From an uncultured Chloroflexota bacterium (GTDB lineage Bacteria; Chloroflexota; Anaerolineae; UBA4142; SHND01), in contig CALMZO010000300.1 in assembly GCA_937870825.1 (NCBI GenBank), positions 1 to 64,000 on the forward strand: DNA of 64,000 nucleotides. Direction: 5' to 3'. The notes beneath the pieces are model-generated. The model saw only the letters and a list, made by a program, of their open reading frames with translations, searched no databases and was not told the DNA's origin. Shown here in pieces: positions 1 to 64,000 of this stretch. A program made the translations under genes and the position numbers. Each line of letters opens with the position of its first letter. Position 1 is the first letter of the stretch.

Positions 1-1
1 G

Positions 2-70
2 GCGCAAACCGCTGTCGCAAACACGCGCCAATATTTTCAACAGAACCTCAGCGATTTGGGTTCACCGTGA
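2..70 (+). CDS. C-terminal end of an upstream gene cut by the window edge
   Basis: Frame 2 is open from the first base and stops with TGA at 68-70. The 22 codons read AQTAVANTRQYFQQ then a short polar tail, which looks like an ordinary helical protein end. No family can be assigned from so little. The other plus-strand frames also stay open for some distance, so this is only the most protein-like choice. Confidence 0.35.
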   Translation, partial: AQTAVANTRQYFQQNLSDLGSP

Positions 71-143
71 GTGATGTGCCTGAGCAAATAAAATTTGCCG
101 CAACGAGGACACAAAGACCTGCTGCAATCCAACGGATTGCCCC

Positions 144-217
144 GCAGGTTTGAAATCGCCGTAGGGCGATTTTGTGTGTTTGTTGTTGCGAATTCCATTC
201 GCCCGAACGTCCAAATT
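144..217 (+). repeat. Two-copy hairpin element, copy 1
   Basis: The core at 154-176 is identical over 23 nt to 42693-42715. It contains the hairpin AATCGCC-GTA-GGGCGATT. Similarity continues on the right (TGTTG.TGCGA.TTCCA, then CCGAAC) up to the next start codon, and GCAGGTT precedes both copies. In both places it lies just upstream of a small exported or membrane protein on the same strand. Confidence 0.7.
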
Positions 218-222
218 TTTTT

Positions 223-747
223 ATGATGCCACGCTTTTGCTTTTTACTTTTGGTGCTCCTGCTCGTCGCGTGCGGACAAGACACACCGATTGGGATTGAA
301 ACGCCCTCATCGTCAAACGGCGGACTCGTCATCGGCGGACGCGCGACCCCAACACCGCGCGCAGACATTCCTGTTACGCGTGACCCGACTGCCGATGTTG
401 CGCTGCCTGCTTGCACCCCCCCCCTCGAACAAGTGATTTCGCTGCCGGAACAATTTCCAAAATTTCCATTTCCGCCCGGCACGAAATTTACAAATTTCTG
501 GATGTTGAACAATGACCCCAATTCGCTTCAGGTGTTGGGTTATGCGCCGATGGATTTGTTCGACGGGTTGAAATACCTCGTCGCGGAATTGCCCAAGCAA
601 GGTTACGAGTTGGGTTACGGCGACCAAGAGGCGAACGAAGCGGAATCGCAATTCAGCGGTAACGGATGGCGCGGCGCATTCGTATTACGCGGCGTGTATG
701 AATGCGAGGGCGTAAGTTTGTGGCGTGTGGTGATGTTGAAACAATGA
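223..747 (+). CDS. Putative lipoprotein of unknown function
   Basis: 174 aa starting at ATG 223 (ATG 226 is equally possible). The N-terminus MMPRFCFLLLVLLLVACGQD is a classic lipoprotein signal with the lipobox LVAC, so the mature protein should be lipid-anchored outside the membrane. A low-complexity Ser/Gly/Thr/Pro linker follows, then a globular domain of about 110 residues with two Cys (CTPPLEQ and YECEGV) that could pair. A run of nine C at 416-424 encodes the Pro-Pro of CTPPLEQ. The reading frame stays open upstream to 172, but that extension is the translated two-copy element and would destroy the signal peptide. I recognise no family. Confidence 0.75.
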   Translation: MMPRFCFLLLVLLLVACGQDTPIGIETPSSSNGGLVIGGRATPTPRADIPVTRDPTADVALPACTPPLEQVISLPEQFPKFPFPPGTKFTNFWMLNNDPNSLQVLGYAPMDLFDGLKYLVAELPKQGYELGYGDQEANEAESQFSGNGWRGAFVLRGVYECEGVSLWRVVMLKQ

Positions 748-805
748 CGCGCAAGACGCGCAAGATGCGCGTATAATGGGATGCGTCAAGCGTGACGTCA
801 CACCA

Positions 806-886
806 CGTAGGGGCAATGCCTTGTGCTTGCCCTGGTGGGCAATGCCTTGTGCTTGCCCTGGTGGGCAATGCCTTGTGCTTGCCCTG
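806..886 (+). repeat. GTAGGGGC...GCCTTGTGC...GCCC dispersed repeat, tandem triplicate
   Basis: A unit of about 28 nt (GGGCAATGCCTTGTGCTTGCCC, here split as GGGCAATGCC and TTGTGCTTGCCC) occurs three times head to tail. Each unit can pair GGGCAA with TTGCCC. Related single units occur at 17310, 24130, 44796, 45281, 46217 and 48702. There are no unique spacers, so it is not a CRISPR. Confidence 0.85.
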
Positions 887-908
887 TGTGATTGGGAGAG
901 AAACGCGA

Positions 909-1658
909 ATGGGCAAGACCGGCAAAAAATTATTTGGAAATTTGTTGAGCGCGGGCAAGAACGAATCAAAGGGGCTTGCGCGTGTGGAACGTCCGATTAC
1001 GGAAGAAACCTTGTTGGCGACGCGCGGCAAAAGCGTTGACCTCGTGTTTGTGATTGACACGACGGGTTCCATGTCGGACAAAATTCAAGGGCTGCTGCAA
1101 ACCGCCGTCAAATTTGTCGAACGCTTTGGCAAATTGCAAATGGACTCGCGCATTGCCATTGTCGCGTTCGGCGACCTGACCGTGAAAACGGACAAAATTG
1201 TCGCAACGGGATTTACACGCAACCTCGAAATCACAAAAAGCAGTTTGCAAAAAATTCCGCGCTACAGCGGCGGCGGCAATCGCGGCGAGTCCGCGCTCGA
1301 AGCATTACAAAAAGCGATGGCGCTCGATTTCCGCGATGGCGTTGTCAAGGCGCTGCTGCTCATCACCGACGAACCCGCGCTCCAAACGCGCCAACTCAAA
1401 GCGAACGACGTGATTGAACAACTGCGCGAACGCGAACTGCTCACCTTTGTCGTCGCGACGCCCGAAAAGTATTACAAAGAAATGGCAGCGCGAACGGGCG
1501 GCAAGTGGTATAAAATTTCTGCCAACGCCGACTTTACCGATTTGCTCGAAATGTTCGGCGACATTGCGGAAAGCGTAGGCAATACGGTTGCGGATGTGTA
1601 CCGCATCGGCGATGGACGCGTGAACGAGTATTTGCGGCTGGGCGCGCCTGAAAAATAA
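909..1658 (+). CDS. von Willebrand factor A (vWA) domain protein
   Basis: 249 aa. The start at ATG 909 is preceded by GGGAGAG. The frame is open back to 792, but that part is the translated dispersed repeat. A vWA fold spans roughly residues 43-230: strand VDLVFVID, then the metal-binding MIDAS motif DTTGSMS at 50-56 (DxTxS variant), a central helix-strand region with GGGNRGESALEAL, and ALLLITDEPA giving the distal MIDAS acid. There is no signal peptide or membrane segment, so it is probably cytoplasmic. vWA domains mediate metal-dependent protein contacts; the partner is not evident here. A secreted OB-like protein follows after three bases, suggesting co-transcription. Confidence 0.85.
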   Translation: MGKTGKKLFGNLLSAGKNESKGLARVERPITEETLLATRGKSVDLVFVIDTTGSMSDKIQGLLQTAVKFVERFGKLQMDSRIAIVAFGDLTVKTDKIVATGFTRNLEITKSSLQKIPRYSGGGNRGESALEALQKAMALDFRDGVVKALLLITDEPALQTRQLKANDVIEQLRERELLTFVVATPEKYYKEMAARTGGKWYKISANADFTDLLEMFGDIAESVGNTVADVYRIGDGRVNEYLRLGAPEK

Positions 1659-1661
1659 AAT

Positions 1662-2156
1662 TTGAAATATCTCGAAATCCTGTTGTCTCTTTGCCTGCTC
1701 GCCGCGCTCGTGTACCTGTTTCCCGCGAAAATGTTTCCCGCGCGCGCGGCGGAATGTGCGCCAACAGACCGCGACAAGTACATCTACTCACCGGAGCGCT
1801 TTTTGATTCTTTCGCCATGTCTTCGCGTGACGGGCATCGTGCGCGGCGGTTCGTTCAGTTTGGTGGAAGGCGACGGCATGTTTGATGTGCAGGTGGACGA
1901 GCCGTTTCGGTACACGTTGAACGACGCAAACACGCGCAACACGCGCGGCAACCTGCATCTCGAAATCGTTTGCTTTGTCGAACCCGAAGAATCGCATTGG
2001 TCACATTACGTTTGTAGAAATGACAAGACTCAAACCCTTCACAAACTCCCGCGCGACGGCGCGCGCATTTGGGCGGAAGGGCGTTGGGTGTTGGACTTGT
2101 GGCACGGCGGACACGCGGAATTGCATCCGGTGTATCGTTGGGGTGAAATCGAATAA
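1662..2156 (+). CDS. Secreted hypothetical protein, possibly OB-fold
   Basis: 164 aa, TTG start (MKYLEILLSLCLLAALVYL) three bases after the vWA gene. The N-terminus is a hydrophobic signal or anchor of about 20 residues, so the rest is probably extracytoplasmic. The middle (CLRVTGIVRGGSFSLVEGDG, then VQVDEPF) resembles the strand pattern of small OB-fold domains found in exported bacterial proteins; this is an impression of pattern, not a family match. Three Cys are scattered in the domain. The stop abuts the next ATG (TAA|ATG at 2157), so it belongs to the same operon as the vWA and crotonase genes. No function assigned. Confidence 0.65.
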   Translation: MKYLEILLSLCLLAALVYLFPAKMFPARAAECAPTDRDKYIYSPERFLILSPCLRVTGIVRGGSFSLVEGDGMFDVQVDEPFRYTLNDANTRNTRGNLHLEIVCFVEPEESHWSHYVCRNDKTQTLHKLPRDGARIWAEGRWVLDLWHGGHAELHPVYRWGEIE

Positions 2157-3101
2157 ATGAATTACGAAAAAATCTCGTCTGAAATTCAAGATCACTGCGC
2201 CACTGTTACCATCAATCGCCCGCGCGCGTACAACGCGCTGGATGAGCAAACGTTGCGCGAACTCGAAGATGCCTTTCGTTCGGCGGCGAATGATGACGCG
2301 GTGAGTGTGTTGGTGTTGACAGGCGCGGGCGAGCGCGCGTTTTGCACGGGCGCGGATTTAAAAGAGCAAGAACAATTTTTGAAACGTCCGCACGATTATT
2401 ACAAATGGTTCGGCGCGTTTCAAGACATGCACGACCAACTGCGCTGGATTGGCAAACCGACGATTGCGCGTTTGAATGGCATCGTCGTCGGCGGCGGGAA
2501 CGAACTGAATCTCGCGTGCGATTTGGCGATTGCCGCCGACCACATCACCATTCGCCAAATCGGCAATTCGCGCGGCAGTGTTGCAGCGGGCGGCGCGACT
2601 CAGTGGCTGCCGATTTTCATTGGTGATAGGCGCGCCCGCGAAATGCTGTGGCTCAATGAAGAAATTCCCGCGCAAAAAGCGTTGGAATGGGGCTTGGTCA
2701 ATCAGGTTGTGCCGTATGCGGAACTCGACGCGGCGGTGGATGCGATGGTGGAACAACTGCTGCGTAAAATGCCCGAGGTGATGCGGTACACGAAAACGCA
2801 AACGAACTTTTGGAAAGAATTCGCGTGGTCTCAAACGGTGATGCACGCGCGCGATTGGCTCACGCTGCACGCCGCGTCGGATGAAGTGCGCGAGGGACTG
2901 GAATCATTCCGCGAAAAACGCGCGGTGGATTACGAGAAACTGCGGCAACCTCACCCTAGCCCTCTCCTTCACAAGGAGAGGGAAATGGCGCTGCCGTGGG
3001 GCGATTACACGCAAACGTGTGAACATTGCGGCGCGGCGCGCTTGCCGAGTGAAATGAAGTTTTGTGGAAATTGTGGAAATGCGTTGACCAACGACCAATG
3101 A
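2157..3101 (+). CDS. Crotonase-fold (enoyl-CoA hydratase/isomerase family) protein with C-terminal zinc ribbon
   Basis: 314 aa. Residues 1-260 are a crotonase domain: GADLKEQ gives the CoA oxyanion region and GGGNELNLACD carries the first Glu of the hydratase pair. The second Glu is missing: where hydratases read PE.nLG..PG.GG this protein reads QIGNSRGSVAAGGATQW. That pattern is closer to MenB/BadI-type members, so hydratase activity is doubtful and a ring-cleaving, hydrolase or synthase reaction is possible. Residues 264-276 (PHPSPLLHKEREM) are a translated copy of a dispersed hairpin. After it comes a zinc ribbon, CEHCG...KFCGNCG, which is unusual on a crotonase. The next gene overlaps by ATGA. 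Confidence 0.85.
   Translation: MNYEKISSEIQDHCATVTINRPRAYNALDEQTLRELEDAFRSAANDDAVSVLVLTGAGERAFCTGADLKEQEQFLKRPHDYYKWFGAFQDMHDQLRWIGKPTIARLNGIVVGGGNELNLACDLAIAADHITIRQIGNSRGSVAAGGATQWLPIFIGDRRAREMLWLNEEIPAQKALEWGLVNQVVPYAELDAAVDAMVEQLLRKMPEVMRYTKTQTNFWKEFAWSQTVMHARDWLTLHAASDEVREGLESFREKRAVDYEKLRQPHPSPLLHKEREMALPWGDYTQTCEHCGAARLPSEMKFCGNCGNALTNDQ
2949..2982 (+). repeat. CCTCACCC...GGAGAGGG hairpin repeat, inside a coding region
   Basis: CCCTCTCCTT-cac-AAGGAGAGGG forms a strong stem. Relatives lie at 31209, 39573, 56039 and 58219 (twice). Here it is read in frame between the crotonase domain and the zinc ribbon of the same protein. Confidence 0.8.
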
Positions 3102-3931
3102 CAAACGGAGAACGACGACCAACGTGGGATTTCGACGAACGCGAAATTCCCCCGATGAGCGCGGAAATGTTTTCTGCGCTGGTGACCGCGCGCTTGCGTC
3201 CCTTGAACGAAATCGAAATCCTCGGCGGCAAGGGGCTGCAATTGCGTGTGCGCGTGCGCGGCGCGGAAACGCTCGCACAACTCGAACGCGCCTACGAACG
3301 CTATCGCGCAAATCCCGATGCCCTGTCGCCCATCATTGATACATTCATTGACCGTTTGTTACACGGCGCAACCGAGGAGCGCGCAGGAAATGAGCAGTTC
3401 GCGCGCGTACGTGAAAAATTGCTGCCGCGTTTAATGACCGCGCAGCAGTGGATGAAAAAACGCGACGAAGGTTTGCGCGTTGTCGTGCGTTCTATCGTTC
3501 AAGATTTGGGCGCGGCGTTGATTCTCGACAACGGCGCAGATTTTGAATACGTGCAGATTGACGCAATTCCCGCGTGGGAAATTGATTCGCAAACGGCGTA
3601 TGCTGCGGCAACGGAAAATTTGGAACGCCGACAAATTGACGCGACAACCAGCAATGGGGAAGGAATCGAAACACTGTTGCTCGACCATTCCGAAAACGCG
3701 TCGGCGAATGTGATGCTCCCATCGCGTCTCTCCGATTGGCAGGCGCGTATTCAAGGCGAACTTGTTTTGGGATTGCCGACGCACGATTTGTTATTGGGCT
3801 TTGCGCGCGCGCATCCTGCCTTCGAGGAACTGCGCGCGCAAGTCGCGCACGACGCGCAAAACTCTCCAAACGGTCTGCTTGCAACACTTTTGCTTGTGCG
3901 CGAAGGTGAATTACAATTGCTGTCCCCGTAG
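3098..3931 (+). CDS. DUF1444 (UPF0354, YtpQ-like) family protein
   Basis: 277 aa, starting at ATG 3098 within an ATGA overlap with the crotonase gene. The body matches the pattern I know for DUF1444/YtpQ proteins: LLPRLMTAQQW, then VVRSIVQDLGAALILD, then AYAAATENLERR, and a C-terminal LVLGLPTHDLLL. Members are soluble, cytoplasmic and of unknown biochemical role; some are neighbours of metabolic genes. Length is normal for the family. The tight coupling suggests translation together with the upstream crotonase/zinc-ribbon protein. Family call is from memory of sequence patterns and is fairly secure; function is unknown. Confidence 0.7.
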   Translation: MTNGERRPTWDFDEREIPPMSAEMFSALVTARLRPLNEIEILGGKGLQLRVRVRGAETLAQLERAYERYRANPDALSPIIDTFIDRLLHGATEERAGNEQFARVREKLLPRLMTAQQWMKKRDEGLRVVVRSIVQDLGAALILDNGADFEYVQIDAIPAWEIDSQTAYAAATENLERRQIDATTSNGEGIETLLLDHSENASANVMLPSRLSDWQARIQGELVLGLPTHDLLLGFARAHPAFEELRAQVAHDAQNSPNGLLATLLLVREGELQLLSP

Positions 3932-3937
3932 AAAATT

Positions 3938-4711
3938 ATGGAATACGAATTCATTCTCATTCATCGCGAGGAACCCATCGCGGTCGTACAAATCAATCGC
4001 CCGAAGCAACTCAATGCGCTCAACAGCCGCGTGATGCAAGAAGTGACCGGCGCGCTGGAAGAATTGGACGCCGACGCGGCGATTCGCTGCCTCGTCGTCA
4101 CGGGCAACGAGCGCGCGTTTGGCGCGGGCGCGGACATCAAAGACATGGCAAGCGCGACGCCCGTCGAGATGCTGGAAAAAAATTGGATTGCGTATTGGGA
4201 CCGCATCAAAAAAATTTCCAAGCCCGTCATTGCGGCGGTGAGCGGTTACGCGTTCGGCGGCGGCTGCGAACTCGCGATGGCGTGCGATTTGATTGTCGCG
4301 TCCGAGTCGGCGCAATTCGCGCAGCCCGAAATCAATCTCGGCGTCATTCCCGGCGCGGGCGGCACGCAGCGTCTCACGCGCGCGATTGGAAAATCCAAAG
4401 CGATGGAGATGGTATTAACGGGACGCGCGATGAATGCGCGTGAGGCAGAAGCGCGCGGACTCGTCGCGCGCATTGTGCCAACCGAAGCGTATTTGGGCGA
4501 AGCCAAAAATCTCGCTCGCGAAGTCGCGTCCAAAGCGCCGATTGCGGTTCGGCTCGCGAAAGAATCCGTCAACAAAGCATTTGAATCCTCACTCAGCGAC
4601 GGGCTGGATTACGAACGCAAACTATTTTACTTTTTGTTTGGCACGCAAGACGGACACGAAGGCATGAACGCGTTCGTCGAAAAACGAAAAGCGAACTGGC
4701 AGGGAAAGTGA
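3938..4711 (+). CDS. Enoyl-CoA hydratase
   Basis: 257 aa, the usual length for the family. Both catalytic glutamates are visible: Glu111 in GGGCELAMACD and Glu131 in PEINLGVIPGAGGTQRL. The oxyanion-hole segment is GAGADIKDM (about 62-70). It should hydrate trans-2-enoyl-CoA to 3-hydroxyacyl-CoA in beta-oxidation or an aromatic/CoA pathway in the cytoplasm. It starts six bases after the DUF1444 gene, so it is likely the fourth or fifth gene of the same operon. Of the three crotonase-fold genes in this region it is the only one with a complete hydratase active site. Confidence 0.93.
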   Translation: MEYEFILIHREEPIAVVQINRPKQLNALNSRVMQEVTGALEELDADAAIRCLVVTGNERAFGAGADIKDMASATPVEMLEKNWIAYWDRIKKISKPVIAAVSGYAFGGGCELAMACDLIVASESAQFAQPEINLGVIPGAGGTQRLTRAIGKSKAMEMVLTGRAMNAREAEARGLVARIVPTEAYLGEAKNLAREVASKAPIAVRLAKESVNKAFESSLSDGLDYERKLFYFLFGTQDGHEGMNAFVEKRKANWQGK

Positions 4712-4717
4712 CAGCGC

Positions 4718-4954
4718 ATGGCTGAGGTGTTTCGCCAAGAAGGTTACGTTTTTTTCATTTACTCGAATGAAGGAAATGAACCGATGCATGTTCATGTTTG
4801 ACATGCTGACGGATATGCCAAATTTTGGATGGAGCCGTTTCAATTGGCATATTCGGTAAAGATGAAAGTGCGCGAGTTGGCGCGCGCAGAAGCGTTAGCA
4901 AAAGAGAACCGTGTATTGATAAGGAGAAAGTGGAATGAAGTACACCGTCGTTGA
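4718..4954 (+). pseudogene. DUF4160 family gene interrupted by an in-frame TGA
   Basis: From ATG 4718 the frame reads MAEVFRQEGYVFFIYSNEGN, EPMHVHV, then TGA at 4799-4801, then HADGYAKFWMEPFQLAYSVK and a helical tail to a stop at 4952-4954. Apart from the single stop, the 78 codons follow the DUF4160 pattern (FFFYSNE...EPPHVHVr.gdG.AKFWLEP). The interrupted position normally holds Arg or Lys, so CGA to TGA is the simplest cause. The end overlaps the DUF2442 gene by 20 bases, the standard arrangement for this pair. It could be an assembly or sequencing error rather than a dead gene. Confidence 0.75.
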
Positions 4955-5186
4955 ATTAACACGCGCGACCCGTGCATGGGCAGACGATGGATGGGTGTGG
5001 ATTCATTTGGAGGACGGACGCGAAATTCGATTCCCTGCCACCAAGAATCGCAAATTGCACAAGGCATCACCAAAACAGTTAAACCACATCGAACTTGTCT
5101 GCGACGGGACAGGTTTGCATTGGCCCGATTTGGATGAAGATTTGTCTGTAGATGGAATTCTTGAAGGACGTTTAGGTTTGGAATGA
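4935..5186 (+). CDS. DUF2442 domain protein
   Basis: 83 aa, ATG 4935 preceded by AAGGAG at 4921. The pattern VWIHLEDGREIRFPA, QLNHIELVCDGTGLHWPDLDEDLSVDGIL is typical of DUF2442, a small domain usually encoded next to DUF4160. The pair has been suggested to behave like a toxin-antitoxin module, but that is not established. Here the DUF4160 partner is broken by a stop codon while this gene is intact, which would fit loss of one half of the pair. The reading frame and length look normal. Confidence 0.85.
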   Translation: MKYTVVELTRATRAWADDGWVWIHLEDGREIRFPATKNRKLHKASPKQLNHIELVCDGTGLHWPDLDEDLSVDGILEGRLGLE

Positions 5187-5244
5187 AAATAGAACGGAAA
5201 GGGAAATAGCATATTGCAAATGGCGGATGACTGATGGCAAAGAA

Positions 5245-5283
5245 CTGCTGTCTGCTATCTGCGGTCTGCGGTCTGCTATCTGC
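5245..5283 (+). repeat. Heptamer array (TCTGCTA / TCTGCGG)
   Basis: Five or six consecutive 7-nt words of the form TCTGCNN. It lies just upstream of the probable start at 5288 and stays open in the reading frame, so an automatic caller would extend the gene into it. Confidence 0.75.
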
Positions 5284-5287
5284 AAGC

Positions 5288-5647
5288 ATGGAAGCCGACC
5301 CCGAACTGATCACCATTGTCGAAGGACCGCCGCCCGAATTTAAAATCGTCAATGACGAGTGGATGTACTCGCTCATGGATTCGGCGCGCCCGTATTTTAT
5401 TTCGCTGTGTCAGGTGCGCTCGCTCAAAGGACAGATGTTGATGGAACGCTGTCAGCGCGCGTGGCATACGCAGCGTCCGATTCATCTCGATTTTCCGACG
5501 ATGAGCGGTCTCCGCAAAAAATTGGAAATCGTCGCCGCGAAATATGAAGCATTGCCCGAAGGCGATTTACTGAACTTGTGGGTGCGCCATCAACCGCACG
5601 AAATTCAAGACAATCAACCACGCCGCGCCGACGAGGACGAAGCGTGA
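5288..5647 (+). CDS. Conserved-looking hypothetical protein
   Basis: 119 aa from ATG 5288 (MEADPELITIVEGPPPEFKI). The frame is open back to 5234, but that stretch is the translated heptamer array (CCLLSAVCGLLSA) and is unlikely to be native. It is a soluble acidic protein with no signal or membrane segment: WMYSLMDSARPYFISLCQVRS, two helices, and a charged C-terminus. I do not recognise the family. Its stop overlaps the GTG start of the following Gfo/Idh/MocA gene (GTGA), so the two are translationally coupled and may work together. Confidence 0.65.
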   Translation: MEADPELITIVEGPPPEFKIVNDEWMYSLMDSARPYFISLCQVRSLKGQMLMERCQRAWHTQRPIHLDFPTMSGLRKKLEIVAAKYEALPEGDLLNLWVRHQPHEIQDNQPRRADEDEA

Positions 5648-6714
5648 GCGATATCCGCGCGGCGGTGATTGGCTTGGCGTGGGGGCAATTGCATATTGAC
5701 GCGCTGCGCCGTATTCGGAATTTGGAAATTGTCGCGGTGTGCGACGCGGATGCCGAACGCGCGAAAACGATTGCCAAAAACGCGGGCATTCCATATGCAA
5801 CGGGCGACGCGAACGAAATTTTTGCGCGCGACGAAATTGATTTGGTGACGATTTCGACGCCGCCCAACACCCAAAAAGATTTGGCGAACAAAGCCATGCT
5901 GGCGAAAAAAGCGGTCCTCGTGGAATCGCCCGCCGGTTTGAATTCGCAAGAGGCAAAGTTTCTCCAAGACACATCGCAGCAGCGCAAAATCAAAAACGCC
6001 GTCGGCTTTCAAACGCGCTATCTTCCTTCGTACGCGTACGCGCAAGAATTGATTGCCGAAGAATATCTCGGTAAATTTTTGCGCGCGACGATTACGTTCG
6101 TCATGGCGCAGCCGTGGGGCGTCAACGGCAATTGGGCGGCGGACGAAAAACGCGGCGGCGGCGTGATGCGAAACGTCGCGGTGCATTTTCTCGACGCGCT
6201 GCTGTGGTGGTTCGGTCCGGTCGAATCCGTTTTTGCTGACCGCGAAACGCTGTTCTCTGAAGTGCGGCGTCCGGTGATGGTGGGGCGCGAACAAAAAATG
6301 GAAAAATTTACCGCGACGGCGGACGATTCCTTTCTGTCGCTCTTGAAATTTGAAAATGGCGGCACGGCGATTTTGAATTTCATCACGGGCGCGCGCCAGG
6401 ACCAGTCATGGAACATCACGCTCGTCGGTTCGCGCGCGACTCTGCAAATCACCAGCGGCACGCTTTCCGGCAAACGCGACACCGAACGCGATTTTGGACT
6501 CATCGAAATTCCGCGCCGTCTTGAATTGCCCGACCGTCCGCGCGAGCCGCTGATGTGGGCATTGTGCGAACTCGCGACGGATTTGACGAAACAAATGCAA
6601 GGCGAAAAATTAGAAGGACGCGTCCCGCCAACATTTCAAGATGCCGTTATGACGCATCGCGTCATGGAAGCGATTCAACGCTCGGCGGATGATATGCTTT
6701 GGGCGAGCGTATGA
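5644..6714 (+). CDS. Gfo/Idh/MocA family NAD(P)-dependent oxidoreductase
   Basis: 356 aa from GTG 5644, overlapping the previous stop. The N-terminal Rossmann fold reads AAVIGLAWGQLHIDAL followed by LEIVAVCDADAERA; the C-terminal half (about 120-350) is the alpha/beta substrate domain with GGGVMRNVAVHFLDALLWWFG. Family members oxidise or reduce sugars, inositols and related compounds. Odd point: the usual EKP motif holding the catalytic Lys reads VESPAG (about residues 95-100), so the Lys is absent. Activity may be altered or lost. The downstream His-containing motif (VHFLD) is present. Substrate cannot be told from sequence. Confidence 0.88.
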   Translation: MSDIRAAVIGLAWGQLHIDALRRIRNLEIVAVCDADAERAKTIAKNAGIPYATGDANEIFARDEIDLVTISTPPNTQKDLANKAMLAKKAVLVESPAGLNSQEAKFLQDTSQQRKIKNAVGFQTRYLPSYAYAQELIAEEYLGKFLRATITFVMAQPWGVNGNWAADEKRGGGVMRNVAVHFLDALLWWFGPVESVFADRETLFSEVRRPVMVGREQKMEKFTATADDSFLSLLKFENGGTAILNFITGARQDQSWNITLVGSRATLQITSGTLSGKRDTERDFGLIEIPRRLELPDRPREPLMWALCELATDLTKQMQGEKLEGRVPPTFQDAVMTHRVMEAIQRSADDMLWASV

Positions 6715-6725
6715 TTTTCGGTTGC

Positions 6726-6779
6726 CGATGTTCGGTTTTCGAATTACGCAATGTTTTGGGAATCGAAAATCGAACATCG
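6726..6779. repeat. Inverted heptamer-type repeat between genes
   Basis: CGATGTTCGGTTTTCGA at 6726-6742 pairs with TCGAAAATCGAACATCG at 6763-6779 with one mismatch. It fills most of the gap between the oxidoreductase and the next crotonase gene. It lacks a T-run, so it is not an obvious terminator. Confidence 0.75.
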
Positions 6780-6791
6780 AAATTCTAAATT

Positions 6792-7586
6792 GTGTCTTAC
6801 TCCAAACTCTTATTCGACACCGATTCCGGCGTTGCCACCCTCACGCTGAATCGTCCCGACAAAGCGAATGCGTTCGACGATGAAATGACGCGCGAGCTGT
6901 TGGATGCGTTGAAACAGATTGAACGCGACGAAACGATTCGCGCGATTGTGTTGACGGGCGCGGGAAAAAATTTTTGCGCGGGCCAAGACCTTGCCACGTT
7001 TTTGGAGCGTCAAAATTCGCCCGAAGGGTTGAGCGTGCGCGAACATTTGTTGAACGGCTATAACAAAGTAGTCACCAAAATCCGCACGATTGAAAAACCA
7101 TTCATCGCGGCGGTGAACGGCGCGGCGGCGGGGGCAGGCCTCGGCATCTGCTGCGCGTGCGATATTCGTTACGCGTCCGAAAGCGCAAAATTTCGCATGG
7201 CATTCATCGGCATCGGACTTGCGCCCGATTCGGGAACGTCGTTTTTGCTGCCGCGTCTCATCGGTTTCGGGCGCGCGTTGGAAATGGCAATCACGAATGA
7301 GTTGCTCGACGCGCACGAGGCACACGCGGCGGGATTGGTGACGAAACTTTTTGCGCCCGAAGAATTGCTCCCCGCGACAATCGCGTTCGCGAAACAATTG
7401 GCGAACGCACCCACACGCGGCATCGGTCTTACGAAACGCGCGTTCAATCGCGCGCTGGTGAGCGATTTAGAAGGCGCGCTCGATTACGAAGCGTACGCGC
7501 AAAACATTGCGATTGAAACGCAGGACCATCGCGAAGGCGTGAACGCGTTTTTGGAAAAACGCGCGCCAGGTTATACGGGGAAATAA
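6792..7586 (+). CDS. Enoyl-CoA hydratase/isomerase family protein, PaaG-like
   Basis: 264 aa with a GTG start (GTG TCT TAC TCC). The crotonase fold is complete: GAGKNFCAGQDL, then GAAAGAGLGICCACD, then IGLAPDSGTSFLLPRLIG. The first hydratase Glu is replaced, and the Asp of LAPDSGT occupies the position of the catalytic Asp of PaaG-type isomerases (1,2-epoxyphenylacetyl-CoA isomerase). An isomerase role in phenylacetate or fatty-acid breakdown is therefore likelier than simple hydration. The PcaF/PaaJ-like thiolase at 9877 would fit the same pathway, although the central Paa monooxygenase genes are not in the window. Confidence 0.85.
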   Translation: MSYSKLLFDTDSGVATLTLNRPDKANAFDDEMTRELLDALKQIERDETIRAIVLTGAGKNFCAGQDLATFLERQNSPEGLSVREHLLNGYNKVVTKIRTIEKPFIAAVNGAAAGAGLGICCACDIRYASESAKFRMAFIGIGLAPDSGTSFLLPRLIGFGRALEMAITNELLDAHEAHAAGLVTKLFAPEELLPATIAFAKQLANAPTRGIGLTKRAFNRALVSDLEGALDYEAYAQNIAIETQDHREGVNAFLEKRAPGYTGK

Positions 7587-7589
7587 AAC

Positions 7590-7621
7590 GCGGCGAGTGA
7601 GATTCTTCACTCGCCGTTTTT
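7590..7621 (+). terminator. Rho-independent terminator
   Basis: GGCGAGTGA-agattc-TCACTCGCC followed by TTTTT, directly after the stop of the PaaG-like gene. It closes that transcription unit. Confidence 0.88.
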
Positions 7622-7653
7622 GTACGCAGAATGGAAACTATCCTCGCGGGCCT

Positions 7654-8886
7654 ATGAAAAACATATTGCGCCTCGGCGCGCGGGCAGAGGACGCGCCGGA
7701 AATTCGAATTCGTAAAGAGTACCTCGTCGCGATGGCGTTTTTGATTTTGCCTGCGGGCGCGTTATGGGGTGCCATTTATTGGGTGTTTGGACAACCGCTC
7801 GCGGCAATGTCGCCTTGGGGTTATGTAGTGCTGTCTGCAATCAGCATTTTGATTTTCGCGCTCACCGGCAAGTACGAATTTTTTCGCTTTGTGGAATTGG
7901 CTCTAATTTTGGTGATTCCGTTTGTGTTGGGGTTGACGCTCGGCGGATTTGTGCCGTCGAGCGCGGTGGTTCTGTGGTCACTGCTTGCGCCGATTGGCGC
8001 GCTGATTTTTTATGGACCGCGCCAAGCGCTGATGTGGTTCTTTGCCTATTTGGTCTTGCTGGCATCCAGCACTATTGTCGAACCGTTTCTCGCCGCGACG
8101 GACAATTTGCCTTCGTGGCTCATCCTCGCTTTTTTCGTGATGAACATCGGGACAATTTCTATCGTGGCGTTTATCCTGCTCTATTCGTTTATTCGCGAAC
8201 GCAACAGCGCCCTGGCACAAGTCCGCGTGGAACGGGACAAGTCGGAAAATTTGCTGCTCAACATTCTCCCAAAAGAAATCGCGCCGCGCCTCAAAGACAA
8301 TCATACGACGATTGCGGATTCGTACGAGTGCGCGAGTATTTTGTTCGCGGACATTGTAAACTTTACGCCGTGGTCGGCGGAACTGCCGCCGGATGAAATG
8401 GTGGAAATGTTGAACGAAATTTTTTCGTACTTTGATTCGCTGCTCGAAAAATACGGCGTCGAAAAAATCCGCACCATCGGCGACAATTACATGTGCGCGG
8501 CGGGCGTGCCAACTCCGCGCGCCGACCACGCGCAAACGCTCGCGCGCATGGCGCTCGACATGCGCGCCTATATTCGCGGGCGTCCCCCGCGCAACGGCAA
8601 AAAGTTGAATTTTCGCATCGGCATCAATTCGGGTGCGCTCGTTGCAGGCGTCATCGGCACAAAAAAATTCGTGTACGATTTGTGGGGTGACCCGGTGAAC
8701 GTCGCCGCGCGCATGGAGTCGTACAGTATGCCGGGCAAAATTCAAATCGGTTATGCGACCTTTCACTTGATACACGAGGAATTCATCTGCGAGCCGCGCG
8801 GCATTTTAGAGGTCAAGGGCAAAGGCAAAATGGCAACGTGGTTTTTGGTGGGAGAGAAACACAAGAACGCGACGGGCGTGGTATAA
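7654..8886 (+). CDS. Membrane-anchored class III adenylate cyclase
   Basis: 410 aa from ATG 7654. About six membrane helices lie between residues 25 and 180, then a short helical linker (LLLNILPKEIAPRL), then the cyclase catalytic domain at about 225-405. Metal-binding Asp233 (LFADIVNFT) and Asp277 (TIGDNYM), adenine-selecting Lys271 and Asp342 (YDLWGD), ribose Asn349 and transition-state Arg353 (NVAAR) are all present, so it should make cAMP from ATP. The six-helix sensor could respond to a membrane or lipid signal. The gene stands alone after a terminator. The frame is open upstream to 7597, inside the terminator, which argues against a longer form. Confidence 0.92.
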   Translation: MKNILRLGARAEDAPEIRIRKEYLVAMAFLILPAGALWGAIYWVFGQPLAAMSPWGYVVLSAISILIFALTGKYEFFRFVELALILVIPFVLGLTLGGFVPSSAVVLWSLLAPIGALIFYGPRQALMWFFAYLVLLASSTIVEPFLAATDNLPSWLILAFFVMNIGTISIVAFILLYSFIRERNSALAQVRVERDKSENLLLNILPKEIAPRLKDNHTTIADSYECASILFADIVNFTPWSAELPPDEMVEMLNEIFSYFDSLLEKYGVEKIRTIGDNYMCAAGVPTPRADHAQTLARMALDMRAYIRGRPPRNGKKLNFRIGINSGALVAGVIGTKKFVYDLWGDPVNVAARMESYSMPGKIQIGYATFHLIHEEFICEPRGILEVKGKGKMATWFLVGEKHKNATGVV

Positions 8887-8905
8887 TTTGGCGCGTAGGT
8901 GCGAA

Positions 8906-9790
8906 ATGGCAATTACGATTCAAGATGTCCAAGACCTGATTCAACTGTTGCGCGAACGTCCCGAATGGCGCGCCGAGATGGAACGCGCCTTGTTGGGCGA
9001 GGAGTTTCACTCACTGCCCGCGATTGTGCGCGAATTGGCGGAAGCGCAAAAACGCACCGAAGCACGCGTTGAGGAATTGGCGGAAGCGCAAAAACGCACC
9101 GAAGCACGCGTTGAGGAATTGGCGGAAGCGCAAAAGCGTACCGAAGCGCGTCTAGAGGAACTGGCGGAAGCGCAAAAGCGCACCGAAGCGCGCGTGGTAG
9201 AACTGGCGGAAGCGCAAAAGCGCACCGAAGCGCGTCTAGAGACCTTGACAGCGCGTGTTGAGGAACTGGCGGAAGCGCAAAAGCGAACCGACGCGCAAAT
9301 TGCTGCTTTGGTGGAACGGATGGACAAGTTCCAAACGACGCAAGAGCGTATGGAAAAGCGTCTTGGAATGTTGAGTGGTGCGGCGCTCGAGTTACGTTTT
9401 GCCGAGCGCGCGCCCGCATATTTGAGTCAGCTTGCCCTCAGAGTGCGCGTGATTCCGCGACACGATTTTGTAGCGCGAACGCAAGAAGCAGTGGAAGCAG
9501 GAACGCTCTCTGAGGACGAGGCAGCGTCCATCGCGCGCTTGGACTTGCTTGCAAAGGGTGTACGACGAGACGACCGCGCCCCGATTTATTTCGCAGTGGA
9601 AATCTCTGAAACGATTCGAAGCAAAGATGTGACGCGCGCGGCGCGGCGCGCAAAACTTTTGCAGCAAATCTATCCGCGAGTACTGCCGGTTGTAGCAGGC
9701 GACATGATTAGCCCTGCGGATAAAGAGGATGCTGAGGAGCTGGGCGTCGCGATTGTTTTGGATGGACAAGTGATTGAGGATGAAGATTGA
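8906..9790 (+). CDS. Coiled-coil repeat protein with degenerate PD-(D/E)XK-like C-terminal domain
   Basis: 294 aa from ATG 8906. Residues 1-40 form a helical head. Residues about 43-135 are a regular 14-residue repeat ([14 protein letters not shown]) present five times plus a shifted sixth copy, giving a long parallel coiled coil. Residues 155-294 are a globular domain with [15 protein letters not shown] and [11 protein letters not shown]; this is the common layout of cyanobacterial and Chloroflexota proteins in which the domain looks like a restriction-endonuclease fold with an incomplete active site. Function is unknown. The repeat is encoded by near-identical 42-bp units, so copy number may vary between strains. 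A terminator follows at once. Confidence 0.75.
9032..9296 (+). repeat. 42-bp in-frame minisatellite
   Basis: Units starting near 9032, 9074, 9116, 9158 and 9200 share GGCGGAAGCGCAAAA/GCG with few changes; a sixth copy is offset by an insertion. Each unit encodes one 14-residue coiled-coil repeat. Confidence 0.9.
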
Positions 9791-9819
9791 AAGCAGAGTC
9801 CAAGGGGCTCTGCTTTTTT
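9791..9819 (+). terminator. Rho-independent terminator
   Basis: AAGCAGAG-(loop)-CTCTGCTT followed by TTTT, immediately after the coiled-coil gene. Confidence 0.85.
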
Positions 9820-9820
9820 A

Positions 9821-9848
9821 TTGATTGCATCACGCCTTTGCGTATAAT
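9821..9848 (+). promoter_or_regulatory. Sigma70-type promoter for the thiolase gene
   Basis: TTGATT (9821-9826), 16-bp spacer, TATAAT (9843-9848). It lies between the preceding terminator and the thiolase ATG at 9877, which has TGAGGA at 9862 as its ribosome binding site. Confidence 0.7.
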
Positions 9849-9876
9849 CGAATAATCCTTTTGAGGAAAATTGAAA

Positions 9877-11115
9877 ATGGAAAATTGTGTCATCATCGAA
9901 TCGGTTCGTACTCCCATTGGGCGACACGGCGGCGTGTTAAAAGAGGTGCGTCCCGATGACCTTGCCGCAATCGTTTTACAAGAGGTTGTGAAACGCGCGG
10001 GCATTGACGCTGCGCTCATCGAAGAAATTTATCTCGGCTGCGCGAATCAAGCGGGCGAAGACAATCGCAATGTCGCGCGCATGGCGACGCTGCTTGCAGG
10101 ATTTCCAAATGAAATCGCGGCGGTGACAATGAATCGCCTGTGCGCGTCGGGACTCACGGCAATCAATCAAGCCGCGCGCGCGATTAAAGTGGGCGAAGGC
10201 GATGTGTATATCGCGGGCGGTGTCGAGTCCATGACGCGCGCGCCGTATGCGATGCCGAAAAATGAAAACGCGTTTCAATCGGGCAACGTCACCGTGTATG
10301 ACACGACACTCGGCTGGCGTTTTCCGAATGAACGCATAAAGCAATTGTTTCCACTCGAAACGATGGGCGAGACGGCGGAAAATATCGCAGCAATGGAACA
10401 AGAAATTTCGCGCGCAGAACAAGACGCGTTCGCGCTCGAATCGCATCGGCGCGCGATTGCGGCGATGGATTCGGGAAAATTCGCGCAAGAGATTGTGCCG
10501 GTCACGATTCCTGCGCTCTCACGGAGCGCGTCAAAAAAGGGCGAGCCAAAAATTGTAGACACCGATGAACATCCGCGCCGCGACACTACGCTCGAAAAAC
10601 TCGCCGCGTTGAAACCCGCGTATCGCGCGGGCGGTTCTGTGACCGCAGGCAACGCGTCGGGCATCAACGACGGCGCGGCGGCGGTGTTGTTGATGAGCGA
10701 GCGCAAAGCGCGCGAACTTGGATTGAAACCAAAAGCGCGAATTGTTGCCTCTGCCGCCGCCGGTGTTGACCCGCGCACGATGGGTTACGGTCCCGTTCCC
10801 GCAACGCAAAAAGCATTGCAGCGCGCGAATCTGAAAATTGAGGACGTTGGTTTGATTGAACTCAATGAAGCGTTCGCGGTGCAAGCGCTCGCGGTGATGA
10901 AACACGCGCGCTTTCGTCACGAAATCACAAACGTGAACGGCGGCGCGATTGCGTTGGGGCATCCGCTCGGCTGTTCCGGCGCGCGCTTGATGACCACACT
11001 CATTCACGAAATGGAACGCCGCGCGTCGAACGAAACGCGTCCGTATTACGGACTGGCAACGTTATGCGTTGGTGTAGGGCAAGGCGAGACGACGATTGTG
11101 GAATGGTTATCGTGA
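9877..11115 (+). CDS. Thiolase, PcaF/PaaJ-like acyl-CoA acyltransferase
   Basis: 412 aa. The ATG at 9877 lies 9 bases after TGAGGA; the TTG at 9871 is less well spaced. Catalytic residues are Cys89 (NRLCASGL), the NEAFA asparagine region, the His of [16 protein letters not shown] and the C-terminal Cys of LCVGVGQG. The stretch [18 protein letters not shown] is the signature I associate with 3-oxoadipyl-CoA thiolases, so the substrate may be 3-oxoadipyl-CoA and the product succinyl-CoA plus acetyl-CoA. A general acetyl-CoA acetyltransferase role cannot be excluded. It has its own promoter, and an O-methyltransferase-like gene follows after 30 bases. Confidence 0.92.
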
Positions 11116-11145
11116 GCGAACAGACGAACGATTGGAGAATAAGGT

Positions 11146-12213
11146 ATGGCGCGGTTACTTGCAGGAAGAAAAGACCTGGACGAATTGACGACCAACGTTC
11201 GCAAAGCGGCGGCGTTGAAAGCCGCGCTCGAACTCGATGTGTTTTCGCGCATTGCAGAAGGCAATTTTTCCTTGCCCGCGTTCGCGCGCGTGACGGGTTT
11301 TAATGAGCGCGCGGCGCGTTTGCTTCTCGATGCGTTGGCGAACATGGGCTATCTTGCGCGCACCGATTTTGAATACACCTTGTCGCCCTCTGCCGAAACA
11401 TTTTTGGTCAAAGGCAAAAAAGAATATCTCGGCGACGTGCTGCTCGCCCAGTGGGCATGGGACGCGCGCGGCAACACGGCGCGCGCCGTGCGTTCCAACA
11501 AACCCTTGAACGCGTGGCTCGAAAAAAATCGCGAGTTGCCGCGCGCGTTGACAACGTGGTATGACCCCGAAGTCGCCCGCCAAGAATTCGCGCCCGTGTG
11601 GGATGAAATCGCGTTCGAATTTCAACCGAACGCGCAGTTGCAAATTGTCGCGTTTGGAATTGAAGCCGGACTGCGCGCGTTGACGCTGCTGCAAAAATTT
11701 TCCCGCGCGAAATTGTTGGTGCTGGACCATACCGCGCAGTTTGTGCGGCTGCGTCCCCATGTCGAAGCATTGCAATTGCAGAAACGCGTGGAATATCAAG
11801 AAGGCGAATGGTTGACTGCGCTGCCAACGGATACGTACGAGATTGTCGTGGTGGACACCATTACAGAAATGCGCAGCATCGAAGAGAACATTGGAATTTT
11901 GCACAACGCGCACGAGTCGCTCAAGATGGGCGGATGGATTGTTGTGCGCGCGGCGATGGAAGAAGATGACCGTCGCGGACCGGGGATGGTTCCGTTGTGG
12001 GGACTGGATGTTTTGTTGGGGAGTGTGGATGCGGATGTGTACACACGCACGGAATATCGCGGTATGTTGGAAGCCTCGGGCTTTTTCAAAGTGGAACCTG
12101 TCGGCGAACGGTTGAATGTGTGGACAGCGCGCCGTTTGCCGCCGCCCCCTCCCGCGCCTGCGGTGGATACACTCGCGCCGGATTTCATTCCCGCGCCGGA
12201 AGTGTTGACATGA
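11146..12213 (+). CDS. O-methyltransferase-like protein (winged-helix dimerisation plus Rossmann domain)
   Basis: 355 aa. Residues about 15-85 form a winged-helix dimerisation domain (AAALKAALELDVFSRI, LPAFARVTGFNERAARLLLDAL) as in plant-type and polyketide O-methyltransferases. The catalytic half (about 150-335) keeps the C-terminal motifs (LKMGGWIVV, YRGMLEASGFFKVEPV), but the SAM-binding glycine-rich loop is not recognisable: the expected place reads IVAFGIEAGLRAL. SAM binding may therefore be weak or absent. A Pro-rich tail of about 30 residues ends the protein. Start ATG 11146 has an AATAAGG upstream. It probably shares the thiolase transcript. Confidence 0.75.
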   Translation: MARLLAGRKDLDELTTNVRKAAALKAALELDVFSRIAEGNFSLPAFARVTGFNERAARLLLDALANMGYLARTDFEYTLSPSAETFLVKGKKEYLGDVLLAQWAWDARGNTARAVRSNKPLNAWLEKNRELPRALTTWYDPEVARQEFAPVWDEIAFEFQPNAQLQIVAFGIEAGLRALTLLQKFSRAKLLVLDHTAQFVRLRPHVEALQLQKRVEYQEGEWLTALPTDTYEIVVVDTITEMRSIEENIGILHNAHESLKMGGWIVVRAAMEEDDRRGPGMVPLWGLDVLLGSVDADVYTRTEYRGMLEASGFFKVEPVGERLNVWTARRLPPPPPAPAVDTLAPDFIPAPEVLT

Positions 12214-12214
12214 C

Positions 12215-12604
12215 ATGATTGAGCAGACACAGGATTTTTTGAACAAGGCGCGCGAATCCTTGCAAGGCGCGGAATCCGAACTGGTGAATCGGCGTTATAA
12301 TAACGCGGCGAATCGCGCGTACTATGCTTGTTTTCACGCGGCGATTGCGGCGCTGCTAGTCGCAGGAATCCGAGATGAACGGTGGGAGCATGATTTTGTG
12401 CAATCGCGCTTTTCAGGGATTCTGATTCGACAGCGTAAATTGTATCCGTCAGAGTTGGGGCGTTATCTGCCTGACAACTTTGACATTCGGCGCGAAGGGG
12501 ATTACAAACCTGCATCGGTATCGAGCAAGCGAGCGCGTGAGGCAGTGGACCGCGCCCGCGAATTTGTTCGCTCGATTGCGCGTCAAGTGGAGGGTCAAAA
12601 ATGA
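12215..12604 (+). CDS. HEPN domain protein (UPF0332-like)
   Basis: 129 aa. All-helical protein with the HEPN signature: Arg34 and His41 in NRAYYACFHAA (R-x6-H), the arrangement of the RNase catalytic pair in HEPN toxins. The rest (KARESLQGAESEL at the front, AREAVDRAREFV at the back) fits UPF0332-type HEPN proteins. It begins one base after the methyltransferase stop, and its own stop overlaps the next gene by ATGA. In most genomes a HEPN gene like this is paired with a minimal nucleotidyltransferase; the partner here is different. A ribonuclease-toxin role is plausible but inferred. Confidence 0.85.
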   Translation: MIEQTQDFLNKARESLQGAESELVNRRYNNAANRAYYACFHAAIAALLVAGIRDERWEHDFVQSRFSGILIRQRKLYPSELGRYLPDNFDIRREGDYKPASVSSKRAREAVDRAREFVRSIARQVEGQK

Positions 12605-12990
12605 GCCGCCGTATCGTACAGGACGAAATAAACCAAATCAAGACACAAATCAAGCAGCATTATCCTGATGCAATAATACAAGTTTATCCGAAACCACATC
12701 CGCGCCAGATTAACATTGATGTTTATACGGATGCGGAAAATGCGTGGGATATGCAAAAACTAATTGACAAACCGCGTATGCACGCGCTTTTGAACAAAGA
12801 CTATCTCATCTCTGTCGTCCCGCAGCCGCTCAAATATCTGCCTCCTTCCGTAAAAGCAGAATCGCCTGTGGAACAGTACGCGACGAAACGCAAACGCCGC
12901 CCAACCTCTCTACACGCGCGGGAACGGCGCACGCGCTATCGCACCAAAACAAATGGCACGCGAATAAAACGCAACAAAAAAATCTCTTGA
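12601..12990 (+). CDS. HEPN partner protein of unknown family with basic tail
   Basis: 129 aa, coupled to the HEPN gene by ATGA. The first 80 residues form a small alpha/beta domain (QIKTQIKQHYPDAIIQVY, INIDVYTDAENAWDM, YLISVVPQPLKYLPP). It lacks the GSxxxG...DxD motif of nucleotidyltransferase antitoxins. I have a memory of similar small proteins next to HEPN genes in cyanobacteria and Chloroflexota but cannot name a family. The last 40 residues are extremely basic (KRKRRPTSLHARERRTRYR), so binding to RNA or DNA is possible. The stop codon lies inside the following terminator stem. Confidence 0.7.
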   Translation: MSRRIVQDEINQIKTQIKQHYPDAIIQVYPKPHPRQINIDVYTDAENAWDMQKLIDKPRMHALLNKDYLISVVPQPLKYLPPSVKAESPVEQYATKRKRRPTSLHARERRTRYRTKTNGTRIKRNKKIS

Positions 12991-13013
12991 ATCGAATTCA
13001 AGAGATTTTTTTA
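12982..13013. terminator. Bidirectional terminator between convergent genes
   Basis: ATCTCTTGAAT-cg-ATTCAAGAGAT with A and T runs on either side. It ends the HEPN operon on the plus strand and, read in reverse, the glycosidase-like gene on the minus strand. Confidence 0.88.
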
Positions 13014-14351
13014 TGTTTGGTCCGATTCCCCATTGCGCGTCATCCGTTCACGCAAAATAATCTCCAGCGCGTTCAAGTCGCCGAACCAGCGTTCGACGCG
13101 AATGCCCGCGCGTTTCAATTGCGCCTCATCCTCCAAATTCACCTGCGTTGTGTCGCCGATGATGGTGACTTGTTCGGCTTGCAGCGCGTCGTGGAGCGAA
13201 AAACCGAACGCGAGTTTTTCGCGCGTGAGCAGGTTGCGCGTGAGTACGAGACGCTGCCATTGTGTGCCGCCTTGCGCGCCGAACAAAACGTAATGTTTGA
13301 GTGGACGACGCGGCGGAGGGGGGGGGGCAGCGCGGCGCGATGTTTCGGCGGACGCGGGCGCGCTGTTTTGCGCGGAGGGGGGGGGTGAATTATCCGCGTC
13401 GCGGGTGAATGGGGGAATGGCGATGATTGCGTCAAGTGTTTGCTGACGGACACCTGTCGTCGAACTAAACCACGCGTCGGCTTCGGCGCCGTACAAAATC
13501 CACGGACAAAACGCGTACACAAAATCGGGCAGCGGCGCGCCGTTCGGCAATTTGTTGACGCGGAACATTTCAAACAATGCCGCGTGGTATTTCGCATGAT
13601 GCGCGGCGTCAATTTTTGGATAGCGCGCGTCGGACGCGTTGCCGTACTGCCAACCGCATTCGCCCGCGACGAACGGCGGAACGAATCCCAATTCGCGTTC
13701 AAACACCGGCGCAAATTCCAAAAATTGTAAAACCGTGTCGGGGTCGTCGTTCAACGTCGCGCCGGGATGGACGCGTTGATTCAATTCGTCGTACGGGTAA
13801 TCGGGCGGATGATTCGCGCCGTACGGATGCGGACAGAACCACATGCGTTCAATCACGCTTTGCGCGTTCAATGTTTTTAATTCGCGCAGCACCGCTTCCA
13901 ATTCTTCCGCGTGCAAGACTTGCAAGCCCGGCAGTCCATCCGCGGCGACGACACGCGCGGCGTGTTCACACCAGCGCGCGGTGAATGCGCGCGGCTTGGG
14001 CACACCATCGCGCCATTCGTGCGGGGATGATGGTTCGTTAAAGATCTGGATGTACGCGGGCAAATTCATCGAACGGAGCAGCCGCGCAAACCGCGCGAAA
14101 TCAATGACGTTCTCGTCAATCGTGCAGAGCCAACGCGCAATCGGCATGATGCCGCGCCGCGCGGTCATGTACGCCGCGCGCGCCAAATCGTCTTCGCCGC
14201 GATGGGGAATCAAACACCACGTCGCGCGCAATTGTTCGAGCGCAGGCACGTAGCGTTCGAGCGTTGACGGCGAAAGATCAAAGCCCAAATGCATGCCGAT
14301 GCCATTGTCACGGGGAGGGCGGGGAAAGAGCAAGGAAGGAGTAACGAGCAT
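13011..14351 (-). CDS. Glycoside-hydrolase-like (clan GH-A type) TIM-barrel protein
   Basis: 446 aa. Residues about 15-310 are a TIM-barrel domain clearly paralogous to the next gene (both share DNGIG, NHPP.YPYD, CPWI and the two active-site segments). Glu106 in QIFNEPSS is positioned as acid/base and Glu231 in VAGECGWQYG as nucleophile, the layout of clan GH-A enzymes. No signal peptide is visible, unlike typical secreted glycosidases. A Pro/Ala/Ser linker (about 325-350) contains G10 and G9 runs on the plus strand, encoding poly-Pro. A C-terminal alpha/beta domain (about 352-446, YVLFGAQGGTQWQRL...VTIIGDTTQ) follows. Substrate unknown. Confidence 0.75.
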   Translation of the reverse strand: MLVTPSLLFPRPPRDNGIGMHLGFDLSPSTLERYVPALEQLRATWCLIPHRGEDDLARAAYMTARRGIMPIARWLCTIDENVIDFARFARLLRSMNLPAYIQIFNEPSSPHEWRDGVPKPRAFTARWCEHAARVVAADGLPGLQVLHAEELEAVLRELKTLNAQSVIERMWFCPHPYGANHPPDYPYDELNQRVHPGATLNDDPDTVLQFLEFAPVFERELGFVPPFVAGECGWQYGNASDARYPKIDAAHHAKYHAALFEMFRVNKLPNGAPLPDFVYAFCPWILYGAEADAWFSSTTGVRQQTLDAIIAIPPFTRDADNSPPPSAQNSAPASAETSRRAAPPPPPRRPLKHYVLFGAQGGTQWQRLVLTRNLLTREKLAFGFSLHDALQAEQVTIIGDTTQVNLEDEAQLKRAGIRVERWFGDLNALEIILRERMTRNGESDQT

Positions 14352-14383
14352 TGAGCGTTGAGTATCGCGTTCTCAACGCTCAA
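14351..14383. repeat. Inverted heptamer-type repeat
   Basis: TTGAGCGTTGAG (14351-14362) pairs perfectly with CTCAACGCTCAA (14372-14383), followed by further CAACGCT words to about 14398. It separates the two glycosidase-like genes. Confidence 0.8.
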
Positions 14384-14395
14384 CGCTCTCAACGC

Positions 14396-15805
14396 TTAAC
14401 GCGGTATCATCAATTTCTGTCCGGCGCGAATTTTGTTGCGGTCCTCGATGTTGTTTGCGGCAATGAGCGCGTCAACTGTCGTGCCGAATTTTTTCGCGAT
14501 GCCCCACAAGGTTTCGCCTTGTTGAATGGTGTACGTGATGGAGGGCGCGGGTTGTTCCGGTTCCGGTTGAGTTGGTTCCGTAGGCGGTTCGAGTACGGGC
14601 AGCGGTTCGGGTTCCGTCGGGACGTTGACATCCAAATCGGGAAGGGGCCGCGTGATGTTCGGGTCATCAAGAACGGGCGACGGTGTTTCCATCGCGGGCG
14701 GCAAACCGCCGACATCAATCGGTTCCGTCACGACGGGGGCTTGGGTTTCATCCCAACTGAATTTGCGCGTGAACGATGGAATCGAAGCAACCGCATCAAT
14801 GGTCGCTTGTTTGGTGCCGAGCGGACCGAACCACCACGAATCGGCTTGCCCGTCAGCTTGAATCCACGGGGTGCAGCAGAACAATTCGTCCATCAACGGC
14901 GTGCCGTCGGAGAGTTTTCCCGCGCGAAACCATTCAAACATTTCGCGCGTGTACGCGGCGTGAAATTCATCGGGCAATTTTGGATAGCGTAAATCTTCTT
15001 CGGTCTGCCACTGCCAGCCGCCTTCGCCGCCAATCATGGGCAAACAATAACCGAGCGAATCGGTCATCCATTTCTTGAACATGACCACGCGCAAAACGGT
15101 TGTATCGTCTTGCATCACCGTGTCGCCGGGATTTGCACTGTCGCGGCGCAAAATGTTCAGTTCCTCGAACGGCATCGAAAATCTATATTTTGCGTACTCT
15201 TCTTCGGTGCACGGGATGCCTTTTTGATTCACGTCATCGTACGGATAATTCGGCGGATGATTGCTGCCGTAATTGTGAACGCAAAACCACGCTTTGCTCC
15301 AGAGTTCATTTTGCGCGCCGCCTTCGACGGCATTGAACGCGGCGAGCCATTCGTCCAAGCCCAACACGCCGCCCATGCCCGGCAATCCGCCCGCGGCGAA
15401 AACGCGTCCTGCCGCATCCGCCCATTTCGCGGCGAATTGGTCGATCTTGGGTACTTGGTCGCGCCACTCGCGCAAATCACCCGGCTCGTTGAAAATTTGC
15501 ATGTACGCGGGAATTCCCAAATCGAGCAAAGTTTTGACGCCCGTTTCCCAATCAATAAACCCTTTGTCAATTTTGCAGATGAGGCGGCAGACCGGCATGA
15601 TGCCCGCGTCCCAACACATGCGCGCGGCTTTGCCGATTTGCGTCCAATCCTGTCCCGCGATGAGCGTCCATTTCGCGTTGATGGCTTGCAGCCATTCGAC
15701 GCCTTGCGAAATGTGCGGCTTGTTCGGCGTTTCCACCAAATCGAGACGAAAATGCAGACCGATGCCGTTATCGTTTTTCGGACGCGGATAGTCTTGGAGT
15801 TTCAT
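14396..15805 (-). CDS. Glycoside-hydrolase-like protein with C-terminal LysM domain
   Basis: 469 aa. The TIM-barrel part (about 8-340) is paralogous to the neighbouring minus-strand gene. Catalytic candidates are Glu107 (QIFNEPGD) and Glu261 (IGGEGGWQWQ). A long Pro/Glu/Thr linker (about 350-420) leads to a LysM module at 423-469 (ITYTIQQGETLWGIAKKFGT ... GQKLMIPR), which binds peptidoglycan or chitin-type glycans. LysM implies an extracellular site, but no N-terminal signal is visible, so export must be non-classical or the start is misjudged. A wall-glycan-related role is the best guess; the two genes probably arose by duplication. Confidence 0.8.
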   Translation of the reverse strand: MKLQDYPRPKNDNGIGLHFRLDLVETPNKPHISQGVEWLQAINAKWTLIAGQDWTQIGKAARMCWDAGIMPVCRLICKIDKGFIDWETGVKTLLDLGIPAYMQIFNEPGDLREWRDQVPKIDQFAAKWADAAGRVFAAGGLPGMGGVLGLDEWLAAFNAVEGGAQNELWSKAWFCVHNYGSNHPPNYPYDDVNQKGIPCTEEEYAKYRFSMPFEELNILRRDSANPGDTVMQDDTTVLRVVMFKKWMTDSLGYCLPMIGGEGGWQWQTEEDLRYPKLPDEFHAAYTREMFEWFRAGKLSDGTPLMDELFCCTPWIQADGQADSWWFGPLGTKQATIDAVASIPSFTRKFSWDETQAPVVTEPIDVGGLPPAMETPSPVLDDPNITRPLPDLDVNVPTEPEPLPVLEPPTEPTQPEPEQPAPSITYTIQQGETLWGIAKKFGTTVDALIAANNIEDRNKIRAGQKLMIPR

Positions 15806-15926
15806 GGGCGCTCCTTGAGAGAGAGTCGAGGTTTGTCCCGGGCAGAGTCGAGGGATTGGGGATTAAAAATTCGCAGTTCGCAATTTCCAAATCGCAAGCC
15901 CAAATGATTCTAGCACAAAACAACGT

Positions 15927-17786
15927 TCATGGCGCGACGGTAATTCTTGCAAGCGTAATCGTTTGCGAACCGTTTGGCGCGGTGAGGGGAGAACCATTCG
16001 CGCGTTCATACGCGACGAGCTGCAAGGCGTATTCACCCGCCGCGAGATTTTTGGGAAGCGCGAGCGCGCGTTTCGAGGTAGATGCTCCGTTTTGAATCGG
16101 CTCGTCGTGCTGCGCGAGTTTGTTGCCTTGCGCATCAACCACGCGCAAAGAGTACGCATACGCGTCACTGTTCGCGTGCCATCCAAAACGCGCGAGCGCG
16201 AGATTCGGTCCCGCTTGTGGTTCGAATGAAGCGTATTGAATTCGCAGTGTAAGACTTGGTGCAAACACAATCGGCGTCAATTCAAAATCCGTTGTCGCGC
16301 CGCGCGCAAAATATTCCAAACGCGTGTTGCCAAAAGTTTGGTCGAGAATGACGTAATCGTTGATGTATTCATTCGTCAAGCGGTCTTCCAAGATGCGTCC
16401 CGCTTTTTGGTACGCGAGAATCCATGCGCGCGGAGAGACTTGCCTCAGCTCCCTTATTTCCCGCGTCATCTCCTCTCGATTCTGAATCCACCTGTCGCCC
16501 TCCACTTCAAACACCTTTAATTTCGCGCCGCGATAGTACGTTTCCAAATATCCAATTTGCCACGGATACACCGCGTACACCAAATCATTTTCCGACGCGA
16601 GATTTTCCATCTCGCGAATCAACGGGCGCTCATCTTCGTCGGCGTAACGCGGGACGGTATAAAAATCAAACAGCGACACCGCGCTCAAGCCCACAAGGAG
16701 CGCGCCCGCCAAAATTCCCAACGGACGTTCGCGCTCATACAACGCGACAAGCCCACACGCAACGTAAATCAAAAAAAACGGCATCGCAAAAAGCAGCAAG
16801 CGTTCGTACCGAATCGGATGAAACGTGTACACAAGATTGACGAGGAAACCGAGCGCGAGCGGAACGCCAAGATAAATTGCAGCGAGCGAATTGCGAATGG
16901 CGAATTGCGAATTGCCCTCGCCAACCTGATAACGCCGACTCGCAAAAATTCCAACGAGCGCCAGCGCAGCGAAAACAAGCGCGCCCCACAGAATCCATGT
17001 CCAAGCGCTGACATGGCCGACTGCGAACGCGGCAATGTGCTGCGCGAGATAAGTGAGCGGGTCAAGCCGCGTGTATTGTTCGATGCCGACTTTTGCCGTC
17101 ACATACGCAAACAATTTTGGTCCCGCGTAAATCAGCCATGCCAAATACAACGCGCCGACTGCGCCCCACGCGCCGAACCACGCGCGCACATGGATTTTCC
17201 ACCGCGCGCGATATTTAAGGTAAAGCACGACGGCAATTTCGGCGGCGATGAAAAACGCGGCAAAGTATTGTGTGTACAATGCGAGCGCGGTGACGACAAC
17301 ATATGTAACCGTAGGGGCGAACCGATGTGTTCGCCCGCCTGCATTCGCCAATAATTTCAATTGCACAAAAACCGAACCCAGCGCGAGCGTCGTGACGAGT
17401 CCGTACATTCGCAATTCCTGCGAATAGTAAATGTGGAGCGGCGCAATGGCGAGGAGAAACGCGGCGATGATGCCGACGCGCGCATTAAACAATTCGCGCG
17501 CGACGAGATACAACAGCGGAATCGCGCTCACGCCAATCACAACCGACAACATTCGCAGCGCGACATCGCCTTTGCCGAACGCGCCCATCCACACTTGGAG
17601 CAGCGCGTAATAGAGGGGGGGGTGAATGTCAATCGCCGTGCGCGCGAGCATCGTACCAAATTCGCGCGTCGCAAAAAAGACGCTGTATCCTTCGTCCCAC
17701 CACAACGGTTGAAAATCGAGTCGGATGAGACGCAGCGCAATTCCCAACAGCACAACGAGCAAAAGCGCGATTCGACGATTGAGCAT
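15927..17786 (-). CDS. GT39-like polytopic glycosyltransferase
   Basis: 619 aa from ATG 17786 (MLNRRIALLLVVLLG). About 12 membrane helices. The first outer loop contains FQPLWWDEGYSVF and IDIHPPLYYALLQVW, the acidic loop and HPPLYY features of the PMT/ArnT superfamily, which moves a sugar from a polyprenyl phosphate carrier on the outer face of the membrane. An outer-face C-terminal domain (about 400-619) is beta-rich. Two translated repeats sit in loops: GGRTHRFAPTVT (a GTAGGGGC-family copy) and NSQFAIRNS (heptamer type). A G8 run at 17615 encodes the HPPL motif. A terminator ends six bases before the ATG; the frame is open to 17876 through that hairpin. Confidence 0.85.
   Translation of the reverse strand: MLNRRIALLLVVLLGIALRLIRLDFQPLWWDEGYSVFFATREFGTMLARTAIDIHPPLYYALLQVWMGAFGKGDVALRMLSVVIGVSAIPLLYLVARELFNARVGIIAAFLLAIAPLHIYYSQELRMYGLVTTLALGSVFVQLKLLANAGGRTHRFAPTVTYVVVTALALYTQYFAAFFIAAEIAVVLYLKYRARWKIHVRAWFGAWGAVGALYLAWLIYAGPKLFAYVTAKVGIEQYTRLDPLTYLAQHIAAFAVGHVSAWTWILWGALVFAALALVGIFASRRYQVGEGNSQFAIRNSLAAIYLGVPLALGFLVNLVYTFHPIRYERLLLFAMPFFLIYVACGLVALYERERPLGILAGALLVGLSAVSLFDFYTVPRYADEDERPLIREMENLASENDLVYAVYPWQIGYLETYYRGAKLKVFEVEGDRWIQNREEMTREIRELRQVSPRAWILAYQKAGRILEDRLTNEYINDYVILDQTFGNTRLEYFARGATTDFELTPIVFAPSLTLRIQYASFEPQAGPNLALARFGWHANSDAYAYSLRVVDAQGNKLAQHDEPIQNGASTSKRALALPKNLAAGEYALQLVAYERANGSPLTAPNGSQTITLARITVAP
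17310..17339 (-). repeat. GTAGGGGC-family repeat inside the GT39-like gene
   Basis: GTAGGGGCGAACCGATG with GTGTTCGCCC forms a GGGCGAAC/GTTCGCCC hairpin. It is translated in frame as GGRTHRFAPT in a loop of the membrane protein. Confidence 0.7.
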
Positions 17787-17792
17787 GTTCAC

Positions 17793-17833
17793 AAAAAAAG
17801 GCGTTCCTGCGTCAACGCGCAATGAACGCCTTT
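17793..17833 (-). terminator. Rho-independent terminator close to a start codon
   Basis: On the minus strand AAAGGCGTTC and GAACGCCTTT form the stem, followed by a run of T. It lies downstream of the lipoprotein gene (ending 17906) and ends only six bases before the ATG of the GT39-like gene, so it may also attenuate that gene. Confidence 0.82.
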
Positions 17834-17905
17834 GTGTCCGGACCTGACGGGGCTTGAGGGAATGGTCTGATGGCACAAATCCGCAAGGAACCCCAGTCTA
17901 TCCGC

Positions 17906-18637
17906 TTACTGGGTGTTTGTGTAAATCCAATACTGCCCGCCATTCGCGAAATTGATAGTGACATTTTCAGAGATGGGGGTGAGGTCTGCCGCCGATTTTA
18001 CAAAACGCATAATGATTGGATTGTTGCCCGCGCGTACGGCATCGCCGACGTCCAATTCGCCATTCGAGGTGTTGGGCGAGGTGCGGTCCGATTCGACCCG
18101 GCAGTTGGAGCCGATAGAGATATTAAAGTCGCCGGTGGTGACTGCGATTAAATCTTTGCCCGCGCCGTCTTGCAACAAGCGTCCACTCCCGTCGAAAAAG
18201 GCAAAAGTCGCACCTGCCATAAGAGTGCGTCCACTCTTGGCATTGACGATAACTTTGTACACGCCTTGCTGCTCGCACAAGTAATTTGTCCCAATTTTGA
18301 TGAGGAATTGAGGTTGCGGCGGCGCCGTCGGCTGTGGAGGTTTGGTCGGTTGTGTTTGTTGCGGACGCCGCGTGGGACGAGGCGTATTCGTCACAGGTTC
18401 CGGTTCTTGCGTTGGCTCTTTGGTGGGTTCCGGCTCACCGGTGGGGTCGGGTTCGAGGGTCGGTGCGGTTTCTTGCGTCGCCGTCACGCGCGGTTTGGGC
18501 GTAAATGTGGGCCGAATCGTGCGGCGCGTTGCGGTTTCCGTTGGCGTATTTTGGGAAACAAACGGCACGCCGCCGCACGCGGAAAACGCTACAAGCGCGA
18601 CGAGCGCGCCGATGAGAACGTTCAAAAACTTGTTCAA
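17906..18637 (-). CDS. Lipoprotein with Thr/Pro-rich linker
   Basis: 243 aa with a TTG start, supported by GGAGGAG about six bases upstream. The signal MNKFLNVLIGALVALVAFSA-CGG has a lipobox ending in Cys21. Residues 30-108 are a Thr/Pro/Glu-rich spacer (TRRTIRPTFTPKPRVTATQE and repeats of EPTKEP type) typical of wall-spanning segments and possibly glycosylated. The C-terminal domain (about 110-243) is beta-rich with a conserved-looking Cys pair (YLCEQQG, NCRVESD). Function unknown. It has its own promoter and is followed by a terminator, so it is probably a single-gene unit. Confidence 0.8.
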   Translation of the reverse strand: MNKFLNVLIGALVALVAFSACGGVPFVSQNTPTETATRRTIRPTFTPKPRVTATQETAPTLEPDPTGEPEPTKEPTQEPEPVTNTPRPTRRPQQTQPTKPPQPTAPPQPQFLIKIGTNYLCEQQGVYKVIVNAKSGRTLMAGATFAFFDGSGRLLQDGAGKDLIAVTTGDFNISIGSNCRVESDRTSPNTSNGELDVGDAVRAGNNPIIMRFVKSAADLTPISENVTINFANGGQYWIYTNTQ

Positions 18638-18654
18638 AATCTCCTCCGTGAAAA

Positions 18655-18683
18655 ATTATAACCGTGTCAGGGGAAAAGACCAA
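18655..18683 (-). promoter_or_regulatory. Promoter of the minus-strand lipoprotein gene
   Basis: On the minus strand TTGGTC, 17-bp spacer, TATAAT, then the GGAGGAG ribosome binding site and TTG start at 18637. Confidence 0.7.
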
Positions 18684-18690
18684 TTTCCTC

Positions 18691-18720
18691 TTGACGTATG
18701 ACACGCGCTTGTGCTACCGT
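18691..18720 (+). promoter_or_regulatory. Possible promoter of the cyclase-repeat gene
   Basis: TTGACG (18691-18696), 18-bp spacer, TACCGT (18715-18720). The implied transcript would start at or next to the ATG at 18728, that is, nearly leaderless. The -10 is weak. Confidence 0.35.
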
Positions 18721-18727
18721 GCGAGCT

Positions 18728-19570
18728 ATGAGCCGCGCCCTCGAATTTCTCCGCGCCGCGCAAAACAGCGATGGCGGTTGGGGCTATAAAATCGGCGGCA
18801 TGTCGTTCGTCGAACCCACTGCCGCCGTCCTCATCGCACTCTCTTTAGACGCACAATCGAGCGCACACGTTCAACGCGCGCGCGCCTTTTTGAAATCACT
18901 ACAGCGCGCCGATGGCGGCTGGGGCATTGCCGCGCTTGACGACGAAAGCGGTTGGATGACCGCGTGGGCAGTCTGGGCATTGGCACAAAATGAACGTGAC
19001 GCGGCACAACGCGGCATCAATTGGCTGCTTGAGATATCCGGCATTCGCGTCACCGACCCGCTTCAAGTCGCAGGCGTCAAAAAAGTTTTGAACATTGATG
19101 CAACCATCACCGGTTGGCCCTGGCAGCCCGGCGACGCGGCGTGGATTTTTCCCACCGCGCTCGCGTTGCTCGCGCTGCATGAAATGAATGTGCGCGAACA
19201 TCCGCGCGTGCGCGAAGGAATCCAGTACTTGCTTGACCGCGCGATTTTAACCGGCGGATGGAATATCGGCAACCCGTTCATGGTCACGGGGAACTTGCCG
19301 CCGACGGTGGAAAATACCGCGCTTGCGTTGATGGCTTTGCATCGGTTCGGAATTGAAAACGAAATCACCCGGCGCGCGCAAAACTCTCTCGCCCGCGAAC
19401 ATTTTACCGGCACCGCGTTTGAATGGGCATGGCGCGCGCTGTACTGGAAAACGAGCAACGCGCCGCTCGAACGCGCGCACGCGGCATTAGAAAAACTACA
19501 ACGCGCCGACGGCAGTTTCGACGGCAATGTTTTCACCACCGCGTCGGTAGCAATGACGTTTGATTTGTAG
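18728..19570 (+). CDS. Prenyltransferase/squalene-cyclase repeat protein
   Basis: 280 aa from ATG 18728. At least three QW-type repeats are visible: AAQNSDGGWGYK (about 11-22), SLQRADGGWGIAALDDESGW (about 57-76) and KLQRADGSFDG near the end. Together they form an alpha/alpha-barrel seen in squalene-hopene cyclases, terpene cyclases and protein prenyltransferase beta subunits. It is less than half the length of a hopene cyclase and shows no DxDD acid motif, so it is not a complete cyclase. It could be a binding protein or a truncated relative. The frame is open to 18698, overlapping the promoter. Confidence 0.8.
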   Translation: MSRALEFLRAAQNSDGGWGYKIGGMSFVEPTAAVLIALSLDAQSSAHVQRARAFLKSLQRADGGWGIAALDDESGWMTAWAVWALAQNERDAAQRGINWLLEISGIRVTDPLQVAGVKKVLNIDATITGWPWQPGDAAWIFPTALALLALHEMNVREHPRVREGIQYLLDRAILTGGWNIGNPFMVTGNLPPTVENTALALMALHRFGIENEITRRAQNSLAREHFTGTAFEWAWRALYWKTSNAPLERAHAALEKLQRADGSFDGNVFTTASVAMTFDL

Positions 19571-19585
19571 CGTATCGCATATCGC

Positions 19586-19645
19586 AATTGACGTTTGACG
19601 TTTCACGTTTCACGTTCCTGATTACTGTTCACTGATTACTTGCAA
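19586..19645 (+). repeat. Heptamer arrays between genes
   Basis: Two word families follow one another: GACGTTT/CACGTTT (TGACGTTTGACGTTTCACG region) and GATTACT/GTTCACT (TGATTACTGTTCACTGATTA). They occupy the whole gap before the DUF362 gene. The first family recurs at 22934, 45308, 46248, 60390 and 61381. Confidence 0.8.
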
Positions 19646-19647
19646 CA

Positions 19648-20676
19648 ATGTCTCTGCAAAAAATTTCCCGCCGCACACTTCTCCGCCTCGCACTCGCGAG
19701 CGGCATCTTTGCGGGCGGCGCGGTCATTTACAAACAGACGGAAAGCGTCGGCTTTGACAAATGGCTGCGCTGGATGCTGCGCGGACAAACCGCGCGTTTC
19801 ACTCCATCCGCGCGCGTCGCGCTCGCGGCAGTGCCTTTGTATGACGCGGACGTGTTGAGCGCGATACGCGCGCTTTGGCGTGACGCGAGCGCGCCGAATT
19901 TGGAAAATGCGCGCGTGGTGTTGAAACCGAATCTTGTGGATTCCATTCCCGAACGTCCGTGTTACACCATGCCGCAAGTGACGGAGGCGTTGATTCAATT
20001 TTTGCGCGATGAGGTGCGTGTGAAATCGCTCGTCGTCGCGGAAGGCATGACCTTTCGGCGTGACCCGCATTCGATTTTGTTTGAAACGGGTTACCGTGAC
20101 ATGCTCGAACGCCAGCGCGTCGAATTTGTGGATTTGAATTACGATGACTTGATAAAAATCTCGCTGCGCGGCGGTTACGCGAAAATGGATTCCTTGTTCA
20201 TGGCGCGCACCGTCGCCGAAGCGGACGCGCTGATTTCGATTCCCAAACTCAAAACGCATCACTGGACAAAAATTTCGGGCGCAGTCAAAAATTTGTTTGG
20301 CATCGTTCCCGGCGCGAAATACGGTTTCCCAAAAAACACCTTGCACATTCAAGGCATTGATGCGTTTCTCGCAGAGTTGCTCGACTCGCTCCCGACGCCG
20401 AAACGATTCGCGCTGGTTGATGGCATCGTCGGCTTGCAGGGCGATGGTCCGTTGTTCGGCACGCCGGTGCCAAGTGGGGCGTTGATTGGCGGAGCCGATT
20501 TTCTCGCGGTGGATGCCACCTGCGCGCGGCTGATGGGCTTTGACCCCGCGACGATTGAAATTCTCACGTTCATGGCGTGGGCGGGACTGGGACATCTCGA
20601 CGCCAACAAAATTGAATTGCGCGGCGCGCCGCTCGATGCGCTACGAAAAAAATACGAACCCGCGCCGCGTGTTTAA
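19648..20676 (+). CDS. DUF362 family protein with twin-arginine signal
   Basis: 342 aa. The N-terminus MSLQKISRRTLLRLALASGI is a Tat signal (SRRTLLR), so the protein is probably exported folded, often a sign of a cofactor. The body matches DUF362: VVLKPNLVDS, LVVAEG, SIPKLKTHHWTKISGAVKNLFG and VDATCARLMGFDP. DUF362 proteins are often annotated as iron-sulfur cluster proteins, but no Cys cluster is seen here; the two Cys are isolated. Its role is unknown. It lies 77 bases downstream of the cyclase-repeat gene, with repeats between. Confidence 0.85.
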   Translation: MSLQKISRRTLLRLALASGIFAGGAVIYKQTESVGFDKWLRWMLRGQTARFTPSARVALAAVPLYDADVLSAIRALWRDASAPNLENARVVLKPNLVDSIPERPCYTMPQVTEALIQFLRDEVRVKSLVVAEGMTFRRDPHSILFETGYRDMLERQRVEFVDLNYDDLIKISLRGGYAKMDSLFMARTVAEADALISIPKLKTHHWTKISGAVKNLFGIVPGAKYGFPKNTLHIQGIDAFLAELLDSLPTPKRFALVDGIVGLQGDGPLFGTPVPSGALIGGADFLAVDATCARLMGFDPATIEILTFMAWAGLGHLDANKIELRGAPLDALRKKYEPAPRV

Positions 20677-20727
20677 CGAATTTATTCGTCGCTCACGTTG
20701 CGCGGTCACTACTTGTGGCGAAGTTTT

Positions 20728-20822
20728 CAAACGCGAATCTATGCGAATCGAAACGAATTTACGCGAATTTTTAGAATTTTCGTGCAGATTCGCCAAAATT
20801 CGTGCGAATTCGCGTTTCCGTC
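20728..20822. repeat. AT-rich imperfect inverted repeat of GCGAATT words
   Basis: Words of the type GCGAATC, ACGAATT, GCGAATT run rightward, then ATTCGTG, GAATTCG run back, so the two halves can fold on each other. It lies in the 204-base gap (20677-20880) before the glycosyltransferase cluster; no gene is seen in that gap. Confidence 0.65.
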
Positions 20823-20880
20823 TCTGGACACTATCGTTGTTTTTATTGTTCATGCGTAACATGAGTTCGTTACTCTAAAA

Positions 20881-22920
20881 ATGAAAAGTTCGCGCCCGCT
20901 TATTCTCTCCGCGCTCGCCGTCCTGTGGATTTTTGTCGTCGTCCTCCCGTACTATTTGCTGCATCGTCCGTTCGACGTTGCGAATGTTGTCGGAGTTGCA
21001 AACACGCTCGGCGATGTCGGCATCGTCGCGCTGCTGCTCGTACTCGCCGCGTCGCTCGGACATCGCGTCTTGCGCGGGTTTGAATTTTCGAGCGCGCTCG
21101 AAGCGTTGGTGATTCAAACGAGCATCGGCTATGGAATTCTCGCACTCGTTATTTTTGTTGTGGGAATGCTCGGATTGGTGCAGCCACTTGTGTTTTGGAT
21201 TTTGCTGCTGCTCGGATTGGGACTATTGATTCGTGATGTGAGGGCAGTATGGCGAGAGGTGCGCGCGATTGAATTGCCGCGCGTGACGCGTGCCGAACGC
21301 GCGTTGGCTCTCTTTATCGGCATCAATCTTTTGATTGCGCTCGTATTTGCGCTCACGCCGCCGACGGGTTGGGACGGCTTGCAGTATCATCTCATTCTGC
21401 CAAAACTCGCCCTCGAACAAGGGCGTTTTTCACCCCCCCCCGATAACGTTTCGCTGAATTATCCCGCGCTCGCGCAAATGCTCTTTGTCGCGGCGATGGC
21501 GCTGAAAAGCGATGTTGCCGCGCAGGTGGTGCATTGGACGTTTTTGGTGTTGACGCTCGGCGCGCTTGTGGCGTTCGCCGCGCGTTATTTTTCGTCGCGC
21601 GTTGGTTGGCTCGCCGCCGCGCTGCTTGTCGCCGTTCCTTCCATTTTGCTCGTGTCCACGTACGCGTACAACGACGCCGCGCTGATGTTGTACACCACCA
21701 CCGCGTTGTTTTGGACACTGCGCGCAATCGAAACCCAACGCGCCCGCGATTTTGTTTTGGCAGGCGCGCTTGCAGGATTCGCGCTCGGCGAAAAATATAC
21801 CGCGCTATTCATTCCTCTCGCGCTCGGCGCGATTGTTTTGTTTCAGAATAAATTGCCGACGCGCCGCGCGTTCACGCAAGCAATACTGTTGGGCATCGCC
21901 GCGCTTGCGTTGGGAATTCCCTGGTACGCGCGCAACTATTTTTTTGTCGGCAATCCGATTTATCCGTTCGTGTTCGGCGGCGTGTATTGGGACGCGTGGC
22001 GCGCGGAATGGTATGCGCGTTTCGGCACGGGCATGTGGAATCAGCCGCTTCAATTGCTGCTCGTCCCGTGGACGGCGACAGTGCAAGGATTTCAAGGCGG
22101 CGATTTCGATGCAACGATTGGCGCGCTGCTGCTCGCGCTGCTGCCGTTCAATGTGTTGAAACGCGATGCGGCGACAAATTCATTTCCGCTGCGCGCGATG
22201 TGGTTTCTCGTTGCGGTGTTGTTTGCGTTTTGGCTCATTGGCATCGCGCAATCGAAATTGTTGTGGCAGACCCGCTTGCTCTTTCCCGCGTTCCCGCTCT
22301 TGGCAATGTTCGCGGCGGAAGGGTTTCAACGTCTCGCGCAAATTTCACTCCCGCAATTTTCATTACAGCGATTCGCCGCGTTGATTCTCGCGCTCGCGTT
22401 CGGCTTGAACGTGGTGAGTAATCTTGTCGCAACGCTAAGCAGTCGCCCCTACGATGTTTTGTTGGGAATTGAAACGCGCCAAGAATTTCTTGCGCGGCAA
22501 CTCGGCGCGCATTACGCGATGACGCAGTGGGTGAACGCGAATCTGCCGCGCGACGCGCGCATTGTCGTGCTGTGGGAACCGCGCACGTATTATATCGAAC
22601 GCGCGGTACAGCCCGACGCGATTCTCGACAAACTCGCGCACTTGCAATTTCTATACAACGGCGATGCGGACGCGATTGCGAATGAATGGAAGCGCGAAGG
22701 ATACACACACGTTTTGTTGTGGCGCGCGGGTTTGGATGGGATGCTGCAATCGGGTTATGACCCCATCGGCGACGCGGAAATGCAAACGCTCTCCGCGTTG
22801 GAAAAAAATCATTTGCGTCTGATTTACGGCGGCGCGGAATTGGGGCTGGAAGCGCGCGAGGGAAAATTGTCGTTGCGCGATGTGGAGGCGTCGCCGTACG
22901 CGATATATGAAATCAAATAG
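20881..22920 (+). CDS. Polytopic membrane protein, GT39/ArnT-like
   Basis: 679 aa, ATG 20881. About 13 membrane helices. The first large outer loop contains TPPTGWDGLQYHLILPKLALE and NVSLNYPALAQMLF; the Asp of WDGLQYH sits where C-type glycosyltransferases have their catalytic acid. Conserved-looking NYFFVGNPIYPFVFG follows in a middle loop, a feature of bacterial PMT-superfamily proteins. A C-terminal outer domain of about 140 residues ends the protein. A C9 run at 21433-21441 encodes the triple Pro of FSPPPDN. It opens the plus-strand cluster that continues to 39347. Donor and acceptor are unknown. Confidence 0.8.
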   Translation: MKSSRPLILSALAVLWIFVVVLPYYLLHRPFDVANVVGVANTLGDVGIVALLLVLAASLGHRVLRGFEFSSALEALVIQTSIGYGILALVIFVVGMLGLVQPLVFWILLLLGLGLLIRDVRAVWREVRAIELPRVTRAERALALFIGINLLIALVFALTPPTGWDGLQYHLILPKLALEQGRFSPPPDNVSLNYPALAQMLFVAAMALKSDVAAQVVHWTFLVLTLGALVAFAARYFSSRVGWLAAALLVAVPSILLVSTYAYNDAALMLYTTTALFWTLRAIETQRARDFVLAGALAGFALGEKYTALFIPLALGAIVLFQNKLPTRRAFTQAILLGIAALALGIPWYARNYFFVGNPIYPFVFGGVYWDAWRAEWYARFGTGMWNQPLQLLLVPWTATVQGFQGGDFDATIGALLLALLPFNVLKRDAATNSFPLRAMWFLVAVLFAFWLIGIAQSKLLWQTRLLFPAFPLLAMFAAEGFQRLAQISLPQFSLQRFAALILALAFGLNVVSNLVATLSSRPYDVLLGIETRQEFLARQLGAHYAMTQWVNANLPRDARIVVLWEPRTYYIERAVQPDAILDKLAHLQFLYNGDADAIANEWKREGYTHVLLWRAGLDGMLQSGYDPIGDAEMQTLSALEKNHLRLIYGGAELGLEAREGKLSLRDVEASPYAIYEIK

Positions 22921-24166
22921 TGAGGACTCGTCAAACGTGAAACGTGAAACATTCGGCGTTCGGCGTTCGGCGTTCGTTCTCGCGTGTTTAGGATGTGTCA
23001 TCCTCTACGCCGCGCTCGCGTTCGGCATCTACAACGGCTTGACGCGGCACGCGCTCGGCGCGAATGATTTTTATTCGCGGTGGATGGGCGCGCGGGCGTT
23101 GTTTTTGCGCGGAGAGAATCCGTATTCTGAAAATGTGACGCGCGAAATTCAGATGGGGATGTACGGACAACTCGCGCGCGTGGACCAGGACCAAGTCGCG
23201 TTCGCGTATCCGTTGTATGCGGCGTATGTCGCCGCGCCGCTTGTCATTTTTCCGTACGCGGTGGCACAAGCATTGTGGATGGCGTTGCTTGTGATGGGAG
23301 TTGTCGCGGGCGCGCTCGCCCTTGCGTTCGTGAATCGCCTCGCGTTGTCGCCCATCACGCTCGCCGCAATTTTGCTCGGCGCGTTATTTTTTTATCCGTC
23401 CGTGCGCGGAATTTTTTTGGGACAATACGCGCTGTTTTCGTTCACGCTCGTCGCGCTGGCGAGTTTTGCGATTGCGACGGAACACGCAACGACGGCAGGA
23501 ATTCTGCTCGCGCTCGCGTCCGTGAAACCACAGCCGGTTATTTTTTTATTGCCGTTGATTTTATTTTGGGCTTGGTGCAATGGAAAACGACGCGTCGTGT
23601 GGGGTGCGCTGCTTATTCTCGCGCTCCTGCTTGGCAGTTCATTTTTGCTCGTGCCGAGTTGGTTCGGCGATTTTTTGAATGGCTTGCAAAATTACGCGCA
23701 GTACGCGCCTGTCGGTCCGCCGCTCGAAACATTTTTCAAATTGTTCGCGCCAAATTCGTTCGCGACGAGTTTGTTTTTTATCGCAAGTGGACTGTTGATT
23801 GTGGGAATGCTTGCGTTCGTGTGGAAACATCGCGCGCAAAATTGGTTCGCGTTTCAAACATCGTTGGGATTCGCCGCGTTGGTGACAACACTTCTCGCGG
23901 GCAGAATCGGTACGCCTGACCAAGTGCTGCTGCTCATTCCCCTTTTTGCGTGGCTTGGACAGGCACAGAGTCAAACGCGGCGCGTACTTTTGATTTTTGT
24001 CGCGTTGGGTATGCTCACTGCGCCGTGGCTTGTTTTTTTGAATCTGCTCGAAGGAGATAAAGAAGCGATTGTCGTTACAACAGTCCTGCCGCTATTCGTT
24101 TCGGCAATGTTTTTCGCGCTGACGTTTTTGGGCAGGCACAAGTCGCAGCCCCTACGCTTGACATGA
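22907..24166 (+). CDS. GT87/DUF2029-like membrane glycosyltransferase
   Basis: 419 aa from ATG 22907, overlapping the previous gene by 14 bases. Residues about 8-20 (SNVKRETFGVRRSAF) are a translated heptamer array. About 10 membrane helices follow. The loop NDFYSRWMGARALFLRGENPYSENV is the signature of DUF2029/GT87 polyprenol-phosphate-mannose-dependent transferases (D.F.....A....G.dPY). VKPQPVIFLLPLI matches the later family motif. The last 12 codons (GRHKSQPLRLT) are a reverse copy of the GTAGGGGC repeat, so the native C-terminus has been replaced or extended. The stop overlaps the next gene by ATGA. Confidence 0.85.
   Translation: MKSNSEDSSNVKRETFGVRRSAFVLACLGCVILYAALAFGIYNGLTRHALGANDFYSRWMGARALFLRGENPYSENVTREIQMGMYGQLARVDQDQVAFAYPLYAAYVAAPLVIFPYAVAQALWMALLVMGVVAGALALAFVNRLALSPITLAAILLGALFFYPSVRGIFLGQYALFSFTLVALASFAIATEHATTAGILLALASVKPQPVIFLLPLILFWAWCNGKRRVVWGALLILALLLGSSFLLVPSWFGDFLNGLQNYAQYAPVGPPLETFFKLFAPNSFATSLFFIASGLLIVGMLAFVWKHRAQNWFAFQTSLGFAALVTTLLAGRIGTPDQVLLLIPLFAWLGQAQSQTRRVLLIFVALGMLTAPWLVFLNLLEGDKEAIVVTTVLPLFVSAMFFALTFLGRHKSQPLRLT
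24130..24156 (-). repeat. GTAGGGGC-family repeat at a gene end
   Basis: Reverse-orientation copy: GGGCAGGCACAAG then TCGCAGCCCCTACG. It encodes the last residues of the GT87-like protein. Confidence 0.75.
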
Positions 24167-25668
24167 GATTGTTCCGTTGCTCGTATGCCCGCGTCGTCGC
24201 GATTTTTTTGTTCGCGTTCGCGCTGCGGATGATAACGCTTGAAACGCGCCCGTTGTGGTACGACGACGCGTTCAGTGTGTTTCTCGCGGAACGCGGACCC
24301 GCCGCGATTGCGTCGGGAACGGCGGTGGACACGATGCCGCCGGGATATTATTTGTTGTTGTATGCGTGGATGAATGTCGTGGGGCAAACGCCGTTGGCGA
24401 TGCGAATGTTGTCGGTGAGTTTGTCGCTGTTGGTGATGGCGTTCGTGTATGTGATTGCGCGGCGCGCGTTCGGCGTGCGCGCGGCAGAGTGGGCAAGTTT
24501 TCTCGCCGCGCTGATGCCGTTTCAAATTTATCACGCGCAAGAATTGCGAATGTACACGCTGCTCGCGTTGGGCGTGCTGATGTATTTGTACGGTGTCCTG
24601 TTGGTACTCGACGCGAACGGTTTGCAAACAACCGCGCAACCCAAACATTCACATCAACACATTGCCGCGTTCGTACTTGTCGCGCTCGGTACGGCAATCG
24701 CGTTGTATTCGCACAACCTCGCGTTTGTTTCACTTGGCGCGGCGAACCTTTATTTTTTATTCAAGCGCGCGTGGCGACTGCAAGTGCGGTTGATGCTCGG
24801 ACAATGCGTCGGCGCGATTTTTTTTACGCCATGGTTGATTTATGTGCCAACGCAGTTGGAAAAAATTCAGCAGGCATTTTGGACGACGCGCCCCGGCCTG
24901 CTCGACGTTGTGCAAATGCTGCTGGTCTTTACAACGTATTTGCCATTGCCGCCGGTATTGATTTCGCTTGCGCTGTTGATGTCCGTGTTGGTCCTCGTTC
25001 TGGCAAGCTGGCAGTTGTTGAAAATCGCGCGGCGAAAAAATTTTTCCGCGTTGGGCTTGTTGGTGACGTTTGTGTTGGCACCGCCATTCGTCTTGTTCGT
25101 CATGTCGTATCTGATTCGTCCGGTGTTTGTCCCGCGCGGCGCGATTGCGTCGGCGTTGGTGTATGCGATGCTGTTGGGGTTCGTCGCGTCGCGCGCGCCG
25201 CGCGCGATGCAGAGGATTCTCGTCGCGTTCACCTTGCTCAGCGCGGGCGTGTTTCTTTTATTTTATTATTCCGCGTACGGCGAATGGCGGCGCGCGCCGT
25301 ATGTGGAAGCGGACGCGTTTTTGCGCGAACAGTTCCGCGATGGCGATGTGATTTTGCATGACAACAAACTCGCGTTTTTTCCGATGCATTTGTACGACCG
25401 TGAATTGCCCCAGGTGTTTCTCGCCGACCCGCCGCAGTCGGACAATGATACGTTCGCGCCCGCGTCGCAAGCCGCGATGGAATTGTATCCGCTCGATTTT
25501 GAACAAGCGGTAAATGGAAAAACGCGCGTGTGGTTTGTGATTTTTCAAACGGCGCTTGATGAGGCGAACAGCGCGCACGCGAACGTCGCGCGTCTCGACG
25601 CGAACTTGCAACGCGTTCAAGAAACCAACTATGGCGACCTCCGCATCTTTCTTTACGCAACTCGCTGA
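24163..25668 (+). CDS. GT39-like polytopic glycosyltransferase
   Basis: 501 aa. Typical small PMT-superfamily architecture: helix 1 then RMITLETRPLWYDDAFSVFLAE, whose DD replaces the usual DE of the first-loop motif, then VDTMPPGYYLLLYAWM (the HPPLYY region, here MPPGYY), and PFQIYHAQELRMYTLLAL, a widely conserved loop in this family. About 10 membrane helices and an outer C-terminal domain (about 385-501). It should use a polyprenyl-phosphate sugar donor at the outer face. Coupled by ATGA to the previous gene and overlapping the next by 38 bases. Confidence 0.87.
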   Translation: MRLFRCSYARVVAIFLFAFALRMITLETRPLWYDDAFSVFLAERGPAAIASGTAVDTMPPGYYLLLYAWMNVVGQTPLAMRMLSVSLSLLVMAFVYVIARRAFGVRAAEWASFLAALMPFQIYHAQELRMYTLLALGVLMYLYGVLLVLDANGLQTTAQPKHSHQHIAAFVLVALGTAIALYSHNLAFVSLGAANLYFLFKRAWRLQVRLMLGQCVGAIFFTPWLIYVPTQLEKIQQAFWTTRPGLLDVVQMLLVFTTYLPLPPVLISLALLMSVLVLVLASWQLLKIARRKNFSALGLLVTFVLAPPFVLFVMSYLIRPVFVPRGAIASALVYAMLLGFVASRAPRAMQRILVAFTLLSAGVFLLFYYSAYGEWRRAPYVEADAFLREQFRDGDVILHDNKLAFFPMHLYDRELPQVFLADPPQSDNDTFAPASQAAMELYPLDFEQAVNGKTRVWFVIFQTALDEANSAHANVARLDANLQRVQETNYGDLRIFLYATR

Positions 25669-27025
25669 ACGAGTGCGCGCCGTAAGTCCCGCGTGGCGTT
25701 GGGCAATCGGCGTGTTTCTCGTCGCGCGCGTGTTGTATACGTTGTGGGGAATCGTCGTTCTGCTGCTCGTTCCCAATGTTTCGCAGAATTTGGATTTGTT
25801 CGGCGTCCCCGTCGTCGCGTATTTTGATGTGGCGACGGGTGAACGTTACGCGTACTCGCGGTACGTGAATGACCGCGTGTTGACATTTCGCGCGAGTGGT
25901 GACGCGACGCTGATTGACAACGAAACATCGAGCGTGTGGTCACTGCGCGAGGGTGTGGCAATTGGCGGCGCGCTCGCAGGCGCGAAATTGCAAACCGCGC
26001 AGTACTCGGCAAAAGAAATTTTTCCCTATCGCGGGGTTGCGCCGGAACGCGGATGGTTCGGCGTATGGCAGAGGTTCGATGTGCTGTGGTATCAGGCGAT
26101 CGCAGAACGCGGATATGGCGCGACAGTGGGCGACATTCACTTTCCGCCGTTGTATCCGTTGCTCGAAAGTATCCTGGGCAGAATTTTGGGTGGGCGTTTT
26201 TTTCTTGCTGGCTGGTTGATTTCCCAGATCGCGCTGGTGTGGAGTCTGGCTTTGTTGTTTCGAATCACAGAACGGTGGCGCGATGCCGGCACGGCAAAAC
26301 GCGCGGTGATATTTACGGTCCTGTTTCCTACTGCGTTTTTCTTTTTTACTGCGTATTCAGAATCACTGTTTTTGCTCTTGACGCTGTGGTATTTCGACGC
26401 GCTGCGGCGCGCGCATTGGTTATGGGCTGGCTTTTTTGTGTTTCTCGCAATGCTGACGCGGTTGCAGGGTGTTGCCTTGTGTGTGCCGTTGGCGTTTTGT
26501 GTTTGGGATTCATGCCGCGTGTCCAAGAAAATATCGTTCGCGCAAAGCATGATGCTCCTGCTGCCAATTCTCGCGGGCGCATTTTACTTGTTTCTGCGCG
26601 CTGTCGCGGGCGAGGGGAATGTTTTGCCCACAAGTGAACCGCAGTTATACGCGCGCCTTGCGCCGCCGTGGGACAATCTCGTTTATGCAATCCAAACGAT
26701 CGCGTCAGGAAACTTCTTGCTGGCGGATGTGTTGAATTTGTGCGTGACCGCGCTCGCATTTTTTGTTTTGCTGCGGGGATGGCAATTGCTGCCAACCTCC
26801 TTTGCGTTGTACAGCGGGGCAGCGCTCTTGATTGTGATGCTGCGTTATGTGGAAACTCAACCGTTGAACAGCATGACGCGCTATGTGTTGACGCTGTTTC
26901 CATTATGGATGCTGCTGGCGCATTGGAGCAAAAATCGTTGGGTGGAACGCGCAGTGGTGTATGTGTGCGCGCCGTTGAATTTATACTTGACCGCGCAGTT
27001 TCTAGTGTGGGGGTGGGTGGCGTGA
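25631..27025 (+). CDS. PIG-V-like (mannosyltransferase family) membrane protein
   Basis: 464 aa from ATG 25631. Motifs of the PIG-V family are clear: WQRFDVLWYQAIAERGY, then FPPLYPLLE, LFPTAFFFFTAYSESLFLLL and AMLTRLQGVAL. Family members add mannose or a similar sugar from a polyprenyl/dolichyl phosphate to lipid-anchored acceptors. Bacterial members often occur in cell-envelope glycan loci. About 10 membrane helices with a 100-residue insertion before the WQRFD motif (about 70-140) that probably faces outward. A paralogue lies at 32104. Its stop overlaps the next start (GTGA). Confidence 0.87.
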   Translation: MATSASFFTQLAERVRAVSPAWRWAIGVFLVARVLYTLWGIVVLLLVPNVSQNLDLFGVPVVAYFDVATGERYAYSRYVNDRVLTFRASGDATLIDNETSSVWSLREGVAIGGALAGAKLQTAQYSAKEIFPYRGVAPERGWFGVWQRFDVLWYQAIAERGYGATVGDIHFPPLYPLLESILGRILGGRFFLAGWLISQIALVWSLALLFRITERWRDAGTAKRAVIFTVLFPTAFFFFTAYSESLFLLLTLWYFDALRRAHWLWAGFFVFLAMLTRLQGVALCVPLAFCVWDSCRVSKKISFAQSMMLLLPILAGAFYLFLRAVAGEGNVLPTSEPQLYARLAPPWDNLVYAIQTIASGNFLLADVLNLCVTALAFFVLLRGWQLLPTSFALYSGAALLIVMLRYVETQPLNSMTRYVLTLFPLWMLLAHWSKNRWVERAVVYVCAPLNLYLTAQFLVWGWVA

Positions 27026-28704
27026 ACGAATCGGCGAACACGAAACGCGATACCGTGACGCGGCGCGAATGGACGATTGCGGCGTCAATTTCTTTCGGGA
27101 TGACTGCCTTGCTTCAGTTGCCGTACATGCTGGGCTATTGGACCGCGCCTGCGGGGACGGCGTATTCGGGGCTGTTGGTGCATTTGAGCGATGCGACCTA
27201 TCTGGTGGCGATTCAACTCGGCTTTCACGGTGAGTGGCTGTATCGAATTCGGTTTACGAGTGAGCCGCATGTCGGCGCGTTTTTGTACACGTTTTATCTC
27301 GCGCTCGGCCACGTCGCGCGGCTGTTGAATCTCGACGCGGTGACGATGTGGCATGTGTCGCTTGCTGTGACGAGTTTTGTTTTGTTTTTGGTGGTGTTTG
27401 GATTTATCGCGCATTTCATTCCGCATCCGAATTGGCGGCTCGTCGCGTTTTTCATTGCGTTGTTCGGCGCGGGCTATGATGTGTTTCAACTTCCGTTCGA
27501 GACGTGGGACCCGACAAGCGGCGTGCCGTTGGATTTGCGAATGCCCGAAGCGCATGTGTTTTACTCTGCGCTCACGTATCCGCATTACAACGCGGCGATT
27601 GTGTTGATCCTCGCTTCGTTTTGGTGCGCGCTGCGCGCGTTGTCGGAACATCTTGCGCGCGCGCGTTGGATTGGGTTGTGCCTCGTCGGCGCGATGGCGA
27701 GTGCGGGCGTCGCGATGGTGTATCCGTTTTTGGTGCTGCTGACGGCGGGCGTGCTGGGTGTGTTTTACATTTTCCTCGCGTTGCGCGCGCGAAAAATATT
27801 GTGGCGCGCGGGCATTTTTTTGGTGTTGATGTTTCTTCCCCTTGTGCCGCTGTTCCTCTATTACTTGAATGTGCTGGCGACGAACCCGGTCATTCGCGCG
27901 TGGAATGAACAGGTGCAAACGTACTCGCCGAATCCGATTCATTATCTGTTGACGTACGGAGTGTATCTCGCGCTCGCGTTGTGGAATTTGCGACGGGTGG
28001 GATTTGGCAAAACATTTCCCGAACGCCGCGCGCTTTTGTGGATTTGGGTCGGCGTCGTCGCGGTGCTGTTGTACGCGCCGTTGAACGCGCAGCGTCGTTT
28101 TGTCGAAGGGGTGCATGTGCCGCTTGCGATTTTGGCGACGATTGGATTGTACGAAACCGCGCTGCCGCGTCTGGCGCAAACGCGTTGGTTTCAAAACCTG
28201 GCGCAGCGTCCGAATTACAGTGTCGCGGGATTGAAAAACTTTTTTACGGTTGTGGTTCTCGCCTTTGTTTCGCTGAGCAGCATCTTTTTGTACGTCAGCG
28301 CGCTCTTGACAATGACCGTGCAGCAGCCGTACCCGTTATTTCGTCCGCAGGGCGAACTCGCGGCGATGGACTGGCTGCGCGCGAATGCAGACCGCGAAGC
28401 GTTGGTGCTGTCGAGTTACGGGTCGGGCGCGTGGCTGCCGTATCGCGCGGATACGCGCGCATACATCGGGCAGTATTACGAGACCAATCATTTTTCAGAC
28501 AAATTGAAACAGGTGGCAAAATTCTTTGACGCGCGGACGGAGGATGCCGCGCGGATAGAGTTGTTGCGCGCGCAAAAAATTGACTTTGTGTTTTTCGGAC
28601 GTGGTGAACGAGAAGTCGGCACGTTTGACCCCGCGCGCGCGGCGTACCTGACGCGCGTCTTTGAAAACGTGGACGCGCAAGTGTACGCGGTTCAACTCCC
28701 GTGA
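27022..28704 (+). CDS. Large polytopic membrane protein of the glycan cluster
   Basis: 560 aa from GTG 27022, overlapping the previous stop. The open frame extends to 26668 but that part lies inside the PIG-V-like gene and is not supported. About 12 membrane helices. Outer-loop features: FTSEPHVGAFLYTFYLALGH in the first large loop and PEAHVFYSALTYPHYNAAIV, where acidic and His residues cluster as in C-type glycosyltransferases. An outer domain with LRANADREALVLSSYGSGAW lies near the C-terminus, similar to other proteins in this cluster. I cannot assign it to a named GT family. Confidence 0.75.
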   Translation: MNESANTKRDTVTRREWTIAASISFGMTALLQLPYMLGYWTAPAGTAYSGLLVHLSDATYLVAIQLGFHGEWLYRIRFTSEPHVGAFLYTFYLALGHVARLLNLDAVTMWHVSLAVTSFVLFLVVFGFIAHFIPHPNWRLVAFFIALFGAGYDVFQLPFETWDPTSGVPLDLRMPEAHVFYSALTYPHYNAAIVLILASFWCALRALSEHLARARWIGLCLVGAMASAGVAMVYPFLVLLTAGVLGVFYIFLALRARKILWRAGIFLVLMFLPLVPLFLYYLNVLATNPVIRAWNEQVQTYSPNPIHYLLTYGVYLALALWNLRRVGFGKTFPERRALLWIWVGVVAVLLYAPLNAQRRFVEGVHVPLAILATIGLYETALPRLAQTRWFQNLAQRPNYSVAGLKNFFTVVVLAFVSLSSIFLYVSALLTMTVQQPYPLFRPQGELAAMDWLRANADREALVLSSYGSGAWLPYRADTRAYIGQYYETNHFSDKLKQVAKFFDARTEDAARIELLRAQKIDFVFFGRGEREVGTFDPARAAYLTRVFENVDAQVYAVQLP

Positions 28705-28823
28705 CGAGAACCGGGGGGGATTCGCACTCTTTTGCCGAACATGACCCAATGACCTATTTACAACGCGCGCGACAAGCAGGACAATAGCGCCATTCCATCT
28801 GTATTTTTTCCGCGAGGTTTTTT

Positions 28824-29618
28824 ATGCGTGCATCAAATTTTCCAATTGCCTTGCGCCTGCCTTTTATGGGAACGCTCGCGCGCGAAAGTGAAAATGCGCC
28901 GCGTCCGCTTCCGAACGCGTTCAAACTCTCGATTATCATCCCCGTTTATAACGAAGAGTCCACCGTCGGCGAAGTCATCGAACGCGTGTTGGCGGTTGAC
29001 CTCGGCGACATTCGCAAAGAAATTATCGTATGCGATGACGGTTCGGTGGACGGTTCGAACGCGGTGATTGAACGCGAACGCGCCGCGCATTCCGATATTG
29101 TCCAGGTCCATACCTCTGTCATCAATCTGGGCAAAGGCGCGGCGGTGCGCTTTGGACTCAAGTACGCGACCGGCGATGTGCTGTTGATTCAAGATGCGGA
29201 TTTGGAATTGGACCCGTGCGAGTATTTGAGTTTGCTCGAACCGCTCGTCAAAGGACACGCCGATGTCGTGTACGGTTCGCGTTTCAAAGCGCGGAATGCC
29301 AATATCTCGACCAAGACGCGTTTGGCGAATCGCTTTCTCACCGAATTTACCAATTGGCTGTACGGCGGACACTTGACCGACATGGAAACGGCGTACAAAG
29401 TGTTTCGCCGCGAAGCGCTCGACGGCATTCGTTTACGCCAGGTGCATTTTGATTTCGAAGCGGAAATCACCGGCAAACTCTTGCGCGCAAAACGACGCAT
29501 CGTCGAAGTCCCGGTCAGATACAATCCGCGCACACACCTCGCAGGCAAAAAAATCTCGTGGACAGATGGCATCGAAGCGATATATACTCTGCTCAAATAT
29601 CGCTATCTGGTGAAATAA
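28824..29618 (+). CDS. GT2 family polyprenyl-phosphate sugar synthase (DPM1-like)
   Basis: 264 aa, ATG 28824 after CGAGG. GT-A fold: LSIIIPVYNEESTVGEVIERV (about 34-54), the DDGSVDGS nucleotide-sugar loop (about 74-81), INLGKGAAVRFGLKYATGD and the catalytic-metal motif QDADLELDP (about 116-124), then KVFRREAL. There is no membrane tail. It most resembles dolichol-phosphate mannose synthase and would load a sugar from a nucleotide donor onto polyprenyl phosphate in the cytoplasm, supplying the many polyprenyl-dependent transferases around it. The 119 bases before it hold a G7 run and no gene. Confidence 0.92.
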   Translation: MRASNFPIALRLPFMGTLARESENAPRPLPNAFKLSIIIPVYNEESTVGEVIERVLAVDLGDIRKEIIVCDDGSVDGSNAVIERERAAHSDIVQVHTSVINLGKGAAVRFGLKYATGDVLLIQDADLELDPCEYLSLLEPLVKGHADVVYGSRFKARNANISTKTRLANRFLTEFTNWLYGGHLTDMETAYKVFRREALDGIRLRQVHFDFEAEITGKLLRAKRRIVEVPVRYNPRTHLAGKKISWTDGIEAIYTLLKYRYLVK

Positions 29619-29655
29619 TCTGCGCCCGTATTTTTTCCTCGCTCTCCTCGTTCTC

Positions 29656-31203
29656 GTGTTTCGTCTCGTGACCGCGCTGCCGCTCGAACGCGCGGGCTAC
29701 ATGGACGCGTCGTACACGCAGCACGTCGGCGGCAATCTTGCGCGCGGACGCGGCTTTACGCAAGACATTGTTTGGAATTACCTCGACGGACAAAAAACCA
29801 TTCCGCAGCCGAGCAATCTGTACTGGCTCCCCTTGCCTTCGCTGCTCGCGGGAATTTCGATGACGCTGTTTGGCATTTCGTATCGCGCCGCGCAACTCCC
29901 ATTCCTTCTCCTTTCAATCCTTCCGCCGCTGTTTGCGTTTTACCTCGCGCGGCGAATGTACGCGCGTGACGATTACGCGTGGATGGCGGGCTTGCTCACC
30001 GCGTTCAGCGGCTTTTACACAATCTACTGGGTCAGCCCCGACAATTTCACGCCGTTCGCGGTGACAGCCGATTTCGCGTTGTTGTTTCTCGCGCTTGGTG
30101 TGGCACAACGCGACTGGAAAAAATTTTTCATCGCCGGAATTTTTGTTGGCTTGTCTCAATTGTCGCGCGCCGACGCGCTCTTACTCGTGCTCGTCGCGCC
30201 AATTCTATATTTTCTGAATCGCCAAAGAATTCCCTCATTTCCCTTGTTGCCCTCGCTCCTCGCGCTCACAAGCGGTTTCGCGCTCGTTCTTTTCCCCTGG
30301 CTCCTCCGCAACTATTTCGCCGTCGGCTCTTTATTCGCTCCCGGCGGCACGCGCACACTTTTTCTTTTGAACTATGATGAATTTTTTTCGTACGACGTTT
30401 CGCGTTTGACGTTGGAGCGTTACCTCGATTGGGGCATTGGCAACATCCTTGCTTCAAAATTCGACGCACTCGGTTTTGTGCTGCTTGTGCTTGTCTTTGG
30501 CGTGTGGCAAATTTTTCTCGCGCCGTTCGCCGCGCTCGGTTTTTGGAAAATGCGCGCGCGTGTGGAAATGCAAGCCGCGTTGATGTATCTCGTACTGCTC
30601 GTGTTGGCGATGGCGTTCGTGTTCACGTTTCCGGCAACACATGGCAGTATGCTTCATTCGGCAATCGCGCTGGTTGCGTTTGGCGCAGTCGCCGTGCCGC
30701 CGGGACTCGACGCGGCGATAACGTGGTTTGGAAAATTGCGGCGTCGGTGGAACATTGCGCTCGCGCAGCGAGTATTTCGCATCGGCGCGGTTGCGCTGGC
30801 GATTTTTTTTAGCGTGTATTTGTACGCGCAAGGCGTTTGGCTCGCGCCGGGCGTGAACGCGACGACGCCGTTGTGGAATCAACGCGACATCGAATACGCG
30901 GCGATAGACCGCGAACTGGATGCGCGCGGCGTGCCGAACGATTCGCCGATTATCACGGTTGACCCGCCGTCATTCATCAATCAAACGGAGCGGCGCTCGA
31001 TTTATCTGCCGACGGAAAGCGTGGACGCAATTTTTGACGCGGCGCGTCAATTCGACGCGCGCTATTTGGTCTTGCAATTTGATAAACCTGCCACGCTGCG
31101 GGCGTTGTACGAAGGACGCGCGACGATTCAAGGACTCGCGCCAATTGTGACAACGCAAGACGCGTTGGGACGCAATGTGACGTTGTTTGAAATAACGCGT
31201 TGA
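29656..31203 (+). CDS. ArnT/GT39-like polytopic glycosyltransferase
   Basis: 515 aa from GTG 29656, but the hydrophobic first helix clearly begins earlier: the frame reads LRPYFFLALLVLVFRLVTAL from CTG 29620, directly after the GT2 stop, with no ATG, GTG or TTG between. Either CTG is used or the start has been damaged. First-loop features: ERAGYMDASYTQHVGGNLAR and LYWLPLPSLLAGI; later LFPWLLRNYFAVGSLFAPGG, a common loop in this superfamily. About 11 membrane helices and an outer C-terminal domain of about 120 residues. A hairpin repeat follows the stop. Confidence 0.8.
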   Translation: MFRLVTALPLERAGYMDASYTQHVGGNLARGRGFTQDIVWNYLDGQKTIPQPSNLYWLPLPSLLAGISMTLFGISYRAAQLPFLLLSILPPLFAFYLARRMYARDDYAWMAGLLTAFSGFYTIYWVSPDNFTPFAVTADFALLFLALGVAQRDWKKFFIAGIFVGLSQLSRADALLLVLVAPILYFLNRQRIPSFPLLPSLLALTSGFALVLFPWLLRNYFAVGSLFAPGGTRTLFLLNYDEFFSYDVSRLTLERYLDWGIGNILASKFDALGFVLLVLVFGVWQIFLAPFAALGFWKMRARVEMQAALMYLVLLVLAMAFVFTFPATHGSMLHSAIALVAFGAVAVPPGLDAAITWFGKLRRRWNIALAQRVFRIGAVALAIFFSVYLYAQGVWLAPGVNATTPLWNQRDIEYAAIDRELDARGVPNDSPIITVDPPSFINQTERRSIYLPTESVDAIFDAARQFDARYLVLQFDKPATLRALYEGRATIQGLAPIVTTQDALGRNVTLFEITR

Positions 31204-31208
31204 CAGAG

Positions 31209-31242
31209 ACCTCACCCCAACCCTCTCCTTTGGAAGGAGAGG
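31209..31242 (+). repeat. CCTCACCCC...GGAGAGG hairpin repeat
   Basis: CCTCTCCTTTGGAAGGAGAGG forms the stem. It lies between the stop of the ArnT-like gene and the ATG at 31259, where the next protein appears to lack its first membrane helix. Confidence 0.85.
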
Positions 31243-31258
31243 AGATTTTTGCTTTGAC

Positions 31259-32158
31259 ATGTTCAATGACTTTGATGTGTTTTATCGTGCCGCGCAAGCG
31301 GTGTTGTACGGGCAAGACCCGTACAGTGTGTTCGGCGTGTATCATCCGTTTCCGTTTTTCTTTGTGTTCTTGCCGCTTGCTGCATTGCCACTCGATGTCG
31401 CGCATGTCGTGTGGACGGCAATCGAGTTTGTCATTTTTGCTTCTGTTGTGAGACAACGCGCGTTGTATGCGGTGTTGTTTTTGCCGGTCATTCTCACATT
31501 CATGGAAGGGCAAATTGTGATGCCGCTGCTCGCCCTGTTTTTTTTGTTGCAGCGCGAAAAACATCAGGGCATCGCCGCCGCGTGGCTGTGCCTCAAGCCG
31601 CAGTTGATTGGTCTGTTATTGCCGTTTGTGTTTTGGCGGATGTGGAAAAAGGAACGACGCGGGTTTGTGTGGTTCGGCGGAATTTGGTTTGTGCTGCTGA
31701 GCGCGTCGTTTCTGGTGCAGCCGAATTGGGTGACGCGTTGGCTGGAGGTGAGCGGCGAACGTTTGCGAACGCCGTTCGCGCCGACGTTGTGGGGCGCGCT
31801 GTCCTTTTTGCCGAATCCATTTTGGATTGTCGCTGCGGGCGCGCTGATGGTGGGGTTGCTCGCGTGGGCATATCGCCGCGCGGATTTTGATATTTTGAGC
31901 GTTGTAAATTTGCTGGTGAATCCGGTCATTGTTTCGTATGACCTCACGCTGCTCACGTTGTTTGTGAAATCCTTTCCGGTGTGGATTGTGCTGACAATTC
32001 TGTCGTGGCTCGCGTTCGCGCTGCCCGCATTCGACTTGTGGCGCGGCGAAGGACCGACTGCCGTCGTCACACTGGTCGCTTTGATTTTTGTCGTACGCGA
32101 AAAATGGACACGCTCACAGAACGCGAAGTCAATTCTCCGCGAACCCGCGTCGGCGTGA
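31259..32158 (+). CDS. GT87/DUF2029-like membrane protein, apparently N-terminally shortened
   Basis: 299 aa from ATG 31259. It begins directly at MFNDFDVFYRAAQAVLYGQD, which is the first outer loop of DUF2029/GT87 proteins; the signal helix that normally precedes it is missing. The frame stays open upstream through the hairpin repeat to a stop at 31193, without a normal start codon, so repeat insertion may have removed the front of the gene. The rest is a normal set of about 8 helices with LCLKPQLIGLLLPFVFW, the conserved K-P-Q loop. It overlaps the next gene by 55 bases. Confidence 0.75.
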   Translation: MFNDFDVFYRAAQAVLYGQDPYSVFGVYHPFPFFFVFLPLAALPLDVAHVVWTAIEFVIFASVVRQRALYAVLFLPVILTFMEGQIVMPLLALFFLLQREKHQGIAAAWLCLKPQLIGLLLPFVFWRMWKKERRGFVWFGGIWFVLLSASFLVQPNWVTRWLEVSGERLRTPFAPTLWGALSFLPNPFWIVAAGALMVGLLAWAYRRADFDILSVVNLLVNPVIVSYDLTLLTLFVKSFPVWIVLTILSWLAFALPAFDLWRGEGPTAVVTLVALIFVVREKWTRSQNAKSILREPASA

Positions 32159-33303
32159 CGCGGCGCGTCATGGAATTTGCGCGCGCGAATGCGTTCCCCA
32201 TCGCGTTGTTTGTCGCGCTGCGCGTGTGGACGCTCGTGTGGGCGAGCATGGTCGCCGCGTATGTCCAGCCGTCGGCAAGCGCGGCAGAACAGTACTATGG
32301 CGTCGAACCGCTGCGCGATGCAATCATTGCGCCGTGGCAGCGCTGGGATACGATTTGGTATTCGAAAATCGCGACGGAAGGTTATGCCGACGATGTGCGT
32401 GTGGTGTTTGCGCCGTTGTACCCGCTGCTGATGCGCGCGGTGAGTCTGGTGACGGCGGGCAATGTGGTCGCGGCGGGGCTTGTGATTTCGAGTATCGCCG
32501 CGTTGGCGAGTTTTATTTTGTTGTATCATCTGGCGCGTGAACTTGCTGACGAACGCGCGGCGCGGCGCGCATTGCTTTTCCTCGCCGCGTTTCCGACGGC
32601 ATTCTATTTGTTTGCCGCGTACACAGAAGCCGTGTTCCTTGCATTCATCCTTGGGGCGTTTTTGTGTATGCGGAGGCGGCAATGGTGGGCGACGGGAATC
32701 TTGGGCGCGTTGGCGGCGATGACGCGCACCCAAGGCGTCCTGGTGCTGCTTCCCTTCGCCGTCGCGTTTTGGTTTCAATGGCGGCACAACGAAATCAGAC
32801 TGCGACAAAGTTTGGCTCTGGGTCTGATTGTGCTTGGCGGAAGCGCACATTGGCTTTGGCTGATGCTGCAGTTTGGAAGCTTGGAGGTGTGGATGCAAGC
32901 GCAGCTTGTGTGGCACAGGGCAGTGCTGCCGTGGCAGGCACTCTTCGAATCTTGGCAGACGATGGTGAACGCGCCGTCCGCGTTGGAAGGTGCGCTCACG
33001 TTCTTTCAGTTGTCCGCAGAGGTTTTGATGCTTGGCGTCATGGTGTGGAGTGCGCGGCGTTTGCCGTTGGCGTACACCGCGTATACTGCAATCGTCGCGC
33101 TGCCGCCGCTGCTCGTCGTGACAACCTATTCGAGTCAATTTCCGCTTACGGGCGTCTTGCGTTTTGCGATTTTGGTGTTTCCACTTTTTCTGCTGCTTGG
33201 CAAAATTCCAAAACAGTGGTGGCAAACACCATTGCTCGCGCTGTTGTTTGTGATGCAAACCTTCTGGCTGATGCTGTTTGTCGCCTGGGTGTTTGTGCAT
33301 TGA
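32104..33303 (+). CDS. PIG-V-like (mannosyltransferase family) membrane protein
   Basis: 399 aa from ATG 32104, inside the end of the previous gene. It carries the same motifs as the protein at 25631: WQRWDTIWYSKIATEGY, APLYPLLMRAV, FPTAFYLFAAYTEAVFLAF and AMTRTQGVLVLL. About 9 membrane helices. It is shorter than its paralogue because it lacks the insertion before the WQRWD motif. It should transfer a sugar from a polyprenyl-phosphate donor at the outer face. The start could be moved upstream to 31981 in frame, but this would overlap the GT87-like gene much more. Confidence 0.86.
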   Translation: MDTLTEREVNSPRTRVGVTRRVMEFARANAFPIALFVALRVWTLVWASMVAAYVQPSASAAEQYYGVEPLRDAIIAPWQRWDTIWYSKIATEGYADDVRVVFAPLYPLLMRAVSLVTAGNVVAAGLVISSIAALASFILLYHLARELADERAARRALLFLAAFPTAFYLFAAYTEAVFLAFILGAFLCMRRRQWWATGILGALAAMTRTQGVLVLLPFAVAFWFQWRHNEIRLRQSLALGLIVLGGSAHWLWLMLQFGSLEVWMQAQLVWHRAVLPWQALFESWQTMVNAPSALEGALTFFQLSAEVLMLGVMVWSARRLPLAYTAYTAIVALPPLLVVTTYSSQFPLTGVLRFAILVFPLFLLLGKIPKQWWQTPLLALLFVMQTFWLMLFVAWVFVH

Positions 33304-33309
33304 ACGACG

Positions 33310-34884
33310 ATGAGACTCAATCGCGTTCACTTTCGGGAACAACCGATTTGGTTTGCCCTGACACTCTTGACGCTGGGGGTGTTCCTCTATTTGCGGCTGA
33401 ATCAGCTGGGCACGAATCCGGGATGGTATTCGGACGAGGGCAGTGATTTGGATATTGCGCGTCATCTGGCGCAAGGCAGGTGGCAGTACCTGGCTTTGGG
33501 CGGAACGCCGCTGGTTGCGGCGCGTGTGCCGTTGTTTCATCTCTTGCTCGTGGGCGCGTTTGAAATTTGGGGTTATGATATTTTGACGGCGCGCTTGGTC
33601 GTCGCGTTGTTTAACGTTGCCACCGCGCTGCTGCTTTTGATTGCGGTGCGCGAAATGGCAGGAAAATGGGCGGCGCTGCTCAGTGTTTTGGCGCTGGGCA
33701 TTATGCCGAACGCGCTGCTGTGGAGCCGCATCGCGTTTGCGTACAACGTGCAGGCGTTCTTTGTGGTGTTGTGCTGGTACGCGCTTTGGAAATTTTACAC
33801 GCTTGGTACGAGACGATGGCTCTTGGTCGCCTCGCTTGCCGCGTGCGCCGCCTACATGACGGCGTTGACGGGCTTGCCGTTGCTTGTTTGTGTCGCGATT
33901 GTGACGCTTGCGGTCAAGCCGCGCGCATTGATTTGGAGCGCGCCGTTAATGCTTTTGCCGGGCATCGGTTTTCTTGGGCTGCTGTATTGGACGGCGCCCG
34001 ATGCTTTGCTGCAAGACTTGGCGTTGACGTTCGGGCGAACGAGCGATTCGATTTTCGGACAATTGTTTAATTTCTTTATTAGTTATGTGTATTGGTTCGA
34101 CTGGTCGGTATGGGTGGCATGGGGCTTTGTTGGACTTTTTTTGATTGAACGCCGCTCGGTGCGGTATCTCACGCTGTTGATGTTTCTCGCGATTTTGTTC
34201 AATGTCATGCGCGCGTTCCCCGGAGTTGGCGATTTGGCATTTCATCGCTATTTGGGAATCTTGCCCTTTCTCGCGCTCGGCGCGGCGCAATTTCTTTTGC
34301 GCGTGATTTCCTTTCTGCGCGCGCAAACCAAAGCGGAGCTGGTTTCTGCGTCGTTGCCGCGTTGGATGCTGTGGGCAAAAACAAATGTGTCGCAGAGTTT
34401 GTTGGCGAATGCGGCGCTGGCGGTGCTGTTGATGCTTCCCTTGTTTTGGTTGGCAATGTTGGACATCTATTCGGTCTCTGCTGCGGTGTCGCCCTTGCAA
34501 ACGCGTTTGGATTCCGTGAGCGTGACAAATCCGTCGGACGCGCGTGAAATCACAGACTGGGTGAACGCGCGAACGGGAGCGCAAGATGTGGTGTTGGCGT
34601 CACCGACAATCGCGTGGCTGCTCAATGCCAAGACTGCAGATTTTCAACAAGCGCTGGCGTATGAAGGGAACGCCACGGACAATTATGGCAAAGGACTGCC
34701 GCGCGCGCGTTTTTTGTTTGATGCCTCTTTCAAAAATGCGGACTATGTGATTCTGGACCGCTTGTGGCGCGGCTGGGCTTTACAGCGCATGCCCGCCCTC
34801 GAAAACTTTATGCGCACAGTCGAATCATGGGAACGGGTCCGAACGCAAGGTGAGTTTGATGTGTATCAAAATCCCGCGCGGTGA
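33310..34884 (+). CDS. GT39-like polytopic glycosyltransferase
   Basis: 524 aa, ATG 33310. First-loop motif LGTNPGWYSDEGSDLDIARHL carries the Asp-Glu pair of the PMT superfamily, followed by GGTPLVAARVPLFHLLLVGAF. The loop LWSRIAFAYNVQAFFVVLCW matches the conserved aromatic helix found after the second loop in these proteins. About 11 membrane helices and a C-terminal outer domain (about 395-524) with TGAQDVVLASPTIAWLL, a pattern shared by several proteins in this cluster. Codon use here has slightly fewer CGCG runs than in its neighbours. Confidence 0.85.
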   Translation: MRLNRVHFREQPIWFALTLLTLGVFLYLRLNQLGTNPGWYSDEGSDLDIARHLAQGRWQYLALGGTPLVAARVPLFHLLLVGAFEIWGYDILTARLVVALFNVATALLLLIAVREMAGKWAALLSVLALGIMPNALLWSRIAFAYNVQAFFVVLCWYALWKFYTLGTRRWLLVASLAACAAYMTALTGLPLLVCVAIVTLAVKPRALIWSAPLMLLPGIGFLGLLYWTAPDALLQDLALTFGRTSDSIFGQLFNFFISYVYWFDWSVWVAWGFVGLFLIERRSVRYLTLLMFLAILFNVMRAFPGVGDLAFHRYLGILPFLALGAAQFLLRVISFLRAQTKAELVSASLPRWMLWAKTNVSQSLLANAALAVLLMLPLFWLAMLDIYSVSAAVSPLQTRLDSVSVTNPSDAREITDWVNARTGAQDVVLASPTIAWLLNAKTADFQQALAYEGNATDNYGKGLPRARFLFDASFKNADYVILDRLWRGWALQRMPALENFMRTVESWERVRTQGEFDVYQNPAR

Positions 34885-36205
34885 ATCGCAACACCCCGCG
34901 CTGTCGCAAGATGGTTTGTTGTTCCTTTTTGCATGGGCGGCGCTGGTTTGGTCGGCGAGCATGAGTCATTTAATCGCGCCAACTACACAGAACAATGTAA
35001 CTCTGACGGCAGTGTTGATGCGCGCTTCCATCACAGACCCGCTGCCCGGTGTGTGGGGCTTTGTACTCGCCTTGTATCTGGTTGCGGATGTTTGGCTGCG
35101 TGGGCGCGCACAGGCGTGGGGCAAGAACATTGCGTTGAGCTGCATGGTCATCGGCTTTCTGCTTCTGCCAACAGTCCTTGCCATCATTTATCGCAGCAGC
35201 TCACAGCCACACACGTTCGTTCACGACGGCGCGATTCAAGTGGAACAAGCCGCGCAGTTTTTTCTGCGCGGTCAGAATCCGTACACTGTAGATTATACGC
35301 GGACGCCGATGGCAGAGTGGCCCTTTTCTGAAGACGGGCTGAAGGTAAATCCGGCGCTTTACCATTTGCCGTATCTCCCACTGCTTTGGCTGGGAACCAT
35401 TCCGTTTGCATTGGTTTTCCAGAATGTCTTGGGCTGGTACGATGTGCGAGTTGTTTATCTGGTCTGTTTTCTTGCAAGTCTGATTTTGATTTTGCACTCG
35501 CGCCTCTTTCGCGAAAATCGTTTTTCGGCAGCGATTGTTCTGGCGCTCAATCCATTGTTAATCCCCTTTTTGATTGAAGGGCGAAACGATATCGTCGTTT
35601 CGTTCTGGCTCGTCGTTGCGCTTGTGCTTTTGAATAAACAACGTCTCGGTATGGCGGGGCTGGCAGTTGCGGCAGCGGTCGCGAGTAAACAGACGGCGTG
35701 GTTTATTGTGCCATTCTTTGTAATGTATGTTTGGGCTTGCGGCGAAAAGACGAGTTGGGCAGGACGGTTAAAACCCTTACTTCCGGGGCTGTTTCTCTTG
35801 GCGCTGTGCGTGGTTCCGTTTTGGCTGTGGGACCCGAACGCATTTTGGGACGATGTCGTTTCGTATCAATCGGGGGCGGGCGGGGGAGTGGTTTATCCCA
35901 TCAAGTCACTTGGATTTGGTTCGGTGTTGCTTGGCTCGGGTCTGGTCGAGAACAACACGGACGCGTTTCCCTTTGTGTGGCTGCAGCTTGTTTTTGGCAT
36001 CCCGCTCGTTGTTTGGTTGCTGCGGCGACAGTTAAAGGAACAATCACTCATGCGGCTTGTCCTGAATTACGCACTGCTGCTCAGCGTAATTCTATTTTTT
36101 TCGCGCACCTTTAATGACAATCACCTTGGCTTTGTAATTACTTGGCTCGGACTGGCTTTTTTGCTCCCGGGGGCAAAATATCCGTCGCCGATGATTGAGC
36201 CGTGA
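34859..36205 (+). CDS. Polytopic membrane glycosyltransferase-like protein
   Basis: 448 aa from ATG 34859 (GTG 34850 is possible), overlapping the previous gene. About 10 membrane helices. The large outer loop (about 120-170) reads VHDGAIQVEQAAQFFLRGQN, PYTVDYTRTPM, similar to the D......A....G.dPY feature of GT87 and related proteins, and NALNPLLIPF-type helices follow (ALNPLLIPFLIEGRNDIVV). An inner loop with ASKQTAWFIVPFFVMY resembles the K-P/K-Q loop of that family. A GGGG run at 35874 encodes Gly-rich AGGGVVY. Exact family uncertain. Confidence 0.75.
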   Translation: MCIKIPRGESQHPALSQDGLLFLFAWAALVWSASMSHLIAPTTQNNVTLTAVLMRASITDPLPGVWGFVLALYLVADVWLRGRAQAWGKNIALSCMVIGFLLLPTVLAIIYRSSSQPHTFVHDGAIQVEQAAQFFLRGQNPYTVDYTRTPMAEWPFSEDGLKVNPALYHLPYLPLLWLGTIPFALVFQNVLGWYDVRVVYLVCFLASLILILHSRLFRENRFSAAIVLALNPLLIPFLIEGRNDIVVSFWLVVALVLLNKQRLGMAGLAVAAAVASKQTAWFIVPFFVMYVWACGEKTSWAGRLKPLLPGLFLLALCVVPFWLWDPNAFWDDVVSYQSGAGGGVVYPIKSLGFGSVLLGSGLVENNTDAFPFVWLQLVFGIPLVVWLLRRQLKEQSLMRLVLNYALLLSVILFFSRTFNDNHLGFVITWLGLAFLLPGAKYPSPMIEP

Positions 36206-36250
36206 CGGAGGGCATTCGTGGGAATGGAGCGTGACGCGGACGCGACAAAC

Positions 36251-36910
36251 ATGACACAAAAAATCATCCTTCTCGGCACGGGCGGAAACAGTGTGGATAT
36301 TCTCGACACGCTGAACGACATCAACGCGGCGCGCGGGGAACGCGTGTACGAATGCGCGGGGTTTCTCGACGACGACGCGACACAATGGGGGCGCGAAATT
36401 TTTGGCGCGCGCGTGTTGGGCGCGTTGGATGCGGCATCACAGTACGCAGACTGTTTTTTTGTGAACGGCATCGCGGGCGTACATTCCTTTTGGAAGAAAC
36501 GCGACATTCTCGCGCGAACGCAAATGCCGCGCGAACATTTTGCCACGATTGTTCATCCGACGGCGAGCGTTTCGCGGAGCGCGCGCATTGGCAACGGCGT
36601 TGTCATTTTTCAACACGTCACGATTACGACGAATGTCACCATCGGCGACCATGTAATGATTTTGCCCAACACGGTCATCAGTCACGACGATGTGATTGGT
36701 GAGTACACGAGCATCGCGGGCGGCGTTGCGCTTTCGGGGAATGTGCGCGTCGGTGAATCTTGTTACATCGGCAGTCACGCGAGCATCAAAGAGGGTGTGA
36801 CGATTGGGAATGGCGCGCTGATTGGGCTGGGCAGCGTTGTGCTGCGCGATGTGGCGGAAAACTGTGTCGTCGTCGGCAATCCTGCGCGCGTTTTGCGAAA
36901 TGTAAAATGA
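36251..36910 (+). CDS. NeuD-like sugar O-acyltransferase (left-handed beta-helix)
   Basis: 219 aa from ATG 36251 (ATG 36218 would add 11 residues of little character). An N-terminal Rossmann-like domain (KIILLGTGGNSVDILDTLND) is followed by hexapeptide repeats forming a left-handed beta-helix from about residue 95 (ASVSRSARIGNGVVIFQHVT, ...GCI-type turns) and the catalytic His of NTVISHDDVIGEY. The end GLGSVVLRDVAENCVVVGNP is typical of the PglD/NeuD family, which acetylate nucleotide-linked or polymer sugars using acetyl-CoA. In this cluster it probably decorates the glycan or its precursor. Confidence 0.88.
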   Translation: MTQKIILLGTGGNSVDILDTLNDINAARGERVYECAGFLDDDATQWGREIFGARVLGALDAASQYADCFFVNGIAGVHSFWKKRDILARTQMPREHFATIVHPTASVSRSARIGNGVVIFQHVTITTNVTIGDHVMILPNTVISHDDVIGEYTSIAGGVALSGNVRVGESCYIGSHASIKEGVTIGNGALIGLGSVVLRDVAENCVVVGNPARVLRNVK

Positions 36911-37845
36911 GTCGAACGTTTTGGATTCGTTTTGCGCTGCTTGTTTTCGTCGCGGGCGTGCCGTTCGCCCTCGCCGCGCTCACCCCCCCCCCATCTCCCA
37001 ACCTGAAAGAAATCGCGCAACGCGCCGCGCAGGAATTGGACCGCTTGCTGCAATTGCGCGCGCAGCAGACATTCACCATTGCCGCGTTTCCTTCGATTCG
37101 CGCGTATGCGGCAACCTCTCCCGAAACGCGTTCGCAGCGCGCAGCCATCGCCTTGAATGAACTGCAAGCGTGGGTGGCGTCCGATACCCATGTTCGCGAA
37201 GTAGTGATTACCGACGAGCAGGGGATTGTGATTATGGCGACGCGCGAAGGATGGAATGAGGATGTAAGCGCGCGCAAATTTGTGCAAGACGCGTTACGCG
37301 GACAACTTGCCGTTTCCCCAATCGCTCAAGACCGCGGCGAATTTTCAACGTACTATGCCGCGCCCATTCTCGACAATCGCAAAGAAATCGCGGGCGCGCT
37401 GGTGATTCGCGTCGCGGCGCAAGAAATGTGGAGCGTCACCCCGCGCGGCGAAAATTTTTACGCGGTCATCAGCGATGAAAATGGCGTGCGCCTGGACGAT
37501 TCGGGAAATCCCGCGCGGCGGCTCACGTCGTTCGGACCGCTCGATGCACCACGCGCCGCGCAGATTTCGAGAGCGCATGTGTACGGCGCGCAGCTGCCGC
37601 AGCCCCGCGCCACCACTCTCACGCGCGCGCAGGAACTCGTCACGCGCGGCGCGTTGGATGAATTGACCGCGCGCGATTTTGATGCAGGCGCGCTTGCCGC
37701 GCAGCGCCTGGTTTCGAGACCCTGGTATGTTTTGGCGCTCGCGCCCGCGCCGACGTTCGTGGACCTTGGATGGCGTTTCGGTGTTCCCCTCATTGCCGCG
37801 ATTCTCCTGGCGTTCGGCGGCGCGCTCCTTTTGAATCGGCTATGA
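36907..37845 (+). CDS. Orphan Cache-type sensor membrane protein
   Basis: 312 aa from ATG 36907 in an ATGA overlap. One N-terminal helix (about 6-25), an outer domain of about 260 residues, and one C-terminal helix (about 288-309, FGVPLIAAILLAFGGALLL), ending with NRL. The outer part has the long helix plus PAS-like core expected of a dCache domain: LNELQAWVASDTHVREVVIT, DEQGIVIMATREGWNED, FVQDALRGQ and YYAAPILDNRKEIAGALVIR. There is no HAMP, kinase, cyclase or chemoreceptor output after the second helix, so it is a sensor without an effector. A C10 run at 36983 encodes Pro residues right after the first helix. Confidence 0.8.
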   Translation: MSRTFWIRFALLVFVAGVPFALAALTPPPSPNLKEIAQRAAQELDRLLQLRAQQTFTIAAFPSIRAYAATSPETRSQRAAIALNELQAWVASDTHVREVVITDEQGIVIMATREGWNEDVSARKFVQDALRGQLAVSPIAQDRGEFSTYYAAPILDNRKEIAGALVIRVAAQEMWSVTPRGENFYAVISDENGVRLDDSGNPARRLTSFGPLDAPRAAQISRAHVYGAQLPQPRATTLTRAQELVTRGALDELTARDFDAGALAAQRLVSRPWYVLALAPAPTFVDLGWRFGVPLIAAILLAFGGALLLNRL

Positions 37846-39347
37846 ACTTTTTACACCTTCCTCGTTCCTCGCTCCTCCGTCCTGCATTCTATTTTTTTAT
37901 CTCGTTTCTCTGCGTCGCGTTTTACCTCCTCGCCGCGTATTCCCAAAACGGCGCGTTCGGTTTCCCCCTCGACGACGCGTGGATTCACCAGGTGTATGCG
38001 CGCAATCTGGGCACGCGTTTTGAATTTTCGTTTTTTGCCGGACAGCCCAGCGCGGGTTCCACGTCTCCGCTGTGGACAATTTTTTTGGGCATCGGTTACG
38101 CGGCGCAAATAGATTATCGCGTCTGGACAATTTTGTTGGGAAGCGTGTTTCTCGCCGCAACGGGAATGATGACACAGCGCGTCACAGAACATTTGACGAA
38201 TGACCCTTCGTCCCTCAGGGCAAGCGCGCGCCTTGCGAATTGGTTCGCGCCGCTCTCGGTGATTTTGGAATGGCATCTCGTGTGGGCGGCGGCGAGTGGG
38301 ATGGAGATTGTGTTGTTTGTGTTTTTGTCGCTCGCGCTCGTCGAATCGTTTTTTGCGAAAAGGAACGCGATTTTTTTGGGATTGCTCACGGGGCTGTTGG
38401 TGTTGACGAGACCGGATGGCGTGTTGTTCGCTGTGCTTGTTGGGATAGGAATACTCATCCGAAACCAGCCGCGTAGTTCCCGCATCTCGCTTATTTCCCT
38501 CTCTACTTTTTCTGTGGCACTCGTTGTCCTGCTGCTTCCTTATTTCATTTTCAATTTCCAAACCGGTGGCACACTTTTACCAAACACCTTTTACGCCAAA
38601 GGCGCGGAATATGCGGAACTGACGACGCAAACCAATTTTTTTGCGCGTTGGCTGATGATGTATCGTCAACCGTTGCTCGGCGCGCAAGTGTTACTTGTAC
38701 CGGGCATCGTGTACGCAATGTTTTGTTTTGCGCGCATGCGCGCGTGGGAAAAATTTTTGCCCGCGTTGTGGATTGTGTTATTGCCTGCGTTGTATGCGTG
38801 GCGCTTGCCTGTGGAATATCAATTCGGGCGCTACATGATGCCTATCATTCCGTTCATGATGATTTATGGAATTGTCGGCACAAAATTTTTGTTTGAAAAA
38901 ATTTCATTGCGCGTATTGCGTCGCGCGTGGGGCATGACGATTGCGGTGCTGCTCAGCGCGTTTGTTTTGTTCGGCGCGAATTTTTACGCGCAATCTGTCG
39001 CGATTGTGAATTGTGAAATGGTGGCGGTTGCGAATTTTACGCGTGAAAATTTGCCGCAGGGCGCGCTCATTGCCGCGCATGACATTGGCGCGCAAGGATA
39101 TTTTGACCCGCAGCATCCGATTTTGGATTTGGCGGGACTCGTTTCGCCGGAAGTGATTCCGTTTATTCGTGATGAAGCAAAATTGAAAACGTGGATGCGA
39201 GAACGCGGCGCGCAGTACGCGATTTTTTTTCCAACGTGGTATCCAAGCTTGGCGCGTGATGAACTATTTCAGGAAATTTTTTCGACGGACTGTGCGGTGA
39301 CGCGGGGGATGGGAGAGGAGAATCTAAAAGTGTATCATCTCGAATAA
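37842..39347 (+). CDS. Polytopic membrane glycosyltransferase-like protein
   Basis: 501 aa from ATG 37842, ATGA-coupled to the sensor gene. About 10 membrane helices. First loop: FPLDDAWIHQVYARNLGTRF with a double Asp, then AGSTSPLWTIFLGIGY (STSPLW is frequent in a Chloroflexota/Actinobacteria group of membrane transferases). A middle loop has GGTLLPNTFYAKGAEYAEL, also shared by that group. An outer C-terminal domain (about 395-501) contains LIAAHDIGAQGYFD. It is the last gene of the plus-strand cluster; its stop lies inside an 18-bp inverted repeat shared with fmt. Confidence 0.82.
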   Translation: MNFLHLPRSSLLRPAFYFFISFLCVAFYLLAAYSQNGAFGFPLDDAWIHQVYARNLGTRFEFSFFAGQPSAGSTSPLWTIFLGIGYAAQIDYRVWTILLGSVFLAATGMMTQRVTEHLTNDPSSLRASARLANWFAPLSVILEWHLVWAAASGMEIVLFVFLSLALVESFFAKRNAIFLGLLTGLLVLTRPDGVLFAVLVGIGILIRNQPRSSRISLISLSTFSVALVVLLLPYFIFNFQTGGTLLPNTFYAKGAEYAELTTQTNFFARWLMMYRQPLLGAQVLLVPGIVYAMFCFARMRAWEKFLPALWIVLLPALYAWRLPVEYQFGRYMMPIIPFMMIYGIVGTKFLFEKISLRVLRRAWGMTIAVLLSAFVLFGANFYAQSVAIVNCEMVAVANFTRENLPQGALIAAHDIGAQGYFDPQHPILDLAGLVSPEVIPFIRDEAKLKTWMRERGAQYAIFFPTWYPSLARDELFQEIFSTDCAVTRGMGEENLKVYHLE

Positions 39348-39379
39348 AAATTGTCGCAGAAAATTTTTATTCGAGATGA
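39335..39379. terminator. Perfect 18-bp inverted repeat forming a bidirectional terminator
   Basis: TCATCTCGAATAAAAATT at 39335-39352 is repeated in inverse at 39362-39379 with a 9-base loop. The arms contain the last codons and stop of both convergent genes (both proteins end in HLE), and the A/T runs serve as U-tracts in each direction. Confidence 0.85.
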
Positions 39380-40323
39380 CTTCCCACAAACTCGCGCTGC
39401 CCGCGCGCAAATTCGCCCGCCGTCATTTCGCGTTTGCCCGCGAGTTGCACTTTGTGAATTAACAAAATGCCTTTGCCCGTCGCTACGCCAATGTCTTTGC
39501 CGATTTGCAAAACCGTGCCGGGAATTTCGGGAGCGTTGCGTTCGAGAACGGACGCGTGTAAAATTTTGAGTAGCCCCTCACCCCCAGCCCCTCTCCCACC
39601 ACTGGGCGAGGGGAGATACGTGTACGCGGTGGGCCACGGCTGATATGCGCGCACCATGCGCTCGATGTACGTCGCCGATTTGTCCCATTTGATTTGTCCG
39701 TCCTCTTTGGCGACGAGGCGCGTCATGGTCGCTTGCGAATGGTCTTGCGGTTTCGGTATAATTTTTCCTTCGAGATAGGCGGGCAGGGTGTCGAGTACGA
39801 GCTCTGCGCCCAGTTTGGATAATTTTTGGGTGAGCGTTTCTGTCGTATCTTCGGGCGCAATCGGAATGGAACGCGCGGTGAGAATGTCGCCCGTGTCGAG
39901 TCCTTCGTCCATTTGCATCAACGTCACGCCCGCTTCGCTATCGCCCGCGAGAATCGCGTATGGTATCGGCGATGCGCCGCGCAAGCGCGGAAGAAGCGAC
40001 GCGTGGGTATTGATGCAGCCGCGTGCGGGGGTTTCCAAAATGGCTTTGGGCAATAACAGTCCGTACGCGGCGACGATGACGACATCGGGATTGTATTCGC
40101 GCAAACGATGCTGCTCACTGCCGTTGCGCAACGAGCGCGGTTGTTCGAGCGGCAAATTGTGTTGCAGCGCGAAATGTTTGACCGGCGAAACGACGACTTG
40201 TTTGCCGCGTCCCGATGGTTTGTCAATGCGCGTGTACACCGCGACGACATTGTAATTTTCAACCAGCGCCTGCAGAATCGGCACGGCAAATTCGGGCGTG
40301 CCCATGAAGACGATGCGAGTCAT
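39367..40323 (-). CDS. fmt: Methionyl-tRNA formyltransferase
   Basis: 318 aa from ATG 40323 (MTRIVFMGTPEFAVPIL); the frame is open to 40362 without homology. Catalytic Asn105, His107 (CINTHASLLPRLRG) and Asp143 (GLDTGD) are all present, so it should formylate initiator Met-tRNA with 10-formyl-THF. Around residues 236-252 the linker region holds YLPSPSGGRGAGGEG, a translated hairpin repeat not expected in Fmt; it lies between the catalytic and the C-terminal tRNA-binding part and probably forms a tolerated loop. The gene is divergent from recJ. Confidence 0.95.
   Translation of the reverse strand: MTRIVFMGTPEFAVPILQALVENYNVVAVYTRIDKPSGRGKQVVVSPVKHFALQHNLPLEQPRSLRNGSEQHRLREYNPDVVIVAAYGLLLPKAILETPARGCINTHASLLPRLRGASPIPYAILAGDSEAGVTLMQMDEGLDTGDILTARSIPIAPEDTTETLTQKLSKLGAELVLDTLPAYLEGKIIPKPQDHSQATMTRLVAKEDGQIKWDKSATYIERMVRAYQPWPTAYTYLPSPSGGRGAGGEGLLKILHASVLERNAPEIPGTVLQIGKDIGVATGKGILLIHKVQLAGKREMTAGEFARGQREFVGSHLE
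39573..39616 (-). repeat. CCTCACCCC...GAGGGGA hairpin repeat inside fmt
   Basis: CCCCTCACCCCCAGCCCCTC then TCCCACCACTGGGCGAGGGG. It is translated in frame as LPSPSGGRGAGGEG. Confidence 0.8.
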
Positions 40324-40370
40324 GGCTTGAATTGTAACATATCCCGCGCGTCCAGAAATCAATTTTTCGT

Positions 40371-40398
40371 TTGACTTGACGCTCTATCTCAATACAAT
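40371..40398 (+). promoter_or_regulatory. Promoter of recJ
   Basis: TTGACT (40371-40376), 16-bp spacer, TACAAT (40393-40398). The expected start of transcription is only a few bases before ATG 40409, so the messenger would be nearly leaderless; no ribosome binding site is visible. Confidence 0.6.
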
Positions 40399-40408
40399 TC
40401 CTTTACCT

Positions 40409-42142
40409 ATGCCCAAACGTCGCTGGCTCACTGCCCCCACCGCGCCTTCCACCTTTAGCGCGCGCTTTCCGCAATTTCCTCCGCTCATTGCCCAGATTTT
40501 TTTCAATCGCGGCATTACCACGCTCGACGAGGCGAATCGTTTTGTCGGTGCGTCCGACGCGTTGGACGGACATGCGTTTGGCGATGACCCGTTCAAAATG
40601 AATGGGATGACATGCGCGGTGGAACGCATTCGCCGCGCGATTTCGGATGGGGAAGCGATTGCAGTGTACGGCGATTTCGACGCGGATGGCGTTTGTTCCA
40701 CCGCGCTGCTGACCCAAGCATTGAAAACGCTTGGCGCGAAGGCATTGCCCTATATTCCGCATCGCATCAACGAAGGATACGGCTTGAATGATGACGCGCT
40801 CAAAGAACTCAAGAGCAAAGGTGTGCGCGTCGTGGTCACGGTGGACTGCGGCATTCGTTCGCTTGCCGAAGTGGACAACGGGACCGCGCTCGGTCTCGAC
40901 ATGATTGTGACCGACCATCATTCGTGCGGCAAAGAATTGCCGCGTGCCGTCGCCGTCATCAATCCAAAACAAGACGGCGACGGGTACCCGTTCCAAGAAT
41001 TCGCGGGCGTCGGCATCGCGTTCAAACTCGCACAAGCGTTGACGACAGCACAACACGTCGAACCCTTAGCCCACGCGCAGGAATTGGATTTGGACGCGTT
41101 GCTCGACCTTGTGGCGTTGGGAACCGTTGCAGACCTCGTGCCGCTCGTCGGAGAAAATCGCGTGTTGGTGAAACGCGGACTCGCGCGTTTGAGCAAGACG
41201 GAGCGCCCCGGACTCGTCGCAATGATGCAGCAGGCGGCGGGAAAAAATCGCAGCATGAACGCGGGGACGATTGGCTTTTTTCTCGGACCGCGTTTGAATG
41301 CGGCGGGACGCATCGAACACGCGCGCACCGCGTACAAATTGCTCACGACCCATTATCCCGGCGAAGCCGAACAACTCGCCGCGCAATTGGAAACGACGAA
41401 TCGCGAACGACAAAAACTCACAGACGAGATGACGCAAAAGGCGCGCGAGATGGTGGCGGCGCTTCCGCAAGACGATTTTATCTTGATTGCCGGTTCGCCC
41501 GATTTTCCCGAAGGGATCATCGGTTTGATTGCGAGCAAGATGCAAGAGGACGCGTATCGTCCCGCGATTGCAATGACGCATCAACTCGACAAGGGCAAGA
41601 TGCGCGGCAGCGCGCGCAGTATTCCCGAATTCAGCATTATCGCCGCGTTGGATGAATGTGCCGATTTGTTGGAACGACATGGCGGACATGCCGCGGCGGC
41701 GGGCTTTACGGTCAAGATCGAAAATTTTGATGCGCTGCATGCGCGTTTGAAAAATATCGCCAAACGCGAACTCGGACAACTCGAACTCACGCCGACGATT
41801 TCGATTGATGCGGAAGCTTCGCTCAGCGACATGAATTGGAAATTATTGGAACATCTCGACCAACTTGCGCCGTACGGGTACGGGAACCGCGAACCGATTT
41901 TTCTCTCGCGCAATGTGTTGGTCAAAGCGGCGCGCCTCGTCGGAACAGAACACATCGCGCTCACGGTTTCGGACGGCATCATCGTGTGGGATGCGATTGC
42001 GTTTCGCCAAAAAGATATTTTGCCGCACCTCGCGCCGCTGCCAAAGCAAGTGGACGTGGTGTATAACCTCGCGTCCAAAGTGTGGCAGAACGAACCGCGT
42101 TTGCAATTGGAAGTAAAAGACTTGAGAATTTCGGATTTGTAA
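40409..42142 (+). CDS. recJ: Single-stranded-DNA-specific exonuclease RecJ
   Basis: 577 aa. DHH phosphoesterase motifs in order: YGDFDADGVCSTAL (Asp89, 91, 93), VVTVDCGIR (Asp146) and IVTDHHSCG (Asp169-His170-His171); then the DHHA1 domain with GSARSIPEFSIIAAL and GGHAAAAGFTV; and a C-terminal OB-like part with LTVSDGIIVWDAIAF. It degrades single-stranded DNA 5' to 3' in recombination and repair. Length fits the family. ATG 40409 is preferred over TTG 40376, which lies in the promoter. A heptamer inverted repeat follows. Confidence 0.96.
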   Translation: MPKRRWLTAPTAPSTFSARFPQFPPLIAQIFFNRGITTLDEANRFVGASDALDGHAFGDDPFKMNGMTCAVERIRRAISDGEAIAVYGDFDADGVCSTALLTQALKTLGAKALPYIPHRINEGYGLNDDALKELKSKGVRVVVTVDCGIRSLAEVDNGTALGLDMIVTDHHSCGKELPRAVAVINPKQDGDGYPFQEFAGVGIAFKLAQALTTAQHVEPLAHAQELDLDALLDLVALGTVADLVPLVGENRVLVKRGLARLSKTERPGLVAMMQQAAGKNRSMNAGTIGFFLGPRLNAAGRIEHARTAYKLLTTHYPGEAEQLAAQLETTNRERQKLTDEMTQKAREMVAALPQDDFILIAGSPDFPEGIIGLIASKMQEDAYRPAIAMTHQLDKGKMRGSARSIPEFSIIAALDECADLLERHGGHAAAAGFTVKIENFDALHARLKNIAKRELGQLELTPTISIDAEASLSDMNWKLLEHLDQLAPYGYGNREPIFLSRNVLVKAARLVGTEHIALTVSDGIIVWDAIAFRQKDILPHLAPLPKQVDVVYNLASKVWQNEPRLQLEVKDLRISDL

Positions 42143-42193
42143 TTGCGGATTGCGAATTTTCAAATTTCCATTTCGCAATTTGCAATTCGCAAT
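42142..42193. repeat. Inverted heptamer-type repeat (ATTGCGA words)
   Basis: ATTGCGGATTGCGAA on the left and TTTCGCAATTTGCAATTCGC on the right can pair. It fills the gap between recJ and the Nudix gene. The same words appear translated as NSQFAIRNS in the GT39-like gene near 16888. Confidence 0.75.
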
Positions 42194-42198
42194 GGCAC

Positions 42199-42675
42199 AT
42201 GCCCTCCCGCGAATATCCGACTTTTCCCATCCCCGGCGTCGGCGTCGTTTGTTTCCATGACGACGCTGTGCTGTTGGTGCAGCGCGGCAAGGAACCACGA
42301 CGCGGCGAGTGGAGCATTCCCGGCGGGGCAGTGGAAGTGGGCGAATCGGTGCGCGATGCGGCGCTCCGCGAATTTGGCGAAGAATGCGGCGGGGCAATCG
42401 AACTGCGCGACTTGGTGGATGTCGTAGATTTGATTTCGCGCGATGACGCGGGACGCGTGCGTTTTCATTACGCGCTGGTTGATTTTTGGGCGGAATGGCG
42501 CGGCGGCGAATTGCATCCAAGCGATGATGTGATGGATGCGCGCTGGGTCAAGTTAGAGGAATTGGACGCGTACGGTTTGCCGACGTGGACGCGCGCGGTG
42601 ATTGAGAAAGCGGTAGGGCTGCGGGCGAATCGAATTCGCGCCAACAACAACGCGAAACCTGCCTCCGCAGGTTGA
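42199..42675 (+). CDS. Nudix hydrolase
   Basis: 158 aa from ATG 42199 (MPSREYPTFPIPGVGVVCFH). The Nudix box is complete: GGAVEVGESVRDAALREFGE followed by ECGG, with the REFGEE metal-binding glutamates. LVQRGKEPRRGEWSIPGG upstream fits ADP-ribose or NADH pyrophosphatase-type members. It would hydrolyse a nucleoside diphosphate linked to another group. The frame is open to 42082 but that part reads through the heptamer repeat (FAICNSQW) inside recJ's end. The last residues come from a repeat that starts before the stop. Confidence 0.9.
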   Translation: MPSREYPTFPIPGVGVVCFHDDAVLLVQRGKEPRRGEWSIPGGAVEVGESVRDAALREFGEECGGAIELRDLVDVVDLISRDDAGRVRFHYALVDFWAEWRGGELHPSDDVMDARWVKLEELDAYGLPTWTRAVIEKAVGLRANRIRANNNAKPASAG

Positions 42676-42768
42676 ACAATCGGAGATTGAACAATCGCCG
42701 TAGGGCGATTTTGTGACGCGATGTTCTTTATCGCATGTTGCTGCGATTTCCAACTGTCCGAACTTTCC
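42667..42768 (+). repeat. Two-copy hairpin element, copy 2
   Basis: Shares an identical 23-nt core (42693-42715) with 154-176, GCAGGTT at the left and the TGTTG.TGCGA.TTCCA...CCGAAC segment at the right. It has an extra 20-30 bases compared with copy 1. It ends at the ATG of a small membrane protein. Confidence 0.7.
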
Positions 42769-43137
42769 ATGAAACGCATCTTGTTATGGGTATTCGGCGC
42801 GGCGGGAATTTTTCTCACCGCGCTGTTTTATTTTCTCGCGCTCCGAGTGCAAGGCGCGTTGAAATTTTTGCTCCTGCTGCCCGACGCGGGGATTGTGATT
42901 TTTGTTTTGTTGCTGCTCGTCTCACTGATTGAAATTGCAGTGATGACATTCGCGTTGAGACGTTTGGCAAAGCTCGTTCCATTCCGTATGCTGTGCGTGA
43001 TTGCCGGGGGCTATGTGGCGTTTGCGGGAATGTATGCCGTTGTTTATGCGCTGCTCGTTCCCGAAACGCGCGGGATACAAATTCTCGCCGCGTTGTGCGT
43101 TGTACGGTGGTTCACGTTGTGGTTGATTCGCGTATGA
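42769..43137 (+). CDS. Small four-helix membrane protein
   Basis: 122 aa from ATG 42769. Four membrane helices fill nearly the whole length: ILLWVFGAAGIFLTALFYFL, AGIVIFVLLLLVSLIEIAVM, LCVIAGGYVAFAGMYAVVYA and ILAALCVVRWFTLWLI. No family recognised. Its start lies just after copy 2 of the hairpin element. The stop overlaps the YggU-like gene by ATGA, so the two are probably co-translated. The frame extends to 42721, but the extra residues (MFFIACCCDFQL) come from the repeat. Confidence 0.7.
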   Translation: MKRILLWVFGAAGIFLTALFYFLALRVQGALKFLLLLPDAGIVIFVLLLLVSLIEIAVMTFALRRLAKLVPFRMLCVIAGGYVAFAGMYAVVYALLVPETRGIQILAALCVVRWFTLWLIRV

Positions 43138-43424
43138 TGTTTCAAGAATCGAAAAACGGTATCACATTCGCGGTCAAACTTGTCCCACGCGGGAAACGCG
43201 ATGAGATTGTTGGTGTGGAAAATGACGCGATAAAAATTCGGGTGAACGCGCCGCCCGTCGAAGGACGCGCGAATGAAGCGCTGTTGAAATTTCTCGCGCA
43301 GCGGTTGAACGTTGCATGCGCGAATGTAGAAATCGTGCGCGGCGAAACATCGCGGAACAAAGTCGTTCGCGTGCGCGGCATTCCGCTTGCGCGCTTGCAG
43401 GAAATTTTGAATAAAAAATCGTGA
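43134..43424 (+). CDS. UPF0235 (DUF167, YggU-like) protein
   Basis: 96 aa from ATG 43134. It matches the DUF167 pattern throughout: FAVKLVPRGKRDEIVGVEND, IKIRVNAPPVEGRANEALLK and FLAQRLNVACANVEIVRGET, then SRNKVVRV. These are small alpha/beta proteins of unresolved function found across bacteria and archaea. It is translationally coupled to the small membrane protein, a pairing reminiscent of the YggT-YggU neighbourhood in which a small membrane protein precedes YggU. A bidirectional terminator follows. Confidence 0.92.
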   Translation: MMFQESKNGITFAVKLVPRGKRDEIVGVENDAIKIRVNAPPVEGRANEALLKFLAQRLNVACANVEIVRGETSRNKVVRVRGIPLARLQEILNKKS

Positions 43425-43448
43425 CGAATTTCTCGTCACGATTTTTTT
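43413..43448. terminator. Bidirectional terminator between convergent genes
   Basis: AAAAATCGTGACGA-atttc-TCGTCACGATTTTTTT. It serves the YggU-like gene on the plus strand and the minus-strand gene ending at 43447. Confidence 0.9.
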
Positions 43449-43914
43449 ATCCCACTTGTATCGTCGCCAAGTCCGCGTCGAAAATTTGTTTGTCGTCCTC
43501 TTCCGCGATCTTTTTTCCTGCTTCGCGCGCCAATTCCAAATAGCGGCGCATTTCTTCTTCGTCGTCTGCCACCATCGCCGCGCGCGCCAACGCTTCGTAC
43601 GCGAACGCCAAATCGAAATCGCCAATGTTGTGTTCGACGCAAATGGCGAGCGAGCGCTGCGCGTGATAGTGCGCGGGTTCCGCGCGCTTCAACACCGCAT
43701 ACACGCGCGCACATTGCCATTCGCCGCGCGCAAAATTCACGGGTTCGCCGATTTGTCCCCAGTGATGCCGCGACGCATGCGCGGCGTGTAGCATTTCGTC
43801 GTCTTGCGCGCGCGTGCGGATGTCCATTTTCATCAACGTCCATACATGATTGAACAAGTCCACCGCGAGCTGGCGATGAAGTTCGGGAGTGAGGGGGATT
43901 TTGGTGTCGCTCAT
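43447..43914 (-). CDS. All-helical hypothetical protein
   Basis: 155 aa. Soluble and helical; FNHVWTLMKMDIRTRAQDDE, MLHAAHASRHHWGQIG, FARGEWQCARVYAVLKRAEP and FDLAFAYEALARAAMV suggest three or four TPR-like helical pairs. HAAHASRHHWG has a cluster of His that could bind metal. I have seen similar proteins annotated only as hypothetical in Chloroflexota and Firmicutes. It starts four bases after the zinc-ribbon gene stop on the minus strand, so the two form one operon. Confidence 0.75.
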   Translation of the reverse strand: MSDTKIPLTPELHRQLAVDLFNHVWTLMKMDIRTRAQDDEMLHAAHASRHHWGQIGEPVNFARGEWQCARVYAVLKRAEPAHYHAQRSLAICVEHNIGDFDLAFAYEALARAAMVADDEEEMRRYLELAREAGKKIAEEDDKQIFDADLATIQVG

Positions 43915-43917
43915 AGG

Positions 43918-44616
43918 TTATGGCACAAGAATCCTTCCACAGTTCACGCAAGACACCAATTCATTCCCCAAACGCACGCGCGAAACCAAGCCACTTGGCA
44001 CTGCCGTCCCGCACGCCGTACACGATGCCGCTTTCATCATCACGACAGCGCGCCCTTTTTTCGTGCGCCGCAGTTCGTCGTACACATGCAGCGTTTCAGT
44101 AGACAATTGCGCGCGAATGGAATCGCGTTTGTGCGCCAATTCTGCGTCGGACGCGTCCAGGTCGCGTAGGGCAGTGCGTTCTTGTTCATTCCGCGCGTTC
44201 GTTTCCGCCGCGAGTTTTGCATACGCCGCGCGGTTGCCCTTTTCGGCGTCTTCCGCGCTTTCGATTTGCTCCATCAGCGCGAGTTCTTGGTCTTCCAATT
44301 CGCTCTTGCGGCGCTGCAACATTTTTTCGTCCGCGTTCAAGCCCGCGAGTTCTTTGGCGTTGGTGATGCGTCCGCTGTACAGCCGTTCATTCACTTGCTT
44401 CAATTTGTCCGTCAGCCCGCTCGTTTCGAGCTCGAGCGCGCGCAGTTGCGCCTTGAGCTCATGCGCCTTTTTTTCCGATTGTTCGAGCGCGGCGCGCGCG
44501 GATTGCACCGCAGACGTGTCTGCCAATTTTTTTTCAAGCGCGACGCGTGCCGCCGCGTTTTCGTCACTTCGCGTATCCAAGTGCTGGAGTTCACCGAGCA
44601 AGGTCATTTGATTCAT
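43918..44616 (-). CDS. Coiled-coil protein with C4-type zinc ribbon (COG1579-like)
   Basis: 232 aa. Residues about 5-175 are a long antiparallel coiled coil with the turn motif YSGRITNAKELAGLNADEKM (about 80-100), characteristic of the COG1579/CdsZ-like family. The C-terminus carries the zinc ribbon CTACGTAVP ... VSCVNCGRIL (four Cys). Family members are nucleic-acid-associated or chaperone-like in proposals; the role is not settled. It is transcribed away from mraZ, so its promoter lies in the same 214-base gap that holds the mraZ control region. Confidence 0.9.
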   Translation of the reverse strand: MNQMTLLGELQHLDTRSDENAAARVALEKKLADTSAVQSARAALEQSEKKAHELKAQLRALELETSGLTDKLKQVNERLYSGRITNAKELAGLNADEKMLQRRKSELEDQELALMEQIESAEDAEKGNRAAYAKLAAETNARNEQERTALRDLDASDAELAHKRDSIRAQLSTETLHVYDELRRTKKGRAVVMMKAASCTACGTAVPSGLVSRVRLGNELVSCVNCGRILVP

Positions 44617-44672
44617 ACAGTCGGAAATCCTTAAAGTTTACGCGCGGGCGCGGAATCGGTGGGGAATACCTA

Positions 44673-44701
44673 TTGACATGCCCCGAAAAATAAGTAATAA
44701 T
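44673..44701 (+). promoter_or_regulatory. Promoter P1 of the dcw cluster
   Basis: TTGACA (44673-44678), 17-bp spacer, AATAAT (44696-44701). It lies directly before four 10-bp-spaced GTGG repeats, the usual place for MraZ repression. Confidence 0.75.
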
Positions 44702-44741
44702 GTGGAACGCTGTGGGGCAAAGTGGGGGAAAGTGGTGATAT
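44702..44741 (+). promoter_or_regulatory. MraZ-type operator: four GTGG repeats at 10-bp period
   Basis: GTGGAACGCT, GTGGGGCAAA, GTGGGGGAAA and GTGGTGATAT follow each other exactly every 10 bases from 44702. MraZ is known to bind TGGG-type direct repeats with 5-base spacing upstream of its own gene in other bacteria, so this should be the autoregulatory site. Two further TGGGG words lie at about 44659 and 44764. Confidence 0.85.
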
Positions 44742-44751
44742 TTTCCCCCAC

Positions 44752-44780
44752 TTGACATCTCTGGTGGGGAATTTTAGAAC
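44752..44780 (+). promoter_or_regulatory. Possible second promoter P2 of mraZ
   Basis: TTGACA (44752-44757), 17-bp spacer, TAGAAC (44775-44780). The -35 is perfect but the -10 is poor. The -10 overlaps the GAAC-N4-GTTC palindrome. Confidence 0.45.
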
Positions 44781-44792
44781 GGTTGTTCTAAA
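44773..44792. promoter_or_regulatory. LexA-box-like palindrome upstream of mraZ
   Basis: TTTAGAAC-GGTT-GTTCTAAA is a perfect 8-bp inverted repeat around N4. GAAC-N4-GTTC is the core of the Gram-positive-type SOS box, also reported for Chloroflexota LexA. It overlaps the proposed P2 -10 and lies 39 bases before the mraZ ATG. LexA binding is inference. Confidence 0.55.
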
Positions 44793-44795
44793 TTT

Positions 44796-44822
44796 GGGCT
44801 AGCACAAGGCGCTGCTCCTACG
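44796..44822 (-). repeat. GTAGGGGC-family repeat before mraZ
   Basis: Reverse-orientation copy: GGGCTAGCACAAGGC then GCTGCTCCTACG. It occupies the stretch where a ribosome binding site would be expected; none is clear for mraZ. Confidence 0.7.
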
Positions 44823-44830
44823 ACACACAC

Positions 44831-45271
44831 ATGTTTCTCGGCGAATATTCCCACAATCTTGATGAAAAAGGGCGCTTGACCTTGCCCGCGCGTTGGCGTG
44901 AGCAGCTCGGTCAGCGCGTCGTCGTCACGCGTGGGATGGAGCCGTGCCTGTTTGTTTTTCCGGTTGCCAAGTTTGAGACGTTCCTGAATGAAATTAACAC
45001 GGTGGGCATGACCGCCGCCGACGCGCGCGGATTATCGCGCTTTTTCAGCAGCAAGGCAACCGATGATGAATTGGACAAACAGGGCAGGATTTCGCTGCCG
45101 CAAAATCTGCGTGACCATGCGAATTTGAACGGCGAGGTGATGGTCGTCGGCGCGTTCGACCATGTGGAATTGTGGAGCCCCGCACAATATGACCGCGCCG
45201 ATGCCGAATTGGTGAAAAAGGTGCCGGACATGGCAGAGCGCGTGAATGAGGCGCTGCTCAAAATGCGATGA
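44831..45271 (+). CDS. mraZ: Transcriptional regulator MraZ
   Basis: 146 aa. Two AbrB-like SpoVT halves are visible: FLGEYSHNLDEKGRLTLPAR (about 2-21) with VTRGMEPCLFVFP, and KATDDELDKQGRISLPQNLR (about 75-94) with VVGAFDHVELWSP. It forms ring-like oligomers that bind TGGG repeats and control the dcw cluster; the repeats are present at 44702. Length is normal. A dispersed repeat separates it from rsmH. Confidence 0.97.
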   Translation: MFLGEYSHNLDEKGRLTLPARWREQLGQRVVVTRGMEPCLFVFPVAKFETFLNEINTVGMTAADARGLSRFFSSKATDDELDKQGRISLPQNLRDHANLNGEVMVVGAFDHVELWSPAQYDRADAELVKKVPDMAERVNEALLKMR

Positions 45272-45280
45272 GGCGAGAAG

Positions 45281-45307
45281 CGTAGGGCTGTGCCTTGTGT
45301 CTGCCCG
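45281..45307 (+). repeat. GTAGGGGC-family repeat between mraZ and rsmH
   Basis: CGTAGGGCTGTGCC, then TTGTGTCTGCCCG. It ends at the rsmH start codon, where the GTGAAACG heptamer array begins. Confidence 0.75.
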
Positions 45308-46192
45308 ATGAACGTGAAACGTGAAACGTCAAGCGTCAAACCGCATGTGCCTGTTCTGCCGGATGAGGTGATGCGCGCGCTCACGCCCAAACCCGGCGGC
45401 ACATACATTGATGGCACGCTGGGCGCGGGCGGACATGCGGAAGCGATATTGAAAGCGTGTGCGCCGGACGGAAGATTGTTGGGGCTGGACGGCGACCCCG
45501 AAGCAATACAAATCGCGCGTGATACGTTGCGTCCATTTGGAGAGCGCGCAGTTTTGGTCCGCTCGAACTTTTTACAAATGAAAACAGTTGCCGTCGAACA
45601 TGACTTTGTCCCCGCCGACGGCGTACTGCTCGACTTGGGCTTGTCCTCGATGCAGCTCGCGAATCTCGAACGCGGTTTTTCGTTTTCGAGTTCGTCACTC
45701 GATATGCGGATGGACAATCGCACCGAGCTCACCGCGCTGGATATTGTGAACGACTGGGACGAACAAGACATCGCGGACTTGATTTTTGAATACGGCGAAG
45801 AACGCGCCTCGCGCAAAATTGCGCGATGGGTTGTGGCGAACCGTCCGATTCAAAACGCGCAAGAGCTCGCCGACGTGATTGAGCGCGCGGTCGGGCGGCA
45901 CGGGAAAATTCATCCCGCGACGCGAACGTTCCAGGCATTGCGCATCGTCGTCAACAACGAACTCGAAAATTTAGAGAACACACTGCCGCAGTTGGCAGAG
46001 GTTGTGGGGCAGGGCGGACGCGTTGCCATCATCACATTTCATTCGCTCGAAGACCGCATGGTGAAAAATTTTTTCAAGACAAATGAACATTGGAAAAATT
46101 TGACCAAGCATCCGCTCAAGCCAACGTATCAGCAGACGCGCGAAAATCCGCGCGCGCGCAGCGCGAAATTGAGAGTGGCGGAGAGAAAGTAA
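45308..46192 (+). CDS. rsmH: 16S rRNA (cytosine-1402-N4)-methyltransferase
   Basis: 294 aa from ATG 45308. Residues 2-11 (NVKRETSSVK) are a translated heptamer array; the family start is at HVPVLPDEVMRAL. SAM-binding segments are DGTLGAGGHAEAIL and LLGLDGDPEAIQIA, followed by LLDLGLSSMQL, the conserved RGFSF segment and ITFHSLEDRMVK. The enzyme methylates C1402 of 16S rRNA and sits after mraZ in nearly all dcw clusters. GTG 45290 would add only repeat-derived residues. Confidence 0.96.
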   Translation: MNVKRETSSVKPHVPVLPDEVMRALTPKPGGTYIDGTLGAGGHAEAILKACAPDGRLLGLDGDPEAIQIARDTLRPFGERAVLVRSNFLQMKTVAVEHDFVPADGVLLDLGLSSMQLANLERGFSFSSSSLDMRMDNRTELTALDIVNDWDEQDIADLIFEYGEERASRKIARWVVANRPIQNAQELADVIERAVGRHGKIHPATRTFQALRIVVNNELENLENTLPQLAEVVGQGGRVAIITFHSLEDRMVKNFFKTNEHWKNLTKHPLKPTYQQTRENPRARSAKLRVAERK

Positions 46193-46216
46193 GCGGTAAT
46201 CAGAAGGCAGTGTGCA

Positions 46217-46276
46217 GTTGGGGCAACGCCTTGTGCTTGCCCTCAAACGTCAAGCGTCAAGCGTGAAACGTCAAAT
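46217..46276 (+). repeat. GTAGGGGC-family unit followed by a heptamer array
   Basis: GGGGCAACGCCTTGTGC with TTGCCC, then AAACGTCAAGCGTCAAGCG and TGAAACGTCAAAT. Both families lie side by side in the 169-base gap between rsmH and ftsL. The remainder of the gap shows nothing gene-like. Confidence 0.8.
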
Positions 46277-46361
46277 GCGTCGAAGACGTTCTGTAACGCC
46301 GACGATGAATGTGAGATAAGCACTCCGCGCTTTGCAATTTGCGAAATGGTTACACAAGGTG

Positions 46362-46880
46362 ATGAAGAAGCGATTGGCATTGTGGCGTCAAGAACTGAAT
46401 CAAAATTTTCGCGCGTTCAAAAAAGGCGCGCGCACGCATTGGCAAAATTTGCCGGCGTTTGGAACGGCGCGCATTGCCCTGCTCGCGCTCGGCATGTTTA
46501 TTCTCGTCGCGTTAATTTATCTCGCGCAGTCTTCGAATGCGGCATTGCTCGCGCGCGACTTGCGCGTCAAGCAGTTGAAAATTCAAGAAGTGGAACGCGA
46601 GAACGCCCAGCTGCGATATGAAATCGCCGCGCTCGCATCGCCCTCCGCCATCGAACAACGCGCGCGCAAACTCGGCTTGGGTCCGGCAAAACGCGTCGTG
46701 TATGCCGAGATGCCGTGGATTCAACCCGAACCCAATGAACTGATGCCCGCGTTTTTGCCGCAGGGACAAATCGTCACTGCGCCGCAAACATTTCAATCGA
46801 GTTCGAATACTTTGGAAGATTTGCTCGCGCTCTTTGGTTTGGCAAGTCTGACGGAACGTGTGAATGCACAAAGTCAGTGA
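46362..46880 (+). CDS. FtsL/DivIC-like septum protein
   Basis: 172 aa from ATG 46362 (TTG 46332 would add 10 residues). Bitopic: a basic cytoplasmic segment of 36 residues, one membrane helix (about 37-55, IALLALGMFILVALIYL), then a coiled coil (about 58-95, VKQLKIQEVERENAQLRYEI) and PSAIEQRARKLGLGPA, the DivIC/FtsL C-terminal motif. The tail of about 60 residues is extended and Pro/Gln-rich. It should join FtsB and FtsQ at the division site and control septal wall synthesis. Position between rsmH and ftsI supports FtsL. Confidence 0.88.
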   Translation: MKKRLALWRQELNQNFRAFKKGARTHWQNLPAFGTARIALLALGMFILVALIYLAQSSNAALLARDLRVKQLKIQEVERENAQLRYEIAALASPSAIEQRARKLGLGPAKRVVYAEMPWIQPEPNELMPAFLPQGQIVTAPQTFQSSSNTLEDLLALFGLASLTERVNAQSQ

Positions 46881-46888
46881 TGAGGTAT

Positions 46889-46941
46889 GAGTGCGGAGGA
46901 CTGAGTGGAAATGCAAACTCATTACTCAGTCCTCTGCACTC
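46889..46941 (+). promoter_or_regulatory. Hairpin enclosing the ftsI ribosome binding site and start
   Basis: GAGTGCGGAGGACTGAGT (46889-46906) pairs with ACTCAGTCCTCTGCACTC (46924-46941) with one mismatch. The left arm contains the ribosome binding site GGAGGA (46895-46900), and the loop contains ATG 46911. Folded, it would block translation of ftsI. Composition resembles the heptamer-type repeats. Confidence 0.75.
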
Positions 46942-48680
46942 GCTACTTTTCAGTGTCTGCTCTCACTCCCAATCAATTCTCTCGCCGCACCTACGTCCTG
47001 TTCACACTCATGGTGGCAGCGGCATTGGTGATTGTCGCGCGGCTTGGCTATTGGCAGGTGATGCGGCATGAGGACTTGGGGAAACTCGCGCTGGACTTGC
47101 GCGAGCGCACGATTACGGAATACGCGCGCCGCGGCGATATTCTCACTGCCGACGGAATCTTGCTTGCAACCGACATTTATTCGTACGAAGTCGCGGCGCA
47201 TCCCAACCTCATCCACAATCCAAAAGAGCAAGCGCAATTTCTTGCACCGATTTTGAACATTGGCGAAAGCGTACTCGTCGAACAATTGTCGTCGAAGGCA
47301 AGCACGGTGATGGTCACGCTGAACGCGCCGACGAGCGCGGGCAAAGAACTCACCGCATTACGCAACGCGGGAAAAATTGGCGCGATTGATTTTGTCGCGA
47401 AACCGATTCGGCGGTATCCGGGCGGTTCGCTCGCCGCGCACATTATCGGATTCACCAGCGCGAGTCGTCTCGGCGCGTACGGTCTGGAGCAGTACTATGA
47501 TGAACTCTTGCGCGGACGCGACGGAAAAATTCGCGCCGAGTCCGACGCCTTGGGCGATGAAACGCTGCCGTTCGATTTGCCGCAAGGTTCGCCCGCGCAC
47601 GATGGTTCGACGATTGTGCTCACGCTGAACAGCGCGATTCAAAACATCGCGGAACGCGAATTGCAAAAAGGGCTGGCAGAATTTGGCGCGCCGCGCGGAC
47701 AAATTCTCATCATGGAACCGCAGACAGGAAAAATTCTCGCGCTGGCGAGCTATCCCGCGCCCGATGTGAACGCGTTCGCGACGACGAAACTCGACCAATT
47801 CAACAATCCCGCCGTGAGTTTGCCGTACGAACCGGGTTCCGTGTTCAAAGTGATTACCCTCGCGACAGGGCTCGATTCGGGAAAAATTTCGCGCGGCATC
47901 GTGATGAATGACCCGGGCTCGGTGGTGATTGGCGGACGGCGTTTTTTCAATTCCGACCGCAAAGGGTACGGGAATGTTGATTTGGTGACGGCGATGGAAA
48001 AATCGCTAAACGTCATCGCCGCGAAAATTGCGTTGGCGACGGGCGCGAAAACGTTTTATCAATATCTGCACGATTTCGGTTTCGGCTCGTTGAGCGGCAT
48101 TGACCTCGCGGGCGAAATTCCCGGCACGGTAAAAAATCCGGGCGATGGGATTTGGTACGAATCCGACTTGGGGACCAATGCGTTCGGGCAGGGGCTGGCA
48201 GCGACGCCTTTGCAAATGGCAAACGCGTTGGCGACGGTGGCGAACGGCGGAAATCTGATGCGCCCGTACATTGTGGACCGCATCATTCATCCGGACGGTT
48301 CCGTCGAAGTGCGGCAGCCGCGCGTGATTCGCCGCGTGTTGAAACCCGAAACGTCCGCGATGGTGATTGATATTCTGTCGCGTTCCATCGGCAAAGAGTC
48401 CACGAACAAAGCGAATTTGCCCGGTTACAAAATCGCGGGCAAGACCGGCACCGCGCAAATTCCCGTACCCGGCGGCTATGACCCGAAATGGACAATTGCT
48501 TCGTTCGGCGGATTTTTTCCGGCAGACAATCCGCAGTACGTGATTCTCGTAAAAATTGACCGTCCGACAAAATCGCCGTGGGGTTCGCAAGTCGCCTCGC
48601 CGATTTTTGCCAGTGTGGCGCAGCAGCTCGCGCAATTGACCGGACTGCCGCCGGATGATGTGCGGACGGGGGTAAAGTGA
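46911..48680 (+). CDS. ftsI: Division-specific penicillin-binding protein (transpeptidase)
   Basis: 589 aa from ATG 46911, ten bases after GGAGGA (GTG 46905 is too close). One membrane helix (about 30-48), a pedestal with YARRGDILTADGILLATDIY (the RGxIxDRxGxxLA region), and a transpeptidase domain with Ser310-x-x-Lys313 (EPGSVFKV), Ser365-Leu-Asn367 and Lys511-Thr-Gly (AGKTGTAQIP). It cross-links septal peptidoglycan outside the membrane. The usual C-terminal PASTA domains are absent. Translation may be limited by a hairpin that hides the ribosome binding site. Confidence 0.95.
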   Translation: MQTHYSVLCTRYFSVSALTPNQFSRRTYVLFTLMVAAALVIVARLGYWQVMRHEDLGKLALDLRERTITEYARRGDILTADGILLATDIYSYEVAAHPNLIHNPKEQAQFLAPILNIGESVLVEQLSSKASTVMVTLNAPTSAGKELTALRNAGKIGAIDFVAKPIRRYPGGSLAAHIIGFTSASRLGAYGLEQYYDELLRGRDGKIRAESDALGDETLPFDLPQGSPAHDGSTIVLTLNSAIQNIAERELQKGLAEFGAPRGQILIMEPQTGKILALASYPAPDVNAFATTKLDQFNNPAVSLPYEPGSVFKVITLATGLDSGKISRGIVMNDPGSVVIGGRRFFNSDRKGYGNVDLVTAMEKSLNVIAAKIALATGAKTFYQYLHDFGFGSLSGIDLAGEIPGTVKNPGDGIWYESDLGTNAFGQGLAATPLQMANALATVANGGNLMRPYIVDRIIHPDGSVEVRQPRVIRRVLKPETSAMVIDILSRSIGKESTNKANLPGYKIAGKTGTAQIPVPGGYDPKWTIASFGGFFPADNPQYVILVKIDRPTKSPWGSQVASPIFASVAQQLAQLTGLPPDDVRTGVK

Positions 48681-48701
48681 CGGGGCGCGGGTGACGAGAA
48701 A

Positions 48702-48728
48702 CGTAGGGGCTGTGCCTTGTGCCTACCC
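48702..48728 (+). repeat. GTAGGGGC-family repeat after ftsI
   Basis: CGTAGGGGCTGTGCC, then TTGTGCCTACCC. It lies in the 84-base gap between ftsI and the small unknown gene. Confidence 0.75.
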
Positions 48729-48764
48729 ATCTGTTGTCAAAGAAACTTGGCGGAGAAAAATTTC

Positions 48765-49088
48765 ATGGGAATCGCAAAACAACAAATCGGTGTGACGCGC
48801 GGGTACAAAGCAAAAACGAAACGCAGTCCGGAACGCGCGCCAAACGCGTCTTTAAAAATTCTCGCGAGTTTGCGCGCGAGTGCGCGCGAAATCCGCGCCT
48901 TTGTCGCGGCGGAGCTTGTGTATGCGACAATGGACACCGCGCGCTTGCTGAATTACCTGACGTGGCAATTCGGCTTTCGTGCGCGCAGGCGCGTCGACCC
49001 GGTAAGGCACGACCTTGAACTGTTTGTGCATGAACACGAATTGCTTCACGACAGCCCAACCTTGGCGACCGAAAAAATTCGAGTGTGA
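48765..49088 (+). CDS. Small basic protein of unknown function within the dcw cluster
   Basis: 107 aa from ATG 48765, preceded by GGCGGAG. Strongly basic N-terminus (GVTRGYKAKTKRSPERAPN), a helical centre (LKILASLRASAREIRAFVAA, YATMDTARLLNYLTWQFGF) and an acidic/His-rich tail (HDLELFVHEHELLHD). No membrane helix. It occupies the place between ftsI and murF where murE stands in most bacteria, but is far too short and unrelated to Mur ligases. I recognise no family. Codon use matches its neighbours. Confidence 0.6.
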   Translation: MGIAKQQIGVTRGYKAKTKRSPERAPNASLKILASLRASAREIRAFVAAELVYATMDTARLLNYLTWQFGFRARRRVDPVRHDLELFVHEHELLHDSPTLATEKIRV

Positions 49089-49107
49089 GATACGCAAAAA
49101 AGAGGAT

Positions 49108-49132
49108 GCATTCAACGTTATACGTTATACGA
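49108..49132 (+). repeat. Heptamer array before murF
   Basis: ACGTTATACGTTATACGATA, two and a half copies of ACGTTAT, ending at the murF start codon. No ribosome binding site is visible. Confidence 0.65.
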
Positions 49133-49133
49133 T

Positions 49134-50648
49134 ATGAAAGCGGTGTTGACGCTGGGGGATTTGTTTGAAGCTTTAACCGGAACCAAACCATCGAGTGCCG
49201 TAGGAACCGCTGAAGCTAGCGTTCCGTACTCGGTTGCGGCGCTGGGAGAGCAGCGCATTACGCGAGTGGCGATTGATTCGCGGCAAGTGGTACCGGGGGC
49301 GGTGTTTTTTGCGTTACAGGGTGAAGCGCTCGATGGACATCAATTTATTGGCGAAGCGTTGGCGCGCGGCGCAATCGCCATCGTCGGAAACGCGCGTGCG
49401 CGCGAGCTAGAGTTCGGCCGCACTCTAACTTTAATAGATGTCGCCGGGTTACAACCGAACTCTAGCTTTGCGGCGCTCTCGCCAGAAAGCGTTCCACTTG
49501 TCATCACTGCAAACAGTTTAAGCGCGCTGCAAAAATTCGCCGGGCATTGGCGTAAAAAATTCCCGAACGTGCAGGTGATTGGCGTAACGGGGAGTGTCGG
49601 CAAGACTTCGACGAAAGAATTGATTTGGGCAGTTTTGAAGCAGCGGTATCGCACCTTAAAAAGTCAAGGCAATCTCAACAGTGAAACGGGCTTGCCGCTC
49701 ACAATTTTCAACCTGAACGAAACACACGAGCGCGCCGTTTTGGAAATGGGCATGTATGCGCGCGGCGAAATCGCGGCGTTGTGCGAAATTGCCGAACCGA
49801 CGATTGGCGTCGTCACGCTCGTCGCGCCGATTCATCTGGAACGGCTCGGCACGATTGAAAATATCGCGAACGCGAAAGCCGAATTGGTGGCGGCGCTGCC
49901 CGAACACGGCTGGGCAATTTTGAACGGCGATGATGTGCGTGTGCGCGCGATGCGCGACAAAACGCGCGCAAGCGTAGTAACCTTCGGACTCGACGCGACG
50001 AATGATGTGTGGGCGGATGAAATTGCCAGTCACGGTCTCGACGGCATGTCGTTCGCGCTGCATCATCAAGGCACGCATCTGCACGTGCGCGTGCCGCTGC
50101 TCGGACAGCACAGCGTACACACCGCGCTCGCGGCGGCGGCAGTGGGCATCGCGGAAAAGTTGTCGTGGGAAGAAATTTTGCGCGGGCTGCAAGATGTCTC
50201 GGCGCAGCTCCGCTTGATCGCGGTCCCCGGGAAAAATGGCATCACGATTCTGGACGACACGTACAATGCGAGTCCTCCCTCAACGCTTTCGGCGTTGAAT
50301 CTCTTGAGCGAAATGAGTGAACGCAAAATCGCGGTGTTGGGCGACATGCGCGAATTGGGCGCGTACGAACGCGAAGGACATCAACTGGTCGGCATTCGCG
50401 CAGCAGAAGTGGCGGATGTCATCATCGCCGTCGGGGCATTGGGAAAATTTATTGGCGACGCGGCGCGCGGGCAGGGACATGCCGAGGTGCATTACGCGCA
50501 AGACAACGCGCAGGCAATTGAACACATCACGCGCGTCGCGCGCGCTGGCGACATTGTTTTGGTAAAAGGTTCACGCGGCGCGCAGATGGAAAACATCGTG
50601 CAAGCATTGGCGTTGGATACGGAAGCGCACGGAGGACATGGTCATTAA
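49134..50648 (+). CDS. murF: UDP-MurNAc-tripeptide--D-alanyl-D-alanine ligase
   Basis: 504 aa. N-terminal domain with RITRVAIDSRQVVPGAVFFA and GEALDGHQFIGEAL; ATP loop VIGVTGSVGKTSTKEL (about 143-158); central NSETGLPLTIFNL; ligase C-terminal LDDTYNASPPSTLSAL and GDMRELG. It adds D-Ala-D-Ala to UDP-MurNAc-tripeptide in the cytoplasm. Two palindromic insertions are translated in the N-terminal domain: near residues 22-37 (AVGTAEASVPYSVAAL) and near 90-118 (RELEFGRTLTLIDVAG and QPNSSFAAL). They make this domain longer than usual. Stop and mraY start overlap by one base. Confidence 0.96.
   Translation: MKAVLTLGDLFEALTGTKPSSAVGTAEASVPYSVAALGEQRITRVAIDSRQVVPGAVFFALQGEALDGHQFIGEALARGAIAIVGNARARELEFGRTLTLIDVAGLQPNSSFAALSPESVPLVITANSLSALQKFAGHWRKKFPNVQVIGVTGSVGKTSTKELIWAVLKQRYRTLKSQGNLNSETGLPLTIFNLNETHERAVLEMGMYARGEIAALCEIAEPTIGVVTLVAPIHLERLGTIENIANAKAELVAALPEHGWAILNGDDVRVRAMRDKTRASVVTFGLDATNDVWADEIASHGLDGMSFALHHQGTHLHVRVPLLGQHSVHTALAAAAVGIAEKLSWEEILRGLQDVSAQLRLIAVPGKNGITILDDTYNASPPSTLSALNLLSEMSERKIAVLGDMRELGAYEREGHQLVGIRAAEVADVIIAVGALGKFIGDAARGQGHAEVHYAQDNAQAIEHITRVARAGDIVLVKGSRGAQMENIVQALALDTEAHGGHGH
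49203..49225 (+). repeat. Palindromic insertion 1 inside murF
   Basis: GGAACCGCTGAAGCT then AGCGTTCC forms a GGAAC.GCT/AGCG.TTCC hairpin. It lies in frame in the N-terminal domain of MurF, where the family has no conserved residues. Confidence 0.6.
49405..49467 (+). repeat. Palindromic insertion 2 inside murF
   Basis: AGCTAGAGTTCGG at 49405-49417 is repeated in inverse as CCGAACTCTAGCT at 49455-49467, a perfect 13-bp stem with a 37-base interior. AGCTAG is otherwise rare in this CGCG-rich sequence but occurs in both murF insertions (GAAGCTAG here and at 49213). Confidence 0.7.
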
Positions 50649-51634
50649 TGTCCATTCCTCTCGCGCTCGGCACCTTGTCCTTTTTGCTCGCCGTGATTTG
50701 GGGTTCGCCGCTGATTCGTTGGCTGCGCGCGAATCGCATCGGCAAACAAATTCGCATTGAAGAGCCCGGTTCGAATCAGGTCAAGATGGGCACGCCGACA
50801 ATGGGCGGCATCATGATTGTCGTGCCTGTGGTCGTCGTCACGGTGGTTTTGAACATTTACAATCTGATTGGCGGGACGATTGTGGGCGGTTCGATTTTGG
50901 TCCCGTTGGCGACGCTCATCAGTTTCGCGGCGTTGGGGGCGTATGATGATTGGAGCGGCTTGCGGGGGGGGGTGAACGGCGCAGTCGGTTTGTTGGGGCG
51001 TTACAAGATTTTGGCGCAAATTGTTTTGTCCTTTGTCATTGCGCTGATTTTGTATTTTCCCCTCGACATTCACAGCATTGCGATTCCGACGGTTCCGCAA
51101 AAAATTGACCTGGGGTTGATTTATATCCCGATTGCGATGTTTATCATCGTCGGCGCGTCGAATGCGGTCAATTTTACGGATGGTCTGGATTCGCTGGCGG
51201 GATGGGTGACGGCGTTCGGGTTTGCCGCGTACGGCGTGATTGCGTTTTTGCAGCAGCAGATTTATCTCGTCACGTTTTGTTTCATCATGGTCGGTGCGCT
51301 GCTGGCGTTTCTTTGGTACAACGCGCATCCCGCCGAATTGTTTATGGGCGATGTAGGTTCGCTGGCGTTGGGTTCGACGCTCGCCGTGGTCGCGTTGATG
51401 ACGGGGCAGTGGCTTTTGTTGCCGCTGGTGGGAATTATTTTTGTCGCGGAAGCGCTGTCCGTGATTTTGCAGGTCGGATATTTCAAACTGACCAAAGGCA
51501 AACGCATTTTCAAAATGACGCCGATTCATTATCATTTTATTTTGTTGGGCTGGAGCGAAACGCAAGTGGTACAGCGATTTTGGTTGGTAGGGCTGTTGGC
51601 GGCGATGTTGGGTGTGGCGTTGGCGTTGTTGTGA
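50648..51634 (+). CDS. mraY: Phospho-MurNAc-pentapeptide transferase
   Basis: 328 aa, ten membrane helices. Catalytic Asp residues are visible in LGAYDDWSGLRGG (about 96-108) and NAVNFTDGLDSLAG (about 176-189); ELFMGDVGSLALG and the H-rich loop FKMTPIHYHFILLGW complete the signature. It transfers phospho-MurNAc-pentapeptide to undecaprenyl phosphate to make lipid I. A G9 run at 50964-50972 encodes the Gly-Gly of LRGGVNG directly after the catalytic DD motif, so a slip would knock out this essential enzyme. Confidence 0.97.
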   Translation: MSIPLALGTLSFLLAVIWGSPLIRWLRANRIGKQIRIEEPGSNQVKMGTPTMGGIMIVVPVVVVTVVLNIYNLIGGTIVGGSILVPLATLISFAALGAYDDWSGLRGGVNGAVGLLGRYKILAQIVLSFVIALILYFPLDIHSIAIPTVPQKIDLGLIYIPIAMFIIVGASNAVNFTDGLDSLAGWVTAFGFAAYGVIAFLQQQIYLVTFCFIMVGALLAFLWYNAHPAELFMGDVGSLALGSTLAVVALMTGQWLLLPLVGIIFVAEALSVILQVGYFKLTKGKRIFKMTPIHYHFILLGWSETQVVQRFWLVGLLAAMLGVALALL

Positions 51635-51656
51635 AAAGAAAAGGAAAGTCAAGACA

Positions 51657-51881
51657 ATGAAACAGAGTATTGAGATGGAGCGCAAAGCAATGCGTGTCAA
51701 TCGCTCAATCATCACGATTGCGCGTTTGGGTGATGACTCGGATGAGAAAGCATACTGGCTCTCGCGTACTCCAGAAGAACGGCTACGTCACGCAGAAATT
51801 TTACGGCGGATGAATTATGGACATCGAGCTACACAGCGACTTTCAAGATTTTTTGAAATTGTTGAACGTCCATGGAGTTGA
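51657..51881 (+). CDS. Small partner protein of the nucleotidyltransferase pair
   Basis: 74 aa from ATG 51657. Helical and charged: ITIARLGDDSDEKAYWLSRT, PEERLRHAEILRRMNYGH, ATQRLSRFFEIVER. The pattern YWLSRTPEERL...LRRMNYG is one I recall from small genes placed just before DUF6036-type nucleotidyltransferases. It overlaps the next gene by 65 bases. It is probably the antitoxin or regulator half of a two-gene module, but this is inference. It contains little of the CGCG richness seen in the flanking mur genes. Confidence 0.75.
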   Translation: MKQSIEMERKAMRVNRSIITIARLGDDSDEKAYWLSRTPEERLRHAEILRRMNYGHRATQRLSRFFEIVERPWS

Positions 51882-52272
51882 ATATCTCGTCATCGGCGGG
51901 TATGCTGTAATTTATCACGGCTATCCGCGCGCGACGCAAGACCTCGATATTTGGATTGCGGTACATCCTGACAATGCCAACCGAGTTGTCAGGGCGTTAG
52001 AGGAATTTGGCTTTGGGTCTCCCGAATTAACGACTGAAATGTTCTTGAAAGATTCAAGTGTCGTGAGAATGGGTATTCCGCCGATTCGCATCGAGATAAC
52101 GATGCGAATCTCCGGGGTTGAATTTCAAGAAAGCTTTCACGGAAAAATTGTTGACGAGATGGATGGGATTCCGGTAAATATCATTAACCTGAAAGACCTA
52201 TTGTTGAATAAGAAAGCAAGTGGTCGCTACAAAGATATGAATGATGTAGAGCATTTGACTCCTGATGATTGA
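51817..52272 (+). CDS. Nucleotidyltransferase-fold protein (DUF6036/AbiEii-like)
   Basis: 151 aa. The nucleotidyltransferase signature is present: LVIGGYAVIYHGYPRATQDL then DIWIA, that is G-G...(T)xDxD with Asp residues at about 42 and 44. The C-terminal part (PVNIINLKDLLLNKKASGRY) also fits the family. Such proteins occur in toxin-antitoxin and abortive-infection modules where they modify tRNA or proteins. The gene sits inside the essential dcw cluster between mraY and murD and overlaps murD by eight bases, which should force co-expression. Base composition is less CGCG-rich than its neighbours, suggesting transfer. Confidence 0.85.
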   Translation: MDIELHSDFQDFLKLLNVHGVEYLVIGGYAVIYHGYPRATQDLDIWIAVHPDNANRVVRALEEFGFGSPELTTEMFLKDSSVVRMGIPPIRIEITMRISGVEFQESFHGKIVDEMDGIPVNIINLKDLLLNKKASGRYKDMNDVEHLTPDD

Positions 52273-53656
52273 TTTGAGAAATAAACGGGTCCTTGTCATG
52301 GGACTGGGGCTGCACGGCGGGGGCTTGGGCGTGACGCGCTGGTTGTTGAAAAACGGAGCGCGGGTGACAGTGACGGACCTTAAAAAAGAAAATGAATTGA
52401 AGGCGACGCTCGAACAGCTGCGCGATGCAAATGTTGAATTTGTTCTCGGCGAACATCGCGCAAGTGATTTTGAAAACGCGGACTTGATTATTCGCAATCC
52501 GGGCGTGCCGCGCGAATCGCGTTACTTGCAAATTGCGCGCGAAAAAAATATCCGGATTCGGATGGAGTTGGGACTGTTCACAGAATTATTGCCGCGCGGT
52601 ATGGAGCAGGTCATCGGCATCACGGGAACCAAAGGCAAAACGACGACGACGCTGATGACCGGCGCGATTTTGAAACGCGCGAATGCGAAAACGGTGATTG
52701 CAGGAAATTTGCGCGTGTCCGCGCTCGAATTGCTCGACACGATTGACGCGGAAACGCCCGTTGTTTTGGAAATGTCGTCGTTTCAACTCGAAGAGTTTGA
52801 GGAATTGAAACGCAGTCCGCACATCGCGGCAATTACGAATGTCTATCCCGACCACTTGAATCGCTATCGTGACATGGACGAATACGCGTGGGCAAAAGCA
52901 CAAATTTTTTTGCATCAGCAGCCGCGCGATTTTGTAATCCTGAACTTTGACAATGGGATTTGCACGCGGTTGCGCCCGAAAGCGCTTGGACAAGTGATTT
53001 GGTTCAGCCGCACACGCGCCATCAAGCAAGGCGCGCGTCTCGACAGGGACTGGCTGGTTTGGAATGACGAAAGTGGTCCACAAAAAATTTTGCGCGCGGA
53101 TGAATTGATTGCGGGACAGCACAATGTCGAGAACGCGCTCGCGGCGATGGCGATTGCGAAAGCGTGGGGTGTCGAGAATGAAATAATTTCGGAGGCGCTG
53201 CGCGAATTTCGGGGCGCGCCGCATCGTTTGGAACTCGTGCGCGAATTGGACGGCGTGCAATACATCAACGACACCACCGCCACCGCGCCGAACGCAACCA
53301 TCGTGGCATTAAAAACATTGGCGCCGCGCGGCGGAAATATTTTTTTGATTGCAGGCGGTTACGACAAAGGATTACCGTATACGGAAATGGCAAAGGTGAT
53401 CGCAGAAACAAACGCGCGGGTGATTTTGTTGGAGGGCACGGCGACAGAAAAAATCGAACGCGCGTTGAACGAGGCAAACGCGCAAACACAAATTGTGGCG
53501 CGCGCGAAAAATTTGCCAGAGGCAGTCGAGTTTGGAACAAATTCCGCGAGCGCGGGTGACATTGTTTTGCTTTCACCCGGCGCGGCGAGTTTTGGAATGT
53601 TTTTGAACGAGTTTGAACGCGGGGATAAATTTCGAGAGATTGTGAACGCGCTGTAA
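52265..53656 (+). CDS. murD: UDP-MurNAc-L-alanine--D-glutamate ligase
   Basis: 463 aa from ATG 52265, overlapping the nucleotidyltransferase gene. N-terminal Rossmann-like domain (KRVLVMGLGLHGGGLGVTRW), ATP loop GITGTKGKTTTTLM (about 118-131), SSFQLEEFEELKRSPHIA, ITNVYPDHLNRY with the Mg-binding region, and the ligase C-terminal domain with YINDTTATAPNAT and IAGGYDKGLPY. It adds D-Glu to UDP-MurNAc-L-Ala in the cytoplasm. The Gly-rich HGGGLG is a little longer than in most MurD proteins. Confidence 0.96.
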   Translation: MIDLRNKRVLVMGLGLHGGGLGVTRWLLKNGARVTVTDLKKENELKATLEQLRDANVEFVLGEHRASDFENADLIIRNPGVPRESRYLQIAREKNIRIRMELGLFTELLPRGMEQVIGITGTKGKTTTTLMTGAILKRANAKTVIAGNLRVSALELLDTIDAETPVVLEMSSFQLEEFEELKRSPHIAAITNVYPDHLNRYRDMDEYAWAKAQIFLHQQPRDFVILNFDNGICTRLRPKALGQVIWFSRTRAIKQGARLDRDWLVWNDESGPQKILRADELIAGQHNVENALAAMAIAKAWGVENEIISEALREFRGAPHRLELVRELDGVQYINDTTATAPNATIVALKTLAPRGGNIFLIAGGYDKGLPYTEMAKVIAETNARVILLEGTATEKIERALNEANAQTQIVARAKNLPEAVEFGTNSASAGDIVLLSPGAASFGMFLNEFERGDKFREIVNAL

Positions 53657-53683
53657 ATCGAAATTCAAAACTAAAAACGAACC

Positions 53684-55027
53684 ATGGCGATTTCCGTTTC
53701 ACCCCGAACATCACTGTTCGATTCCCTCCGCGAGCGTTTGTGGGCGCGCGCGAATACGCGTCCCGCCGATTATGTTCTGCTCACGGTCGTCGGGCTTTTG
53801 CTGTTGATTGGCGTGATGAGCATTTACAGCGTTTCGTTCGGACCGAATTTGCAGGTGGGCGATGACCCGTTTGGTTTTATTCAACGGCATTTGGGTATAC
53901 TCGTCATCGGCGTCGCGGTCATGTTTATTTTTGCGCGGCTCGACTATCACTTGCTGATGCGTTATGCCGTGCCGTTGATGTTGGTGACGTTGGCGCTGCT
54001 CGCGGCGTTGCTGTTGTTTGGGCATGAAGAGAACGGGGCGCGGCGCTGGCTCTTTGGTCCGTCGGTGCAGCCGGGCGAAATCGCGAAATTGATTACGATT
54101 GTGTATGTCGCGGCGTGGTCGGCATCCAAAGGGAAAAAACTCAAGCGCCTCGTGTACGGGCTTGTGCCGTTCTCGATTTTGATTGGACTGATTGCGGGGC
54201 TTATCATTTTGCAGCCGAACTATAGCACCGCGCTGTTGATTGCCGCCGTCGCGTTCACGATGTTTTTCATGGCGGGCGCGGACTTGAAACAATTTTTTGG
54301 TGCGGCAATTTTTGGAAGCGGCGTCGCGGCATTGGTGGTGACACAATCGTCCCGCGCCATGTCGCGGTTCAGCACGCTGTATGTCGAGCCGACGCAAGAA
54401 TTGACGGACGGCTCATGGCAGATGGCACAAACGTTGATTGCGCTGGCGTCCGGCGGAATTTTTGGCAAAGGTCTCGGAACCGGCGGTGGTCAGTACGGGT
54501 ACGTACCCCTCGCGCATTCGGACGGCATCTTTGCGATTTGGAGCGAAGAGACCGGACTCATCGGCGCGACAATTTTGGTGGGACTGTTTATGGTCCTGGC
54601 GTATCGCGGGTTTCGCGTGGCGCGGAATGCGCCGGATGATTTTGGACGCGTGCTCGCGGCGGGCGTGACGTTTTGGCTTGTGTTTCAAGCATTCATCAAT
54701 ATCGCGGTCATCACGCAATTGATTCCCTTTACAGGACAACCATTGCCGTTCGTTTCGTATGGCGGTTCGTCGCTCGTCATGTGTTTGGCGAGTGTGGGAA
54801 TTTTGTTGAGCATTTCGCGCGCGCTGCCGAAACCGCCTGTGGTGAAAAGCGTGCCGACGGTCGGGAGCGCGCCGACAAAAGAAAATCAACTCCTTGTTTC
54901 GCGGAGCGAAACGACAAAAAAGAATGCGACTATTGGTTACGGGGGGGGGGACCGGGGGACACGTTTATCCCCTCGTCGCCGTACTGCAACACCTCGCCGC
55001 CGCGCAAAATCCGACGCGCAGGATTGA
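53684..55027 (+). CDS. ftsW: Septal peptidoglycan polymerase FtsW
   Basis: 447 aa. SEDS family: ten helices, with QRHLGILVIGV, FGHEENGARRWLFGPSVQPG, KLITIVYVAAW, LQPNYSTALLIAAVAFTMFF and the catalytic Asp region, and IPFTGQPLPFVSYGGSSLV near the end. It polymerises lipid II with its partner FtsI. The normal protein ends around LLSISRALPKPP; here 60 more residues follow, and the last 35 codons overlap the start of murG in another frame, reading through the G10 run (YGGGDRGTRLSPRRR). A one-base change in that run would alter this tail. Confidence 0.94.
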   Translation: MAISVSPRTSLFDSLRERLWARANTRPADYVLLTVVGLLLLIGVMSIYSVSFGPNLQVGDDPFGFIQRHLGILVIGVAVMFIFARLDYHLLMRYAVPLMLVTLALLAALLLFGHEENGARRWLFGPSVQPGEIAKLITIVYVAAWSASKGKKLKRLVYGLVPFSILIGLIAGLIILQPNYSTALLIAAVAFTMFFMAGADLKQFFGAAIFGSGVAALVVTQSSRAMSRFSTLYVEPTQELTDGSWQMAQTLIALASGGIFGKGLGTGGGQYGYVPLAHSDGIFAIWSEETGLIGATILVGLFMVLAYRGFRVARNAPDDFGRVLAAGVTFWLVFQAFINIAVITQLIPFTGQPLPFVSYGGSSLVMCLASVGILLSISRALPKPPVVKSVPTVGSAPTKENQLLVSRSETTKKNATIGYGGGDRGTRLSPRRRTATPRRRAKSDAQD

Positions 55028-56111
55028 TTTGCAAACGGATGTGCTGTACGTCGGGCGCGCGGGCGGCGCGGAAGAAAAAATTACGTCCGCGCTGCAGATT
55101 CCGTTTCAAAGGATTCGCGTGGGCGGGTTACGCAGTATGGGCGCGGTAACGCAAGCGCGCAATTTCGCCCAGATGGTTCAGGCGTCGCGCGCGGCGGCAA
55201 ACATCATCGCACTTTTCCAACCGAATGTTATTTTGGCTACGGGGGGATACGTGAGCGCGCCGGTGTTGTGGGCGGGCTGGCGCAAAAAAATTCCGATTGT
55301 GATTGAACTACCCGATTTGGAACCGGGTTGGGCGATTCGCGCGACGTGGCGGTTGAGCCATCAGGTCGCGGTATCCTTTGACGAGGTGTTGAAATTTTTT
55401 GCGCGCGGACGCGCGACGGTGACGGGGTATCCGGTGCGCGCGGAATTTTTTCAAGCGACGCGCCAAGCGGGACGCGCGCATTTTCAACTCGACGAACATG
55501 TTGCGGTGGTGACGGTGTTTGGTGGAAGTCAAGGCGCGCACGCGTTGAACGAAGCGGTGCGAATGAATTTGCGCGAACTCTTACGTGAGACGCAAATCAT
55601 TCACGTCTGCGGAACGCGCGACAAAATGCAATTGGATGCCGAATGCGCGTTGCTGGAGTCGAATCTCGCCGCGCGTTATCACGTCTTTGACTATCTGAGC
55701 GATGGTATGCCGCTCGCCCTCGCCGCGGCGGATGTCGTCGTCGCACGCGCAGGCGCGGCAACGCTTGGCGAGTTTCCGGCAGTCGGCGTACCGAGCATTT
55801 TGGTGCCGGGGTTGTTCGCGCAGGGGCATCAGGCCAAGAACGCGGATTTTTTGGAATCGCGCGGCGCGGCAGTGAAACTGCCCGAAGAAAAGTTGGCGAG
55901 CGAATTTGTGGCGACGATAAAGAAACTGCTGCGCGATGAAACGTGTTTGAATGAAATGCGCGCGGCGGTGAAAAAATTGGCGCGACCGGATGCGGCAGAG
56001 CGAATTGGAAATTTGTTGTTCGAGTATGCGCGCAGAGACCTCACCCCCCAGCCCCCTCTCCTGAAAAATTCCATTCGGAATTTTTCAGGAGAGGGGGCGC
56101 AAGAAGGTTGA
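54924..56111 (+). CDS. murG: UDP-GlcNAc--undecaprenyl-PP-MurNAc-pentapeptide GlcNAc transferase
   Basis: 395 aa from ATG 54924 (MRLLVTGGGTGGHVYPLVAV), inside the end of ftsW. G-loop 1 (GGGTGGH, residues 7-13) is encoded partly by the G10 run. ILATGGYVSAPVLWAGW, the second G-loop VFGGSQGAHALNEAV and the UDP-GlcNAc-binding AGAATLGEFPAVGVPSIL then AQGHQAKNA are all typical. It makes lipid II at the inner face of the membrane. The last 25 residues (DLTPQPPLLKNSIRNFSGEG...) are a translated hairpin repeat added to the C-terminus. Confidence 0.95.
   Translation: MRLLVTGGGTGGHVYPLVAVLQHLAAAQNPTRRIDLQTDVLYVGRAGGAEEKITSALQIPFQRIRVGGLRSMGAVTQARNFAQMVQASRAAANIIALFQPNVILATGGYVSAPVLWAGWRKKIPIVIELPDLEPGWAIRATWRLSHQVAVSFDEVLKFFARGRATVTGYPVRAEFFQATRQAGRAHFQLDEHVAVVTVFGGSQGAHALNEAVRMNLRELLRETQIIHVCGTRDKMQLDAECALLESNLAARYHVFDYLSDGMPLALAAADVVVARAGAATLGEFPAVGVPSILVPGLFAQGHQAKNADFLESRGAAVKLPEEKLASEFVATIKKLLRDETCLNEMRAAVKKLARPDAAERIGNLLFEYARRDLTPQPPLLKNSIRNFSGEGAQEG
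54941..54950 (+). repeat. G10 homopolymer in the ftsW/murG overlap
   Basis: Ten consecutive G, then ACCGGGGG. It encodes the phosphate-binding GGG of MurG in one frame and GGG of the FtsW tail in another. Confidence 0.9.
56039..56098 (+). repeat. CCTCACCCC...GGAGAGG hairpin repeat at the end of murG
   Basis: CCCCCTCTCCTGAAAAATTC followed by C at 56052-56072 pairs perfectly over 21 bp with 56077-56097, loop of four. It is translated as the MurG tail and would form a very stable messenger hairpin just before murC. Confidence 0.9.
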
Positions 56112-56134
56112 AGCTCTTGAATGGCGGAGATGAG

Positions 56135-57487
56135 ATGCACATTCATTTCATCGGCATTGGCGGCGCTGGGCTTTCGGCGTTGGCGCACGTGATGTTGGGA
56201 CGCGGTTTTGTGGTGAGTGGTTCGGACCCGGCGGCGCCGAATGAAGCAACAGACTCGTTGGAAAAACTCGGGGCGCGCATATTTTCGGGACATGACGCGC
56301 AAAACATCGCGGGCGCGGACCTGATTGTCGCAACCTCGGCCGCGCCGAGCGACAATCCTGAACTGGTTGCAGCACATGACCAACGGATTCCGGTTTTGAA
56401 ACGGCGCGAATTTTTGCGCGAGGTGACGCGCGGGTATGACGTGATTGCCGTCGCGGGCTCACATGGCAAAACGACGACGACGGCAATGATTGCGACAATT
56501 TTGGAAAACGCGGGTTCGGACCCGACGGTTGTGATTGGCGGGACGGTGCCAAGCTGGAATGCGAACGCGCGGGTTGGAAAATCCAACTGGTTTGTGATGG
56601 AAGCGGACGAGTACGATTACGCGTTTTTGGGAGTGGAGCCAAAAATCGCGGTGTTGACAAATGTGGACTATGACCATCCCGACTTGTTTCCAACGCGCGA
56701 GATGTATCAAAATGTGTTTGCGGAATTTTTGAAACAAACGCGCGACGATGGCGTAGTTGTGGTTTGCGGCGACGAACGCGCGGCGACGCGCGTCGCAAAA
56801 GCGTCGGGCAAGACGATGCTTTGTTATGGGTTTGATGCTGAAAATGATTGGCGCGCCGTTAACGTGTACGCGAACGAGTGGGGCGGAAATGATTTTGAAA
56901 TTTTTTTCGAAAATGCTTTTGCTGTAAGCGCGTCGTTACAAGTTCCGGGGCAGCACAACGTTTTGAATGCGCTCGCCGCGCTGATTGCAGCCAATGTTGC
57001 GAACGTGAAACGGGAAACGTCAATTGCAACGCTCGAAAAATTTTCCGGGGTGGGGCGACGATTTGAAATTCACGGGAGTTTCAACGGCGCGACGCTCGTA
57101 GACGATTACGCGCATCATCCGACCGAGATTCGCGCGACGCTCCGCGCGGCGCGGCAACGTTTTGCCGATGCGCGCCTTGTTGTGTTATTTCAGCCGCATA
57201 CGTTTTCGAGAACGCGCGCGCTGCTCGATGAATTTGTGAATGCGTTCGAGGACGCGGACGAAATTTTGATTACGGAAATTTACGCGGCGCGTGAGACCGA
57301 CGATTCGGGATTGAGCAGTCGTGAGTTAGTGGAACAGATGAACAAGCGTGCGCGTTATGTGGAAACATTGGAGGAAGCGGAAAAAATGTTACGCGCGGAA
57401 TTGCGCGCGGGTGATGTGTTGCTGGCGCTCGGCGCGGGGGATGTGAATCAGGTGACCGCTGAATTGGTCGGGAACGAATATGCGTGA
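56135..57487 (+). CDS. murC: UDP-MurNAc--L-alanine ligase
   Basis: 450 aa from ATG 56135 with GGCGGAGATGAG upstream (TTG 56108 overlaps murG). IHFIGIGGAGLSALAHVMLG binds the UDP part; VAGSHGKTTTTAMIATILEN (about 107-126) is the ATP loop; MEADEYDYAFL, ITNVD-type VLTNVDYDHPDLF, PGQHNVLNALAA and VDDYAHHPTEIRATL, then LFQPHTFSRTRAL are all present. It links L-Ala to UDP-MurNAc, the first step of stem-peptide assembly. Residues 289-297 (ANVKRETSI) are a translated heptamer array between the central and C-terminal domains. Confidence 0.96.
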   Translation: MHIHFIGIGGAGLSALAHVMLGRGFVVSGSDPAAPNEATDSLEKLGARIFSGHDAQNIAGADLIVATSAAPSDNPELVAAHDQRIPVLKRREFLREVTRGYDVIAVAGSHGKTTTTAMIATILENAGSDPTVVIGGTVPSWNANARVGKSNWFVMEADEYDYAFLGVEPKIAVLTNVDYDHPDLFPTREMYQNVFAEFLKQTRDDGVVVVCGDERAATRVAKASGKTMLCYGFDAENDWRAVNVYANEWGGNDFEIFFENAFAVSASLQVPGQHNVLNALAALIAANVANVKRETSIATLEKFSGVGRRFEIHGSFNGATLVDDYAHHPTEIRATLRAARQRFADARLVVLFQPHTFSRTRALLDEFVNAFEDADEILITEIYAARETDDSGLSSRELVEQMNKRARYVETLEEAEKMLRAELRAGDVLLALGAGDVNQVTAELVGNEYA

Positions 57488-58220
57488 TGTTTTTGGTTCG
57501 CGGAATTGGGTGTACTGGTGGGCGGCGCTGACGAGCAGTGTGTTTTTGCGTTTGCAGGTGTTGCCGGCGATTGAAGGTTTTTTTCGTGACAACGGTTTTT
57601 TTGCGCCGACGAATTTTCCATTTAGTTTGGTATATGGTTTGAACATTTGGCTGGATCAGTTGGCGCAAGGAATCGAAGACGCGGTGCAGTTCAATCCGAA
57701 CGCGCCGCTGATTAGTTCGCCCATTGTGGTGCCGAATTGGATCCTTGCCGTCATTATTGGATTGTTGGTGTTGGGCGGAGCGGTTTCGATGTACGTCCGC
57801 GCTTTGCGGAGCCACGCGTTGGGTGATGATATTTTGACGCTGTTTGGTTTGTATTTTGTGCTGCGCATTGAGGGGCACATTATCGGCTTTACAAATGTCG
57901 GTGCACTGCAAGGCGCGGGGGACCTTTTGACGAACAATCCGCTCGCGGGTTTTTGGATTTTGATGTTGGCTTTATTCGTCTTGGTGTTTGTAGGGGGCGG
58001 AGTGAGCAGTCGACGCGCGTTCTGGCGCGGCTTGCTAGAAGCGGTGTTGATTGCGCTCTTTTTGCTTCCGACGCAGACCGCCGGATTTTTGGCAGACTTT
58101 TTTCGATTGCTCACGTCGTTCGGGAACACGCTCTCGACAAATTTGGTGTTGGGAGTTTTTTGGGGGATTGCGGGCGCGTTGCTGGCGCTGAATCGGTTGA
58201 CCAACACGCAATCGGCGTGA
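57480..58220 (+). CDS. Membrane protein of unknown function within the dcw cluster
   Basis: 246 aa from ATG 57480, overlapping murC by eight bases. Five or six membrane helices: WILAVIIGLLVLGGAVSMYV (about 86-105), LFGLYFVLRIEGHIIGF, FWILMLALFVLVFVGGG, LLEAVLIALFLLPTQTAGFL and LVLGVFWGIAGALLALN. The N-terminal 80 residues hold a long amphipathic part (FGSRNWVYWWAAL, LVYGLNIWLDQLAQGIEDAV). I recognise no family. Coupling to murC and position before murB suggest a role in envelope growth, but this is context only. Its last codons and stop are duplicated just downstream. Confidence 0.7.
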   Translation: MRDVFGSRNWVYWWAALTSSVFLRLQVLPAIEGFFRDNGFFAPTNFPFSLVYGLNIWLDQLAQGIEDAVQFNPNAPLISSPIVVPNWILAVIIGLLVLGGAVSMYVRALRSHALGDDILTLFGLYFVLRIEGHIIGFTNVGALQGAGDLLTNNPLAGFWILMLALFVLVFVGGGVSSRRAFWRGLLEAVLIALFLLPTQTAGFLADFFRLLTSFGNTLSTNLVLGVFWGIAGALLALNRLTNTQSA

Positions 58221-58318
58221 GACCTCACCCCTACTCTCTCCGACGAGGAGAGGGGCAAGACGAATACGCAATCGGCGTGAAACCTCACTCCTAACCCCTC
58301 TCCTACAACGAGGGGGGG
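58207..58318 (+). repeat. Tandem 60-bp duplication carrying two CCTCACCCC hairpin repeats
   Basis: ACGCAATCGGCGTGA followed by GACCTCACCCCTA recurs 60 bases later as ACGCAATCGGCGTGA, AACCTCACTCCTA. Each copy contains the end of the upstream gene (TQSA and stop) plus one hairpin repeat. It fills the gap before murB, and a G7 run ends at the murB ribosome binding position. Confidence 0.85.
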
Positions 58319-58321
58319 AAG

Positions 58322-59230
58322 ATGATGGAAAAAAATTTTTTGAGGAATGAACCGCTCGCGCGGCATACAACTTTGCGCATCGGCGGACCGGCAGAGTATT
58401 TTGTGCGCGTGGATTCGCGTGAGGAATTGATAAAAGCGATTCAGTGGGCGCGCATACAGCACCTTGAAATTTTTATACTGGGAAACGGTTCGAACATTCT
58501 CGTGAGTGATGCGGGGATTCGCGGGATGGTGATAGAGAATCACGCGGATGAGGTTAAAGAAACGAGAGTCGAGAAACGAGAGGCGTCAAACGTAAAACAT
58601 GAAACGTTACGCGTGATTGCCGAAAGTGGCGCGTCGCTGCCGGGGCTGGCGAATCGTTTGGCGCGGCAGGGATGGCGAGGTTTAGAGTGGGCGATTGGTG
58701 TGCCTGCGACCATCGGCGCGGCGGTGGTGACGAACGCGGGCGCGCATGGCGGTTCACTCAGCGACAATTTGGTGCGCGCGGAAATTTTGGATTCGCAAAA
58801 TGAAATCCGCTGGTGGACGCGCGAGGAATTGCAGTACGACTATCGATCGAGTTTTTTGAAAAAACATTCTAACGAATTTGTGGTATTGCGCGCGGAATTT
58901 GAATTGGAACGCGACGATGCGGCGAACTGCATTGCGCGGATGAATCAGTACACGGAACATCGGCGGCGTACACAGCCGACGGAACCGAGCGTGGGTTCGA
59001 TGTTCAAAAATCCGCAAGGCGATTACGCGGGACGATTGATTGAAGCGGCGGGACTCAAGGGAACGCGAATTGGAAATGTGCAAATTTCAAATGTTCATGC
59101 GAATTTTTTTGTGAATCTTGGCGGCGCAACGGCGAATGATGTGATGCAATTGATAGAGTTGGTAAAAAACCAAGTGCGCGAAAAATTTAAGGTAGAGTTG
59201 GAGTTGGAAATTCAAGTTGTTGGCGAATGA
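58322..59230 (+). CDS. murB: UDP-N-acetylenolpyruvoylglucosamine reductase
   Basis: 302 aa (ATG 58322 or 58325). FAD-binding ARHTTLRIGGPAEYFVRVDS and FILGNGSNILVSDAGIRGMV; EWAIGVPATIGAAVVTNAGA; DYRSSFLK; and the catalytic Ser226 in PSVGSMFKNPQGDYAGRLIE. It reduces the enolpyruvyl group to make UDP-MurNAc. Sequence between PSVGS and the end lacks the long type I insertion, so it is type II. Residues about 79-95 (KETRVEKREASNVKHET) are translated heptamer-type repeat inserted in a loop after the first FAD subdomain. Confidence 0.96.
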   Translation: MMEKNFLRNEPLARHTTLRIGGPAEYFVRVDSREELIKAIQWARIQHLEIFILGNGSNILVSDAGIRGMVIENHADEVKETRVEKREASNVKHETLRVIAESGASLPGLANRLARQGWRGLEWAIGVPATIGAAVVTNAGAHGGSLSDNLVRAEILDSQNEIRWWTREELQYDYRSSFLKKHSNEFVVLRAEFELERDDAANCIARMNQYTEHRRRTQPTEPSVGSMFKNPQGDYAGRLIEAAGLKGTRIGNVQISNVHANFFVNLGGATANDVMQLIELVKNQVREKFKVELELEIQVVGE

Positions 59231-59240
59231 CGAACAACGG

Positions 59241-60362
59241 ATGACGAAAAAAATTCGAGTCGGATTGATATTCGGCGGCAAAACCGGTGAGCATGAAGTT
59301 TCGCTCGCGTCGGCGCAATCGGTGCTGCGCGCGTTGGACGCGGAGAAATACGACGCGGTGTTGATTGGCATCACCCAAGAGGGACGATGGTTGACCGGCG
59401 GCAATCCCTTGCAGCAGTTGGTCCGCGCGACGGAGTCACCATTGCTGAAAGCGAGGAACGAAGCGGTTCAAAACGCGACAAATGAAACGAGCGCAATCGT
59501 TACGCGCGAGGCGGCGGAGATTACCGCGGCGAACGCGTTGAACGAAACGGTGGATGTGGTGTTTCCGCTGATTCACGGACCGAACGGCGAAGACGGAACC
59601 ATTCAGGGCTTGCTGGAACTCGCAGATTTGCCGTATGTGGGTGCGAATGTGGCAGCGAGCGCGGTGGGAATGGACAAGGCATTGATGAAAGCATTGTTTC
59701 GCAATGCCGGGTTGCCTGTCGCCGACTATCTTGTCGTGATGCGGCACAAGTGGGAGCATGACCCCGAAGAAACGATTCACGATATCGAGACGATTATCAA
59801 ATATCCCTGTTTTGTAAAACCCGCGAATTTGGGTTCGAGCGTGGGAATTTCGAAAGCGCACAATTGGGATGAATTGACGCAAGCGTTGACGACAGCGGCG
59901 CAGTACGACCGAAAAATTTTGGTCGAGCGCGCGATTGTCGGGCGCGAGTTGGAATGCAGTGTGTTGGGCAATGACGCGCCGCTCGCGTCCTTGCCGGGCG
60001 AAGTGATTCCCGAACGCGAATTTTATGATTACGAAGCGAAATACGCGGATGAGCGCACCAAGTTGATTGTCCCGGCGGATTTGACGGGCGAACAGACGCG
60101 CTCGATTCAAGACCTCGCGGTGCGCGCGTTTCAGGCGATTGATTGCAGCGGCATGGCGCGCGTGGATTTTTTCATGGACGCGCGCGACGGCAAAATTCTG
60201 GTCAACGAAATCAATACGATTCCCGGCTTTACGAATGTTTCGATGTATCCAAAAATGTGGGAAGCGAGTGGTGTGAGTTATTCGCAGTTGATTGACCGTT
60301 TGATTCAGTTGGCGTTGGAACGACACGCAGACAAAAAGAGGACTGTGAGCAGTTATCGGTAA
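59241..60362 (+). CDS. ddl: D-alanine--D-alanine ligase
   Basis: 373 aa from ATG 59241, overlapping the murB stop region only if the TTG at 59217 is used. N-terminal KIRVGLIFGGKTGEHEVSLA with the substrate loop GEHEVSLASA; VFPLIHGPNGEDGTIQGLLE; central ATP-grasp region with CFVKPANLGSSVGISKAHN; and metal-binding ARVDFFMDARDGKILVNEIN followed by TIPGFTNVSMYPKMW. It makes D-Ala-D-Ala for MurF. Length fits the longer VanA-like Ddl subgroup. A Y in the GxxSYS position (FTNVSMYP) is consistent with D-Ala rather than D-Lac specificity. Confidence 0.95.
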   Translation: MTKKIRVGLIFGGKTGEHEVSLASAQSVLRALDAEKYDAVLIGITQEGRWLTGGNPLQQLVRATESPLLKARNEAVQNATNETSAIVTREAAEITAANALNETVDVVFPLIHGPNGEDGTIQGLLELADLPYVGANVAASAVGMDKALMKALFRNAGLPVADYLVVMRHKWEHDPEETIHDIETIIKYPCFVKPANLGSSVGISKAHNWDELTQALTTAAQYDRKILVERAIVGRELECSVLGNDAPLASLPGEVIPEREFYDYEAKYADERTKLIVPADLTGEQTRSIQDLAVRAFQAIDCSGMARVDFFMDARDGKILVNEINTIPGFTNVSMYPKMWEASGVSYSQLIDRLIQLALERHADKKRTVSSYR

Positions 60363-60365
60363 TCG

Positions 60366-60416
60366 GTGAACAGTAATCTGTGGCGACAAAGTGAACGTCA
60401 AACGCAAAACGTGAAA
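60366..60416 (+). repeat. Heptamer arrays between ddl and ftsQ
   Basis: AATCGGTGAACAGTAATCTG, then GAACGTCAAACGCAAAACG and TGAAACGTCA. Both the GATTACT/GTTCACT-type and the ACGTGAA-type words are present in the 85-base gap. Confidence 0.7.
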
Positions 60417-60447
60417 CGTCACTTGGACTCGTCACCTATCACTTGCC

Positions 60448-61377
60448 ATGAACATTCGCCGACGTGATACCAAAGCAGAATCATCAACCCCGCGCCGCGC
60501 GCGTCGGGCGCGCAAAGTGGTAGGCGCGGCGTCGCGCGTGCGCGTGTTGAGTGTGGAACCGCGCGCGCAAGAGAAATCGAAACGCGGGGTAACAGCGCGC
60601 CCGTCACAAAAACGCGCGACGTTCGATATTGCCGCGCCGCGTTTGGTCATCCATCCGTGGCAGACGCAGCGCGATTGGAAAGCGAGTCGTCCGAAATTCG
60701 CGGCGGGTGTTTTGATTGTGTTGCTCATCGCCGCGTTGTACGCCATGTTCAACCTCGATTTCTTTTTCATCACCGAGCCGATTGTGATTGGAAACAAAAT
60801 TGTGCCGCGCGAAGAAATCGTCCAAGTGTCGGGAATGCGCGGCTGGAATATCTTTTTCGTCGAACCCCGCGTCGTCGAAAACGCCGTGCGGACACTGCCC
60901 GAATTTCAAGATGTGCAAGTGTACGTGACGCTGCCGAACACGTTGGAAATTTACATGACGGAACGGACACCGCGTTTTGTGTGGGAAGTCGCGGGGAAAA
61001 ATTATTGGGTGGACCAGGATGGGATTGCGATGCGCCCGCGCGGGATGGTGAACAATGGCTGGCACGTGCGCGACAGCGAGGGCAAGCCGGTCCAGTACGG
61101 GGAACGCATCAACCCCGACGCGTTCAACGCCGCAGTTTCACTCATCAACGTTTGGAAAGAATCGCCACGATATTTTGAATGGACAAAGGCGCACGGACTC
61201 ACCGTACGTGACGAACACGGCTGGCTGATTTATTTCGGCAGCGCAAGTCAAATGCAAGACAAATTTACCGCGCTGAACATTGTCACCACGCAGTTGCTGC
61301 GCGACAAACGCACGGTCGCGTTTATTGATTTGGGAAGTGGATTGCCGTATTACCAAGAAGTTGCCGCGAAAAAGTAA
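60448..61377 (+). CDS. ftsQ: Cell division protein FtsQ/DivIB
   Basis: 309 aa. A strongly basic cytoplasmic tail of about 85 residues (RRARRARKVVGAASRVRVLS and on), one membrane helix (about 88-110, AAGVLIVLLIAALYAMFNL), then the POTRA domain (FFITEPIVIGNKIVPREEIV, RTLPEFQDVQVYVTLPNTLE) and the FtsQ beta domain (TPRFVWEVAGKNYWVDQDGI). It links FtsL/FtsB and the early divisome. The cytoplasmic tail is longer than in most homologues, as in Actinobacteria and some Chloroflexota. An inverted heptamer repeat separates it from ftsA. Confidence 0.93.
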   Translation: MNIRRRDTKAESSTPRRARRARKVVGAASRVRVLSVEPRAQEKSKRGVTARPSQKRATFDIAAPRLVIHPWQTQRDWKASRPKFAAGVLIVLLIAALYAMFNLDFFFITEPIVIGNKIVPREEIVQVSGMRGWNIFFVEPRVVENAVRTLPEFQDVQVYVTLPNTLEIYMTERTPRFVWEVAGKNYWVDQDGIAMRPRGMVNNGWHVRDSEGKPVQYGERINPDAFNAAVSLINVWKESPRYFEWTKAHGLTVRDEHGWLIYFGSASQMQDKFTALNIVTTQLLRDKRTVAFIDLGSGLPYYQEVAAKK

Positions 61378-61386
61378 GAGTGACGT

Positions 61387-61434
61387 TTGACGTTTCACGT
61401 TTGATGTGTGAGTACGTCAAACGCGAAACGTCAA
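61387..61434. repeat. Inverted heptamer repeat between ftsQ and ftsA
   Basis: TTGACGTTTCACGTTTGA (61387-61404) pairs with TCAAACGCGAAACGTCAA (61417-61434), one mismatch, 12-base loop. A GGAGG at 61438 supplies the ftsA ribosome binding site immediately after it. Confidence 0.85.
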
Positions 61435-61447
61435 GCGTGGAGGCGTT

Positions 61448-62713
61448 ATGAGCATACCTGTCGCAGTTCTCGATATTGGTACAACAAAAACCGTTGCGTT
61501 GATTGCCGAAGCCGCGAGTGACGGAATTCGTGTGCTTGGCGTCGGACTCGCGCCGAGTGAGGGGATGCGAAAGGGCGTGGTGGTGGATGTGAAATTCGCC
61601 GCGCAATCCATCGCGCTGGCGGTGGAACAAGCCGAACGCATGGCGAACATGTCCATCGAAGGCGCGTATGTGGGAATCGCGGGCGCGCATATTTCGTCCA
61701 TCAATTCGCGCGGCGTTGCGCCGATTCCGCACGGGCGCGCGGTGACGCAAGATGTGATTCAACGCGCGATGGATGCCGCGCAAGCGATTGCTGTGCCTGA
61801 TAATCGCGAAGTGGTTCATGCAATTGCGCGCGGCTATTCGCTCGACGGACAGGACGGGGTGCGCGACCCGATTGGGATGATGGGCTATCGTCTCGAAGTC
61901 GAAGCGCACATCGTCACGGGCGCAGTCGCTTCGATTCAAAATTTGTACAAAGCCGTCGAAGCCGCAGGCGTGCGCGTGATTGAACTCGTCCTCGAACCGA
62001 TTGCGGCAGGCGAAGCGGTCCTCACGAGCGCGGAACGCGATTTGGGCGTTGCGTTGGTGGACATTGGCGGCGGGACAACGGACATTGCGATTTTTATTGA
62101 CGGCAGTGTGTGGCATACCGTTGTTTTGCCGATTGGCGGAATGCACTTGACGAATGACCTCGCGGTGGGAGTGCGCGCGCCATTCGCGGCGGCGGAGGAA
62201 ATGAAAATAAAGTACGGGACGGTCATGGTGGACGATGCGCGTCCCGAAGAAATTATCGAGCTCGCCGCGTTCGGCGATGAAGAAATGCGCGTGGTGTCGC
62301 GCCGTGAAGTCGCGGAAATTTTGCAGGCGCGGGCGGAAGAAATGTTCAACATGGTGTTGACGGAAATCAAACGTTCGGGCTACGACGGGCTGCTGCCCGC
62401 GGGGGTCGTGTTGTGCGGCGGCGCGGCGCAATTGGTGGGCGTGAAAGCATTGGCGCGCGAGATAGTTGGTTTGCCGACGCGTGTCGGTTCGCCGGGCAAG
62501 ATGGAGGGCTTGGTCGAGCGCGTGAGTTCGCCCGCGTACGCGACGAGCGCGGGCCTCGCGCATTGGGGTGTGCGGCAGGCGGATTTGCAAACGCTGCAAT
62601 TGACCGAGATGGCGGCGCGCGCGAAACGGAAAAGTGAGGAAGGAGTTTTGGCGCCATTGCTCAACGCGGGAGATTGGCTGCGTCGCGCATTGCTGCCGGA
62701 GAGAGGTGAGTAA
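61448..62713 (+). CDS. ftsA: Cell division protein FtsA
   Basis: 421 aa. Actin-like ATPase: VAVLDIGTTKTVALIAEAAS (phosphate 1), GAHISSINSRGVAPI and the SHS2-type domain 1C (about 85-165), LVDIGGGTTDIAIFIDGSVW (phosphate 2), LCGGAAQLVGVKALAREIVG (adenosine region), and a C-terminal amphipathic helix (NAGDWLRRALLPERG) for membrane binding. It anchors FtsZ to the membrane. Start is supported by GGAGG at 61438. The stop TAA directly abuts the ATG of a 40-codon ORF. Confidence 0.95.
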   Translation: MSIPVAVLDIGTTKTVALIAEAASDGIRVLGVGLAPSEGMRKGVVVDVKFAAQSIALAVEQAERMANMSIEGAYVGIAGAHISSINSRGVAPIPHGRAVTQDVIQRAMDAAQAIAVPDNREVVHAIARGYSLDGQDGVRDPIGMMGYRLEVEAHIVTGAVASIQNLYKAVEAAGVRVIELVLEPIAAGEAVLTSAERDLGVALVDIGGGTTDIAIFIDGSVWHTVVLPIGGMHLTNDLAVGVRAPFAAAEEMKIKYGTVMVDDARPEEIIELAAFGDEEMRVVSRREVAEILQARAEEMFNMVLTEIKRSGYDGLLPAGVVLCGGAAQLVGVKALAREIVGLPTRVGSPGKMEGLVERVSSPAYATSAGLAHWGVRQADLQTLQLTEMAARAKRKSEEGVLAPLLNAGDWLRRALLPERGE

Positions 62714-62836
62714 ATGATAGCGATGGATAAACTAAAAACCAGCATTCCGGTCAGCGATTTTTCGCGGCTTGTGATGCTTATGCGGCTTGTCATTACGTTG
62801 GTGCTACTTGCCGCAGTATTGAAAATAGGGTCTTGA
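62714..62836 (+). CDS. Possible 40-aa single-helix membrane protein between ftsA and ftsZ
   Basis: ATG 62714 follows the ftsA stop without a gap; GAGGTGAG at 62703-62710 is a good ribosome binding site. The 40 codons read MIAMDKLKTSIPVSDFSRLV then MLMRLVITLVLLAAVLKIGS: a charged, amphipathic front and one membrane helix of about 18 residues. The stop lies inside the -35 box of the ftsZ promoter. Too short for family recognition; it could be a real micro-peptide of the divisome or a chance ORF. Confidence 0.5.
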   Translation: MIAMDKLKTSIPVSDFSRLVMLMRLVITLVLLAAVLKIGS

Positions 62837-62861
62837 CATAGTGTAAATTGGGGCTTATAAT
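62833..62861 (+). promoter_or_regulatory. Consensus promoter of ftsZ
   Basis: TTGACA (62833-62838), 17-bp spacer, TATAAT (62856-62861): a perfect sigma70-type match. It gives ftsZ its own transcript in addition to read-through from ftsA. Confidence 0.9.
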
Positions 62862-62867
62862 CTCCGC

Positions 62868-62990
62868 ACTCCTCTAAATCTAGGGGATTTCCGTTTATTT
62901 TCACCTAGATATAGGGTGTCTGTGGAGATCGAAAGTTGTCCAGTCCCGCCTAGTGGCAAACATAACATTTGCCCGACATGAGGTCTAGCG
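62868..62990 (+). promoter_or_regulatory. Structured 5' leader of ftsZ
   Basis: About 120 bases between the expected transcription start and ftsZ. AAATC-tagggg-GATTT and CACCTA-gata-TAGGGTG can form small hairpins, and GAGGT at 62980 is the ribosome binding site. The stretch lacks the CGCG style of the coding regions. No known riboswitch is recognised. Confidence 0.45.
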
Positions 62991-64000
62991 ATGGAGCGAA
63001 ATTCCCTCACCCCACCCCGTCCCCCGGTTCCGCAAAAACGGAATGAGCCGGTCTTTAACGGTTTTGAAAATTTTGCCGCAATCAAAGTCGTCGGCGTCGG
63101 CGGCGGCGGGACCAACGCGGTCAACCGCATGATTATCGAAGGTCTGCGCGGCGTGGATTTTATCGCCGTCAACACGGACGCACAAGCACTGATTCATTCC
63201 CAAGCCGCAGCAAAAATTCGCATCGGCGACAAACTTACGCGCGGACTCGGCGCGGGCGGTGACCCCGAACGCGGGATGCGGAGCGCGGAAGAAACCACCG
63301 ACGAGCTCCGCGAAGCGATGAAGGGCGCGGACATGGTGTTCGTCACGGCGGGCATGGGCGGCGGCACAGGTTCCGGCGCAGCGCCCGTCATTGCGAAAAT
63401 CGCGCGCGAAATGGGGTCATTGACCATCGGCGTCGTCACCAAGCCATTCGTGTTTGAAGGTGCGAAACGCAAAAAGGTTGCCGACGAAGCGTTGAACCGT
63501 TTGAAAGACAACGTGGATACGCTCATCATTATTCCGAACGACCGCCTGCTCGACATTGTTGACAAGAAAGCATCGCTGCAATCCGCGTTTCGTTTGGCGG
63601 ACGATGTGCTGCGTCAAGGTATTCAAGGCATTAGCGAATTGATTACCGTTCCCGGTCTCATCAACCTGGACTTTGCCGATGTGAAAACCATCATGGGCGA
63701 AGGCGGCGCGGCATTGATGGCAGTCGGACGCGGCAGCGGTGAAAATCGCGCAGTCGCGGCGGCGGAAATGGCAATCAAGTCGCCGCTCCTCGACGTGAGT
63801 ATTGACGGCGCGCGCGGCGTGTTGTTCAACGTCACCGGCGGCGAAGACTTGACGCTGCATGAAGTGTACGAAGCGGCGGAAATTGTGCGGCGCGTCGCGG
63901 ACCCCGAAGTGAATTTGATTTTCGGCGCGGTCATCAGTCCCGAGATGAAGGACGAAGTTCGCATCACGGTCATTGCAACGGGCTTTCAAGCGCAAGCAAA
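62991..64000 (+). CDS. ftsZ: Cell division protein FtsZ, truncated by the window end
   Basis: 336 codons are present from ATG 62991, with GAGGT 6-7 bases upstream; the frame runs off the edge. A Pro-rich N-terminal extension of about 28 residues ([16 protein letters not shown]) precedes the tubulin-like core: [17 protein letters not shown] (about 32-48), the nucleotide-binding [36 protein letters not shown] and [19 protein letters not shown], then the T7 synergy-loop region [13 protein letters not shown]. The C-terminal domain is nearly complete (VIATGF), but the linker and the FtsA-binding tail lie outside the window. GTP-driven Z-ring formation is expected. Confidence 0.97.

Follow-up and report, generated by a model that had tools for sequence, protein, structure and literature searches.

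SulA is a dedicated division inhibitor under SOS control, LexA of E. coli recognises a motif that differs from the GAAC-N4-GTTC type described here, and a LexA regulon built on GAAC-N4-GTTC is known in Dehalococcoides. The Gram-positive and Dehalococcoides regulons have the same core at lexA and recA as the genomes studied here, which differ from them in having mraZ as a target and, within one genus, a second LexA (LexA2) that looks uncleavable. YneA and DivS also appear as SOS-controlled division inhibitors, in the reference list of PMC3998124. SulA, YneA and DivS likewise tie DNA damage to division, but as separate small inhibitors, whereas at the present locus the target is the regulator gene heading the division and cell wall (dcw) cluster.

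According to EcoCyc, as rendered in the accessible part of PMC3265435, LexA represses dcw of E. coli by way of three SOS boxes, whose place that part does not give, and there, too, LexA acts as repressor of an mraZ-headed division and wall cluster. Human gut metagenome data made mraZ (COG2001) a candidate SOS gene, and one such site was bound by B. subtilis LexA in EMSA (Cornish et al. 2014, PMC3998124, in excerpt). The gut site shares with ours a LexA operator assigned to mraZ, yet it belongs to Gram-positive bacteria, while ours lies in Chloroflexota, in fixed register with a promoter (P1) and MraZ-type repeats, and is accompanied in relatives by a box at the start codon; the excerpt of Cornish et al. 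gives neither lineage-wide conservation nor promoter architecture. MraZ itself binds boxes upstream of dcw, as the available text of PMC8475190 reports for its control of the cluster in E. coli and M. genitalium; MraZ-box-like repeats at the mraZ promoter are common to those systems and to this one, in which a LexA operator is added beside the repeats. A link between LexA and dcw or mraZ is in general already known and is not new here. Our search of the openly accessible literature found no report of LexA at mraZ in Chloroflexota, and the accessible part of PMC8247434 has no LexA at mraZ. What is added here is the lineage, the order-wide conservation, the architecture with MraZ repeats, the start-codon box and a second, apparently uncleavable LexA. 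The initial annotation of this DNA had called SOS control at the entry of the cluster unusual, a description that holds only in part, given the precedents in E. coli dcw (PMC3265435) and at the LexA-bound gut mraZ site (PMC3998124).

Results

The window, that is, the whole stretch of 64,000 nucleotides that was analysed, comes from a 7.2-Mb draft genome (G000; 95.4% complete, 5.1% contaminated), which forms a genus with five congeners (n=6) and, with a sister family (n=14), a little-studied order of Chloroflexota represented here by 20 genomes. Read directly from the window letters, positions 44773-44792 are TTTAGAAC-GGTT-GTTCTAAA, an exact 8+8 palindrome with a GAAC-N4-GTTC core, just as the initial annotation had described it; the gap to the mraZ ATG (44831) is 38 bases, one fewer than the 39 given there. 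The features of the locus are:

44673..44701, + strand: promoter P1 (TTGACA, 17 bp, AATAAT), 11 of 12 consensus
44712..44736, + strand: three GTGG(G/T) direct repeats with a period of 10 bp, probable MraZ boxes
44764..44768, + strand: fourth GTGGG repeat, 62 bases past the -10, at the same place in 6/6 genus members
44773..44792, no strand: predicted LexA operator, 16-bp core TAGAAC-N4-GTTCTA at 44775-44790
44831..45271, + strand: mraZ (PF02381, 127 bits; TIGR00242, 6.7e-40)
45290..46192, + strand: rsmH/mraW (PF01795, 334 bits)
46332..46880, + strand: putative frame in the ftsL position (open reading frame and position)
46905..48680, + strand: ftsI-type PBP transpeptidase (PF00905)
49134..51634, + strand: Mur ligase in the murF position, and mraY (PF08245, PF00953)
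52265..57487, + strand: murD, ftsW, murG, murC (Pfam; Mur ligase identities by position and reading)
58322..61377, + strand: murB, ddl, ftsQ (Pfam matches)
61448-62713, + strand: putative ftsA (open reading frame named from sequence)
62991 onward, past the window end at 64000, + strand: putative ftsZ start (open reading frame named from sequence)

The PF02381 match bears out the naming of the downstream gene as mraZ; the best named match of its product is from a 'Chloroflexota bacterium' (90% identity). The genes from mraZ to ftsZ all point the same way with mraZ in first place, which makes the proposal that SOS controls the cluster as a whole plausible, but LexA loss should raise dcw expression and not stop it. 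A spacer of about 450 bp (48680-49134) lies inside the cluster. Two extra frames within it do not correspond to standard dcw genes; that at 51817-52272 reads like a putative nucleotidyltransferase or antitoxin-type protein and that at 57480-58220 like a putative membrane protein.

mraZ is present in 58 of 60 relatives, and the upstream region was read in 50 of the 58, all 20 genomes of the order included. The exact core precedes mraZ in 17/20 genomes of the order (genus 6/6, sister family 11/14), spread over 10 of its 13 genera, whereas dinucleotide shuffles of the 20 upstream regions averaged 0.05 and never exceeded 2/20. Retention in close relatives, which the initial annotation had named as a check, is complete in 5/5 congeners but partial in the sister family, 3/14 of which (G008, G010, G017) hold only a one-mismatch core at the equivalent place. 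In the genus alignment 8/8 core columns are invariant, as are 13/36 just upstream of the core, 44/70 over the promoter and repeats, and 0/38 from box to ATG, the last partly from length changes.

When the order was scanned with a pattern, 17/20 genomes matched, the match in G000 being a chance one elsewhere in the genome, with its own box beyond the gap limit of the search. Class-wide, 47/396 genomes matched against 9 for the reversed control. Outside the order fell 31 of the 47, of which 30 were read: 13 precede an MraZ-like protein (families f4, f17, f35, f37, f42 and f60, the f60 match, L127, being doubtful inside a GC-rich inverted repeat) and 17 are chance. Among 80 named loci chosen by similarity to the MraZ of the order, an upstream or start-codon box was present in 8/8 Chloroflexota and in 0/72 others, the latter mostly Bacillota by title, with the phylum of two of the 80 names checked. 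Elsewhere in the phylum sample, G405 has an exact core 148 bp upstream of mraZ, outside the 100-bp count given below, and a core with a single mismatch sits at -47 in three f71 genomes.

The bare core turns up in the window about as often as chance predicts (2 copies for an expected 1.76), and what carries the call of a LexA site beyond chance is its conservation together with a matrix built from lexA and recA promoters. The 7.2-Mb genome has 16 copies of AGAAC-N4-GTTCT, while the reversed control gives 7. Family searches find recA and two lexA genes in the window genome; the initial annotation had counted a lack of lexA against its reading. The lexA1 promoter reads TTGACAT-CGAACGCGTGTTCG-CTTATAAT, and two GAAC-N4-GTTC boxes precede lexA2. 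Over the order the exact core stands at 17/17 lexA1 and 11/11 lexA2 loci read (39 sites; the searches turned up neither a lexA1 in G001 nor any lexA in G017, and a few additional hits were left unread). At recA the core lies between -35 and -10 in 19/19 over-cut-off loci, to which G017 contributes none; 12 are exact and seven have one mismatch, which in six of the seven is the same change (CGCAC), found in all six genus members. The comparison with lexA and recA suggested at the outset thus yields the same core at both, with one conserved mismatch in recA of the genus.

Trained on 58 operators of the order (39 lexA and 19 recA sites), a 16-bp matrix gives the mraZ site 20.3 bits, the top score of the window (runner-up 15.6), the training operators scoring 14.8-22.9 bits (median 19.4). 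An equally good site occurred in 1/100 first-order Markov windows with this matrix, which was chosen, recA included, after the weak result of 20-bp lexA-only matrices had been seen. With one of these, the mraZ box was equalled in 15/60 Markov windows; with the other the mraZ site scored 15.1 bits against 13.9 for the mean best of 40 windows. We judge that the outer columns of the 20-bp matrices took up -35/-10 letters of the lexA promoters. Going by sequence, 44773-44792 is almost certainly an operator for the SOS repressor LexA of the GAAC-N4-GTTC type, and the LexA-type site first proposed is strongly supported by the presence of lexA and recA, by the motif in both their promoters and by the box in 5/5 congeners.

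How does the operator sit relative to the promoter? An equivalent of P1 with the 11-of-12 score is found in 6/6 genus members (TTGACA-17-NATAAT). The repeats start 10, 20 and 30 bases past the -10, and the three-repeat array is met in 5/6, the third repeat of G005 reading GTGGC. We take the GTGG(G/T) repeats to be MraZ boxes by a consensus reportedly given in Eraso 2014 and Fisunov 2016, and for the array at 44712-44736 this identity is probable. The distance from the -10 to the LexA core is 75 bp in 6/6 genus members while the box-to-ATG stretch ranges between 9 and 42, and this fixed spacing to the promoter, against a drifting one to the ATG, argues that the element works at the level of transcription. 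A promoter was scored in 10/14 sister-family genomes, with the core 43-53 past the -10 in those 10 (51-53 in 7/10) and the last repeat at 66-74 past the -10 in 9/10. The core lies downstream of the -10 and has no overlap with P1. The initial annotation had it overlapping the -10 of a possible second promoter (TTGACA at 44752-44757, TAGAAC as -10), which we reject, as that TTGACA is present in 0/5 congeners (G002 has TTTACA) and the promoter that is kept is the one at 44673-44701. We infer a transcription start near 44708, which would place LexA about 70 bp inside the transcript, a position that does not suggest plain occlusion of P1 but a roadblock, or else a complex formed jointly with MraZ.

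A second LexA-type box, GAAC-NN-(A/G)TGTTC, spans the mraZ start codon, whose final base together with codon 2 forms the right half of the box. It is present in 9/14 sister-family genomes and in 0/6 genus members, the window mraZ starting with ATGTTT; 7 of the 9 also have the upstream box, and in G008 and G010 it is the sole exact box. Elsewhere it is found in 11/42 other class genomes of ten families (counting G030, at whose box no start codon was found) and in 0/96 genomes from the rest of the phylum. Scores range from 11.7 to 21.1 bits, some of them weak. TTC as codon 2 accompanies every copy of the box, which is present with it in 9/11 genomes of the order against 0/9 with TTT and in 10/54 outside it against 0/54 with TTT (0.0003 and 0.0006 by one-sided Fisher tests that do not correct for relatedness; 29 genomes without a start matched to the pattern, G030 among them, were left out of this comparison). 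Either box lies within 100 bp in 19/20 genomes of the order, 14/42 other class genomes and 2/96 from the rest of the phylum, and within the stretch read neither is present in 28/42 and 94/96 of the latter two sets. These 42 and 96 comprise the 30 relatives from outside the order and 108 newly read genomes of the 151 in the phylum sample with mraZ, 36 of which were left unread. That the box shifts its place while its link to mraZ stays suggests that the link, and not the position, is under selection. G017, which is 70% complete, has no lexA, no full recA and neither exact box at mraZ; this hints at co-loss of lexA/recA and the mraZ boxes, with the caveat that the genome is incomplete.

LexA1 of the window genome is over the TIGR00498 cut-off and in the alignment keeps the Ala-Gly site, the Ser and the Lys, the residues of the LexA cleavage site (PMC8565304, in excerpt), and is predicted to be cleavable. 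In LexA2 of the genus the Ala-Gly site is absent from 6/6 copies, the Ser is Ala in 5/6 (G004 keeps Ser) and the Lys is replaced in 5/6 (G001 keeps Lys); for G000 the residues of the LexA proteins were also compared by structure-sequence alignments. The LexA2 gene of the window genome lies at G000:C238:27002-27580 (L002/L009), behind the two LexA boxes. From these residues and boxes, LexA2 is probably a LexA paralogue that cannot be cleaved, regulates its own gene and has become fixed in the genus. Six genomes of the order (G006, G008, G009, G011, G012, G014) carry frames of about 110-155 aa that match only the DNA-binding part of LexA and are possible cleavage-free LexA-like regulators.

Further LexA-like boxes occur in the genus, where 17 promoter-embedded matches include the lexA genes, L243, L234, L236, L237 and L244; no recA lies within 1.5 kb of the L236 or L244 boxes. 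In G000, AGAAC-N4-GTTCT stands directly upstream of two short FtsK/SpoIIIE-type translocase genes (L001:2398 on contig C446 and L008:1501 on C134; 367 and 343 aa), one of which follows lexA1. At L243/L014 (G000:C390:27778) two LexA-like boxes, one just after TTGAC, accompany a Peptidase_M78 (IrrE-like) gene with a weak HTH match, and the next gene is small and putatively PIN-type toxin-like. At L003, L007, L013 and L004/L016 boxes recur in near-identical surroundings (CAGAAC-N4-GTTCTG...TAGCAGAG), those of L004/L016 near phage-type integrases; by their letters these appear to be repeated or mobile elements carrying LexA-like sites.

Discussion

The reading that we consider probable, from the arrangement of sites and genes, is that LexA, at an operator in the 5' leader of the dcw operon that mraZ heads, represses mraZ and dcw and that SOS cleavage derepresses them. 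LexA would bind about 70 bp (genus) or about 35-50 bp (sister family) inside the transcript and hinder RNA polymerase arriving from P1, lowering mraZ and dcw transcription; upon DNA damage, RecA-triggered cleavage of LexA would lift the block and mraZ would rise. MraZ, the first product, would then act on the repeats beside the same promoter and reset dcw output. Damage would thus act at the entry of the division cluster and on the regulator that the cluster itself encodes, beyond a SulA- or YneA-like inhibitor.

In which direction would damage move the cluster? With canonical LexA at the box, damage should raise mraZ, and derepression would raise the division genes, the reverse of the arrest that SOS usually brings, except where MraZ on balance represses. 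On the one hand, MraZ represses dcw in E. coli and M. genitalium (PMC8475190, in part), whereas on the other hand it activates in N. elongata (PMC9395523, in part), and the net sign therefore cannot be read from the sequence. Further observations count against the reading that we consider probable: mraZ of C. glutamicum falls on ciprofloxacin, according to the available text of PMC5055667, the mraZ site lies about 70 bp within the transcript while the recA and lexA boxes of the order are at a promoter-blocking position, and both exact boxes are missing from G017 and, within the stretch read, from 28/42 other class genomes and 94/96 from the rest of the phylum.

A possible though less likely reading, which overlaps with the one we favour, is that LexA affects mraZ and the genes just after it but, owing to internal promoters, hardly reaches ftsA/ftsZ, which amounts to minor tuning. 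The many internal promoters of the E. coli cluster (PMC3265435) are in its favour, as are the spacer and the two extra frames within the cluster described above; the exact upstream boxes in 10/13 genera, however, argue that for mraZ, at least, the input is of consequence.

We regard it as unlikely that the mraZ box belongs to LexA2, which without self-cleavage would give RecA-independent or inverted control, SOS cleaving LexA1, LexA2 being induced and LexA2 repressing mraZ/dcw. The cleavage residues are mostly gone from LexA2 of the genus, its lexA2 operators read (A/G)GAAC-N4-GTTCT (12 sites) while the lexA1 operators are all CGAACGCGTGTTCG (5 sites), and the mraZ box scores 20.1 bits by a lexA2 matrix against -2.0 by a lexA1 matrix, 20-bp matrices that share the weakness of the outer columns and were compared with two 20-mers left out for register. 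The lexA1 operator set is, however, nearly uniform, recA operators of the genus have the GTTCTA half, placing this half-site also at a canonical SOS gene, the upstream box is carried by G013, G021 and G054, each with a single detected lexA, and LexA2 proteins of the sister family have their cleavage residues intact. Canonical LexA is accordingly our first choice over LexA2 as the candidate protein at the mraZ box. We also think it quite unlikely that in this genus an uncleavable LexA2, itself placed under SOS control by the cleavable LexA1, accumulates upon damage on the mraZ operator, with MraZ on the repeats, and shuts the entry to dcw, a checkpoint by dcw repression and not by a SulA-type inhibitor.

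It is very improbable that the palindrome works as a leader RNA hairpin, an attenuator or stability element, and not as a protein site. Its predicted place in the 5' leader would suit this, an 8-bp stem with a 4-base loop is possible, and a G-T pair is kept at the changed place in 2/3 one-mismatch copies. But the core has no two-sided (compensatory) change in 20 sequences, the flanking pairs at positions 1, 2 and 3 are retained in no more than 13, 10 and 9 of 17, the letters equal those of lexA/recA operators, and the genus keeps the register to the promoter; given the lack of compensatory changes, the operator letters and the register, we reject the hairpin. A chance palindrome, which the near-expected frequency of the bare core in the window would allow, has a negligible likelihood and is rejected on the order-wide conservation, the shuffle mean of 0.05 and the 20.3-bit matrix score.

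Returning to canonical LexA at the mraZ operator, this arrangement suggests that damage may retune the division and wall cluster directly, beyond a separate division inhibitor. How damage is coupled to division outside model bacteria is poorly known, and so are the purpose of MraZ and the signal to which it responds. An order-wide LexA operator beside MraZ-type repeats offers one testable promoter for both questions.
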